A DNA stretch of 44,905 nucleotides, taken from the NCBI GenBank assembly GCA_031272085.1, contig JAISUN010000127.1, forward strand, positions 1-44,905, written 5' to 3'. A program made the translations under genes and the position numbers. Of the stretch, positions 1 through 44,905 are shown piece by piece (positions within the stretch are counted from its first letter, which is position 1; each line of letters begins with the position of its first letter). The notes under the pieces are model-generated. The model was not told where the DNA came from. It ran no database searches and saw only the letters and a list, made by a program, of their open reading frames with translations. This DNA is from Dysgonamonadaceae bacterium (GTDB lineage: Bacteria > Bacteroidota > Bacteroidia > Bacteroidales > Azobacteroidaceae).

Positions 1-298
1 GGTCGAGGGCGCTGCCTTACTTCGTAAAGACGGAGTGAAAGTCCGCATTGTATCAGTGCCTTCCGAAGGTTTGTTCCGCTCGCAACCGAAAGAATATCAG
101 GATTCGGTAATTATTCCGGACAAGAAAATTTTCGGCCTCACTGCCGGTATTCCCGCAACTTTACAGGGATTAGTCGGCGACAAAGGCAAAATCCACGGAC
201 TTGAATCTTTCGGATTTTCCGCTCCATATAAGGTTTTGGACGAAAAACTCGGTTTTACGGGAGAGAATGTTTACAAGATTGTAAAGGCAATGATATAA
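1..298 (+). CDS. tkt: Transketolase, C-terminal fragment (5' end outside window)
   Basis: The open frame enters from the left edge (first full codon at base 2) and ends at TAA 296-298, giving about 98 residues. The text VEGAALLRKDGVKVRIVSVP followed by a segment with LFRSQPKEYQ, then GLTAGIPATLQGLVG and a terminal SFGFSAPYKVLDEKLGFTGENV, matches the C-terminal domain of transketolase, which supports the dimer and donor-substrate end of this thiamine-diphosphate enzyme. Transketolase moves two-carbon units between sugar phosphates in the cytosolic non-oxidative pentose phosphate pathway. The stop codon shares one base with the rpiB start, so the two pentose-phosphate genes are probably translationally coupled. 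The catalytic N-terminal domains cannot be seen. Confidence 0.9.
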   Translation, partial: VEGAALLRKDGVKVRIVSVPSEGLFRSQPKEYQDSVIIPDKKIFGLTAGIPATLQGLVGDKGKIHGLESFGFSAPYKVLDEKLGFTGENVYKIVKAMI

Positions 299-741
299 TG
301 GCAAATATTAAAATAGGATTAGCCTCCGACCACGCGGGTTTCGAGTTAAAAGAACGCATCAAGCGGTTTCTCGAAAAACAGGGATATTCCTGCGTGGATT
401 ACGGGACTTACTCGAAAGAGAGCGTCAGTTACGCTTTTTTCGGCCATCAGTTGGCAAACGCTGTTGAAAAAAAAGACGTCAGCCTCGGAATTGCAGTTTG
501 CGGCTCCGGAAACGGGATAAATATGGCGCTCAACAAGCATCAGGGAATCCGCTCGGCGCTGTGCTGGAACGAGGATATCGCATATTACGCCCGCGCCCAC
601 AACGATGCGAATGTCCTTGCCTTGCCCGGCCGGTTTATTTCCACGGAAACAGCCAAAAAGATGGTTACAAAATTTTTAAATACCCCATTTGAAGGTGGTC
701 GGCATAAGCAACGAATTGACGCAATTCCTTTAAATTGCTGA
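298..741 (+). CDS. rpiB: Ribose-5-phosphate isomerase B
   Basis: This 147-residue protein has the RpiB/LacAB fold signature. It shows IGLASDHAG near residues 6-14 with the phosphate-contacting D11-H12, then the catalytic-loop GIAVCGSGNG with Cys68, and HNDANVLALPGR further on. The length is normal for RpiB. It interconverts ribose-5-phosphate and ribulose-5-phosphate in the cytosol. The ATG at 298 overlaps the transketolase stop (ATAATG), the expected arrangement in Bacteroidota where tkt and rpiB form a pair. A frame running on after the rpiB stop belongs to the next gene's leader. The assignment rests on conserved motifs and synteny; allose-6-phosphate isomerase is a conceivable alternative but less likely beside tkt. 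Confidence 0.94.
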   Translation: MANIKIGLASDHAGFELKERIKRFLEKQGYSCVDYGTYSKESVSYAFFGHQLANAVEKKDVSLGIAVCGSGNGINMALNKHQGIRSALCWNEDIAYYARAHNDANVLALPGRFISTETAKKMVTKFLNTPFEGGRHKQRIDAIPLNC

Positions 742-782
742 CAAAAAGTGCGTATTCCCATAAAAATACTACATTTTTGGTA

Positions 783-813
783 TTGCAGGTATGGATTAAA
801 ATCCGTATCTTTG
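783..813 (+). promoter_or_regulatory. Bacteroidota-type promoter for the TlpA-DUF6029-Omp28 operon
   Basis: A TATCTTTG box at 806-813 matches the Bacteroidota -7 consensus TAnnTTTG. A TTG at 783-785 lies 20 bases upstream, the expected place for the -33 element. The box is 35 bases ahead of the ATG at 849 and in the 107-base gap after rpiB, so the five downstream genes probably form their own transcription unit. Confidence 0.6.
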
Positions 814-848
814 CAGCGATATTATTAACAAGCATAAAATTTATGTGT

Positions 849-1340
849 ATGAAAAAGTTATTTTTTGCCGCAATAATTCTGTTTATCGGAATTTCCGGCC
901 TCGAAGCGCAGGAACTCCCTTCGGTAAAATTGAAAGATATTAGCGGAAAAACAATAGATACTTCCAAACTGTCGAATGGAGGTAAACCGTTCATAATCAG
1001 TTTCTTTGCAACATGGTGCAAGCCCTGTCTGCGCGAACTGGCAGCAATCAACGAGGTTTATGCCGACTGGCAGGAAGAAACGGGCGTAAAACTTTTCGCA
1101 GTTTCGATTGACGAAGGGCAAAACTCCTTGAAAGTGGCTCCGGCAGTGAAATCCTACGGTTGGGAATACGAGGTTTTGCTCGACCCTAACGGCGATTTCA
1201 AGCGGGCTTTGAGCGTAAATCTTATTCCGGCAACCTTTGTAGTGGACGGAAACGGCAAGATTGCCCACACACATTCAGGCTATACAAGCGGCTCGGAAGA
1301 GAAACTGATTGAGGAAGTACGAAAATTGATAAAAAAATAA
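849..1340 (+). CDS. TlpA-like exported thioredoxin-fold oxidoreductase
   Basis: From the ATG at 849 the protein has 163 residues: a signal peptide (MKKLFFAAIILFIGISGLEA, residues 1-20), then a TlpA/ResA-like thioredoxin domain. The active site is FFATWCKPC, with Cys57 and Cys60, and the conserved cis-proline loop reads NLIPATFVVD. Such proteins act in the periplasm as thiol-disulfide reductases. The frame is open further upstream, but the signal peptide and the TATCTTTG promoter at 806-813 place the start at 849 (843 is possible and adds two residues). It is the first gene of a five-gene run with short gaps whose members include two more CxxC proteins, so it may supply or receive electrons for them; that link is inference. 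Confidence 0.85.
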   Translation: MKKLFFAAIILFIGISGLEAQELPSVKLKDISGKTIDTSKLSNGGKPFIISFFATWCKPCLRELAAINEVYADWQEETGVKLFAVSIDEGQNSLKVAPAVKSYGWEYEVLLDPNGDFKRALSVNLIPATFVVDGNGKIAHTHSGYTSGSEEKLIEEVRKLIKK

Positions 1341-1355
1341 TTGAAGAAGATAAAG

Positions 1356-3038
1356 ATGAGGAGGATTTTATTTTTTGGCGTCTTCGGACTGCTCGCTGTT
1401 AATGCGCTTTTTGCGCAGGAAGAAAGCAAATTTCCGATAGCCTTTCACGGCAGTATTCAAACGGACATCCTGTTTCCGCAGGCCGATTCCGTGATTGGAG
1501 CCAAAGAATACGACCAATTCGCACTCACAAACACCTACGCCGATTTGAACCTGACAAGCGCTTACGTCGAAGCCGGAACTCGCTTCGAGTTCCTGAAATA
1601 CCCGCTTCCGGGCTACGAAGACGTGGGTTTCGACGGCTACGGATTCCCATTTTTTTACGCTACCGGAAAATACAAAACGGCAAGGCTGACGGTCGGCGAT
1701 TTTTATGACCAGTTCGGCAGCGGCCTGATTTTCCGTACTTACGAAGACCGCAACATCGGCATCGACAACTCATTGCGAGGCGGACGGCTCTATATCGAAC
1801 CCCTCAAAGGAGCAAGGCTGAAAGTCCTTGGCGGGCAGCAACGCCGCTATTGGACGCATAATTCCGGTTATGTTGCCGGAACCGATTTGGAACTGAATAT
1901 CGACCGCTGGATTCGCAAAATGGAAGAATCAGACGCCTATCTGCTTGTGGGAGGCTCGTTTGTAACAAAACACGAAGACGGCGAAGACGAGGTTATCATC
2001 ACCGATGCCCAACACAAACTGAATTTGCCAGACAACGTAGGCGCTTACGACCTGCGAATGACCTTTCAGAAAGGCTTTTACACCTTTTTGGCGGAATATG
2101 CAGGCAAAGCCAACGACCCCTCGAAAGACAACGAATATATCTACAAAAAAGGGAGCGCACTCTTGCTGTCAGGCTCATATTCAGGCAATAATGCAAGCCT
2201 GCTCGTTCAGGCAAAACGAAGCGACAATATGTCGTTCCGCAGCAAACGTTCGGACTTGAAAAACCCATCGTTTATCAATCGTTTGCCCGCTTTTACGGCG
2301 CAGCAGACATACGCGCTCGCGGCTCTGTATCCTTATGCCACGCAACCCGACGGCGAATGGGCGTTTCAGAGCGCATTTTCATACAATTTCAAACGCAAAA
2401 CCGCTCTGGGCGGAAAATACGGCACAATAGTAAGGATAAATACCTCGTATATCCGAAACATCGATAAACAGTACGTTGTGGATGATTACGGCTGGGACAA
2501 TCCCGCAAGCATTCTGGCTCTGCGCGGCACCGAAGGCTACACGTCATCTTTTTTTAAACTTGGTAAAGAACTGTATTACAGGGATTTAAATATCAGTATC
2601 GACAAGAAGTTAAGTCAGGATTTCAAACTTAACCTCTTTTATATGAATCAATATATTGATTTGGGCGTTGTCCGCCGCGAAATCGGGGTTGTAAAATCGA
2701 ATATCTTTGTGGCGGAAGGAAAATATCAGTTCAACAAAAAGGCGACTTTACGGACTGAACTGCAATACCTTGCAACTCGGCAGGACGAGGGCGACTGGCT
2801 GTGCGGAGTAGCGGAACTCTCTCTGCTTCCGTACTTTATGTTTACACTCTCGGATATGTACAATGTAGGGCTGACCGATGTTCATTACTACCGCGCAATG
2901 GTAACTTTTACCCGCGGTTCGCACTTCATTCAGGCAGGCTACGGCAGGACGCGTGCCGGACGCGACTGTTCAGGCGGAGTTTGCCGCGACGTTCCGGCCG
3001 CCAAAGGCTTTACCCTCTCGTATAATTATAATTTTTAA
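1356..3038 (+). CDS. DUF6029 family outer-membrane-type protein
   Basis: The gene encodes about 560 residues from the ATG at 1356; a TTG at 1341 is also in frame but abuts the previous stop, and the ATG gives a clean signal peptide (MRRILFFGVFGLLAVNALFA). The early HGSIQTDILFPQ, the central YDQFGSGLIFRTYEDRNIGI and the many alternating aromatic strands resemble DUF6029, a Bacteroidota family of predicted outer-membrane beta-barrels. The protein ends in SYNYNF, a terminal Phe typical of outer-membrane barrels. Two cysteines sit close to the C-terminus (DCSGGVC), unusual for a barrel and notable beside CxxC neighbours. Function is unknown. It follows the TlpA-like gene by 15 bases, suggesting co-expression and perhaps a functional link. 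Confidence 0.72.
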   Translation: MRRILFFGVFGLLAVNALFAQEESKFPIAFHGSIQTDILFPQADSVIGAKEYDQFALTNTYADLNLTSAYVEAGTRFEFLKYPLPGYEDVGFDGYGFPFFYATGKYKTARLTVGDFYDQFGSGLIFRTYEDRNIGIDNSLRGGRLYIEPLKGARLKVLGGQQRRYWTHNSGYVAGTDLELNIDRWIRKMEESDAYLLVGGSFVTKHEDGEDEVIITDAQHKLNLPDNVGAYDLRMTFQKGFYTFLAEYAGKANDPSKDNEYIYKKGSALLLSGSYSGNNASLLVQAKRSDNMSFRSKRSDLKNPSFINRLPAFTAQQTYALAALYPYATQPDGEWAFQSAFSYNFKRKTALGGKYGTIVRINTSYIRNIDKQYVVDDYGWDNPASILALRGTEGYTSSFFKLGKELYYRDLNISIDKKLSQDFKLNLFYMNQYIDLGVVRREIGVVKSNIFVAEGKYQFNKKATLRTELQYLATRQDEGDWLCGVAELSLLPYFMFTLSDMYNVGLTDVHYYRAMVTFTRGSHFIQAGYGRTRAGRDCSGGVCRDVPAAKGFTLSYNYNF

Positions 3039-3080
3039 CTGTCTAAATAACAGGATGTTATAATAAAAAATCAGAAAAAG

Positions 3081-3881
3081 ATGAACAAAATAAATAATTC
3101 TCAATTCTCAATTCTCAATTTTCAATTAATCGCCGCTTTCCTGCTGCTGTCAGTTTCGTCGTGCGACGTGATTCCGGAAAACGAGCGGATAGTTGATATG
3201 GAAAAAGTTGTGCCGCTGAAAAAGGTGTTGCTGCTCGATTTTACCGACCAGGCTTGCCCAAACTGTCCGAAGGCGGGCGTGGAAGTCAATACATTGAAAG
3301 ACAATTACGGCAGCGATTTTGTTCCGGTTACGATTCACGCTTCATCGCGCAAACTGCCTTTGGTTACGACCGACGGCAATACTTACGACGTTTATTTCAA
3401 AACCCGCGACGCCGGACATCCGGCCGGAGTGATTGACGGAAAAATGCAGCCCGATTTCTATAAATGGGGAGGCGACGTGTTAGCAAGATTCAATGTTGTT
3501 TCTTCGTTAAATATTTCATTATCAACAGAATATAACTCATCGAGCCGGGAATTGAAAATAACATCCGACATCAAGGCTCTGAAAAATATTTCGGGAGCCA
3601 AAATGCTGATTTGGATTATAGAAGATAATATCGTGGCCTTGCAATTAGTTGATAATACGACAGTTCCCGACTATCTGCACCGCCATATTTTCCGCGCGGC
3701 GGTCAATTCTACCTGGGGCGAGGCGCTGGAACTGAAGGTCGGCGAAACGAAAACTGCCGAACACAGTCTCACGCTCGACGCTGCTTGGAAATCGGACGAT
3801 ATTTCGGTTGTGGCTTTCGTTTACGACGCCACTACCGATGCGGTTTACGACGTTCAGGAAACAAAAATTTCGGAAAATTAA
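3081..3881 (+). CDS. Omp28-like lipoprotein with CPNC thioredoxin-like motif
   Basis: This protein has 266 residues. After a polar N-terminal stretch comes a hydrophobic core and a lipobox ending SVSSC, with lipidated Cys28. LLLDFTDQACPNCPKAGVEV follows, with Cys59 and Cys62 in a CPNC motif, on a thioredoxin-like fold typical of the Omp28-related family of Bacteroidota. The C-terminal half is beta-rich. No T9SS tag is visible, so it should be an anchored periplasmic or surface lipoprotein. Residues 6-16 (NSQFSILNFQL) are encoded by a 7-base tandem repeat (3096-3130), which makes the reading frame of the signal peptide sensitive to repeat number. It lies between the DUF6029 gene (42-base gap) and a T9SS cargo gene (12-base gap). 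Confidence 0.78.
   Translation: MNKINNSQFSILNFQLIAAFLLLSVSSCDVIPENERIVDMEKVVPLKKVLLLDFTDQACPNCPKAGVEVNTLKDNYGSDFVPVTIHASSRKLPLVTTDGNTYDVYFKTRDAGHPAGVIDGKMQPDFYKWGGDVLARFNVVSSLNISLSTEYNSSSRELKITSDIKALKNISGAKMLIWIIEDNIVALQLVDNTTVPDYLHRHIFRAAVNSTWGEALELKVGETKTAEHSLTLDAAWKSDDISVVAFVYDATTDAVYDVQETKISEN
3096..3130 (+). repeat. 7-base tandem repeat (AATTCTC) in the start of the Omp28-like lipoprotein gene
   Basis: Three perfect AATTCTC units at 3096-3116 are followed by the decayed units AATTTTC and AATTAAT up to 3130. The repeat begins five codons after the ATG and lies before the hydrophobic core of the signal peptide. The unit is not a multiple of three, so gain or loss of one copy would shift the frame. 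Confidence 0.85.
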
Positions 3882-3893
3882 AAACATAAGAAT

Positions 3894-4628
3894 ATGAATA
3901 AATTAACTACTTTATTATTAGCGCTTTGCATATTTGCAGGCTCTGCGGCGGCTCAAACTCTCGCTTTTATAAAGGACGGAGTTGCGTTGCCGAATAATGC
4001 GGAATTTACGGTGTCTAAAACAACTTACGATGAGTTCGGCGGGCTGGTTTTGGAATCGGGACTTTCCCTGCAAAATCTGACAGGGGAAAAGGTGCAGACA
4101 ACTGCCCTTCAAAGAGTTGAAATTGCGCCTCCAAGCGAAGATTACGGCATTTTGAACTTCTGTTTCGACCGTTGTCAGGAAGGAAATCAAGACCGTATGC
4201 AAACAAAAGAACTTACGGCACACCAACTTATGACGCCGCCCGAATTTCATCTTTGCTATTTTCCGTATGACGAGAAATATTATCAGGTGAAAGTCCGCTA
4301 CGAAGTAATTCCCGAAGGCGGCGAACCGGTCGCTGTTACGGTTACTTACGATTTTAATGCCGATTCCGGAACGGGAATAAAGGCAATCTCGAAAGACGAT
4401 GTAGTTGCTTTTCAGGAAGGAAATCATTTGAAGTTTAAGTTTGACGTTGATTATTCTTCCCTGCAATTAGACGTTTATTCAATATTAGGCAACAGGCTTA
4501 TTAACAAGGTTTTGAACGGCTCGAAAGGCGAATATGCCCTTCCGCTGAATCTCAACCGCGGCATATATGTCTGGTCCTTGAAAATTGACGGTAAAGTTCT
4601 GATTACAAGGAAAATAATTATCAGATAA
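3894..4628 (+). CDS. Small T9SS cargo protein of unknown function
   Basis: The 244-residue product begins with a signal peptide (MNKLTTLLLALCIFAGSAAA) and ends with a type A T9SS sorting domain: LQLDVYSILGNRLINKVL, then LPLNLNRGIYVWSLKIDG and a basic KVLITRKIIIR tail. It should cross the outer membrane by the type IX system, lose the tag and be anchored on the surface or released. The middle section (residues about 25-165) is beta-rich with two cysteines in CFDRC; I do not recognise a family. It is 12 bases after the Omp28-like lipoprotein gene and 29 bases before a larger T9SS cargo, so it belongs to the same operon. Confidence 0.75.
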   Translation: MNKLTTLLLALCIFAGSAAAQTLAFIKDGVALPNNAEFTVSKTTYDEFGGLVLESGLSLQNLTGEKVQTTALQRVEIAPPSEDYGILNFCFDRCQEGNQDRMQTKELTAHQLMTPPEFHLCYFPYDEKYYQVKVRYEVIPEGGEPVAVTVTYDFNADSGTGIKAISKDDVVAFQEGNHLKFKFDVDYSSLQLDVYSILGNRLINKVLNGSKGEYALPLNLNRGIYVWSLKIDGKVLITRKIIIR

Positions 4629-4657
4629 CATTTTTAATAATTTAAATTTTTATTTTT

Positions 4658-6640
4658 ATGAAACATTTTTACTTTTTACTTTTCGCATTGTTTTCATTAA
4701 GCAACGCTTACGCGCAAAAGGCCATGGACGGCAGGTTTGCGCCCGAATCCCCGGTAGCGGGCGTTTCAGAATACGCCGATGCCGCCGCAACGGACGATGT
4801 TACGCTTTCGTGGCTGACTTCGGAAACTATGGCCACCTCTTACGGCAACGGTTCGGCCAAAATGAACCTCGCCGCCTTTATGGAGGTTGAAATATCTGAC
4901 TATGAAAGTTTTAACGGCACCGGTAAAAATCCGGAAACAATAAAGTCAATAAACTTTTATCTTGCAGCGAGTTACGTTTCCAATATAACGGAATTGAAGG
5001 CTGTTATTCGACAAGGAAATACTCTGGCAACTTCAACTGTCGTTTACGAACAAGCAACTACTGTTGCAGGCGGATGGAATTATGTAGATTTGACAACTCC
5101 ATACACAATCGACAAAACCAAAAATTTATATATTGGTTATCAAGTAGTTACATCCGGAGCCGGATATCCTTTGGCCGTATCGGCTGGAACAAATTCTAAA
5201 CAGGCCTGGGTAATTTCAACAAGCACGACAGAAACAGTAACCAATATAGTTTCCGACCAGGGATACAGTTATAACTTCATAATCAAGGCAGTAGCCACAG
5301 CATCCGACGCATACGCCAACGGAATTATTTTGAAATCGGTAGATATTCCAAGTTATGCCATAGTAAATGACGAGGTTGAAGTGAAAGGCGTTGTCCAAAA
5401 CATTGGTTCACAGCCATTAACCTCGTTCACTGCACAATACAGCGTTGATGGGGGCGCTCCGGTTGAATATCACGCAACAGGCTTAAATGTCGCCCTCGGA
5501 AGTACATATTCATTTACATTCCCGACAAAATTCAAACTTACAGAAGCAAAAACTTATTCGTTTAATGTTGCTGTAAGTTTGCCGAATGAGGATGCAAACG
5601 GCATTGGCGCTCAAAAAACGCTTACCTCGACTGTCAGCGCATACGCTAATATTGTGCAGCGGGTAGTTCTTCACGAAAGTTTCACAAGTTCGACTTGCGG
5701 CCCCTGCAAAGCCGGAAATGAGAATTTGTTAAGCGTTCTCAATTCTGTCGATGAAACAAAGTGGGCAAATATCCGCTATCAGATGTATTGGCCATCGACC
5801 GGCGACCCCTATTTTACGATGGAAGGATATAGCAGAAAAACGTTCTACGGCGTATCTTCCGTGCCTGAATTGGAAGTTGACGGAAACCAGTTTAACAACC
5901 ATCCCGGCAACCTCTCCGTTGCTCTTTTCAACCAATTTGCCGCTATTCCGGCTGCTGCAACTGCAAGCGCAAGTGCAGAAATTGCCGAAAAAACGGTAAA
6001 AGCCAAGATAACTTTTACTCCGGTAACGACTTTGGACGTTCAAAATCTTCGCATTTTTGCCGCCATTGCCGAAAAAACGACAACAAAAAACAAGAAAACA
6101 AACGGCGAAACGCTGTTCCACAACGTTATGAAGAAATTTTTAACTTCGGCCGACGGAAACGCTGTTCCAAAATTTGAAAACGGAGTTCCTGTAAGTTTCG
6201 ATTACGAATATACTTTCAACGGGGAGTATCGTTTGCCTGCCGCGGCAGTCAATTCGAGCGGCCAATATATCGGCATCAACAACGATACCGAAAATTCGGT
6301 AGAAGATTTTAGCAATCTGATTGTTGTTTACTGGATTCAAAATATTCAGAATAAGGACGTTTTGCAGGCCGGAAAAGTCGATGTTTCGGATTATTTGGCA
6401 ATCGGCGCGGCCTCGGTCAGTCCGGTTAATGTTTATCCGACTTTGTCTAACGGAAAAATCAACGTTGCAACGCCGGCAAGCGCTACCGTTAAGATTTCCG
6501 ATTTGAGCGGCAGAACGCTGGCAACCTACAAATCAAGCGGCAATCTGACCGTAGATTTGAATTACGCTAACGGCATCTATTTGGTAATTGTCGAGAGCGG
6601 CGGACAAACAAGCGTCAAAAAAATTATTCTTACGAAGTAA
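4658..6640 (+). CDS. Large Omp28-related T9SS cargo with CGPC motif
   Basis: This 660-residue protein has a signal peptide (to about residue 20), then an N-terminal beta-sandwich region with strands such as KNLYIGYQVV, then a CARDB/Ig-like segment around residues 225-325 (VKGVVQNIGSQPLTSFTAQY). An Omp28-type thioredoxin-fold domain follows, starting LHESFTSSTCGPCKAGN with Cys347 and Cys350. The last 80 residues form a T9SS type A tag (NVYPTLSNGKINV, VKISDLSGRTLATY, YANGIYLVIVESGG, KKIILTK). It is therefore a surface-displayed or secreted protein carrying a redox-type CxxC. It is the last gene of the operon, which stops at the hairpin at 6664-6692. The CGPC motif is the classic thioredoxin pair, so a thiol-disulfide role at the surface is plausible but unproven. 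Confidence 0.82.
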   Translation: MKHFYFLLFALFSLSNAYAQKAMDGRFAPESPVAGVSEYADAAATDDVTLSWLTSETMATSYGNGSAKMNLAAFMEVEISDYESFNGTGKNPETIKSINFYLAASYVSNITELKAVIRQGNTLATSTVVYEQATTVAGGWNYVDLTTPYTIDKTKNLYIGYQVVTSGAGYPLAVSAGTNSKQAWVISTSTTETVTNIVSDQGYSYNFIIKAVATASDAYANGIILKSVDIPSYAIVNDEVEVKGVVQNIGSQPLTSFTAQYSVDGGAPVEYHATGLNVALGSTYSFTFPTKFKLTEAKTYSFNVAVSLPNEDANGIGAQKTLTSTVSAYANIVQRVVLHESFTSSTCGPCKAGNENLLSVLNSVDETKWANIRYQMYWPSTGDPYFTMEGYSRKTFYGVSSVPELEVDGNQFNNHPGNLSVALFNQFAAIPAAATASASAEIAEKTVKAKITFTPVTTLDVQNLRIFAAIAEKTTTKNKKTNGETLFHNVMKKFLTSADGNAVPKFENGVPVSFDYEYTFNGEYRLPAAAVNSSGQYIGINNDTENSVEDFSNLIVVYWIQNIQNKDVLQAGKVDVSDYLAIGAASVSPVNVYPTLSNGKINVATPASATVKISDLSGRTLATYKSSGNLTVDLNYANGIYLVIVESGGQTSVKKIILTK

Positions 6641-6663
6641 GAAAATTCTTTTCTTAAATAAAA

Positions 6664-6692
6664 ATCGGCAACCTTTTCGAGGGGTTGCCGAT
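6664..6692. terminator. Bidirectional intrinsic terminator between convergent operons
   Basis: ATCGGCAACC at 6664-6673 pairs perfectly with GGTTGCCGAT at 6683-6692 around a 9-base loop. Runs of T follow on the plus strand (and A precedes, giving T on the minus strand), so it can end both the plus-strand operon and the minus-strand nadC transcript. Confidence 0.88.
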
Positions 6693-6717
6693 TTTTATTT
6701 TATTTTACAATTATTTT

Positions 6718-7575
6718 TCAAACAACCGACTTTAAACTCATATCAAGGCTTTTGACCGAATGAGTGAGGGCACCGACAGAGATGAAATCAACGCCTGTTT
6801 CGGCGTAATCGCGGATGGTGTCGAATGTTATGCCGCCCGAAGATTCGAGTTCGTAACGTCCGGCTACGAGTTCCACGGCTTTGCGGGTGGTCGGCACGTC
6901 GAAATTATCAAGCATTATGCGGTTAACTCCGCCAACTGTAAGGACTTGCTGCAATTCGTCGAGGTTGCGGACTTCAATTTCTATCGGCAATTCCTTTCCG
7001 ATTGTCCAGAGGTACTGTTTTGCACGGACTATTGCTTTTTCTATTCCTCCGGCGAAGTCTATGTGATTGTCTTTCAGCAGAATCATATCGAAAAGGCCGA
7101 TTCGGTGGTTGGTTCCTCCGCCGATTCGGACGGCTTCTTTTTCCATAATTCTCATTCCGGGAGTGGTTTTGCGGGTGTCGAGGACGCGGGCTTTCGTGCC
7201 TTCGAGTTTTTTTACGTAACGGCGCGTTACAGTGGCAATTCCGCTCATCCGTTGCATCACGTTCAGCACTAAACGCTCGGTTTGAAGCAGGGAGCGCACT
7301 TTTCCCTCGACGGTAAACGCAATGTCGCCGTATTTCACTTCGGCTCCGTCGCGGATAAAAATTTCCATTTTCAGGGCGGGGTCGAAATGGTGAAAAATCC
7401 GCTCTGCCATATCCACTCCGGCTAAAACGCCGTCTTCCTTGACAATCAGACGAACTTTCCCTTCTGCCGTTTCGGGAACGGCGCTCAACGTCGTGTGGTC
7501 GCCATCCCCGATATCTTCGGCAAAAGCAAGACGGATAAGTTCATCAATCAGTTTGTCGTTGATATTTTCCGTCAT
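6718..7575 (-). CDS. nadC: Nicotinate-nucleotide pyrophosphorylase (carboxylating)
   Basis: The 285-residue product is full length for quinolinate phosphoribosyltransferase. Visible signatures are EDIGDGDHTT near the N-terminus, NVMQRMSGIAT, the substrate-binding RKTTPGMR, GGGTNHRIGLFDMILLKDNH, IEIEVRNLDE and IMLDNF, ending with SSGGIT and DFISVGALTHS. It converts quinolinate and PRPP to nicotinate mononucleotide, the entry to NAD in the cytosolic de novo pathway. nadA and nadB are not in the window. It starts 8 bases after the peptidase stop on the same strand, so the two are probably co-transcribed from the promoter near 8810, and it is terminated by the hairpin at 6664-6692. Confidence 0.96.
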   Translation of the reverse strand: MTENINDKLIDELIRLAFAEDIGDGDHTTLSAVPETAEGKVRLIVKEDGVLAGVDMAERIFHHFDPALKMEIFIRDGAEVKYGDIAFTVEGKVRSLLQTERLVLNVMQRMSGIATVTRRYVKKLEGTKARVLDTRKTTPGMRIMEKEAVRIGGGTNHRIGLFDMILLKDNHIDFAGGIEKAIVRAKQYLWTIGKELPIEIEVRNLDELQQVLTVGGVNRIMLDNFDVPTTRKAVELVAGRYELESSGGITFDTIRDYAETGVDFISVGALTHSVKSLDMSLKSVV

Positions 7576-7583
7576 AACTGCAA

Positions 7584-8768
7584 TTATTTTAATCCGAGTT
7601 TTTTCTGTAAATCTTTGGGTATAGCGTCTTTATGAACAACTATACTGATAGTTTTGTATTCTACAAAGGGAACGGAAGCATACCAGGTTCCTTTGTAGGT
7701 TCCGGCCGGTCCCCAAGAGTTTTTTACAAGATAATACTTGCTGCCGTTCTGGTCTTTGGCGGTTCCGTAAATCAACATTCCGTGGTCGTCGGTGGTTTCG
7801 TAGTTGTCGAAACCTTCCTGACGCATTTGCTGGTCGATTTTGCGTTCGGGAACGGGGCCTGACAGGTTGGCAATGCGGTTTTGCAACTCTTCTTTCGACA
7901 CTCCAACCCAGCGTTCCTGGTCGGAACCGGCAGTTTCAACAGCATCGGCGTCGGGTACGATGGCTATTCCCTTGCGGTTGAAGCCTTTTTCGCTAACGTC
8001 GGAAGCCCACGCAACAGTATAACCTTTATCTAACGCATTATCAAGTACTTGCATCATTTCTTCGAGGGGCAGGTTATAAGATTCAGCCCAGCGCCAGTTG
8101 TCGGGAATTTCTACCGCAAACGAAGTGTAGAACGGATGATGAGTGAAAGATGTAATAGAAACATAATTATCGGTATTAATGCCAAGTTCGGACGCAAATG
8201 ATTTCGGGGTATAGGTTTTTCCCTTGTACTGAAATGATTCGGGCGCCTTGCCGAGGTAAGCGTCGAGGATTCCCTTGTAGCCGTTCAGCCAGGCCGACGA
8301 AAGTTTTTTGTTGGGATTTTTTATAATCACGCCGCCGTAAGCCTTTACCAGAGCGTCCAATTCGCCGTGGCGGTGAATGGTATCGCCGTAATTGAGGCCG
8401 GTTTGAACATCGTTCGGAACAATGCCGTAATCGCGGATGCAGTCGAGAACATCGGCAAACGAGCCACCGCCGGCAAGAGTAGTTTCGCCGTGCATACGGA
8501 CATATTTTACCAATTTATCGACATAATTTTGATAAACCACGTACATTTCGGAAAGGTCGTACTCGCCTTTTCCCATTCTCAACAGTTCGGATTCGATAAA
8601 TCCAATGCCGGAAAAACTCCAACAAGTGCCTGACGAAGACTGATTTTTGACCGGAGTTATCGGCAAAGCCTTAACCGTTGTAAACTCAAAAGTATCGACC
8701 TTTGCCTTTTCCTGCGCAAAAACCGACAGGCAAAAAACCAGCATTGCTGGCAGAATAAATCGCTTCAT
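7584..8768 (-). CDS. Exported C1 family cysteine peptidase (bleomycin hydrolase/PepC-like)
   Basis: The protein has 394 residues. A signal peptide (MKRFILPAMLVFCLSVFAQ) is followed by a papain-type domain. The catalytic Cys49 lies in NQSSSGTCWSFSG, His329 in DDHGMLIYG and Asn350 in KNSWG. The long insertions between Cys and His and the overall layout fit the C1B bleomycin hydrolase/aminopeptidase C branch as found in Bacteroidales, but here with an export signal, which suggests a periplasmic peptidase rather than a cytosolic one. It shares a transcript with nadC, a pairing with no evident metabolic logic. The start is fixed by the signal peptide; the promoter box CAAAGATA (minus-strand TATCTTTG) is 39 bases upstream. 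Confidence 0.88.
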   Translation of the reverse strand: MKRFILPAMLVFCLSVFAQEKAKVDTFEFTTVKALPITPVKNQSSSGTCWSFSGIGFIESELLRMGKGEYDLSEMYVVYQNYVDKLVKYVRMHGETTLAGGGSFADVLDCIRDYGIVPNDVQTGLNYGDTIHRHGELDALVKAYGGVIIKNPNKKLSSAWLNGYKGILDAYLGKAPESFQYKGKTYTPKSFASELGINTDNYVSITSFTHHPFYTSFAVEIPDNWRWAESYNLPLEEMMQVLDNALDKGYTVAWASDVSEKGFNRKGIAIVPDADAVETAGSDQERWVGVSKEELQNRIANLSGPVPERKIDQQMRQEGFDNYETTDDHGMLIYGTAKDQNGSKYYLVKNSWGPAGTYKGTWYASVPFVEYKTISIVVHKDAIPKDLQKKLGLK

Positions 8769-8806
8769 ATAAAATAAATTATAGGTATTAAAATTAAAAT
8801 TTCGTA

Positions 8807-8814
8807 CAAAGATA
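8807..8814 (-). promoter_or_regulatory. -7 box TATCTTTG for the C1 peptidase-nadC unit
   Basis: Minus-strand TATCTTTG fits TAnnTTTG and lies 39 bases upstream of the peptidase ATG. No convincing -33 TTG was found at the usual distance. It is back to back with the nfeD box at 8837-8844, so the two promoters share about 80 bases of DNA. Confidence 0.5.
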
Positions 8815-8836
8815 CGGTTTTTTCCTGAAATTTGTA

Positions 8837-8844
8837 TAATTTTG
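8837..8844 (+). promoter_or_regulatory. -7 box TAATTTTG for the nfeD operon
   Basis: TAATTTTG matches the Bacteroidota -7 element and ends 7 bases before the nfeD ATG at 8852, so the transcript would have a very short leader. The -33 position is weak. Confidence 0.5.
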
Positions 8845-8851
8845 CAGCGTT

Positions 8852-10225
8852 ATGAAGAAAATTATTTCGGTATTCAGTCTTCTGCTTGTTTTCTGCAATC
8901 TTGTTGCGGAAGACGGCAACGCGCTCGTTTACAAAATAAATATCAACTCCGAAATCAACACTACATCGCGCCTGTACCTGCAAAAAGGCCTGAAAGAGGC
9001 CAAAACGATGAATGCCGATGCGGTTCTGCTCCACCTCAATACTTACGGAGGCGCGGTTGTGGACGCCGATTCTATGCGGTCGGCCATACTTTACAGTCCG
9101 ATTCCGGTCAGCGTTTTTATCGACAACAATGCCGCTTCGGCAGGGGCTTTGATAGCGATTGCCTGCAAAAATATCTATATGCGCGAAGGGGCGAATATAG
9201 GCGCGGCAACGGTTGTGAGCGGGCAAACCGGCGAGGCGATGCCCGACAAATACCAGTCGTATATGCGCTCGATAATCCGTTCTACGGCCGAAGCGCACGG
9301 CAAAAAAACGGAAATTATTGACGGCGACACGATAGAAAAATGGATTCGCGACCCGCAAATAGCGGAAGCAATGGTGGACGAGCGGATTTTCGTTCCAAAC
9401 GTCATAGATTCCGGCAAAGTGCTGACCCTGACGGCTAACGAGGCCGTCAAACTCGGCTTCTGCGAAGGAATTGCCGAAACCGAAAGCGAGGTTATCCAAA
9501 AAATGGGATACACAAATTATACTACCGCCGAATTCCGCCCAAGTTTCGCCGACACATTGAAGGGATTTTTGATGAATCCGGCATTTCAGGCCGTTTTGAT
9601 AATGATTATCGTAGCGGGGATATATTTTGAACTGCAAACTCCCGGAATCGGCTTCCCGACGTTGGCCGCCGTAATTGCAGCCGTGCTGTACTTCACTCCG
9701 CTTTATATCGACGGATTGGTGCAAAACTGGGAAATTGTGATTTTTATCATAGGAATTGGGCTGCTTTTGGTTGAAATATTTGTCATTCCGGGCTTCGGAA
9801 TAACCGGCGTCAGCGGGATAATCTGCATTGCGGCGGGCCTGATTTTCGCGCTTTTGGACAACGATTTGTTCACTTTCCGCGAAGTAAGGACGCCGAATAT
9901 TTCCCGTTCCATACTGACTGTCGTTTCGGGGATGTTTCTGGGATTTGCGCTTATCCTCTGGCTCTCGTCGCGGATTGGCGAAAAAGGAATGTTCCGCAAA
10001 ATAGCGCTTACCGCCGACTTGGAAAACGCCGCAAGCGAAGACCCCGCCGGCCATCTGCTTGCCGGCAAAACCGGACGGGCTGCAACAGTTCTTCGTCCGG
10101 CAGGTAAAGTCGTGATTGACAACGAATTATACGATGCCGTTTCAAATTTCGGCTATATCGAAAGCGGAGCGGAAGTGCGTGTCGTAAAGTTTGAAAATAT
10201 GCAAATTTACGTGGAAAAAATATGA
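8852..10225 (+). CDS. nfeD: NfeD long-form membrane protein with ClpP-class serine protease domain
   Basis: This protein has 457 residues. A signal peptide (1-20) precedes a ClpP/SppA-like periplasmic protease domain with the Ser-Lys dyad at Ser96 (DNNAASAGALIAI) and Lys133 (PDKYQSYMRS), matching the pattern of archaeal and bacterial NfeD1b proteases. Several membrane segments follow (AVLIMIIVAGIYF, IGFPTLAAVIAAVLYF, EIVIFIIGIGLLLVEIF, GIICIAAGLIFALL, MFLGFALILWL), then a soluble OB-fold NfeD C-terminus (LLAGKTGRAATVLRPAGKVV, ending VRVVKFENMQIYVEKI). These proteins are thought to handle membrane proteins and associate with SPFH/stomatin partners; no SPFH gene follows here. Instead its TGA overlaps the ATG of a restriction-methylase. 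Confidence 0.9.
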   Translation: MKKIISVFSLLLVFCNLVAEDGNALVYKININSEINTTSRLYLQKGLKEAKTMNADAVLLHLNTYGGAVVDADSMRSAILYSPIPVSVFIDNNAASAGALIAIACKNIYMREGANIGAATVVSGQTGEAMPDKYQSYMRSIIRSTAEAHGKKTEIIDGDTIEKWIRDPQIAEAMVDERIFVPNVIDSGKVLTLTANEAVKLGFCEGIAETESEVIQKMGYTNYTTAEFRPSFADTLKGFLMNPAFQAVLIMIIVAGIYFELQTPGIGFPTLAAVIAAVLYFTPLYIDGLVQNWEIVIFIIGIGLLLVEIFVIPGFGITGVSGIICIAAGLIFALLDNDLFTFREVRTPNISRSILTVVSGMFLGFALILWLSSRIGEKGMFRKIALTADLENAASEDPAGHLLAGKTGRAATVLRPAGKVVIDNELYDAVSNFGYIESGAEVRVVKFENMQIYVEKI

Positions 10226-12696
10226 GATACGGCAACATCCCCGAAGAGGAACTGAAAAACAGGGTTTCACAGGATTTTTTCCGGAAATTCGACTGCGCAT
10301 CAATTTTGAGAAAGATTGATTTTGCCGTATATGACAATGCGGACGGATGCAATTCGCCACTGCTTTGGGCGGAAGCCAAACAGCGGCCTACCGATATTCT
10401 TCTGATGTTGGCTCAACTTGTGCTGACCATCGGCAAAGCCCGCACTTTCGACGAAATTATGCCGCCTCCTTTCCTCGGCTGTTTCGACTGCGAAAAAATC
10501 GCTTTCCTGCCGTACAGCGAGATTCAGGACGTATTTTATCAAACCGATTTCAACTGGAACGTCGCGCCATCGAATCGCGAAACACGCGAATTTCAGCAGG
10601 TTTACGGCACGATTAAAAACATCATCGAAAACGAAGCGCCATTTGAAACCTGCCTGTTTTATTTCGAGGAAGACGAAAAAGAATTGCGCCGGTTTATCCG
10701 CGATAATTTTGTGGCCGGAAATACGGAAACCGCAAAAATCCGCATCGACAAAAACAATTTCATAAATGTATTCCAACGCTGGGCTGATACGGTAATGCCG
10801 ACAATTCAGTTCAACTGGGAAGCGGCAAAAAAATTCAATATCATAAGCGGCGATTTTTACCTTGCCGACCTTATTTCCGACCAGGACAGCGCCATTTTGA
10901 AAAAACTCGACGTTGTCCTGCGGGCTACGCGCTACGAGATGAACCGCTACGAAAACCAGTTTGGAGCCTTCACTTCGAGCGTTGTGGAATTTAAGGACAA
11001 CCAAAAGGCCTACAATCTGTTTTGGGCAAAATACGAGCGTCCGCCGAAAGAAGAATACTGGAATTATATCATCGAACGCCGCGAACTGCTTGTGCCGCAA
11101 GATATTAGGGAAAGAAAAGGCAGTTTTTTCACGCCCCGAATCTGGGTGGAAAAAGCGCAGGAATACCTGACAAAAACCTTCGGCGAAGACTGGCAGGACG
11201 AATACTGGATTTGGGATTGCTGCGCCGGAACAGGCAATTTGCTGGCCGGATTGGTAAATAAAGACCGCATTTTTGCATCCACGCTCGACAAGCAGGACGT
11301 CGATGTGATGCGGCAGCGCGTCGAACGCGGAGCCAACCTCTGGGAACAGCAGATTTTCCAGTTCGATTTCCTCAACGACGAATTTTTGCCCCAATCGAAA
11401 GGCGGAAAACTGCCCGACGAACTGTTCGACATAATCTCGGACGAAAAAAAGCGGAAACGGTTGCTTATTTACATCAATCCGCCTTATGCGGAAGCCACAA
11501 CGTCGAGAACCACAACCGGCACCGGCGAAAATAAGGCCTTGGTAGCCGCTCACAAGACAAAAGACAAGTACAAAGATATGATAGGCGCGGCAACAAACGA
11601 GGTTTCGGCTCAGTTTATGGCTCGTATTTATCACGAAATTTCGGGTTGTAAATTAGCCACTTTTTCAACGTTCAAGTTTGTCTGCACCCAGAATTTCATA
11701 AAATTCAGGAAATTTTTCAAAGCCGACTTCAAAAAAGGCTTTGCAATACGCTCAAACACTTTCGATAACGTAAAAGGCCATTTTCCAATCGGCTTTACAA
11801 TATGGGATTTGGCCGGAAAAAAATTTCCCGCGCATATCGAAGTTGAGGTGCCGGAAGAAAATACAACAAAAAGATATTACGACGGATTTCATAAGTCTAT
11901 TAATCAGTGGCTTAATCAGTACAACAACAAGCGCGACGACCTCGCTTTGGGTTATATGGGCAATTATGCGCCTGATTTTCAGAATATTAATCAGCCGTAC
12001 ATCACAGTGAAAAAAGGTACGCGCCACGTAACCTATTATCCGTTTACGGTTAATAATTTCATCGAAGGCTGCATTTATTTTGCTGTGCGTCAATGCATTA
12101 AATCAACTTGGCTGAACAATCGCGACCAGTTCTACGCCCCAAATTCCAAATGGGAAAACGATATTGAGTTTCAAAACGACTGTTTAGCATTTACCCTGTT
12201 CCACCCGCAAAACCGGATAAGCGCACGCGACGGCGTAAATCACTGGATTCCGTTTGTAGAGAGCGAAGTGAACGCAAATTACAAATTTGAAAGCCACGTG
12301 ATAACAAACTTTATCCGCGGCGAACGGAAACGAAACGGCTATACAAGCCTCTTTGAGCAGGCCGAAGAAAAAAACTGCATAAAACGCGAATTTTCGGCCG
12401 AAGCGCAGGCTGTTTTCGATGCTGGGCGGGAGATTTGGAAGTATTATAACGCACAACAAAACTTTCCAAGTTTTGAAAACTTGGAAAGTTTAAAACACAA
12501 GGTAAACGCCTCATACTACGATATTCGCGGCTATTTCAAGGGATTTGAAGCAGACGGACAGGGCAAGGAGCGGATGAACAACAAATCGGCAGACGAGGTT
12601 TTTAATTCTCTTGAAAAAAACCTTTCGCAAGCAATGGAAATTTTAGCCGAAAAAATAGAGCCGAAAGTTTATGAATACGGATTTTTATTGCAATAA
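10222..12696 (+). CDS. Type IIG-like restriction endonuclease / N6-adenine methyltransferase fusion
   Basis: An 824-residue protein. Near the N-terminus Asp33 (KIDFAVYDN) and E51-A-K53 (LLWAEAKQRP) form a PD-(D/E)xK-like nuclease signature. After a helical linker comes an N6-adenine methylase core: WDCCAGTGNLLAGL from Asp332 (SAM-binding motif I) and the catalytic INPPYAEA with NPPY at 419-422. The C-terminal 250 residues may hold the target-recognition domain. Architecture and length fit single-chain type IIG systems, which cut and methylate one site. There is no separate specificity or second endonuclease gene. Its ATG at 10222 overlaps the nfeD stop (ATGA) and its stop is 3 bases before apgM, so it sits inside a housekeeping operon. 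A 33-base palindrome interrupts the coding region at residues 747-757. Confidence 0.72.
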   Translation: MRYGNIPEEELKNRVSQDFFRKFDCASILRKIDFAVYDNADGCNSPLLWAEAKQRPTDILLMLAQLVLTIGKARTFDEIMPPPFLGCFDCEKIAFLPYSEIQDVFYQTDFNWNVAPSNRETREFQQVYGTIKNIIENEAPFETCLFYFEEDEKELRRFIRDNFVAGNTETAKIRIDKNNFINVFQRWADTVMPTIQFNWEAAKKFNIISGDFYLADLISDQDSAILKKLDVVLRATRYEMNRYENQFGAFTSSVVEFKDNQKAYNLFWAKYERPPKEEYWNYIIERRELLVPQDIRERKGSFFTPRIWVEKAQEYLTKTFGEDWQDEYWIWDCCAGTGNLLAGLVNKDRIFASTLDKQDVDVMRQRVERGANLWEQQIFQFDFLNDEFLPQSKGGKLPDELFDIISDEKKRKRLLIYINPPYAEATTSRTTTGTGENKALVAAHKTKDKYKDMIGAATNEVSAQFMARIYHEISGCKLATFSTFKFVCTQNFIKFRKFFKADFKKGFAIRSNTFDNVKGHFPIGFTIWDLAGKKFPAHIEVEVPEENTTKRYYDGFHKSINQWLNQYNNKRDDLALGYMGNYAPDFQNINQPYITVKKGTRHVTYYPFTVNNFIEGCIYFAVRQCIKSTWLNNRDQFYAPNSKWENDIEFQNDCLAFTLFHPQNRISARDGVNHWIPFVESEVNANYKFESHVITNFIRGERKRNGYTSLFEQAEEKNCIKREFSAEAQAVFDAGREIWKYYNAQQNFPSFENLESLKHKVNASYYDIRGYFKGFEADGQGKERMNNKSADEVFNSLEKNLSQAMEILAEKIEPKVYEYGFLLQ
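12459..12491. repeat. 33-base perfect palindrome inside the restriction-methylase gene
   Basis: AAACTTTCCAAGTTTT at 12459-12474, one central G, then AAAACTTGGAAAGTTT at 12476-12491: 16-base arms without mismatch. The element is exactly 11 codons long and is read as FPSFENLESL within the protein, so the frame is kept. Its sequence is unlike the neighbouring coding DNA and resembles short palindromic repeats dispersed in bacterial genomes. A second copy was not seen in the window. Confidence 0.9.
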
Positions 12697-12699
12697 CAA

Positions 12700-13926
12700 A
12701 TGAAATACATCATCATTCTTGGCGACGGAATGGCCGACGAGCCGATAGCCTCGCTCGGAAATAAAACCCCGCTGCAATACGCAAAAACGCCTGCTATGGA
12801 TAAATTGGCCGAAATGGGCTGTTCGGGACTGCTGAAAACCGTTCCCGACGGAATGCACCCCGGCAGCGAAGTTGCCAACCTTTCCGTTCTCGGTTACGCC
12901 CCCGAAAAGGTTCTCGAAGGACGAGGAACACTCGAAGCGGCAAGTATGGGAATAGAAGTTTTGCCCGGCGAAATGGCAATGCGATGCAACCTTATCTGCG
13001 TCGAAAACGGGCTGATAAAAAACCATTCGGCAGGCCATATTTCGACCGAAGAAGCGGCAGTTTTAATCCGCTTTTTGGACGAGAAACTCGGAAACGACCG
13101 CCTGCAACTGTTTCCCGGAGTTTCGTACCGACACGTGCTGAAACTGAAAGGCGGCGACAAACATCTCGCTTGCACCCCGCCCCACGACGTTCCGGGAGCG
13201 GATTTCCGCAGCCTGATGATTCAGGCGCAAAAGCCGGAAGCCCAAGCAACAGCCGACTATTTGAACTGCCTGATTCTCGAATCGCAGAAACTACTTGAAA
13301 ATCATCCAATTAACGTAAAACACAGAGCCGCCGGCAAAGACGCAGCAAATAGCATCTGGCCCTGGTCGCCGGGTTACAAACCCGCTATGCAAACGCTTTC
13401 GGAGCAATATCCGATAAAAACGGGCGCAGTGATTTCGGCCGTCGATTTGGTGCGCGGAATCGGCGTTTATGCAGGATTGAAAGTTATTGAGGTCGAGGGC
13501 GCAACCGGACTTTACGACACCAACTACGAGGGCAAGGCCGAAGCCGCCTTGGAAGCCCTGAAAACGGTAGATTTCCTGTATCTGCACGTCGAAGCCAGCG
13601 ACGAAGCCGGACACGAAGGCGACGAACAACTGAAAGTAAAAACAATAGAGTATCTCGACAAGCGGCTGCTGAAACGGATTATGGAAGAAACCGCCGAATG
13701 GCCGGAACCTGTCGCAATAGCGCTTTTGCCCGACCACCCTACCCCTTGCCGAATCCGCACTCACACAAATAAACCGGTGCCTTTCACGATTTACAGGCCG
13801 GGCGCAAAACCCGACGCAGTAAAGGTTTACGACGAGTTTTCGGCTGCAAACGGGAAGTACGGACTGATGAAAGGGGACGAGTTTATCCGGGAATTTCTTA
13901 CTCCAACAACAAGCCAGCCAAAATAA
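12700..13926 (+). CDS. apgM: Cofactor-independent phosphoglycerate mutase, archaeal (ApgM) type
   Basis: This 408-residue protein belongs to the alkaline-phosphatase-superfamily ApgM branch. ILGDGMADEP at 7-14 carries the metal ligand Asp9, PDGMHPGSEVANLSVLGY holds the phospho-acceptor Ser56, and later motifs are DFLYLHVEASDEAGHEGD and ALLPDHPTPC, the remaining metal-site aspartates and histidines. It interconverts 3- and 2-phosphoglycerate in glycolysis and gluconeogenesis. Many Bacteroidota copies are annotated with a homoserine-kinase alternative label, which the sequence alone does not exclude. It starts 3 bases after the restriction-methylase stop, in one operon with nfeD. Its last 29 bases overlap the end of the convergent GH28-GH105 gene and no terminator hairpin is visible. 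Confidence 0.92.
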   Translation: MKYIIILGDGMADEPIASLGNKTPLQYAKTPAMDKLAEMGCSGLLKTVPDGMHPGSEVANLSVLGYAPEKVLEGRGTLEAASMGIEVLPGEMAMRCNLICVENGLIKNHSAGHISTEEAAVLIRFLDEKLGNDRLQLFPGVSYRHVLKLKGGDKHLACTPPHDVPGADFRSLMIQAQKPEAQATADYLNCLILESQKLLENHPINVKHRAAGKDAANSIWPWSPGYKPAMQTLSEQYPIKTGAVISAVDLVRGIGVYAGLKVIEVEGATGLYDTNYEGKAEAALEALKTVDFLYLHVEASDEAGHEGDEQLKVKTIEYLDKRLLKRIMEETAEWPEPVAIALLPDHPTPCRIRTHTNKPVPFTIYRPGAKPDAVKVYDEFSAANGKYGLMKGDEFIREFLTPTTSQPK

Positions 13927-16627
13927 ACGGGCCTACGCCTTTGGGGTCGTTGTCTTTTTTCCTCTCGTTGACGTAATATTCGTAAGAACCGTCGCGATAA
14001 GGATTTCCGCCAAGTCCCGCTACGGCGCAGCAATTCGTAAGCGAAACCGTGCCGTCGGAATTTTCCTTCACAAAAGCCTTAACATACTGGCTGTAAGCCG
14101 TTTTTGCTTTTGCAAGATAAGAAGCGTCGAGCCAGCCGTTTTTTGCGCCCTTTGCCCAGGCGTAAATGAACATTGCCGAGCCGGTCGCCTCAATATAATT
14201 GCCCTTGTCCCCTACCCTGTCCGTAACCTGATACCACATTCCGGTTTTTGGGTCGCGGAATTTTTCGAGCGAGGCCGAAAGCCGCTTCAAAATATCTATC
14301 ACTTCGGCGCGGCGGGGATGTTTTTCGGGGATAAATTCCAAACAATCAACCATTGCCATCATATACCAGCCAATGCTGCGCGACCAGAAATTTGGCGAAG
14401 TTCCCGTTTCGGGATTTGCCCACCGCTGCTCGCGACTCTCGTCCCAGCCGTGATAATACAAGCCCGTTTTCGCGTCGTAAGTATGAGAAGCCACAAGCGT
14501 AATTTGGCGTATAACTTCGTCATACAGAGCCGATTCCTTAAATACGGAAGCATATTGGGCAAGGAATGGCGAGGCCATATAAATTCCGTCGAGCCACATT
14601 TGCGAAGGATATATTTGCTTGTGCCAGAAGCCTTTATCTGTTGTACGAGGCTGTTTTTTTATCTGTTCGCGAAGCAAATTCAGGGCATTTTTATATTTTT
14701 CAGCCTTTGTTTCGGCATAAAACGGGAAAATCAGGCGGCCTGCGTTAATCATATCGAGATTGTAGTCTGTCGGCCTGTAAGTCAGGATTTTAGTCCCATT
14801 ATCAAGCAACATTGTGTCGAGATAGGATTTCACGTAATTGTAATATTTCCGGTCGCCGGTTTGCTGAAAAAGTTTGTAAATAGCCATCAGTTCGAGGCCG
14901 TGAACATAATCCCATTTCGGGGCGCGGGCGCCGTCGAGCATCCATGATTCGGGATAGCGTTTCATCTCTGAATCAGTCATTTGCACGTAAGTTTTTGCAA
15001 CTTTTACCGATTTCAGATTTGCCGGAAGATTGATTTTTTCGTTTCGTTCACCGCTGATTTTGGCTTCCGAAGCGGAATTTGAAGTATTGAAATCCTCAAT
15101 TTTCAGGTTTTTGACGTTATTGAGCAGCAAAGCGGGGCCTTTTTCGGGAAATACCGATACATTGCGGAATACGATATTTTTCGATTCCGAAAGTTCCACT
15201 CCGGTTTGCGAAGTGATATATGCGTTTTCGACATTGATTCCGTCGATGTTCATTTCGGGTAAACCGTTGAAAAACATTGCTCTGCGGGCATTTCGGGAAA
15301 CAATATTTTTGATGTGTATATTTCGGAAAGCCGGAGTTTTTTCGGAAACGGCGGGAATAACCTCGTCAACGGGAGTTGAATCGTCGTCGTCAAGCGCTTC
15401 CACAGCCGATTTGCCACCGTAATAAAGGTCGAAAAGCAGGGATTCGGTAACAATATCGAACATACTGATATTTTCGACAAAAATATTTTCGACCAGACCG
15501 CCGCGCCCGCGGGTGCTTTTGAAGCGCAAACCCACGTCGGTACCGAGAAATTCGCAGTTGCTGACCGCAATATTTCGCACTCCGCCCGACATTTCGCTGC
15601 CGACCACAAAACCGCCGTGAGCCTTGAAAACCTTGCAGTTATCGACAATCATATTTTCGGTTGGCCGTCCGCGTTTGCGCCCGTTTTCGTCCTTGCCCGA
15701 TTTCAGGCAAATAGCGTCGTCGCCAACGTCGAAAGTAGAATTTACGACTATTACATTTTTGCAGGATTCCACGTCGAGGCCGTCGCCGTTCTGGGCAAAC
15801 GAAGGATTGCGGGCAAAAATGCCGTCGATAATCAGGTTTTCGCACATCAGCGGATGAATATTCCAACTTGGGGAGTTTTCAAACAGAACTCCTTGCAGCA
15901 GAACGTTTTTGCAATTTATGAAACTGACCATTACCGGACGCAGGAAATCCTTGATTTCGTTCCATTGCTCGTCGTTGAGCGTTCCGTTTGGAACGTTGAA
16001 ATTCTGGGCGCTCAAACTGTCGCCTTTCAGGGCGCCTTTCGAGGGAAGCCAGTAATTATCGCCGCGCAGCACGCCGCCGGAGCGAACCTGTTCAGCCCAA
16101 TGCCGGGCTGTTACCTTATCTTTTTTCAGCGGCCGCCAAGCCTCGCCGGAACCGTTTATTGCGCCTTCGCCGGTAATGGCGATATTTACAAGATTTCGGC
16201 CTGAAATGGGCGACTGGCAGCGTTTTGTTTCCAAACCTTCAAACGAAGTTTCGACGAGCGGATATGCGTCGAAGTCGCTTGTGAAGAGTATCAGAGCGCC
16301 TTTTTCGAGATGAAGGTTTATGTTGGATTGGAAAACTATCGGACCGGTAAACCACACTCCAAAAGGCACTACGAGCGTTCCGCCGCCTTGCGCCGAAAGG
16401 CTTTTCATTGCGCTGTTGAAGGCTTCCGTATTGAGGGTTGAGCCGTCGCCAACGCCTCCAAAGTCGGTAATAGACTTTTGCGTTGGCGGAAAAACAGGCT
16501 TTTGCACTTCCGACATCTTGAAAGGCAGGTTTTCGTACAGGTAAGCGTAGGAATATTTTTCCTGACCGGAGGCCGAAACGATGAAAGCGGATAAAATCGC
16601 AGGCAGCAAAATACGTTTAAATAACAT
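13898..16627 (-). CDS. GH28 polygalacturonase fused to GH105 unsaturated galacturonyl hydrolase
   Basis: A 909-residue two-enzyme fusion. After a signal peptide (to about residue 22), residues 45-520 form a GH28 beta-helix: SITDFGGVGDG, catalytic NGDGLD (Asp282/Asp285), GDDAICLKSG (Asp303, Asp304), AHGGFVVGSE (His337) and LRFKSTRGRGG (Arg368, Lys370). Residues from about 545 form a GH105 (alpha/alpha)6 barrel: WDYVHGLELMAIY, the catalytic QMWLDGIYMASPF with Asp680, TGLYYHGWDES and WSRSIGWYMMAMVD. GH28 hydrolyses galacturonan; GH105 removes the unsaturated uronate left by pectate lyases. No T9SS tag or lipobox is present, so the protein should be periplasmic. Each half has its key residues, so both look active. 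Last gene of the locus, overlapping apgM tail to tail. Confidence 0.93.
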   Translation of the reverse strand: MLFKRILLPAILSAFIVSASGQEKYSYAYLYENLPFKMSEVQKPVFPPTQKSITDFGGVGDGSTLNTEAFNSAMKSLSAQGGGTLVVPFGVWFTGPIVFQSNINLHLEKGALILFTSDFDAYPLVETSFEGLETKRCQSPISGRNLVNIAITGEGAINGSGEAWRPLKKDKVTARHWAEQVRSGGVLRGDNYWLPSKGALKGDSLSAQNFNVPNGTLNDEQWNEIKDFLRPVMVSFINCKNVLLQGVLFENSPSWNIHPLMCENLIIDGIFARNPSFAQNGDGLDVESCKNVIVVNSTFDVGDDAICLKSGKDENGRKRGRPTENMIVDNCKVFKAHGGFVVGSEMSGGVRNIAVSNCEFLGTDVGLRFKSTRGRGGLVENIFVENISMFDIVTESLLFDLYYGGKSAVEALDDDDSTPVDEVIPAVSEKTPAFRNIHIKNIVSRNARRAMFFNGLPEMNIDGINVENAYITSQTGVELSESKNIVFRNVSVFPEKGPALLLNNVKNLKIEDFNTSNSASEAKISGERNEKINLPANLKSVKVAKTYVQMTDSEMKRYPESWMLDGARAPKWDYVHGLELMAIYKLFQQTGDRKYYNYVKSYLDTMLLDNGTKILTYRPTDYNLDMINAGRLIFPFYAETKAEKYKNALNLLREQIKKQPRTTDKGFWHKQIYPSQMWLDGIYMASPFLAQYASVFKESALYDEVIRQITLVASHTYDAKTGLYYHGWDESREQRWANPETGTSPNFWSRSIGWYMMAMVDCLEFIPEKHPRRAEVIDILKRLSASLEKFRDPKTGMWYQVTDRVGDKGNYIEATGSAMFIYAWAKGAKNGWLDASYLAKAKTAYSQYVKAFVKENSDGTVSLTNCCAVAGLGGNPYRDGSYEYYVNERKKDNDPKGVGPFILAGLLLE

Positions 16628-16655
16628 AATTATTTCTGTATTAATTTATTACTAA

Positions 16656-18095
16656 TCAATTATTTATCAAACTGTTAAGATACATTTCCAGATTTGTGTA
16701 ATCTTTATTTAATGTATATTTGTTCCCGTCGCCGGGATTGTTTTTATCGAGTTTGTTTTTCTTTTCCCAATCGTCGGGAATGCCGTCGCCGTCGCTGTCG
16801 GTCGGGGCTTTGGCGGATTTCAGTTCCGGCCATCCTCCGACCTCGTTTTGCGAATCAATCATCCCTCGGTCGCCAAAAGAGAACGTTCCGCGGGAAATTT
16901 CCTCAACTATGCGCTTATCGACGGCGTCGCGCACAAGGCTTGCTCCGGCCGATTTCAAAACCGCCTCGTAAGCCTGCTGTGCAGTATGTTGCGTATATAT
17001 TTGATATTCAAATGGTTCTGACGAGCGGCAGCGTTGCAGTAGCGAATCGTTATGAGGCTGTTCCTCGTTTACGCCTTCGCGTTCGATATATGTCTTGTAA
17101 TCAACGCCTTGCCAGTTGTCGGCGGTAATTTCGGGATTTCCGTCCATAATATTTCCTGAAACGAAAAAGTGGCCGAAGTCGTGAAATCCGTTGCGGTCTT
17201 TGCTTTGCCACGCTTCGAAAATCCTGCCACGGGAATTTTTGGAAGTTGCCGGGCCGGGCTTGTAATAGTTTGCAACAATGTTGTAATGCCCGTTTTCGCC
17301 GGCATAACTGCTGTTGAATCCCCAGTTGTAAACCAGGTTGTTGCGGAAGTCGGCCATTTCGGTTTCTTTTGTGGCCTCGTGATAACGCGCTCCGCAAAAC
17401 CGCGGATTGCGGCTGCTGTGATGAGCCAGCAAATTGTGGTGAAACGAAGCGTTCATTCCGCCCCAGATGCCGCCGTAGCCATGCGCTCCTTTGGCGTGGA
17501 CGCTGTTGCGCAGGCTTTCGGAAAGTATGCACCATTGCAGGGTAAAATCGGCATTATCGTAAAACGAGCCGCACTCGTCGGTACTCCAACTCATTGAGCA
17601 ATGGTCGATTATGATATTGCGTTGGCGGACGCAGTTCAGAGCGTCGTCTTCCACCTTGGCCGAATCGCCAAGGCGAAAACGCAAGTATCTGATTATCACG
17701 TTATTGCAACGAATATGAACCGGCTCGCCGGCGATACAAATCCCGCCGCCCGGCGCCGTCTGTCCGGCAACAGTTATGCTGTCGCGGTTGATGACGACGG
17801 GCGATTCGAGAAATATTGTTCCGGAAATCCGGAAAATTACTGTACGGGCGCCTTTTGCGGTTACGGCTTCGCGGAAACTGCCTTTGCCGCTGTCGTTCAG
17901 ATTATCGACAAAGAGGACTTTTCCGCCGCGTCCGCCCGAAGCGAAGCGGCCAAAACCTTCGGCGCCGGGAAAAGCGAGCGTGTTTCCTGCAAAAACGGAT
18001 TCGGAGCAAATGTTCCCGTTTTCACAGAAACATTTGCCGGAACCCAGAGATGCAAGGGTTAGTAAGAAACACTTTAAAATCAAATCTTTTCCCAT
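16656..18095 (-). CDS. Pectate lyase, PL1 family (no T9SS tag)
   Basis: The 479-residue protein has a weak hydrophobic leader (ILKCFLLTLASLGSG) and then a PL1 parallel beta-helix. Family marks are [74 protein letters not shown] and HSSRNPRFCGAR, the last with the arginine expected as catalytic base. The C-terminal [15 protein letters not shown] is a calcium-binding thrombospondin-type-3-like repeat. It would cleave de-esterified homogalacturonan by beta-elimination and give unsaturated oligomers for the adjacent GH105 domain, 28 bases downstream. No sorting tag or lipobox was found, so a periplasmic site is inferred. It is a paralogue of the PL1 at 30842-32485, which differs mainly by its T9SS tail. 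Confidence 0.9.
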   Translation of the reverse strand: MGKDLILKCFLLTLASLGSGKCFCENGNICSESVFAGNTLAFPGAEGFGRFASGGRGGKVLFVDNLNDSGKGSFREAVTAKGARTVIFRISGTIFLESPVVINRDSITVAGQTAPGGGICIAGEPVHIRCNNVIIRYLRFRLGDSAKVEDDALNCVRQRNIIIDHCSMSWSTDECGSFYDNADFTLQWCILSESLRNSVHAKGAHGYGGIWGGMNASFHHNLLAHHSSRNPRFCGARYHEATKETEMADFRNNLVYNWGFNSSYAGENGHYNIVANYYKPGPATSKNSRGRIFEAWQSKDRNGFHDFGHFFVSGNIMDGNPEITADNWQGVDYKTYIEREGVNEEQPHNDSLLQRCRSSEPFEYQIYTQHTAQQAYEAVLKSAGASLVRDAVDKRIVEEISRGTFSFGDRGMIDSQNEVGGWPELKSAKAPTDSDGDGIPDDWEKKNKLDKNNPGDGNKYTLNKDYTNLEMYLNSLINN

Positions 18096-18105
18096 AAAAA
18101 CTAAA

Positions 18106-20142
18106 TCAATATCCCTGATTTTGCCAGAACATTCCTTCGCCGCCGGGATATGCGGCTATATTGGTGCAGGCGTCGATTTGCGTTTGCGGAATAGGACGAT
18201 AGTAATGTTTTTCCTGAATCTGTCCTGCCGCTTCTGCATTGCGGGCTTTGACGTATTCCACGAGTTTGTGGGTACGTTTCAGGTCGAACCAGCGTTGTTG
18301 TTCGCCGCAAAGTTCGATAGCGCGTTCTTCGAGAATTGTGTCGATATTCACTGTTCCGGTACGGCTGTTGTCTTTGCCGGCAATAGCGCGTACAGAGCGG
18401 AGTTCGTTGATTGTTGAAAGCGCACCAGCCGAATTTCCCTGCGCCACCTGACATTCAGCCTTAATTAGGTAAACTTCGGCTAAACGCATTACAAAAGCGT
18501 CGCGTTTCGACATTTCTTTCGTCATATTTCCTGCGTCAAACGGGGTTTCCATAAATTTTTTGATGCTTGGAAATGAGGTTTGTCCCGAAATATTGTCGTT
18601 GTTGTACCTTGCGTCGCCGTAAACGTCGGAAACCGCTTTTTTGGACGAGCCGAAAGGCTTCGGAATAGCAGTAGCAACATTGCCGGAAGTATAAACGGGA
18701 ATGTCGCCGCCGTAAGCAAACTGGATACGGTAGCGGTTTTTAGCCAGAGCCTGCGCGGCCTGTCCTTCGGGCGAATCGCCGTTCAATGCGGAATAATAAA
18801 TTATTGTATCGACGTCGTTTTGCGGATAGTTGGGCATACAGCCTTCCAAGCCGGGCGCACAGCGGTAAACGGTCAGCATAGTTCCTTCGGTGCGCTGGTC
18901 GGTTGCGCGGTATTTTTCCAGCAATTCCCACAAATAAAGCGAAGGCACGTAGCGGGTAAATCCGCGTCCGTAAGGCGCATAATAGGGCGTTACATTGACT
19001 GTTAATCCGGTGTTGGGATTGATGTAGTTGAGCGGATTCGATTCTGCTCTGCCGAAAACGCCTTTTGCTTTGGCGTCGCCGCCGGCCGTATTGTTTCCGC
19101 CAATATCGTTGCAACCGTTATTCCACAGCGGAACAAACATATTGAGCATTGCATTGCCGCCCCATGAATTTTGGCGGGTAATGATATTGACATAATTCAG
19201 TTGAGCGCCGTTAGCGTCTGTTTTATAGCGTTTTGGAACGCAGTTTTGCGATTCGGCCGAGCCAAGATTGTCGGAATAAGTGATTGCGAAAATTGCTTCC
19301 TTATTTGTGGTAACATCTTCGTTCAGCATGCTCCAAGTGTCGTCGTAATTGGTATAGAAACTAAACTCGCCGCTGCCGATTACTGCTTCGGCTTCCGACT
19401 GCGCTTTGGAGTATAAATCGGCCTTATTCAGCCACGATGCTTCGTACAGCAACACGCGGGCTTTGAATGCGCGTGCGCTCCAATAGTAGGCACGGCCTTT
19501 TGCGTCGGCTTTTTTCGTTGCTCCGGCGGCTTCAAATTTGGCGATTGCGTTATCCAAATCTTCGATTATTTTGCTGTAAACTTCTTCTTCCGACATACGG
19601 GTAGGAGCGGTATTGACTACCGTTACCGGCTCGCTGTTGTAAGGTATTGCGCCCCAGATATTTACCATGTGGAAATAGTAAAAAGCGCGGAGGAAATAGG
19701 CTTCGCCGAGATACTGATTTTTCGTTTTTTCGTCGAGCATCGTATTCAGCGGCACCCAGTATAAAGCGTTGTTGCACACGTCGGTAGCGCAATAGAACAG
19801 TTCCCAGTAGTGGTCTAAACAGGGATTGTTGTTCTGGTCGTCGTTCAGGGCGTCGGCCGTCAAATCGTAAAGGACAAGCAGTTTTTGTTTGTTGTCTTTA
19901 CCGGTTTGGAAGAGGTCGGTTCCGCCCTCGCCGAGTCCAAGTCCCGCCTCTTTGCCGTAGAAACCGCGGGCAAAGGCGTAGCAGGACGAAACAAGTCCGT
20001 CGATGCCCGCTTTGGTGGAATAAGTCAAGTCGGCGGTTGCTCCCGCTTTGTTGTCTTCTTCCAGATAGTCCGAGCAGCCCGTCGTTGCAATCGCTGACGC
20101 AAGGACGGCAATCATCATTATTTTATTAAATATACTTTTCAT
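18106..20142 (-). CDS. SusD/RagB-family glycan-binding lipoprotein (pair 1)
   Basis: This 678-residue lipoprotein has a lipobox ending IATTGC (Cys23) followed by SDYLEEDNK. The body shows the SusD fold: LGEAYFLRAFYYFHMVNIWGA is the conserved TPR-like helix, and the end reads DTILEERAIELCGEQQRWFDLKRTHKLVEYV and YRPIPQTQID. SusD proteins sit on the cell surface as a lid over the SusC barrel and bind glycan. It is longer than the usual 500-600 residues, mainly through a central insertion. It starts 18 bases after the end of the SusC gene 20161-23244, its transport partner, and 10 bases before the PL1 lyase. The likely ligand is pectic oligosaccharide, inferred from neighbours only. Confidence 0.93.
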   Translation of the reverse strand: MKSIFNKIMMIAVLASAIATTGCSDYLEEDNKAGATADLTYSTKAGIDGLVSSCYAFARGFYGKEAGLGLGEGGTDLFQTGKDNKQKLLVLYDLTADALNDDQNNNPCLDHYWELFYCATDVCNNALYWVPLNTMLDEKTKNQYLGEAYFLRAFYYFHMVNIWGAIPYNSEPVTVVNTAPTRMSEEEVYSKIIEDLDNAIAKFEAAGATKKADAKGRAYYWSARAFKARVLLYEASWLNKADLYSKAQSEAEAVIGSGEFSFYTNYDDTWSMLNEDVTTNKEAIFAITYSDNLGSAESQNCVPKRYKTDANGAQLNYVNIITRQNSWGGNAMLNMFVPLWNNGCNDIGGNNTAGGDAKAKGVFGRAESNPLNYINPNTGLTVNVTPYYAPYGRGFTRYVPSLYLWELLEKYRATDQRTEGTMLTVYRCAPGLEGCMPNYPQNDVDTIIYYSALNGDSPEGQAAQALAKNRYRIQFAYGGDIPVYTSGNVATAIPKPFGSSKKAVSDVYGDARYNNDNISGQTSFPSIKKFMETPFDAGNMTKEMSKRDAFVMRLAEVYLIKAECQVAQGNSAGALSTINELRSVRAIAGKDNSRTGTVNIDTILEERAIELCGEQQRWFDLKRTHKLVEYVKARNAEAAGQIQEKHYYRPIPQTQIDACTNIAAYPGGEGMFWQNQGY

Positions 20143-20160
20143 ATTTTTTAAATTAAATGA

Positions 20161-23100
20161 TTAAAAATTAATATTAAGGCCGAAAACTGCCTGCTTCGAC
20201 AGCGGAAATTCGTAAGAGCCGCCGCGTTCGGGGTCGTAATTGTCTATTCCGCTGAAAGTGAAGAAGTTTTTCAAGGAAGCATAAACATTAGCGCCGCTGA
20301 TTCCGATACCTTTCAAAAGGCCTTTCGGCAAATTGTAATTCAAAGTTATGTCTTTGATTTTCAGATAATCGGCTTTTTCGTATTGCAGAGCGGTGGCGTA
20401 AGTCGAGTAAGTAGAGGTTGCCGTTCCCGACAAGCCCGGGCTTGGGAAACGCGCACCTGTGTTGCTGGGCGTCCAATAATCCAAATCAGCCCAGTTTGCG
20501 CCGTCGTAATAAATCTGGTTGTTGAACGAATAAGAAATAATTCCGCCAAGGCGGGCATAAAGCAATACCGACAACGAAAGATTTTTGTACGAGAAAGTGT
20601 TGCTCATGCCAAAAAGATGCTTCGGCGAGCGGTTGTAAACTTTTTTATCGTTTTCGTCGATAACTCCGTCGCCGTTCTGGTCAACAACTTTAACCGTTCC
20701 GGGTTGTCCGTAAGCCGAAAGAGGCGCGGTGAAAGGCGTCGTCGGATGGCTTGCGTTCCAGTCGGCTACAAACTTGTCGTATTCGCCTACATTCCAGCAT
20801 CCGTCGGTTTCGTAATCGTAATAGATGGAAACGGGTTGTCCTACAATCTGGCCGGTTCTGCCCGAAATATTCTGTTTCAGGCCGTCGGAAAGCGCGACAA
20901 CTTCGTCGTACATTGTGGAATAACTCCAATTTATGTCGTATGAAAAAGTTTTTGTTTTAACGACCAGAGTGTTCAGCGCGATTTCAAGGCCGTGTCCTTT
21001 GGTTTCGCCCACGTTTGACAAAACGGTCGGGAAAACGGACGAAGCCGGCAAAGCGCGGAGGTAAAGCAGGTCGGAAGTATGGCTCAAATAATAGTCGATG
21101 CTTCCGTTCACGCGGCCGCCGAAGAGGCCGAAATCAAGGCCTAAATCCCAGGCGCGGGTAGTTTCCCATTTCAGGTCGGTATTTCCCATTTGGCTCGGGA
21201 CTTTTCCTACCACGTTTGAGCCGAGATAATAATAAATATTGTCGGGGCTTAACTGCGACAAAGTCATATAGGCGTCAACGGCAGCATTACCCGAAACGCC
21301 CCACGAAACACGGGCTTTCAGGTTGCTCAACCAGTCTTTCGTGTTTTCCATAAAACTTTCTTCGCTGATACGCCAAGCCGCCGCCAAAGACGGGAAATAT
21401 CCCCATTTGTGTCCGGGCGAAAGCGTGGACGAACCGTCGGCACGCATAGAAGCCTGCAAAAGGTATTTTTCGTCAAATTTGTAGTTCAAGCGCCCAAAAT
21501 AAGAGAGCATTGCAGTTTTTGTGTAACCGCTTGTAGTTTTGGGGCTTGCAATTTTCGACAAATCGTAATACAGATTTTTGAAATAATGTTCCTGTCCGGC
21601 GTCGCCCTCGGTCAAAGACCATTCATCGACGTCCTGCCACATTTCGTGGCCGACCATCGCTGTAACGTCGTGTTTTGAACCGTCGAAATTTGTATTGTAC
21701 GACAAAACATTGTTCCAAGTATATTTAACCGATTTGTCGTATTCCTGCGACATTGTGGAAGTTTTTCCCGACTGGAAACGCGCTACGCTGTTGTAGTCGG
21801 CATAGATTCCGGTGCGGGCATTTCTCAACTGCGGGGCAAAAGTCGTCTTGAAATTCATTCCTTTTACAGGGGTTAATTCCAAATAAACATTGCCGAACAT
21901 ACGGTTCGATTCCACCTGATTGACATAGGCATTTTCAACCTCGTCGGCCAAAGGATTCACGTGCGAAACATAACGCGGGTTGGGCGTCATAATCATTTCG
22001 CCTGACGAATCGTAAGGATGAGTGATGGAGGTCATTTTCAAAGCCGTGCTGAAAACGCTGTTATACCGGCGGTTTTGTGTGCGGTAGGAGTACATAATGT
22101 TTCCGCCTACTTTGAAATAATTGTTGATTTTGTGGTCAACATTCAATCTCACGTTGTAGCGGTTCAGATTGTCGCTTTTCATTATTCCCTCTTCGTCCAT
22201 TGCGCCGACCGAAAGATTGAAAGTCGTTTTCTCGTTTCCGCCAGAAACAGAGGCAACATAATTTTGCGTCATTCCGTTTTGCAGAATCACGTCGAGCCAG
22301 TCGGTATATGAGCCGTTGTTGTAAATGTCCATTTCCGTCAAGTCCGTCGTGATGTTGTAAGTCAAAACATCGGCTGCCGTAACGCTGCTTGTACCCCAGT
22401 TGCCCGATATCAAATCGTTGGCGTAATTGGTTGCGTCAATGTACATCTGCACCTGCTTTTCGCCGTATTTGATTTCGGGAATGTGAGTAGGCGAATTGAT
22501 TGATACAAAGGAATTTAGATTTACCTTTGTCCGGCCTGCGGCTCCGCGTTTGGTAGTGATGAGAATCACGCCGTTAGCGCCGCGCGTTCCGTAGATAGCG
22601 GTCGAAGCAGCGTCTTTCAGCACTTCCATCGATTCGATGTCTGTTGCATTAAGGTCGATAGTCGAGCCGTATTCGATTCCGTCAACCAGAATCAGCGGGC
22701 TGTTGCTGCCGACGATAGAGCGGTTTCCGCGCAAGGTAATGTTCAGGCCTCCGCCTGCCTGTCCGTCGGACTGTGTAATGTCAAGTCCGGGGATTTTTGC
22801 TTGCATTGCCTGCATTGCGTTGCTCGATGAAACCTGTTCAATGTCAGTCGATTTTACAGAGGCGACAGAGCCGGTCAAATCGCGGCGTTTCATTGTGCCG
22901 TAACCGACTACAACCACTTCGTCGAGAGCCTGTAAATCCTCTTGAAGCGTTATGTTCACGCTTGTTTGCTGGCCTACGGCCACTTCCTGCGCTACATAAC
23001 CAATGTAAGTGAAAACGAGCCTCGAATTTGCGTTCAGGTTATTAACCGTGAAACGCCCGTTGCTATCGGTTATCGAGCCGTTGGAGTTATTGCCCTTTTC

Positions 23101-23244
23101 GGTAACACTAACTCCCAGCATCGGTTCGCCGGCCGCGTCGGTAACTGTTCCCGACACGGCGCGAACCTGTCCAAAAGATTGCAGGCAAGCCATGCTCAAC
23201 GCTGCGAGCAGAAATACCTGACAGATACACTTTTTCAGATTCAT
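20161..23244 (-). CDS. SusC/RagA-family TonB-linked outer-membrane transporter (pair 1)
   Basis: The 1027-residue protein has a signal peptide (1-26), a carboxypeptidase-D regulatory-like domain (about 28-103, VSGTVTDAAGEPMLGVSV), a TonB box and motif LDEVVVVGYGT at 108-117, a plug domain (DLTGSVASV to GVILITTKRG) and a 22-strand-type barrel ending in FGLNINF with the C-terminal Phe. It imports glycan fragments through the outer membrane using TonB energy. No N-terminal STN domain is present, so no anti-sigma signalling role is expected. It lies 58 bases after the beta-helix lipoprotein gene and 18 bases before its SusD partner. Confidence 0.96.
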   Translation of the reverse strand: MNLKKCICQVFLLAALSMACLQSFGQVRAVSGTVTDAAGEPMLGVSVTEKGNNSNGSITDSNGRFTVNNLNANSRLVFTYIGYVAQEVAVGQQTSVNITLQEDLQALDEVVVVGYGTMKRRDLTGSVASVKSTDIEQVSSSNAMQAMQAKIPGLDITQSDGQAGGGLNITLRGNRSIVGSNSPLILVDGIEYGSTIDLNATDIESMEVLKDAASTAIYGTRGANGVILITTKRGAAGRTKVNLNSFVSINSPTHIPEIKYGEKQVQMYIDATNYANDLISGNWGTSSVTAADVLTYNITTDLTEMDIYNNGSYTDWLDVILQNGMTQNYVASVSGGNEKTTFNLSVGAMDEEGIMKSDNLNRYNVRLNVDHKINNYFKVGGNIMYSYRTQNRRYNSVFSTALKMTSITHPYDSSGEMIMTPNPRYVSHVNPLADEVENAYVNQVESNRMFGNVYLELTPVKGMNFKTTFAPQLRNARTGIYADYNSVARFQSGKTSTMSQEYDKSVKYTWNNVLSYNTNFDGSKHDVTAMVGHEMWQDVDEWSLTEGDAGQEHYFKNLYYDLSKIASPKTTSGYTKTAMLSYFGRLNYKFDEKYLLQASMRADGSSTLSPGHKWGYFPSLAAAWRISEESFMENTKDWLSNLKARVSWGVSGNAAVDAYMTLSQLSPDNIYYYLGSNVVGKVPSQMGNTDLKWETTRAWDLGLDFGLFGGRVNGSIDYYLSHTSDLLYLRALPASSVFPTVLSNVGETKGHGLEIALNTLVVKTKTFSYDINWSYSTMYDEVVALSDGLKQNISGRTGQIVGQPVSIYYDYETDGCWNVGEYDKFVADWNASHPTTPFTAPLSAYGQPGTVKVVDQNGDGVIDENDKKVYNRSPKHLFGMSNTFSYKNLSLSVLLYARLGGIISYSFNNQIYYDGANWADLDYWTPSNTGARFPSPGLSGTATSTYSTYATALQYEKADYLKIKDITLNYNLPKGLLKGIGISGANVYASLKNFFTFSGIDNYDPERGGSYEFPLSKQAVFGLNINF

Positions 23245-23302
23245 AAATTTAATTTTAAGTTAACAATATAAAAATACTCTCTTTTTTCTAAATACGCTTC
23301 AA

Positions 23303-24931
23303 TTACCTCCATCGCGGGTCGCCGGCGGATTTGGCCGCATTTGGCGCTCCGGATTTCAGCGTGAAGTTACCTGTTCCGGCATTTTCAAACAGCGAACTGA
23401 ACGAGCCTGCCGCCGCGCCGTCGATATTGACGGTGCCTTCGCCTGCAACGGTTCCCCATTCCGAAGCCTTAAAATTGCCGGTTTGCGTAACTGCGCCTGT
23501 GGTTTTTATTCCCATAGGCGACGCTCCGCCGCTGACAGCATCTTTCGTTTTCCCGAAAATATTTTTATCGAGTGTTACGTTAGTAGCCGAACTTTCAATG
23601 AAATAGCGGGCTGTGGCGTTGCTTCCTACTACGTCGTGGAATGTACATTCCGAAATGCTGATGCTTTGCGTGAGGTTAGCCCCGGTTCCGGGGAATTGCA
23701 TAAACGAACTGCCTAAATCCAAATCATAAAATGTTGATTTAGAGATAGTTATGTTTTTCAACAAAGCATCTGCTCCGGTATAGACAAAGATGTTGTTTGA
23801 ACCGGTTCCGCCCATATTTGCAAACACGCAATCGGTAATTATCAGATTCTGAACTGACTGCGGCTTTGAACCGGCACGCAAACGCAGAAGCGAGCGTCCG
23901 AAATCGTGAATATAACAATGGTCAAATTCCAATGTTCCGGATTCCGTAACTATGGAATTCCAGTCGAAAAGGCTGACGCCCTGCGTCGGGTCGGCGCAGA
24001 GAATTTCAACATTGAAAAATTTGAGATAATCGATATTTGTTCCGGTTGCCGGAGCCATAGCGGGATTGCCGCCTGTCCGTTCGGAAATGATTTTCGGTTG
24101 GACTTCTGCATCCGGGTCGCCGTAAATGGTCATTCCGCCGACAAGCGTTACCACTTTGTTTCCGCCGGTGGTGGATTCGTATCCGTCGGGAAGCAGCAGT
24201 ATTTTTCCGATATTGTCGGCGTCGCCCATAAGCGTAACGATGTCCGTTCCGGCATCAACACTCACAACATTAGCGCCGGACGGCACATAGAGCGTCTTGA
24301 AGGAAAGTTTTCCTCGGCGTCCTATGCCGTTGTATATCGAAACTTGCCAGGTTTTATCCGATTTCAGCGTGTTTTTTTCCAACGTTTTTGACCCTGCGGC
24401 AACATCTGCTGTCGTCAAATTAACTGTAACGTCGGCTTCGCCGGTAGCGGTAAAAAGCAGATGGGTAGCCGTTTCGCCCGGCGTCCAACAGACGGTTGCG
24501 AGCGTTGCTTTTATATTTTTCACGCTCGTCAGGATTTGTTCCGAACTTGTTTTGAAAGCGACGCCGTGCCATTTGGAATCCTGCTCGGCAGCATCGCCAA
24601 GAGTTTTGATGCGGACGCTGTATTGCACTTCCGGCAACAGATTTTCAAATTTATATTCATATACGTATTGAACATTTGTTTCAACCGCAGGCGAACCGGC
24701 AAAAGTCAGGCTGTCGCCCTGAAACAGTTGAAGGTCATAATGTTCCGTGCTTCCTTTCATTGCTTTCCACGAGATTGTTGCGGAATTGTGATTGACAGTT
24801 TCGACTTCGATTTGCAGAGGCGAAAATTCGCGGTCGAAATCAAGTTCGTCAATCATTTCCGACTGTTCCTGACAAGACAACATCGCGAACAGCATTACAG
24901 CAAATAATTCTATAATTTTATATTTTTTCAT
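23303..24931 (-). CDS. Surface lipoprotein with FnIII-like and beta-helix (DUF4957/DUF5123-type) domains
   Basis: A 542-residue lipoprotein, lipobox ending FAMLSC (Cys20). Residues about 40-130 look like a fibronectin type III domain (VNHNSATISWKAMKGSTEHY, VQYSVRIKTLGD), followed by a second beta-sandwich (to about 215). The C-terminal 320 residues have the periodic beta-helix pattern: KILLLPDGYE, TIYGDPDAEVQPKI, LEFDHCYIHDFGRSLLRL, NLIITDCVFANMGG, NITISKSTFYDLD. This arrangement matches DUF4957/DUF5123 proteins found in Bacteroidota pectin loci. Conserved lyase residues are not evident, so I read it as a surface glycan-binding protein or a divergent lyase. It separates the two SusCD pairs, with gaps of 25 and 58 bases. 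Confidence 0.75.
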   Translation of the reverse strand: MKKYKIIELFAVMLFAMLSCQEQSEMIDELDFDREFSPLQIEVETVNHNSATISWKAMKGSTEHYDLQLFQGDSLTFAGSPAVETNVQYVYEYKFENLLPEVQYSVRIKTLGDAAEQDSKWHGVAFKTSSEQILTSVKNIKATLATVCWTPGETATHLLFTATGEADVTVNLTTADVAAGSKTLEKNTLKSDKTWQVSIYNGIGRRGKLSFKTLYVPSGANVVSVDAGTDIVTLMGDADNIGKILLLPDGYESTTGGNKVVTLVGGMTIYGDPDAEVQPKIISERTGGNPAMAPATGTNIDYLKFFNVEILCADPTQGVSLFDWNSIVTESGTLEFDHCYIHDFGRSLLRLRAGSKPQSVQNLIITDCVFANMGGTGSNNIFVYTGADALLKNITISKSTFYDLDLGSSFMQFPGTGANLTQSISISECTFHDVVGSNATARYFIESSATNVTLDKNIFGKTKDAVSGGASPMGIKTTGAVTQTGNFKASEWGTVAGEGTVNIDGAAAGSFSSLFENAGTGNFTLKSGAPNAAKSAGDPRWR

Positions 24932-24956
24932 TGCTTATAATTTTTAAAATTTAGAT

Positions 24957-26840
24957 TTAGTTAGGCGCATTATAATCATCGTTATTCAAAACGCCTTCGC
25001 TTGAATTGATGAAGTTGAACCAAATCGGCCAGTACGGTTGCGTACTCGGAGTGCGGGCGTACAGCCAGTCAGACAGCCTTCCGTTCGGGAAACCGCTGCT
25101 TTCCCTGCCCGACAGGTTCCAGTCCTTTGCAGCCCAGTCGCCCGGATTGGTACTCGGGTCGCCGTATTCAAGTCCCTGCAACAAAATTTCTTCGCCGTCG
25201 GGAGCCGTAGCGCTGTAAACGCTGTATGCGAATTTGTCGGGATTCCATGGCAAAGTGGAATACGGACGGGTAACGCCGTACCAGTCGGTATAATTCCGGC
25301 CTTCGCTCCAAGCCGTGAGTTTATTTTTTGCGTCGAGCATCAAATCGTCGAGCAGTCCCCAACGTATAATATCCTGTTTGCGAAGCATTTCGCCTGCAAA
25401 TTCCAGAGCGCGTTCCCTAACAATGTGTTTGAAAAACGCATCTTTGCTCGTAACAGCACTTGACATCAGCGCGGCTACTTTTTCCGGATTATTGGGATAG
25501 GCGCGGTCGCGCACTGCTTTTAAATATGGTGCGGCAGCAGACGGGCCGTCCAATTCGTTTACGGCTTCGGCAGCCATAAGCAGAATATCGGAATAGCGCA
25601 TTACCATATAATTCAGTCCGTCGTCGTTGGTCGAAGCATTAGTCCAGCGGCTTTGTGGCAGCCATTCGTAGCGATATTTTCCTATATACCAAGTACTTCC
25701 GTTGGAACTGATAACTTTTTTGCCTTCTGTTCCTTCCCATCGCCATGGGCAGCAGGTTACATTTCGGCGCACATCTTCTTTGTCGTAATCGTACCAGAGC
25801 GTCGGCATAATAAGGATTGAGCCGCCTTTATCGGCCTGACCTTCAACGTATTTGTCGTTATTGTGAGGAATGCCCAAATCGAACAGGACACGTCCACGTC
25901 CGTCGGAAAACGGAATTGAATAGAGTTCTTCCTGTCCCGCTTTGTGAGATTCGAAGCAGAAAGTTTTCCAAAATTCTTCGTAGCCAAGCAAACGGCAAGT
26001 TCCGCTATTGATGACGTCCAAACACTCTTCTTTGGCAATCTGGTACATTTTTGAACGTTCCAATTCGGGGTCTGTGCTTAACGAAAGTTTCGAGCCGCTT
26101 CCGCTGCTGCCAAGATGTTGCGAATATCCGGCGGCCATCAATGCCAAACGAGCGCGTAATCCTTTTACAAAGGCCTTATTTACCCGTTCCGACGATTGTG
26201 TTTTAGCATTTTCGTTGGGCCAGCCGCACATATCGGCGGCTTCGTCCAAATCGGCAAGGATTTGTTTCAAAATATCATCCCTGTCGGATTTCGGCAAATT
26301 GGTAGTTTCTTCGGTAAGCGGTTCAAAACGAGCCGGAACATTGGAAAATGTCCTGATTAAATCGTAATAAACCATTGCCCGCAAGGTAAGAATTTCCCCG
26401 AAAATCTGGCGAAGTTCGGCATTGCTGAAATCGGCATAAGCACGCATTCCGCGAATGGCAAGATTGGCTCTTTCGATGCCTTGATACCACATTGCGTAAA
26501 AATTATTTTCGGTATCCATTTGACTGTTGGTAGCCGTCGTAAAGAAAGTGCTTAAATTCTCGCTCGACGAAATGGAATTATAATTTGAAGCGCTTAAACT
26601 TTTGCGGATTTCAACGTCGGTATTAGGTCCGTACCAGCCGATAAAACGGCCGCGGTAGGAGTTTGTTTCGGCAAAACAGTTCAAAATCCCGCCTATCGCC
26701 TGCTCGGCAAATGCAGGGGTAGAGAAAATAGTTTGCTCGTCCATCGTCGATTTGGCAGGCGCTTCCAAGAAATCTTGACATGAAGTAGAAGAAACCGCTA
26801 CAAGCAAACCAATTGCCGCATATTTTATTATATTTTTCAT
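24957..26840 (-). CDS. SusD/RagB-family glycan-binding lipoprotein (pair 2)
   Basis: This 627-residue lipoprotein has a lipobox ending SSTSC (Cys22) and the standard start QDFLEAPAKSTMDEQTIF. SusD-family helices follow: FAEQAIGGILNCFAETNS, IERANLAIRGMRAYADF, LTLRAMVYYDLIRTFSNVP, and the C-terminal GLNYMVMRYSDILLMAAEAV and HIVRERALEFAGEMLRKQDI. It is diverged from the SusD at 18106-20142, suggesting a different ligand length or branching pattern. It follows its SusC partner by 21 bases. Surface exposure is expected; binding of pectic oligomers is inferred from context. Confidence 0.94.
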   Translation of the reverse strand: MKNIIKYAAIGLLVAVSSTSCQDFLEAPAKSTMDEQTIFSTPAFAEQAIGGILNCFAETNSYRGRFIGWYGPNTDVEIRKSLSASNYNSISSSENLSTFFTTATNSQMDTENNFYAMWYQGIERANLAIRGMRAYADFSNAELRQIFGEILTLRAMVYYDLIRTFSNVPARFEPLTEETTNLPKSDRDDILKQILADLDEAADMCGWPNENAKTQSSERVNKAFVKGLRARLALMAAGYSQHLGSSGSGSKLSLSTDPELERSKMYQIAKEECLDVINSGTCRLLGYEEFWKTFCFESHKAGQEELYSIPFSDGRGRVLFDLGIPHNNDKYVEGQADKGGSILIMPTLWYDYDKEDVRRNVTCCPWRWEGTEGKKVISSNGSTWYIGKYRYEWLPQSRWTNASTNDDGLNYMVMRYSDILLMAAEAVNELDGPSAAAPYLKAVRDRAYPNNPEKVAALMSSAVTSKDAFFKHIVRERALEFAGEMLRKQDIIRWGLLDDLMLDAKNKLTAWSEGRNYTDWYGVTRPYSTLPWNPDKFAYSVYSATAPDGEEILLQGLEYGDPSTNPGDWAAKDWNLSGRESSGFPNGRLSDWLYARTPSTQPYWPIWFNFINSSEGVLNNDDYNAPN

Positions 26841-26861
26841 AACTATCTTATTTTTAATTAA

Positions 26862-29800
26862 TTAAAATGTTAAATTAAGACCAAAGACAACTGATTTGGC
26901 ACGCGGGTAAGATGAAAAATCCACACCCGGAGTTAATTGCGATTTGCGGCGGGTCGATACTTCGGGGTCGAATCCGCTGTAATTTGTCCACAAAGCCAAA
27001 TTGTAAGCCGAGCAGTAAACCCGCAAATTCTGAATTTTCAACTTGCTTATAACCGCTTTTGGAACGGTATAACCCAAAGTTAAAGTATTCAGACGCAGGA
27101 AAGAACCGTCTTCCACATAATAGTCGGAAAATACATAATTTGCCACGTAAGGCGACCAAGTTGTCGTCGTCGCGTTCATTTCCGCAAGTTTTACGGGGTC
27201 GTTTACCAGAGTTCCGGTAGCAACATCGAGGTCAGTCCAGCGTTTGCCCGACTCCATATCTGTAATCATATTGCGGAAAGTATATTTGTGCGTTTGGGTA
27301 TAATCCATTTTATTGGCATTATACACGTCGTTTCCGATTGAATAGTTGAAATTCACGCCAAGGTCGAATCCGTAAGCGTTGGCATTGACCGTAAAACCGC
27401 CGATAAGATTAGGATTTGCATTTCCGATAACGGTTTTATCCTCGTCGCTGCCGTATTTTACAACGCCGTCGCCGTCCAAATCCTGCAATTTCATTTTACC
27501 CGGACGAAGGTCGCCGACTACTGCGCTCGAATTGACAACTCCGTCTTTCAAAATCCATTTTCCGGTGGAAGAATTATATCCCTCGAAATCGTCAACGGTG
27601 TACATTCCGTCGGATTTGTAGCCCCACATTTGGCCTACCGCTCCGCCAACGAGTATTGCATAATCGTTGTAAACGCCGCCCGAACCGCTTCCGAAAGCGT
27701 CGGTATGTTCGTAGAAATCGCCTCTTTCGCCCAAATCAATGATTTTGTTTTCGTTATGTCCTACATTGAAACTGAAAGAAAGTCCGTAGTCCTTTTTTTG
27801 AAGCGCAATCCAGTTTAAAGTCAATTCAGCGCCCTGATTTTGGGTAGAACCCTGGTTTTTGTATTTATTCTGATAGCCTGTTCCCGATTGCAAAACCAGC
27901 AATAAAAGGTCTTTCGTAGTATTGCGGTAAGCGTCGATAGTCGCTGAAAAACGACCGCTGAACAGCGATAAATCAAGACCGACGTTTCTGGTAATGGTGG
28001 TTTCCCATTTCAAATTGGGATTGGCCATCGTTCCCGAAGGCGCCCAGTATGAAGCAAAACCCGACAACCACGATGTAGTCTTGGTTTCGTAAAGTTGGGT
28101 AATCAAGCCCGAAGGAATATTGTTGTTTCCTGCCGTTCCGTAAGAAAGGCGGAGTTTCAGGTCATTGAGCCAGCCGTGCGCCCCGTCCATCCAAGGTTCT
28201 GCGCTGATGCGCCATGCAGCCGAAGCGGAGGGGAAATAACCCCAGCGGTTTTCGTCCGAAAACTTGGAAGAACCGTCGGCGCGTAATGTTGCGCTCAACA
28301 GGTATTTATTCAAATAATCGTAATTCAAACGACCGAAGAACGACAAAATCTTGTCGTCCGGCGAATAAGAATTGGAAAACAAAATACGCGAACCGTCGTC
28401 GTGATTTTGCAAAGCCATTGCCTGGTCAAGCGTGAAACTTTCATCCAGACCGTCAACTTCCGAAGATTTTGTAATGTTCTTTGTTACAGAAACTTCGTGG
28501 CCGGCCATAATAGAAAGATGATGCGCTTCGGGCAACACGCCCTTAAAATCGTAAGAAAGCGTGTTGGCATTCCTCAACGTGTTGGCGTTTTTGTCGGTGA
28601 AAATAATAGCCGGTTTATTGGTCGGCACCGTATTTTGCTGAACAAAATAAGTTGTCAGGCCGTAGAAACGGTTATCGTTAGATGTGGACAAATTGTATCC
28701 GATTTCGGAACGGAAAGTCAAATTGTCGATAAGTTCCCAGTTAAACGCTCCGTTGAGATTCAGCACGTTGCGCACCTGATAGCGGTCGTTGTCGTTAATT
28801 GACAAAATCGGGTCGTACAGGTTGGCTGCTGCATCGGTATCGTCGTCGCTCGACAGTGTGCCGACAATAGGTATCGGACTGTAAATCATTGCATTGCGAA
28901 GACGGCCTTCTGTTGTTGAGCCTTTTTCATTTCCGCCGTCATTTACGCCACTACCGTTGATTCTGGTTTGCGACCAGCGAGCCGAAAAGTCCAATCCAAC
29001 GCGCTTTGTCGGTTTGTTATTCAATTTAAAAGCGAGGTTGTCGCGCGAAAATTTCGAGCCGTACATAATCGCTTTTTCGTCGTAGCGGGTGTAGTTGAAC
29101 GAATATTTCGTCTGGTCGGAGCCGCCTGCGATATTCAGACTGTGATTGCTTGTGTGCCCTACCCGGCCGAAAGTCAGGTCGAGCCAGTCGTTTCCGGTAA
29201 AATTGCGGTACAAATCAATATCGTCGTAGTTGCCGAGCCGCGAAGTGTAACCCGAATTTACATCGTCGGGAGCCTTTGTCCAGTCGCCTTTCAACAGGGC
29301 TAATTCGTACTGCCAGAGCGCAAAATCGTAGGGTTCCAGCACATCCATACGCCTTGCAATCTGTTTTGGGCCGAAATATCCGTCGTAATTAACCCGCACT
29401 TTTCCGGAATCGCCCGATTTTGTAGTGATGATGATAACGCCGTTAGCGCCTCGCGAACCGTAAATAGCGGTTGAAGAAGCGTCTTTCAGCACGTCAATCG
29501 AAGCGATTTCGTTTGGCGAAATGTCGCTGATTGAACTTACCGGAAATCCATCGACAATGTACAGAGGCTCGTTCGACTGTGTGATAGAGCCGCCTCCGCG
29601 CACGCGAATCGTTATTTCCGCATCCGGCGAACCTTCGGCAGTCGTTACCTGAACGCCAGCCATACGTCCCGACAGCGCTTCCCCTATCGAAGCAACCGGC
29701 CGAGCCGTAATTTCTTTTGAACTAACGGAAGAAACTGCGCCCGTCAAATCGCGCTTTTTCATTGTGCCGTAGCCGATTACAACTACCTCGTCGAGGTCGG

Positions 29801-30110
29801 CTGCGTCGTCTTTCAGGGCAATGTTGAAAACATCGGTGTTGATGGGCAATTCCTGAGAAACGTAGCCAAGAAAGTCGATAACTAAAATTTTCCCGTCTTC
29901 GGGAACCGAAAGTTTAAACTTGCCTTCAATATCGGTCGAAACGCCAATGCTGGTGCCTTTTACGTGAACGCTTGCGCCGATTACAGGCTCGCCTGTCGCT
30001 GCCTCCGTTACTGTACCCGAAATATTCCTCCTTTGTGCGCTCATCGAGAGGCTGCAAAGAAGAAGCATTATCAGCAGTAAAATAGAGTGTTTTCCTGTCT
30101 TTTTAATCAT
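26862..30110 (-). CDS. SusC/RagA-family TonB-linked outer-membrane transporter (pair 2)
   Basis: The 1082-residue protein has a signal peptide (1-25), a carboxypeptidase-D regulatory-like domain (ISGTVTEAATGEPVIGASVH, about 30-100), a TonB motif LDEVVVIGYGT at 107-116, a plug (DLTGAVSSVSS to GVIIITTKSG) and a beta-barrel ending in VVFGLNLTF. It is an active importer of oligosaccharides. The plug and barrel differ clearly from the 20161-23244 transporter, so the two pairs are not a recent tandem duplication. It follows the small 222-residue protein gene by 29 bases and precedes its SusD by 21. Confidence 0.96.
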   Translation of the reverse strand: MIKKTGKHSILLLIMLLLCSLSMSAQRRNISGTVTEAATGEPVIGASVHVKGTSIGVSTDIEGKFKLSVPEDGKILVIDFLGYVSQELPINTDVFNIALKDDAADLDEVVVIGYGTMKKRDLTGAVSSVSSKEITARPVASIGEALSGRMAGVQVTTAEGSPDAEITIRVRGGGSITQSNEPLYIVDGFPVSSISDISPNEIASIDVLKDASSTAIYGSRGANGVIIITTKSGDSGKVRVNYDGYFGPKQIARRMDVLEPYDFALWQYELALLKGDWTKAPDDVNSGYTSRLGNYDDIDLYRNFTGNDWLDLTFGRVGHTSNHSLNIAGGSDQTKYSFNYTRYDEKAIMYGSKFSRDNLAFKLNNKPTKRVGLDFSARWSQTRINGSGVNDGGNEKGSTTEGRLRNAMIYSPIPIVGTLSSDDDTDAAANLYDPILSINDNDRYQVRNVLNLNGAFNWELIDNLTFRSEIGYNLSTSNDNRFYGLTTYFVQQNTVPTNKPAIIFTDKNANTLRNANTLSYDFKGVLPEAHHLSIMAGHEVSVTKNITKSSEVDGLDESFTLDQAMALQNHDDGSRILFSNSYSPDDKILSFFGRLNYDYLNKYLLSATLRADGSSKFSDENRWGYFPSASAAWRISAEPWMDGAHGWLNDLKLRLSYGTAGNNNIPSGLITQLYETKTTSWLSGFASYWAPSGTMANPNLKWETTITRNVGLDLSLFSGRFSATIDAYRNTTKDLLLLVLQSGTGYQNKYKNQGSTQNQGAELTLNWIALQKKDYGLSFSFNVGHNENKIIDLGERGDFYEHTDAFGSGSGGVYNDYAILVGGAVGQMWGYKSDGMYTVDDFEGYNSSTGKWILKDGVVNSSAVVGDLRPGKMKLQDLDGDGVVKYGSDEDKTVIGNANPNLIGGFTVNANAYGFDLGVNFNYSIGNDVYNANKMDYTQTHKYTFRNMITDMESGKRWTDLDVATGTLVNDPVKLAEMNATTTTWSPYVANYVFSDYYVEDGSFLRLNTLTLGYTVPKAVISKLKIQNLRVYCSAYNLALWTNYSGFDPEVSTRRKSQLTPGVDFSSYPRAKSVVFGLNLTF

Positions 30111-30139
30111 AATAGTACAGAATTTTATTAATAAATTTG

Positions 30140-30808
30140 TTAATTTAATGTTTTTATCTGCTTTTCAGTAGAAACCGAACCGTCGGCGTAAGTTGTCTTC
30201 TTAATCAGAACTGCGCCTTTCACAGCGTTTCCGTTGATAACTTTCCGGCCGGTAAGGTCGTAATATTCAACCGATTGAACGGCTTTTTCCGCTGCCGGAG
30301 CGGAAATTGCTGTGATAACATCGAGTTTGATGCCGTAAAAATTCAGTCCGCTCGAACTCGAATAAATGTAAATCGTCGTCGCTCCGCCGGTATAAGCGAA
30401 TTCGTGCTTGTAAATTACGTCGCCGAGCATTATCTCTTTGTATAACTCGTTCGTTCCGTCGGAAATTACCAAAGAACGGTCGGTTGCGCCGCTGCTGCTT
30501 GCCATTCCGTAAACTGTGATTTTGCAATCGCCGGTAACATCAAAAGAAACATTTCGTCCTTCGTCAGTAGCAGTTCCTGCGCCGCCAAGTTTCAAACGCT
30601 TTGTAAAACTGTATCCGTCAATGCTTTTGTTGTTGGCATCAATAGATATTGTTTTTCCGGAAGCCGCATTGATTGTCAAGCCGTCAATAACCGTCTTCTC
30701 GGTATAGTCCTTTGCTTCCCAAATATCTTCGGAGAAGTTCCACATTTTCTGTGCGTTAAGGTTAAAAGAAACCAACGCCGCCATAATAAAAAAGTACATT
30801 TTTTTCAT
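30140..30808 (-). CDS. Small exported jelly-roll-like protein with T9SS-type tail
   Basis: A 222-residue protein with signal peptide (MKKMYFFIMAALVSFNLNA). The core (about 20-165) is beta-rich, with MWNFSEDIWEAKDYTEKTV at its start, DGYSFTKRLKLGGAGTATDE in the middle and TTIYIYSSSSGLNFYGIKL near the end. Similar modules are found fused to Bacteroidota pectinases, where I would expect a carbohydrate-binding role. The tail VEYYDLTGRKVINGNAVKGA followed by a KKTTYADGS and a final KQIKTLN resembles a T9SS type A variant. No catalytic motif is seen. Placed between the T9SS-tagged PL1 (33-base gap) and SusC (29-base gap), it may be a non-catalytic surface binding factor; this is inference. Confidence 0.55.
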   Translation of the reverse strand: MKKMYFFIMAALVSFNLNAQKMWNFSEDIWEAKDYTEKTVIDGLTINAASGKTISIDANNKSIDGYSFTKRLKLGGAGTATDEGRNVSFDVTGDCKITVYGMASSSGATDRSLVISDGTNELYKEIMLGDVIYKHEFAYTGGATTIYIYSSSSGLNFYGIKLDVITAISAPAAEKAVQSVEYYDLTGRKVINGNAVKGAVLIKKTTYADGSVSTEKQIKTLN

Positions 30809-30841
30809 GATAAAATTTTTTTTAAGTGAATAATATTAATT

Positions 30842-32485
30842 TTAAATTTTAATTTTCAATGTTTTACATAATCCGTTTCGTCCTTCGAGGGTAATTCTCA
30901 CAAGGTAAATGCCCTGTGGAACACCTGAAAGATTAAGGCTGTCTGCGTCTTTTGCCGAATAAATTTTTACTCCTGCCGCAGAATAAACGTCAATTTGCTT
31001 AACCCGCTTGTCTGTAATTACTTTCAGCATTTTAGCGGAGTTTACGTAACAGGTTATTTTTTCTTCGTTCAAAGACACGCTCTCAATCGCAGTGATATTA
31101 TCTTGCACTTGCGCTTCGGTAATCGCGGAAACGAGGCTGTTTAGATAAACTTCAAGCAGAGTGTAGCCCTCTTCATTTATATCTGTTGCCTGTTTTCCGG
31201 GGAAATGCGCATCCAACCAGCCGTCGGGAATGCCGTCGCCGTCGGAATCGGAAGGAGCGGAAAGGGAATTATACGCCGGCCAGCCGCCAACGTCGGATTG
31301 AGAATCTATCAAGCCTTTGACGCTTCCGTTGCTCCCCGTATATGTGTATGTACTGTCGTGCACTTCGCGGGCGATGCGTGTATCGACTGCATCCCGCGCC
31401 AAAGATGCGCCTGCATAAGTCAATACTTTTTCGTAAGCATTTGCCGCAGTGTGGGTTGTAACGGCAGGAACTTCAAAAGGAACTGCTGATTTTAATTCGT
31501 TTTTATCTTTTGACGAGGGATTAGGCGTGATTCCCTGCCAGTTATCGTTGGTAACGGCGGCGCTTCCGCACATATAATTTCCATTTACATAAAACTTTCC
31601 CCAAATTCCGGCCGTTTGAGAATTGGAGCCGTCGTCGGCATTAGGCTGAAATATCCGCGCCCTATTTGAAGAGGCCGCGCCCGGCTTGTAATAATTGTTA
31701 ATGAAATTATAACTGCCGCCTTCGCCCGCATAGCCGCTGTTTGCGCCCCAATTATAAATTACGTTGTTGCGGAAATCTACTAATTCAAGGTCAGGCCGAT
31801 TGGTATATCTACTGCCACACATGCGCGGATTCCGGCTGTCGTGATGAGCCAGCAAATTGTGATGAAAACTTGCCGTATGGCCGCCCCAAATTCCGCCGTA
31901 ACCGTGTTTGCCCTTGGGATGAATGGAGTTGCGCATACTTTCGGAAAGTATGCACCATTGCATGGTAAAATTGGTATTATCGTAAAATGAGCCGCACTCG
32001 TCGATGCTCCAACTCATTGAACAATGGTCGATTATGATGTTTTGCTGATTCCGTCCCCAAATGGCGTCTTCCTGAACATTGGAAGTCGATTTATCTCTGT
32101 CGCCCAATCTGAAACGCAAATATCTGATAATTACATTGCTTGCTGAAACTTGAACAGTAAAATTTTTCAGGCATATTCCGTCGCCCGGAGCCGATTGACC
32201 GGCTATTGTAAGGTCGCCTTTGGTAATGTTGAGAGCGCTTTGCAGTTCGATAATCCCGGAAACTTTAAATAAAATTGTACGCGCTCCGCTCTGGTTGATT
32301 GCCCAACGAAACGTGCCTTCGGTGTTGGCGTCGCCAAGGGAAGTTACGTAAATAACGCGTCCTCCGCGGCCTCCGGTAGTGTATGCTCCGCCCCCTTCCG
32401 CACCGGGAAATGCCGGGGTTTGAGCAAAGGTTAAACTGTTTGTTAATAACGCAATAAAAAATGATATTAATGTTTGTTTATTCAT
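30842..32485 (-). CDS. Pectate lyase, PL1 family, with T9SS type A sorting domain
   Basis: This 547-residue protein starts with a signal peptide ([21 protein letters not shown]) and a PL1 beta-helix: [69 protein letters not shown] with the expected catalytic Arg. A calcium-binding repeat ([11 protein letters not shown]) follows. The last 80 residues are a T9SS type A tag: [37 protein letters not shown] and the tail KTLKIKI. It should act outside the cell or on its surface, making the first cut in homogalacturonan. It is the first gene of the nine-gene locus, downstream of the promoter boxes at 32508-32572, and is paired in function with the untagged PL1 at 16656-18095. Confidence 0.92.
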
Positions 32486-32507
32486 GGAAAAAATTTAATT
32501 CAATGTG

Positions 32508-32572
32508 CAAATGTAGTCAATTTATATATAATATAAGGATGGCATTTTTCCCATTAACAATGGACAAATTTA
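32508..32572 (-). promoter_or_regulatory. Putative promoter/operator region of the pectin locus
   Basis: Within the 112-base gap ahead of the first lyase gene the minus strand carries TACATTTG at 32515-32508 and TAAATTTG at 32572-32565, both fitting TAnnTTTG; the first is 22 bases upstream of the ATG. Between them CCATT-AAC-AATGG at 32551-32563 is a small perfect inverted repeat that could be an operator. No good -33 motif was found for either box, as would suit an activator-dependent promoter. This is the only gap larger than 58 bases in the locus, so one promoter here could serve all nine genes. Confidence 0.45.
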
Positions 32573-32597
32573 GCACCCTCGAAAAAAGTATTTAATA

Positions 32598-34085
32598 TCA
32601 GAGTGTTACGCCGCTCTTAAAAATCGCGATTTCTTTAAATCCGCTTATTTCGTGCTTCAATTTTTCGCCGGATGCGACGCTGATAACGTAACCAATAAAC
32701 CGTTCCAAAAGCGTATCCATAGACTCGCCTTCGAGCAAAGAGCCTGCGTTGAAATCTATCCAGTTGCGTTTGAAATCGTAGAGCCGCGTGTTTGTCGAAA
32801 TCTTCATCGTCGGCACAAAAGAGCCGAAAGGCGTGCCGCGTCCGGTGGTGAAAAGTACCATTTGGCAACCCGACAGGGCAAGCGCAGAAGCGGCTACAAG
32901 GTCGTTTCCGGGGGCGTTCAGCAGATTCAGGCCGTGCTGTTTCAGCGGCTCGGCATAATGCAAAACATCGACTACTTCGGCAGTTCCGCCTTTCTGGGTG
33001 CAGCCGAGCGACTTGTCTTCCAGAGTGCTGATTCCGCCCGCTTTGTTTCCCGGCGAGGGATTTTCGTAAATCGGCTGCCCCATCGAACGGAAATAATCCT
33101 TGAAATCGTTGATTAGATGAACTGTTTCGTCGAAAACTTCGGAATTTGCGGCTCGATTCATCAAGATAGTTTCTGCGCCGAACATTTCGGGAACTTCGGT
33201 CAAAACGGTACTTCCGCCCTGCGATACTAACCAGTCGGAAAATCGCCCCACAAGCGGATTTGCCGTAATGCCGGAAAAGCCGTCGCTGCCTCCGCATTTC
33301 AGCCCGATTTTCAAGGCCGAAAGCGGCATTTCTTCGCGACGGTCGCTGCGCATACGCTCGGCCAACTCTTTCATTAACAAAAACCCTGTTTCTACCTCGT
33401 CTTCAACCTCTTGCGAAATCAGAAAACGCACGCGGCTCTCGTCCCATTCGCCCATTTCGCGCTTGAAATCGGCCTGCTGGTTGTTCTCGCATCCGAGGCT
33501 CATTACCAAAACTCCGCCCGCATTGGGATGTTTGGCCAAAGCAGCCAGAGCGCGGCGGGTATTTACGTGGTCATCGCCGAGTTGCGAACAGCCGTAGTTA
33601 TGGGTATATACGCGCACATCGTCGATATGCGGAATGTCTAATTCGCGCTTCACGCGGTCAACAATCGCCTGAGCCTGCCCGTTTATGCAGCCCACGGTCG
33701 GCACAATCCACAGTTCGTTACGCAGGCCGACTTCGCCCTTATAGCGGCGGAATCCCCTGAATTTCAAGTTGCTGCGGGCAATATTCAGGTCGGTTCGCAC
33801 CGGACGGTACGTGTATTCGAGGTCGTCTTTCAGGTTTGTTTTCAGATTATGGACGTGGACGTGTTCGCCGGCCTCAATGCTCGTCGTAGCGTGGCCGACA
33901 GGAAAACCGTATTTGATTACGTTCTCGCCCTCGGCAAGCGATTTTATGGCAAATTTATGGCCGGTAGCGATGTCGTTTTTCAGCGTAATTTCGCGCCCGT
34001 CAACGACAATGGCAGTACCTGCCTTCAAGTCGGCAAGAGCGACGCAAACATTGTCTATCTTGTTGATTTTCAAATAGTTGTTCAT
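32598..34085 (-). CDS. uxaA: Altronate dehydratase (UxaA family, full length)
   Basis: A 495-residue protein from the ATG at 34085; a TTG at 34112 is in frame but overlaps the glgB stop. The N-terminal SAF domain (about 1-90) has GHKFAIKSLAEGENVIKYG and ends with EHVHVHNLKTN. The large C-terminal domain has ELWIVPTVGCINGQAQAIV, THNYGCSQLGDDHVNTRRAL, MSLGCENNQQ, LKCGGSDGFSGITANPLVG and FTTGRGTPFGSFVPTMKIST, the UxaA/GarD family marks. It dehydrates D-altronate to 2-keto-3-deoxy-D-gluconate, a step of cytosolic galacturonate catabolism. uxaB and uxaC are not in the window. Sixteen bases separate it from glgB upstream, so it may share that transcript. Position just before the pectin locus supports the galacturonate role. 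Confidence 0.92.
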   Translation of the reverse strand: MNNYLKINKIDNVCVALADLKAGTAIVVDGREITLKNDIATGHKFAIKSLAEGENVIKYGFPVGHATTSIEAGEHVHVHNLKTNLKDDLEYTYRPVRTDLNIARSNLKFRGFRRYKGEVGLRNELWIVPTVGCINGQAQAIVDRVKRELDIPHIDDVRVYTHNYGCSQLGDDHVNTRRALAALAKHPNAGGVLVMSLGCENNQQADFKREMGEWDESRVRFLISQEVEDEVETGFLLMKELAERMRSDRREEMPLSALKIGLKCGGSDGFSGITANPLVGRFSDWLVSQGGSTVLTEVPEMFGAETILMNRAANSEVFDETVHLINDFKDYFRSMGQPIYENPSPGNKAGGISTLEDKSLGCTQKGGTAEVVDVLHYAEPLKQHGLNLLNAPGNDLVAASALALSGCQMVLFTTGRGTPFGSFVPTMKISTNTRLYDFKRNWIDFNAGSLLEGESMDTLLERFIGYVISVASGEKLKHEISGFKEIAIFKSGVTL

Positions 34086-34101
34086 ATAAGTTTTTAAGGT
34101 G

Positions 34102-36129
34102 TTATTTTTCAAGTTGCAGCACTACCGCCGACCGTGCAGGGATGTAAAGTTTCAGCCATTCCTTTTTTTCGCCCTCGTAGAGCGGGTCGTGAACGGTAAA
34201 GTGGTCGAGCGAATCGTCCGAAAGGCCGAAGCCGCCAAAAGCGAGATTGTCGGTATTCAAAACCACTTTGTATTTGCCCGGCGGAACCAAAAATCCATAG
34301 TCGGCAAACGATTTTTCGGGGTTAAAATTGAACACAAATACTAAATTTTCGCGTCGATATGCCAAAATTTGGTCGCCTTCGTTGTCCCAGACTTTATAAA
34401 TTGTCGATTTTTGATAATCTTTTATCCCGCCAATCAAGTGAATCATAGCCTTGTCGAAATCGCCCAGAAATTTATATTTAAGTTCCGGATTATCAACAAG
34501 ATACCACTGGCGGCGAGCATATTTGTACGACCATCCGTTGCCTTCGCGCGGGAAATCTATCCATTCTGGATGGCCAAATTCGTTGCCCATAAAGTTGAGG
34601 TAAGCGCCGTTGATTGTAGAAGCCGTAACGAGGCGAATCATCTTGTGCAGCGCGATTCCGCGGTCAACAGCCATATTGCGGTCGCCAACCGACATGTGCC
34701 AGTACATTTCGGAATCTATCAGGCGGAAAATTATCGTTTTGTCGCCAACCAGCGCCTGGTCGTGGCTTTCGGCGTAACTGACCGTTTTTTCGTCGGCGCG
34801 GCGGTTGGTCGTTTCCCACCAAATGCCGGATACAGGCCAATCCTGGTCTTTCCGTTCCTTGATAATTTTTATCCAATAATCGGGAATATTCATCGCCATC
34901 CGGTAGTCGAAGCCGTAGCCGCCGTTCTTGATTGGAGCGGCCAAACCGGGCATTCCGCTGACCTCTTCGGCAATGGTAATCGCTTTTTTGCGGAACTCGT
35001 GAATCAGTTTGTTGGCCAAAGTGAGGTAAGTAATCGCGTCGCCGTCCTGATTTCCGTTGTAATAATCCCCATAATTTGAAAAACCTTCGCCCAAACCGTG
35101 GCTGTAATAGAGCATCGAAGTAACTCCGTCGAAACGGAATCCATCAAAATGATATTCATCGAGCCAGTATTTGCAGTTTGACAACAGAAAATGCAAAACT
35201 TCATTTTTTCCATAATCAAAACAGAGCGAATCCCATGCCGGATGTTCGCGCCGTCCGCCTCCGTGAAAATATTGAGTATATGAGCCGTCGAAGCGGCCAA
35301 GGCCTTCTACTTCGTTCTTAACTGCGTGAGAATGAACAATATCCATTATGACTGCAATTCCCATTTCGTGAGCGGCGTCTATCAGTTCTTTCAGTTCTTC
35401 GGGAGTGCCGAAGCGCGAAGATGCGGCGAAAAAACTCGATACGTGGTAGCCAAACGAGCCATAATAAGGGTGTTCCTGAATGGCCATAATCTGGATGCAG
35501 TTGTATCCGTCGGCCTTTATCCGTGGCAAAACATTTTGGCGAAATTCGACATACGTGCCGACTTTTTCCTCATATCCCGCCATTCCGATATGACATTCGT
35601 AAATCAGCAGCGGAGCGGTATTTGGGGTAAATGTTTTCTTTTTGAATTTATAAGGATTTTCGGGATTCCAGACTTGTGCGCTGAAAATCTTGGTATTAGC
35701 GTCCTGAACAACGCGCTGCGCCCATGCCGGAATGCGTTCGCCCGAACCGCCGTTCCAATGCACTTTCAGTTTGTATAAATCATTATGTTTTAAGGCATTA
35801 TCAGGTAATTCTATCTCAAATATTCCATTTTCGATACGATGGAGCCGGTATTCTTCCTTTTCCTGCCAGCCGTTGAAATCGCCAATCAGGAAAATATCAG
35901 AAGCATTTGGCGCCCATTCGCGAAAAATCCAGCCTTTTTCGGTAACGTGGAGTCCGAAATACAGGTATCCGCATGCGAAATCGCAAAGCGAAATTTGCCC
36001 GTTTTGTGTCAATTCCTTTTCCTTGCGCAAATAGTATTCGTAACGCCCTTCAATAGCGACGCTGAAAGGTTCGAGCCAGGGGTCGTTCTTGATTAATCCA
36101 AGAGTTTTCTTGTCATATTTTGTTTTCAT
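34102..36129 (-). CDS. glgB: 1,4-alpha-glucan branching enzyme, eukaryotic-like (GH13_8 type)
   Basis: The 675-residue enzyme starts LGLIKNDPWLEPFSVAIEGR, then a CBM48-type domain (GWIFREWAPNASDIFLIGDF) and a GH13 barrel: YHFDGFRFDGVTSMLYYSHG with nucleophile Asp334, TIAEEVSGMPGLAAP with acid Glu388, and YAESHDQALVGDKT. Start, length and motifs match the GH13_8 branch that includes plant and animal branching enzymes, rather than the GH13_9 bacterial GlgB. It makes alpha-1,6 branches in glycogen. The stop is 16 bases before uxaA, which gives an odd pair of glycogen synthesis and uronate catabolism. The ATG is followed by a 105-base AT-rich gap upstream with no clear promoter. Confidence 0.95.
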   Translation of the reverse strand: MKTKYDKKTLGLIKNDPWLEPFSVAIEGRYEYYLRKEKELTQNGQISLCDFACGYLYFGLHVTEKGWIFREWAPNASDIFLIGDFNGWQEKEEYRLHRIENGIFEIELPDNALKHNDLYKLKVHWNGGSGERIPAWAQRVVQDANTKIFSAQVWNPENPYKFKKKTFTPNTAPLLIYECHIGMAGYEEKVGTYVEFRQNVLPRIKADGYNCIQIMAIQEHPYYGSFGYHVSSFFAASSRFGTPEELKELIDAAHEMGIAVIMDIVHSHAVKNEVEGLGRFDGSYTQYFHGGGRREHPAWDSLCFDYGKNEVLHFLLSNCKYWLDEYHFDGFRFDGVTSMLYYSHGLGEGFSNYGDYYNGNQDGDAITYLTLANKLIHEFRKKAITIAEEVSGMPGLAAPIKNGGYGFDYRMAMNIPDYWIKIIKERKDQDWPVSGIWWETTNRRADEKTVSYAESHDQALVGDKTIIFRLIDSEMYWHMSVGDRNMAVDRGIALHKMIRLVTASTINGAYLNFMGNEFGHPEWIDFPREGNGWSYKYARRQWYLVDNPELKYKFLGDFDKAMIHLIGGIKDYQKSTIYKVWDNEGDQILAYRRENLVFVFNFNPEKSFADYGFLVPPGKYKVVLNTDNLAFGGFGLSDDSLDHFTVHDPLYEGEKKEWLKLYIPARSAVVLQLEK

Positions 36130-36234
36130 CGTAATTACTTTTCGTCAATAAATGAGATAAATGCAAATTTTCATAAACATAGCCATTTAAATTTTGCGTA
36201 AAATTAAGCATAAAAAATCAAATGGCAAAAATAA

Positions 36235-37806
36235 TTAAAACAATTCGTTCAATACTGCAACTTCTGCGCCGTTCGGCTGCCGAATCCGCAGCAAATACGA
36301 CAAAGTCGGCGCAATCTCTACGGCGTTTACCGTCCGGAATATCTCGTTATGCTTGATATTTCCGCCTAAAAAGAACAGGGGCGAAAGCGCGGCGGTGCGG
36401 ACATAATTGCTGTTAACAGTTTGATTATCAGTTATTATTGTCCATCCGGGCTGAATTTTTAGATACAAATCGCCGCTCGTTGCCTTGTACATTCCACGCC
36501 GGAAACGCTCGCTCTGCCACGAATCGCCGAACAGCCACTGCTCCGACGGCACAACTTCCTGAACTCCGCTCAACCGCACCAAAAAATCAGAGGCTTTACG
36601 GATTACATCCTGACGGTCAAGTCCTTTATCCTCAATGAGTTTCTGATTCAGATAAATCTGATTTTCATAAAAACCTTTCGTCCAGTCGCCCGAACCGTAA
36701 ATAGCGGCTAAATACATATTTAACAGTGCTATACAGCGCGACGGATAAAATTCACCCGCCGGATTGAAGCCTTCGGGAAGTTTCGACCAAGCGTCGTAAT
36801 ATCCGCTGCCGGTCAGGACTACAAGCGCATTTTGCAAGCCGACTTTCGAGTCAATCAGAGCGAGCAGGCGTTCAATTTCCTTGTCCAAACGATAGTAAGT
36901 ATCCTGTATTTCCCAACTGAAACTTCCGGCTGCCGCGTCATATTCGTATTCGCCTGCATAATAGGTAATTGCGAGAAAATCTGGATTCCCGCGCTTTCCA
37001 AAGTCGGCATACTCAAAAAATTTTGAAGCCATATCGGTTATCTCGCTGTTAATCAGGGGCGACTGTTTGATTCTCAAAAACCTGTTCATGTCCGCTTTTG
37101 AAAATGTATGCCGAAACGAACTAAAACTTCGAGAATACGAAAACGCGCTGTACGAGCGTAAAGCAGGCGTCCATTCGTCTTTGCCGTCGAATGTCTGCGA
37201 GGCGTTGTAGCGGTCGATGTACCAAGGAATATTTTTGTAGTAAGTCGTTGTCGCCCAGTGGCCTGTGTAATTGTCAAGCCAAAAAGCGGCGTCGGCGTAT
37301 TTTCCGGCGGAAATAATTGCTTCTTCGGCATTGGGAGCGATGGCGTAAATGTCTGAATATCCGCTCGATGCAATTTTTAATTCGTCGGTTATCGTCGAAC
37401 TCATTATTGCCAAAGGCGAAAATCTGTCGGATGTATAATTTCCGATATAATCTTTATCGTAAAGGATGGATGTTTCCCTAATTGCCTCAAAATCATAGCG
37501 TTTGCTGCCTGTAATGCCGTGAACATTCGGGTATGCGCCGGTAAAAAGCGTCGCCATCGAAGAGGCATTATCTATCGAAGTAAATCCAAAATCGACATTA
37601 TGATACACTAATCCGTTGTTCATCAAGCGTTTAAATCCTTTTTCGCCAAAAGTCGGACTGAAATATTGCAGATAATCGCCGCGCAACTGCTCAACAACCA
37701 CAAACACAAGCAGTTTCGGCGTCTGCTTCTCGACCTGCGCAAAGGCGGAAACAGAAATCAAAAGCGCAAAAAAGGCCGCAAAAAATCTATTTTTTTTGTT
37801 TAACAT
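36235..37806 (-). CDS. Alkaline-phosphatase-superfamily protein lacking the catalytic residues (pseudo-phosphatase)
   Basis: A 523-residue exported protein, signal peptide to about residue 24. The fold marks of PafA/nucleotide pyrophosphatase-type alkaline phosphatases are present: KLLVFVVVEQLRGDYLQYF, TLFTGAYPNVHGITG, DTYYRLDKEIERLLALID and ALVVLTGSG. Aligned by eye with PafA-like enzymes, the first metal Asp is Glu39, the nucleophile Thr is Asn80, the D-x-x-x-H pair (STDYVGH type) is Tyr282 and Glu286, and the DH pair in LTADHG is Ser334-Gly335. A downstream metal His is Asn. The frame is intact and begins 20 bases inside the DUF4105 gene, so it is not a decaying gene but an apparent pseudoenzyme. 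It may bind a phosphoester ligand or partner. Confidence 0.78.
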   Translation of the reverse strand: MLNKKNRFFAAFFALLISVSAFAQVEKQTPKLLVFVVVEQLRGDYLQYFSPTFGEKGFKRLMNNGLVYHNVDFGFTSIDNASSMATLFTGAYPNVHGITGSKRYDFEAIRETSILYDKDYIGNYTSDRFSPLAIMSSTITDELKIASSGYSDIYAIAPNAEEAIISAGKYADAAFWLDNYTGHWATTTYYKNIPWYIDRYNASQTFDGKDEWTPALRSYSAFSYSRSFSSFRHTFSKADMNRFLRIKQSPLINSEITDMASKFFEYADFGKRGNPDFLAITYYAGEYEYDAAAGSFSWEIQDTYYRLDKEIERLLALIDSKVGLQNALVVLTGSGYYDAWSKLPEGFNPAGEFYPSRCIALLNMYLAAIYGSGDWTKGFYENQIYLNQKLIEDKGLDRQDVIRKASDFLVRLSGVQEVVPSEQWLFGDSWQSERFRRGMYKATSGDLYLKIQPGWTIITDNQTVNSNYVRTAALSPLFFLGGNIKHNEIFRTVNAVEIAPTLSYLLRIRQPNGAEVAVLNELF

Positions 37807-38974
37807 AATACTTTAAATAATATGCAGAACTAATTAATAAACAAGCAATTAATGGGATACAGGCAATGTTGAGTTCCTGTGGAATCCAATGCCAAGCAAG
37901 CAAAAGAACCGCCAAAACCGCGAAATTTAATGCGTGGTACCGGACAAAAACCGGCGAACGCCGTTTAAGCATAAATCCCGCAAAGCCAAGTAGTTGCAAA
38001 GGATGTATCCACAGCAGATTCCAGTTGGGAAAAGTGCAGGGATGAACCGAAAAAAATGCCACAAATGCGACTAAACATCCGCCAAGCCCGGTAATAAGAA
38101 ACAGAATCGAAAGCCACCACAGCCGTTTTTTCCGAATCAGTCCCCAAATTATAGAAACCGCAACTATCAAAAACAATATAATTCCAACAAACAAAGGACT
38201 TTGTAAGATATTTTCAAACTTATTTCCAACATTTTTTCCATCCGGTTGAGAGGCTTCGAGCAAAGTGCGTTTGGAAATAACAAGAGGCCGTCGGCTGCCG
38301 CCGCCTGACAAAACCGTCGCTCCGTCGAAGGCCATCATCAGCCTTTCGGGCAAAAACTGCGATGAACGCCCGCAAATAAGCGAATCGGCGCCGCTGCCTA
38401 TCAAAAAATCTATCCCAAATTCGAGCCAGGGATAAGCGTCGGTCAGCCCGTGAACTAAACGGCGGAATGTAAGTTCCTCATTCTGTTCAGGATATGCCAG
38501 TTCGCCTCCGCAATATTTTTCTACCAAATCGCGGGGACGCAGGGTGCAGTTATCAAAAAAATAATTGTAGCGGTACTCGATATTTTCAGGCTGCAAATTT
38601 TCATCCAAAGCATTAATTAGCAATAATTTAAGGCTGTCGGGAATAGCAATTTCCTGTTCTACGACAGTAGAATTTCCACGCCGGTAAGCATTGATGAAAT
38701 CCAGCATTGAAGCGGCAGACAGGAAATAATCGGTTTCGCCTTTAATAAAATGGTATAGAAAATTCGGGCGGTTGAAATCGAAAGTCCCCCAATTCAGCAC
38801 AATATCAAGCCCTTGCGATGGGTCGGCAATCCTCAAAGCGGTATGTCCGAAAACCGTATAAACCGCATTGGAACGCGGCATCACGGTCAGCAGGCTAACC
38901 TTTGCATTATCGTAATTTCCCGCTTTCGCAACAAAAAAACAGGAAATAAACAGGAAAAAAAATAATCGTTTCAT
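37787..38974 (-). CDS. DUF4105 / Lnb-like membrane protein (putative lipoprotein N-acylation-type thiol enzyme)
   Basis: A 395-residue protein: signal peptide (to about residue 18), a periplasmic domain with VYTVFGHTALRIADP (His44) and YNYFFDNCTLRPRDLVEKY (Cys143), then about five membrane helices from residue 260 (FVGIILFLIVAVSIIWGLI, LWWLSILFLITGLGGCL, LLWIHPLQLLGFAGF, YHALNFAVLAVLLLAW and a final one). The Cys-His arrangement is that of the DUF4105 family, now linked to the Bacteroides lipoprotein N-acyltransferase Lnb; recall of that link is from literature knowledge and not from this sequence. It acts in the inner membrane facing the periplasm. The last 20 bases overlap the pseudo-phosphatase start, so the two proteins are translationally coupled. 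Confidence 0.72.
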   Translation of the reverse strand: MKRLFFFLFISCFFVAKAGNYDNAKVSLLTVMPRSNAVYTVFGHTALRIADPSQGLDIVLNWGTFDFNRPNFLYHFIKGETDYFLSAASMLDFINAYRRGNSTVVEQEIAIPDSLKLLLINALDENLQPENIEYRYNYFFDNCTLRPRDLVEKYCGGELAYPEQNEELTFRRLVHGLTDAYPWLEFGIDFLIGSGADSLICGRSSQFLPERLMMAFDGATVLSGGGSRRPLVISKRTLLEASQPDGKNVGNKFENILQSPLFVGIILFLIVAVSIIWGLIRKKRLWWLSILFLITGLGGCLVAFVAFFSVHPCTFPNWNLLWIHPLQLLGFAGFMLKRRSPVFVRYHALNFAVLAVLLLAWHWIPQELNIACIPLIACLLISSAYYLKYYVKQKK

Positions 38975-38988
38975 CGCTTAATTTTCGG

Positions 38989-38996
38989 CAAAAATA
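38989..38996 (-). promoter_or_regulatory. -7 box TATTTTTG upstream of the DUF4105 gene
   Basis: Minus-strand TATTTTTG fits TAnnTTTG and lies 14 bases before the ATG at 38974, so the leader would be very short. A -33 motif is not clear. It lies in a 170-base AT-rich gap after the GH9 gene. Confidence 0.4.
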
Positions 38997-39053
38997 CTAC
39001 AAAAAATGCGAAAAACGGAAAACTGCTGAAAAATAATTGCAAATAGCCTGCTT

Positions 39054-39067
39054 GATGAGCGCTCATC
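39054..39067. promoter_or_regulatory. 14-base perfect palindrome, possible operator
   Basis: GATGAGCGCTCATC reads the same on both strands. It sits about 60 bases upstream of the TATTTTTG box at 38989-38996 and is more G+C rich than the surrounding gap, which fits a dimeric regulator site. No regulator gene is nearby. Confidence 0.35.
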
Positions 39068-39085
39068 GCCTATAAAATAACTAAC

Positions 39086-39112
39086 AAATTAACAATATCG
39101 TTCTGTTAATTT
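39086..39112 (-). terminator. Weak AT-rich hairpin after the GH9 gene
   Basis: AAATTAACA at 39086-39094 pairs with TGTTAATTT at 39104-39112 around a 9-base loop, 33 bases past the GH9 stop on the minus strand. The stem is A+T rich and lacks a clean T run, so termination is uncertain. Confidence 0.35.
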
Positions 39113-39144
39113 TCGACCCCTATTATTTTGATATTTGCAGATTC

Positions 39145-41598
39145 TCACCTGTCGCCCAACAAATAATTAGCGGCATTAACCAAATAAATATACTCCGGCG
39201 CAATGCCAATCACATATTCGTTTTCGCTCCAAAGAAAGGGGTAATCATCGCGGTTTTCAGGGAAATCGGGCTTCAAGATACGCACGCCCGGCACAATTCC
39301 TCCGGGGATAAACGTAAAATCGGCTCGATTGTTGCCGTAAGCAACCCGCTTCGGCTGAACGCCTACGCCTGACACAAACGACAGATTGTGAACCGGATGG
39401 CAGCCGTAGATATAATCCAAAGCGCGGAAAATAAAGTCCGTATCAATCAAATCGGGATAAAGCCGGTAGAGGTCGAAGCAAAGGTTTGCACCGCTTATTA
39501 TTTGACCGTTGCCTGCCCAGCCCGCATCAATTATCATAACTCCAAAGGGCGAAATGCTGTCCGTTTTAGCCATCCTGTCGGCAAACTGCTTTACCGTCGG
39601 TTTTAACCACTGCTTGAAATCGTCGTCCATAAAGGGCGCAATATTAGCAAATAAGGCAAGATTCATTTCGGGCGACTTTTTAAGTTCCTGCAAAAGTTCG
39701 TCGAAACGCGCCTTATATTCCGTCTTTCCGGTCGTGCGCCAGAGTTGAAATGCCGCCTGACATTCGCTCTGAACGGTAAAATCACGGATGAAAAACGGCT
39801 GTCCTTCCTGCGATTCTACAGGACGGCTATGCTCGTCTTTCCAGACAAATTCGGACAAAGAAAGACATTCGTCCGCAAATTTCGGGTTGCAGTCTTTCAG
39901 CGTCCGCGCCGCGCCCGCTAACGAAACGACAGTCGAGTAATTGAGCGAAGGCGAATGATTGGTAAAGGCCCAGCGGTCGTCCGAAGCGGCTCCTTCCTGA
40001 ACTACGCCGTCAGTTTTTGTCAAAGCATCGCCCAGATGACGGTATTGATAAAGGTGCGATTCATTAATGCCCGGTATAGCGTAACCGATTGACTTGACCT
40101 GTGCTGCGAGTTGCAATGCGCCATGTTCGATTTGCTGCAATACATCCGGGATTCCGTCCGGAGCGTGAATCTCGACGTAGCGGTCTTTTTGATTAACAGT
40201 CGTTTCGTCGCGGTCTAAACGGAAAGTTTCCCATACCTGAACGAGCCGCTGGACTACGCTTTCCTGCGAAGGCGTTTGTATATCGAAGTCGCCTGCATCG
40301 AACCAGCCGCCAACGTTCAATCCGGGAATATGCTGCAAAGGTTTGAAGCGGTTTCCGGTTACCGGTCCCTGCCGCCAGCCGTCCCAGTGGATACGGTTCA
40401 ACGGCGCTTGCAGAGCGTCGTCAAGGTGGGCTGCGCCGTGCCAAACGCGGTAGCCTTCGCGGACGAATATATGGTCCATCTGAACGGGCATAAAAACGTC
40501 GAGCGTCGGATACCATGTTTTTTGGTAAACGTCGTTTGCGATTGGGAAAGGCGAAGTTTCGACATCGCCGTATTTCAGCAGGTAAATGCCGGTTTCCTTA
40601 ATCGCCGAGAAGTCGAATTGCAGATAATTGTAGCGAGTGAAAAGCCCCCATTCGGCAGGACGCGCTTTCAGAGCGGCCGTCCGGCTTCCGTCGGGATTCA
40701 CTTTCAGCAGGGAAACAGACGAAAGCGCACGGTCGTTTTTGTCGAGTTCTATAACTGCAATCTTCTTTTGGTCAGGATGATAGCCTGCCTGCGAATAGGC
40801 GATTACCGGCTCGCGCGTCCAGCCGGAAACGGTTTCGACAGTGATTTTCCATTCGGCTATACGGCCTGTTTTGCCTGCCGGAAGCAGTGTCCGCACGGTA
40901 AAAGTACCGTTCTGCTGCTTGTTTCGACCGTCGAAAAGCATAATATCGCTACCATCGGCCGAGGCTATCGTAATATGCTTCAACGGCTCGTCGGGAGCGA
41001 TTTCCAAGCATTTGCCCGCGGCTATCGGGCGAGGCTCGAACTGTCCGTTGATTGTTGTCATAATGTCTGCCGGCGAAACAGGGAAGTAACCCGGCTGTCC
41101 GTCCATACTCCACGAATGTCCCCAGTAAACGGGCGGGAAAAATTCGATATTCAAACCGGCGATTCCGACAAGGCTGTCGGGTAAGGCGGCGTCGGTGTTT
41201 ACGCTGAAATATAAGGAGTTATCCTTTGCTTCGGCCGTAAGGGTATAGGCAAATCCGTAGTCGGCAAAGTTCATTTTCACGTCGATTCGGTTGTTCAGGC
41301 TATCGACTTTCCGCTCGACGAAGCGGGCAATCGGGTCCCATTGTCCGGGCGTCGGATTAAGGCGCACGTCGCCGTTTGCGGCAACCCTCACGCCGTGCTG
41401 GATAATTTCAAGGGCGCTAATCTTTGAATCGTCGAAAGTCGCATCATACATATTGCTGAATACTAACACGTTAAGTCCGCGCTTTTCAAAATAACCGCTC
41501 GAATTTAGGGCAAGATTCCCCGTATCGGAGGCCTTTTTCCCGCATCCCGACAGGCAAAAAATACCTGTAATCAGGATTAAAACATATTTTGTTTTCAC
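39145..41598 (-). CDS. Glycoside hydrolase family 9 lipoprotein (endoglucanase-like)
   Basis: An 817-residue lipoprotein with lipobox FCLSGC (Cys19). The N-terminal 360 residues form beta-sandwich domains, including a CelD_N-type Ig domain (about 275-360, EPVIAYSQAGYHPDQKKIAV). The catalytic (alpha/alpha)6 barrel has GGWFDAGDFDIQTP with the water-activating Asp434 and Asp437, SPSLNYSTVVSLAGAARTL, GCHPVHNLSFVSGVGVQPKR and ENEYVIGIAPEYIYLV with acid Glu794. GH9 enzymes cleave internal beta-1,4-glucan bonds in cellulose, mixed-linkage glucan or xyloglucan. It starts 1 base after the GH3 stop, so both come from one transcript. Substrate cannot be fixed from sequence; a lipid anchor suggests a surface or periplasmic site. 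Confidence 0.87.
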   Translation of the reverse strand: MKTKYVLILITGIFCLSGCGKKASDTGNLALNSSGYFEKRGLNVLVFSNMYDATFDDSKISALEIIQHGVRVAANGDVRLNPTPGQWDPIARFVERKVDSLNNRIDVKMNFADYGFAYTLTAEAKDNSLYFSVNTDAALPDSLVGIAGLNIEFFPPVYWGHSWSMDGQPGYFPVSPADIMTTINGQFEPRPIAAGKCLEIAPDEPLKHITIASADGSDIMLFDGRNKQQNGTFTVRTLLPAGKTGRIAEWKITVETVSGWTREPVIAYSQAGYHPDQKKIAVIELDKNDRALSSVSLLKVNPDGSRTAALKARPAEWGLFTRYNYLQFDFSAIKETGIYLLKYGDVETSPFPIANDVYQKTWYPTLDVFMPVQMDHIFVREGYRVWHGAAHLDDALQAPLNRIHWDGWRQGPVTGNRFKPLQHIPGLNVGGWFDAGDFDIQTPSQESVVQRLVQVWETFRLDRDETTVNQKDRYVEIHAPDGIPDVLQQIEHGALQLAAQVKSIGYAIPGINESHLYQYRHLGDALTKTDGVVQEGAASDDRWAFTNHSPSLNYSTVVSLAGAARTLKDCNPKFADECLSLSEFVWKDEHSRPVESQEGQPFFIRDFTVQSECQAAFQLWRTTGKTEYKARFDELLQELKKSPEMNLALFANIAPFMDDDFKQWLKPTVKQFADRMAKTDSISPFGVMIIDAGWAGNGQIISGANLCFDLYRLYPDLIDTDFIFRALDYIYGCHPVHNLSFVSGVGVQPKRVAYGNNRADFTFIPGGIVPGVRILKPDFPENRDDYPFLWSENEYVIGIAPEYIYLVNAANYLLGDR

Positions 41599-41599
41599 T

Positions 41600-44191
41600 T
41601 TATCCTATTTTAATGTTAATTTTTTTCAAATCTTTATCATCGGAACTGTTTCCGTAGAGAATTTCGTAATCGCCCGCAGCGACCCGCATTTCGTTGAAGT
41701 CGGAATCGAAAAATTCAAAAGCCGAAGCGTTCAAATCTATTGCAATGTTCTGTTTTTCGCCCTTTTTGAGGTCGATTCGTTTATAGGCTTTCAGCGATTT
41801 CAGCGGCGCGTCTTTGTCGCCAAGTTTGCGGATGTAAACCTGCACAACCTCTGCGCCATCGCGCTTTCCGACATTAGCCACCGGAACGCTTAAACTTACC
41901 GTTTCGCCCGATTTTATGGCGTTTTTGCTCAATTTCGCTTCGCCTATTGTGAATTTTGTATAGGAAAGTCCGAAACCGAAGGGGAAGAGCGGCGCAGTTT
42001 CAAGGTAGCGGTAAGTGCGTCCCTGCATTGAATAATCCTCGAAATCGCGCATTCCGACAGTGTCTTTATAGAATGTCAGCGGCAATTTTCCCGCAGGATT
42101 GTAATCGCCGAAAATAGCGTCGGCAACGGCTGTCCCGCCCTGTTCGCCCGCGTACCACGCTTGAAGGATGGCCTCGCAGGTTTCGGTTTCGGGAGCCAGC
42201 CCAACGGCCGAGCCTGAACAGTTAATAAGGATGACCTTTTTCCCTGCGGTTTTCAGCGCCTTAATGCATTGCCGCTGAACAGCCGGCAACTGTATGTCGG
42301 TACGGTCGCCGCCCTTGAATCCGGGTATTTCGACAGGCATTTCTTCTCCTTCGAGACGGGAAGATATTCCGCCCACAAATATCACTGTTTCAATACCTTT
42401 CAGGCGCGTAATCAGATTGTCGAAGTTCACCGGAACTTCCCGACCGAAGGTAAACGACAGATTTGCATTGCCTCCCCAGTTGGGCGCAACGTATTGAAGT
42501 TCAATCGCATAATCTTTTCCTTTCTCTGTTTTCAGGGGAACGCGGGCGTTTTGCGAGCGTCCGTCGGCGTCATACACCTTTTCGCCGTTGATGAAAAGCA
42601 GGCAGTCGCCGGTCGATTCGATGCGGAAAACGATTTCTTCCGAAGCGTCGGCGTGATAAACCGTTTCGTATTTCGCCGAAAAGTCGAGCATCGAAACTCC
42701 CTCTGCGAAAGTATATTGCCCCATAGTCGTCTTCTGGAAAGCGTCCTGATAATATTCTGTCGCCACAGGATTTCCTTCCATCTTTATATTGTTCCAAAAG
42801 GCGGCTTTTACGCCGGTTTTCCCGTCTTTTGACGCTTTTGAAAAGTAGTTTACCGTCATTTTGTCGTCGGTAATATCGCAGCCTCTATCGTATAAAACGC
42901 GGTCGGCGCCAAGTTTTTCGCGGATTCCGTCCGCTATTGTTACCGTATGCGCGGGCGTAGCGTTGTAATTTCCCCACATCATCCGCTTGTCGTCGGCATT
43001 TGGGCCGATAACGGCAATCTTTTTGTTTTTGGCGAGCGGCAAAATATCTTTCCGGTTTTGCAGCAAAGTCATTGTCTGACGCGCCATTTCGAGGGCGAGT
43101 TTTTGATTTTCCGGGCTGTTGATAACCGAAGGGGAAATTTTAGTCCAAGGAACGAGCGAATCGTCGTCGAAATCGCCAAGTTCGAAGCGTTCCGTCAGGA
43201 GGCGCAATACGCTGTTATCGACGTCCGATTCAAGCAGCAGGCCGCGTTTTACCGCTTCGGGAACTTTCAGATAGGCATATCCGAAACCACATTCCACATC
43301 GGTACCGGCAATTACGCCCTCGGCAGCCGCGTGCGTCGGGTCGGAAGAAGTTTTATGATTGTAATAAAAATCGGCAATTGCTCCGCAATCGGATACTACA
43401 ACGTGCCGAAATCCCCAGTCGTTTCGTAAAATCCTCTGCATCAGGCGGGTATTTCCGCAGCAGGGTTCGTCGTCGAGCCTCTGGTAGGCGCACATTACCT
43501 GCCGCACGTCGGCTTCCTGCACCAGCGCCTTAAAAGCGGGCAGATAGGTTTCGTACAAATCGCGCTTGCCTACGTCGTTCAAATTGAGCGTATGACGGCT
43601 CCATTCAGGGCCTGAATGAACGGCAAAATGCTTTGCGCAGGCGAGAAGTTTGCGGTATTTTGCGTCGCGCGGGCCTTGCAGTCCGTTAACGACCGCAATT
43701 CCCATTTTCGACATCAGGAAAGGGTCTTCGCCGTAAGTTTCCTGTCCCCTGCCCCAGCGCGGGTCGCGGAAAATGTTGATATTCGGCGTCCAGACTGATA
43801 ATCCGTGAAAACGGACGCTTTCTTTGCCGGCCTGTTTTTCCTCGTTCACGCGGGCACGCGCTTCGTCGGAAACGGCGTCGAACACACGATAGACAAGTTC
43901 TTCATTGAACGAGGCCGCCATTCCTATCGGTTGCGGAAATACGGTAGTTCCCATCTGATTGGCGTAACCGTGAAGAGCCTCGCTCCACCAGTCGAATTTC
44001 TTTATTCCCAGCCGCGGAATCGCATCCGAAACATCGCACATCAGGATTGCTTTTTCGTCCAAAGTGAGGCGCGAAAGCAGGTCTTTTGCCCGCTCCTCGG
44101 AACTCAAAGCCGGGTTTTTATAGGGTAAAACTTGCCCCGACATGAGCATCGGGAAAGCAATTAACAGAAAAAATAATTGAAGTGTTTTCAT
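41600..44191 (-). CDS. Glycoside hydrolase family 3 beta-glucosidase/xylosidase with PA14 domain
   Basis: An 863-residue periplasmic enzyme with signal peptide (1-19). The TIM barrel carries SVWTPNINIFRDPRWGRGQE, LLACAKHFAVHSGPE and the nucleophile Asp268 in VVVSDCGAIADF. The second domain has IAVIGPNADDKRMMWGNY, and a PA14 domain is inserted at about 440-580 (FRIESTGDCLLFINGEKVYD). QLPAVQRQCIKALKTAGKKV and the C-terminal FnIII-like domain (VSLSVPVANVGKRDGAEVVQ) complete the family layout. It removes terminal sugars from oligosaccharides exported by the GH9 neighbour's action. Specificity (glucose, xylose or arabinose) is not decided by sequence. A -7 box is 22 bases upstream. Confidence 0.93.
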   Translation of the reverse strand: MKTLQLFFLLIAFPMLMSGQVLPYKNPALSSEERAKDLLSRLTLDEKAILMCDVSDAIPRLGIKKFDWWSEALHGYANQMGTTVFPQPIGMAASFNEELVYRVFDAVSDEARARVNEEKQAGKESVRFHGLSVWTPNINIFRDPRWGRGQETYGEDPFLMSKMGIAVVNGLQGPRDAKYRKLLACAKHFAVHSGPEWSRHTLNLNDVGKRDLYETYLPAFKALVQEADVRQVMCAYQRLDDEPCCGNTRLMQRILRNDWGFRHVVVSDCGAIADFYYNHKTSSDPTHAAAEGVIAGTDVECGFGYAYLKVPEAVKRGLLLESDVDNSVLRLLTERFELGDFDDDSLVPWTKISPSVINSPENQKLALEMARQTMTLLQNRKDILPLAKNKKIAVIGPNADDKRMMWGNYNATPAHTVTIADGIREKLGADRVLYDRGCDITDDKMTVNYFSKASKDGKTGVKAAFWNNIKMEGNPVATEYYQDAFQKTTMGQYTFAEGVSMLDFSAKYETVYHADASEEIVFRIESTGDCLLFINGEKVYDADGRSQNARVPLKTEKGKDYAIELQYVAPNWGGNANLSFTFGREVPVNFDNLITRLKGIETVIFVGGISSRLEGEEMPVEIPGFKGGDRTDIQLPAVQRQCIKALKTAGKKVILINCSGSAVGLAPETETCEAILQAWYAGEQGGTAVADAIFGDYNPAGKLPLTFYKDTVGMRDFEDYSMQGRTYRYLETAPLFPFGFGLSYTKFTIGEAKLSKNAIKSGETVSLSVPVANVGKRDGAEVVQVYIRKLGDKDAPLKSLKAYKRIDLKKGEKQNIAIDLNASAFEFFDSDFNEMRVAAGDYEILYGNSSDDKDLKKINIKIG

Positions 44192-44212
44192 TTATACTAA
44201 ATTAAAATTTTT

Positions 44213-44220
44213 CAAAATTA
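44213..44220 (-). promoter_or_regulatory. -7 box TAATTTTG for the GH3-GH9 pair
   Basis: Minus-strand TAATTTTG matches TAnnTTTG and lies 21 bases upstream of the GH3 ATG. It lies downstream of the symporter terminator hairpin, so GH3-GH9 can be transcribed on its own. Confidence 0.5.
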
Positions 44221-44293
44221 ACTATATTTTTTTAATTTTCATACAGCAAATTTTGAGATGTTACATGGATGAAAAGATTTGTTACAGACTATA

Positions 44294-44334
44294 AAAAATC
44301 AATGGAAATCCATTGCAGATTCCCATTGATTTTT
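44294..44334 (-). terminator. Intrinsic terminator after the symporter gene, with two alternative hairpins
   Basis: AAAAATCAATGG at 44294-44305 pairs with CCATTGATTTTT at 44323-44334. The same left arm core CAATGG (44300-44305) can instead pair with CCATTG at 44310-44315 around AAAT. On the minus strand the short hairpin is followed directly by a run of T, typical of a rho-independent terminator. The two pairings exclude one another. Confidence 0.75.
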
Positions 44335-44353
44335 GTTGTAATCCGGCAATAAA

Positions 44354-44905
44354 TTACCAGAAATAAATATAAAATGCTACCGTAATCGCGATTATAATGC
44401 AGGTATGGATAACGTCCCACGCTCCCCAACTTGCCCGAGTAGCGGCTTTCTGCTCCGGCGTCGCCGTTCCGAATACCAAACCGCGGATTTTTTCTTCCGA
44501 AGGCTTTTCGGTAAACATACTGACAACTATAATTACAATTATGCAGACAAGAAGCATCCAACCGCAGAAGAACAGCCAGTTGTAATCGTAAAACAGGTAT
44601 TTGAACAGACCGCCGCTTTCGGAGCCGGTTACGCTGTAAAATACTTTCGCGCCAAGACGGGTAAGTCCGATTGCCAAACCGGCTATCAATCCCCACATAC
44701 CGCCTTTTGCCGTCGCCTTTTTCCAAGTAACGCCAAGCAAAAACGCCGCAGCGATGCCCGGAGCCAAAACCGACTGTACATCCTGCAAATAGTTGTACAA
44801 AACCGAACCTACGCTTTTCATAATCGGTATCCAAAGTATGCCGAGGATAACAATCACGACCGTAGCGACCTGCCCGATACGAACAAGTTGTTTTTCGGGA
44901 GTTTG
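44354..44905 (-). CDS. Sodium:solute symporter (SSS family), C-terminal fragment (start outside window)
   Basis: The frame enters from the right edge (QTPEKQLVRIGQVATVVMIV) and ends at 44354, about 183 residues. It shows the late SSS helices: ILWIPIMKSV followed by LYNYLQDVQSVLAPGIAAAF, GVTWKKATAKGGMWGLIAGL, a loop, then NWLFFCGWMLLVCIIVIIVV and WDVIHTCIIIAITVAFYIYF. This is the SglT-like branch, which imports sugars, or sometimes uronates, with Na+ across the inner membrane. Its position before GH3-GH9 suggests it may import their products, inferred only. The start and ligand-binding helices lie outside the window. Confidence 0.88.
   Translation of the reverse strand, partial: QTPEKQLVRIGQVATVVIVILGILWIPIMKSVGSVLYNYLQDVQSVLAPGIAAAFLLGVTWKKATAKGGMWGLIAGLAIGLTRLGAKVFYSVTGSESGGLFKYLFYDYNWLFFCGWMLLVCIIVIIVVSMFTEKPSEEKIRGLVFGTATPEQKAATRASWGAWDVIHTCIIIAITVAFYIYFW

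Follow-up and report, generated by a model that had tools for sequence, protein, structure and literature searches.

Here, we observe that two overlapping genes in the window, a stretch of 44,905 nucleotides from a Dysgonamonadaceae bacterium (contig JAISUN010000127.1), encode Lnb, a membrane protein of the DUF4105 type, and an exported protein of the alkaline phosphatase fold that lacks the active site of its relative PafA and is termed pseudo-PafA in the following. The dead site is a property of the whole branch of PafA relatives found beside lnb (the linked branch), not a quirk of one genome, and pseudo-PafA is almost certainly non-catalytic. The two genes would represent the first members of a group that runs lnb - pseudo-pafA - secA in most named relatives, and a functional tie of pseudo-PafA to Lnb appears reasonably likely. 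All features are compiled in Table 1.

Table 1. Positions of the gene pair and its key residues in the window.
Feature	Position	Strand	Basis
Exported pseudo-PafA, alkaline phosphatase fold without active site, 523 aa	36235..37806	-	open frame, Pfam, alignment, model
Probable signal peptide of pseudo-PafA, residues 1-23, AFA then Gln24	37738..37806	-	hydrophobic stretch
Glu39 of pseudo-PafA, at PafA Asp38	37690..37692	-	alignment
Asn80 of pseudo-PafA, at PafA nucleophile Thr79	37567..37569	-	alignment
Glu286 of pseudo-PafA, at PafA Asp305	36949..36951	-	alignment
Ser334-Gly335 of pseudo-PafA, at PafA Asp352-His353	36802..36807	-	alignment
Asn465-Ser466 of pseudo-PafA, at PafA His486	36409..36414	-	alignment
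Lnb (DUF4105), 395 aa, N-terminal catalytic and C-terminal transmembrane domain	37787..38974	-	Pfam, model
Lnb His44	38843..38845	-	invariant in 44/44 rows
Lnb Cys143	38546..38548	-	invariant in 44/44 rows
20-base overlap of Lnb end and pseudo-PafA start	37787..37806	-	reading frames

Both frames are open and their overlap is as the preliminary description had given it. The third gene in line on the reverse strand, 105 bases past pseudo-pafA, encodes an enzyme of the glycogen-branching type (34102-36129) and not SecA. In a scan for promoters and terminators, signals were no commoner than in shuffles. Elsewhere, the window holds GH3 and GH9 genes and, on the reverse strand, a 909-aa protein joining GH28 and GH88 domains (13898-16627) as well as two TonB-dependent receptors with carboxypeptidase-regulatory-like domains (20161-23244 and 26862-30110). 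Two large open frames of 824 aa (10222-12696, forward strand) and 547 aa (30842-32485, reverse strand) have no Pfam match at E 0.001.

Fold, export and active site of pseudo-PafA

Pseudo-PafA belongs to the Pfam family Phosphodiest (5e-19), and its best relative of solved structure is PafA (5tj3, E 1.5e-43). Superposition of the structure model on PafA spans 480 residues at 28% identity, i.e., the PafA-type fold is whole. Such a superposition had been proposed as a check on the claim of an emptied metal site, and the claim withstands it. Against the NCBIfam profile of PafA, NF042991, the protein scores 284.7 bits, below the cut-off of 650. A hydrophobic stretch at residues 8-26 ending in AFAQ resembles a signal peptide, which had been described as intact, and Gln24 is present in 91 of the 95 linked-branch sequences.

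We take D38, D305, H309, D352, H353 and H486 of PafA to be the ligands of its two zinc ions. According to the title of the mutant structure 5too, T79, N100, K162 and R164 are active-site residues; active-site terms were not found in PMC8812569 on PafA, nor residue names in our literature search. When aligned to PafA, the substitutions Glu39, Asn80, Glu286 and Ser334/Gly335, read by eye in the preliminary description, prove right (Table 1), while Tyr282 falls outside the ligand columns with phmmer and with MAFFT and is dropped as a ligand position. The late Asn reported there is N465 in the H486 column by phmmer and S466 by MAFFT; the absence of His thus holds under either aligner, the identity as Asn only under the first. 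N100, K162 and R164 are lost as well (S101, N159, E161). In total, the six presumed zinc ligands, the nucleophile and the three residues N100, K162 and R164 are all missing from the protein of the window.

The same losses are found throughout the linked branch, represented by an alignment of 95 sequences (the window, 14 from the survey of the order and 80 named loci). T79, K162, R164 and H353 are retained in none of them, D352 and H309 in one each, H486 in two, D305 in seven and N100 in 34; the D305 column carries Asn in 75. D38 is retained in 93 of 95, and with Glu at this position the window has given up even the last kept ligand. Over the seven ligand and nucleophile columns, one residue is left in 82 sequences, two in 11 and none in 2. 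As a control, the full set DTDHDHH is found in PafA, in four copies from the order and in all nine loci read outside the order, from 75 other genomes with a match. The losses go beyond chance, since they recur in relatives together with the same gene order. Proteins of this branch that are annotated as alkaline phosphatases are thus probably not enzymes.

A second, unlinked branch of the order is degenerate in 25 of 25 sequences. None keeps more than four of the seven key residues, and the loss is partial (Asp352 in 13/25, His353 in 12/25). Such genes were read, e.g., at L082, L085, L091 and L100 (genomes G014, G093, G089 and G029), with several of the following as neighbours: transketolase, ychF, M14 carboxypeptidase, PcrB, phosphopantetheinyl transferase and gldD. 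At L098 (G010:C15), a degenerate PafA gene lies right behind the gene of Lnt; this genome encodes Lnb as well. In G089, G080 and G097, the distance between a PafA-like gene and Lnt is 5 to 18 kb. The idea that Lnt regularly accompanies the unlinked branch was rejected: the direct arrangement occurs only in G010 of the order sample, and in the phylum sample, inspected by eye, Lnt never lies within 20 kb of this branch.

Lnb and the conserved gene order

Passages of two papers (PMC13103446 and PMC12994826, both citing the original description) present DUF4105/Lnb as the lipoprotein N-acyltransferase of Bacteroides, and the latter groups DUF4105 with TseH, Tox-Act1 and LRAT. The Lnb of the window matches Lnb_N with 67.9 bits (gathering threshold 22.2, E 1.1e-18) and 5TMH_Lnb with 130.8 bits (25.2, E 5.2e-38). 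Its score against NCBIfam NF051878, 343.3 bits (E 1.6e-102), lies under the equivalog cut-off of 550, and the protein is therefore placed in the Lnb domain family rather than called a proven equivalog. His44 and Cys143 are invariant in 20/20 and 44/44 alignment rows. The model (pLDDT 86.9) finds TseH (6v98) as its best, weak Foldseek match (E 0.012), in line with the grouping given in part of PMC12994826. A hydropathy scan of this Lnb finds only four hydrophobic stretches, and the model has five helices, one of them short, in the transmembrane domain.

Among 99 genomes of the order, 37 have only Lnb, 51 only Lnt, 10 both and one neither; Lnt matches were counted from 86 bits upwards, and two of them are partial. 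The two are largely mutually exclusive (Fisher p 8e-17, not corrected for shared ancestry). The genome of the window itself has only weak Lnt-domain matches (best E 1.4e-4). Judged from this distribution, Lnb would stand in for Lnt in genomes of the order.

Gene order was read in 80 named loci, the best 80 of 560 matches to the window, a sample that favours the window's own branch. Lnb lies directly upstream on the same strand in 68 of them. Of the remaining 12, six have too little sequence upstream (74 had room) and six are without Lnb, where a tblastn search of the locus found none either. The overlap, which the preliminary description had suggested looking for beside other DUF4105 genes, recurs in 38 of the 68 linked loci (median gap -4). 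SecA, identified by Pfam, is directly downstream in 67 of these best 80 of 560 matches. In the window's own family, 29 loci were read, with Lnb upstream in 22 and SecA downstream in 24. The pair thus adjoins in most named linked-branch loci, the opposite of a pair that is never adjacent, and together with a natural fusion this adjacency supports the proposed tie to Lnb.

The fusion, found in 1 of 47 Lnb genomes of the order (G041), is a single open frame of 924 aa that consists of Lnb_N, 5TMH_Lnb and Phosphodiest. A hydropathy scan reveals six hydrophobic stretches after the catalytic domain, the sixth (396-414) where the signal peptide sits. Five helices would end in the cytoplasm, and the sixth would return the second domain to the periplasm. 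As read from the sequence, this topology is compatible with a periplasmic pseudo-PafA domain.

Lnb and a PafA-like match occur together in 39 of the 99 genomes, adjacent or fused in 14 and apart in 25. The linkage was seen only within the window's own order; 148 other genomes of the phylum, inspected by eye, showed no adjacency. A PafA-like match is absent from 8 of the 47 Lnb genomes. In ten genomes without a first-pass match, nine of them with Lnb, a profile search retrieved a 20-bit fragment from one and nothing from the others; G032 and G073, two of the eight, lie outside this set of ten. G091 and G100, which belong to the ten and are of the window's genus (1.0-1.2 Mb, 99% complete), have Lnb and no PafA-like gene. 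Of the 51 genomes with Lnt only, 20 likewise carry a PafA-like match, including at least one active PafA (G006).

Constraint and origin of the linked branch

The nearest relative found is 61% identical, too far for dN/dS of the window itself. Constraint was therefore estimated from 13 hand-picked, non-independent close pairs of named relatives, without the window. In all 13, dN of pseudo-PafA is lower than dN of Lnb. The median dN/dS is 0.073 for pseudo-PafA, 0.135 for Lnb and 0.046 for SecA (9 pairs having SecA). Family-wide loss, a whole fold and strong constraint in close relatives agree with the earlier notion of a non-catalytic protein that is held by selection.

Active PafA is basal in the tree built from 57 sequences; the 25 unlinked degenerate copies follow, and the 27 linked copies included form one clade (support 0.67). 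In the midpoint-rooted tree of 46 Lnb sequences, the 14 linked Lnbs fall within one clade of 18 (support 0.76). Its other four members come from G030 (PafA-like gene beside SecA, Lnb elsewhere), G004 (PafA-like gene elsewhere), and G068 and G091 (no such gene). Since linked copies cluster in both trees, a single origin of the linkage with occasional later loss is probable, with moderate tree support. The dead branch itself predates the linkage.

A candidate accessory of Lnb

We regard it as fairly probable that pseudo-PafA is a non-catalytic periplasmic accessory of Lnb. The inner-membrane Lnb, whose catalytic domain faces the periplasm, would N-acylate diacylated lipoproteins, a function taken from the literature. 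Pseudo-PafA would be exported to the periplasm with its PafA fold entire and without zinc-binding and phospho-enzyme residues. There it would most likely dock onto the periplasmic domain of Lnb and may hold or present a substrate, either the apolipoprotein or the phospholipid donor, presumably by surfaces other than the old pocket. Whether the protein is a physical subunit of the Lnb machine is a more doubtful matter. Equally tentative is the wider idea that two components carry out lipoprotein N-acylation in this order, in which case the dead PafA, under stronger constraint than the enzyme, would be the substrate-presenting periplasmic subunit of Lnb and would tie N-acylation to Sec export via the common gene group lnb - pseudo-pafA - secA. 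An obligatory partnership is counted against by the 8 of 47 Lnb genomes without the protein and by the unlinked dead branch, which also occurs in Lnt genomes. With SecA being about as faithful a neighbour, the same observations disfavour an exclusive partnership with Lnb.

The neighbourhood of lnb might instead be a group of envelope-biogenesis genes, in which pseudo-PafA has a part in Sec export or in some other process of the envelope. We consider this unlikely. It would account for the frequent adjacency of SecA, for the loci that retain SecA beside pseudo-PafA and miss an adjacent Lnb (3/80 named, 4/29 family loci and G030 at L063) and for a constraint close to that of SecA. However, the window and six of the 80 named loci, all with room, have Lnb and no adjoining SecA, the sole fusion is with Lnb, and a periplasmic protein has no direct access to SecA, which is cytosolic.

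The altered pocket of a non-catalytic sensor or binding protein might also hold a cation, e.g., an amine head group. The mean net charge of the ten active-site columns indeed becomes more acidic from active (-1.2, 5 sequences) via unlinked (-1.9, 25) to linked copies (-2.5, 95), with -3 in the window. Nevertheless, several pocket columns belong to the protein's most variable positions (variability percentiles: H309 97th, H486 92nd, N100 80th, T79 75th), unlike a binding site, and among the ten only D38 and a Gly at H353 are tightly kept. Such a pocket makes a simple ligand site less likely and favours a role for some other surface; the ligand binding envisaged earlier finds little or no support in the old pocket, and a cation site there is improbable. 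Residues specific to the linked branch include T125, E255, R357, N363, R507 and R509.

Retained catalysis or metal binding by relocated residues is very improbable. Asp38 and many near-invariant acidic residues could be cited in its favour, as could Cys358 (75/95) and His169 (69/95), but conservation exceeds 80% for none of the His and Cys residues of the linked branch, and the window carries Glu in the D38 column. A relocated metal site was rejected on these grounds, and the claim of lost ligands stands. Decay of the gene in a symbiont genome, to which its absence from some relatives, two reduced genomes among them, might point, is dismissed in view of the open frame, the signal peptide, most family invariants being kept, the strong constraint in relatives and a dead site common to the whole branch.

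The accessory reading matters since Lnb, an enzyme found in a major gut phylum, received its name only recently, and a dead-enzyme gene fixed beside lnb is a candidate for an accessory. Presumably, BT4363, BT4364, PG0515, PGN1459 and BF9343_0945 are locus tags of the gene pair. PGN_1459 appears as one line, 'unknown', in a ChIP-seq table of PMC3764172. The words phosphatase, SecA and operon are absent from PMC12994826. None of the parts is new in kind. In the literature searched, which excludes the original description of Lnb, titles and the beginnings of abstracts show no paper on the conserved pairing.

Compared with known systems, pseudo-PafA shares the whole fold, the export and the length with PafA (5tj3, NF042991). 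It differs by the missing catalytic and metal residues, a score under the NF042991 cut-off and the fixed position beside lnb. The unlinked degenerate branch of the order resembles the linked one in fold family and degenerate site, and differs in its partial loss and gene neighbourhood. The upstream protein has both Pfam domains, the His/Cys pair and the complementarity to Lnt in common with Lnb (NF051878), whereas its score is below the equivalog cut-off and its gene is overlapped by that of pseudo-PafA. Finally, a weak best fold match, TseH, and the published grouping link the Lnb model to the permuted NlpC/P60 enzymes TseH, Tox-Act1 and LRAT.
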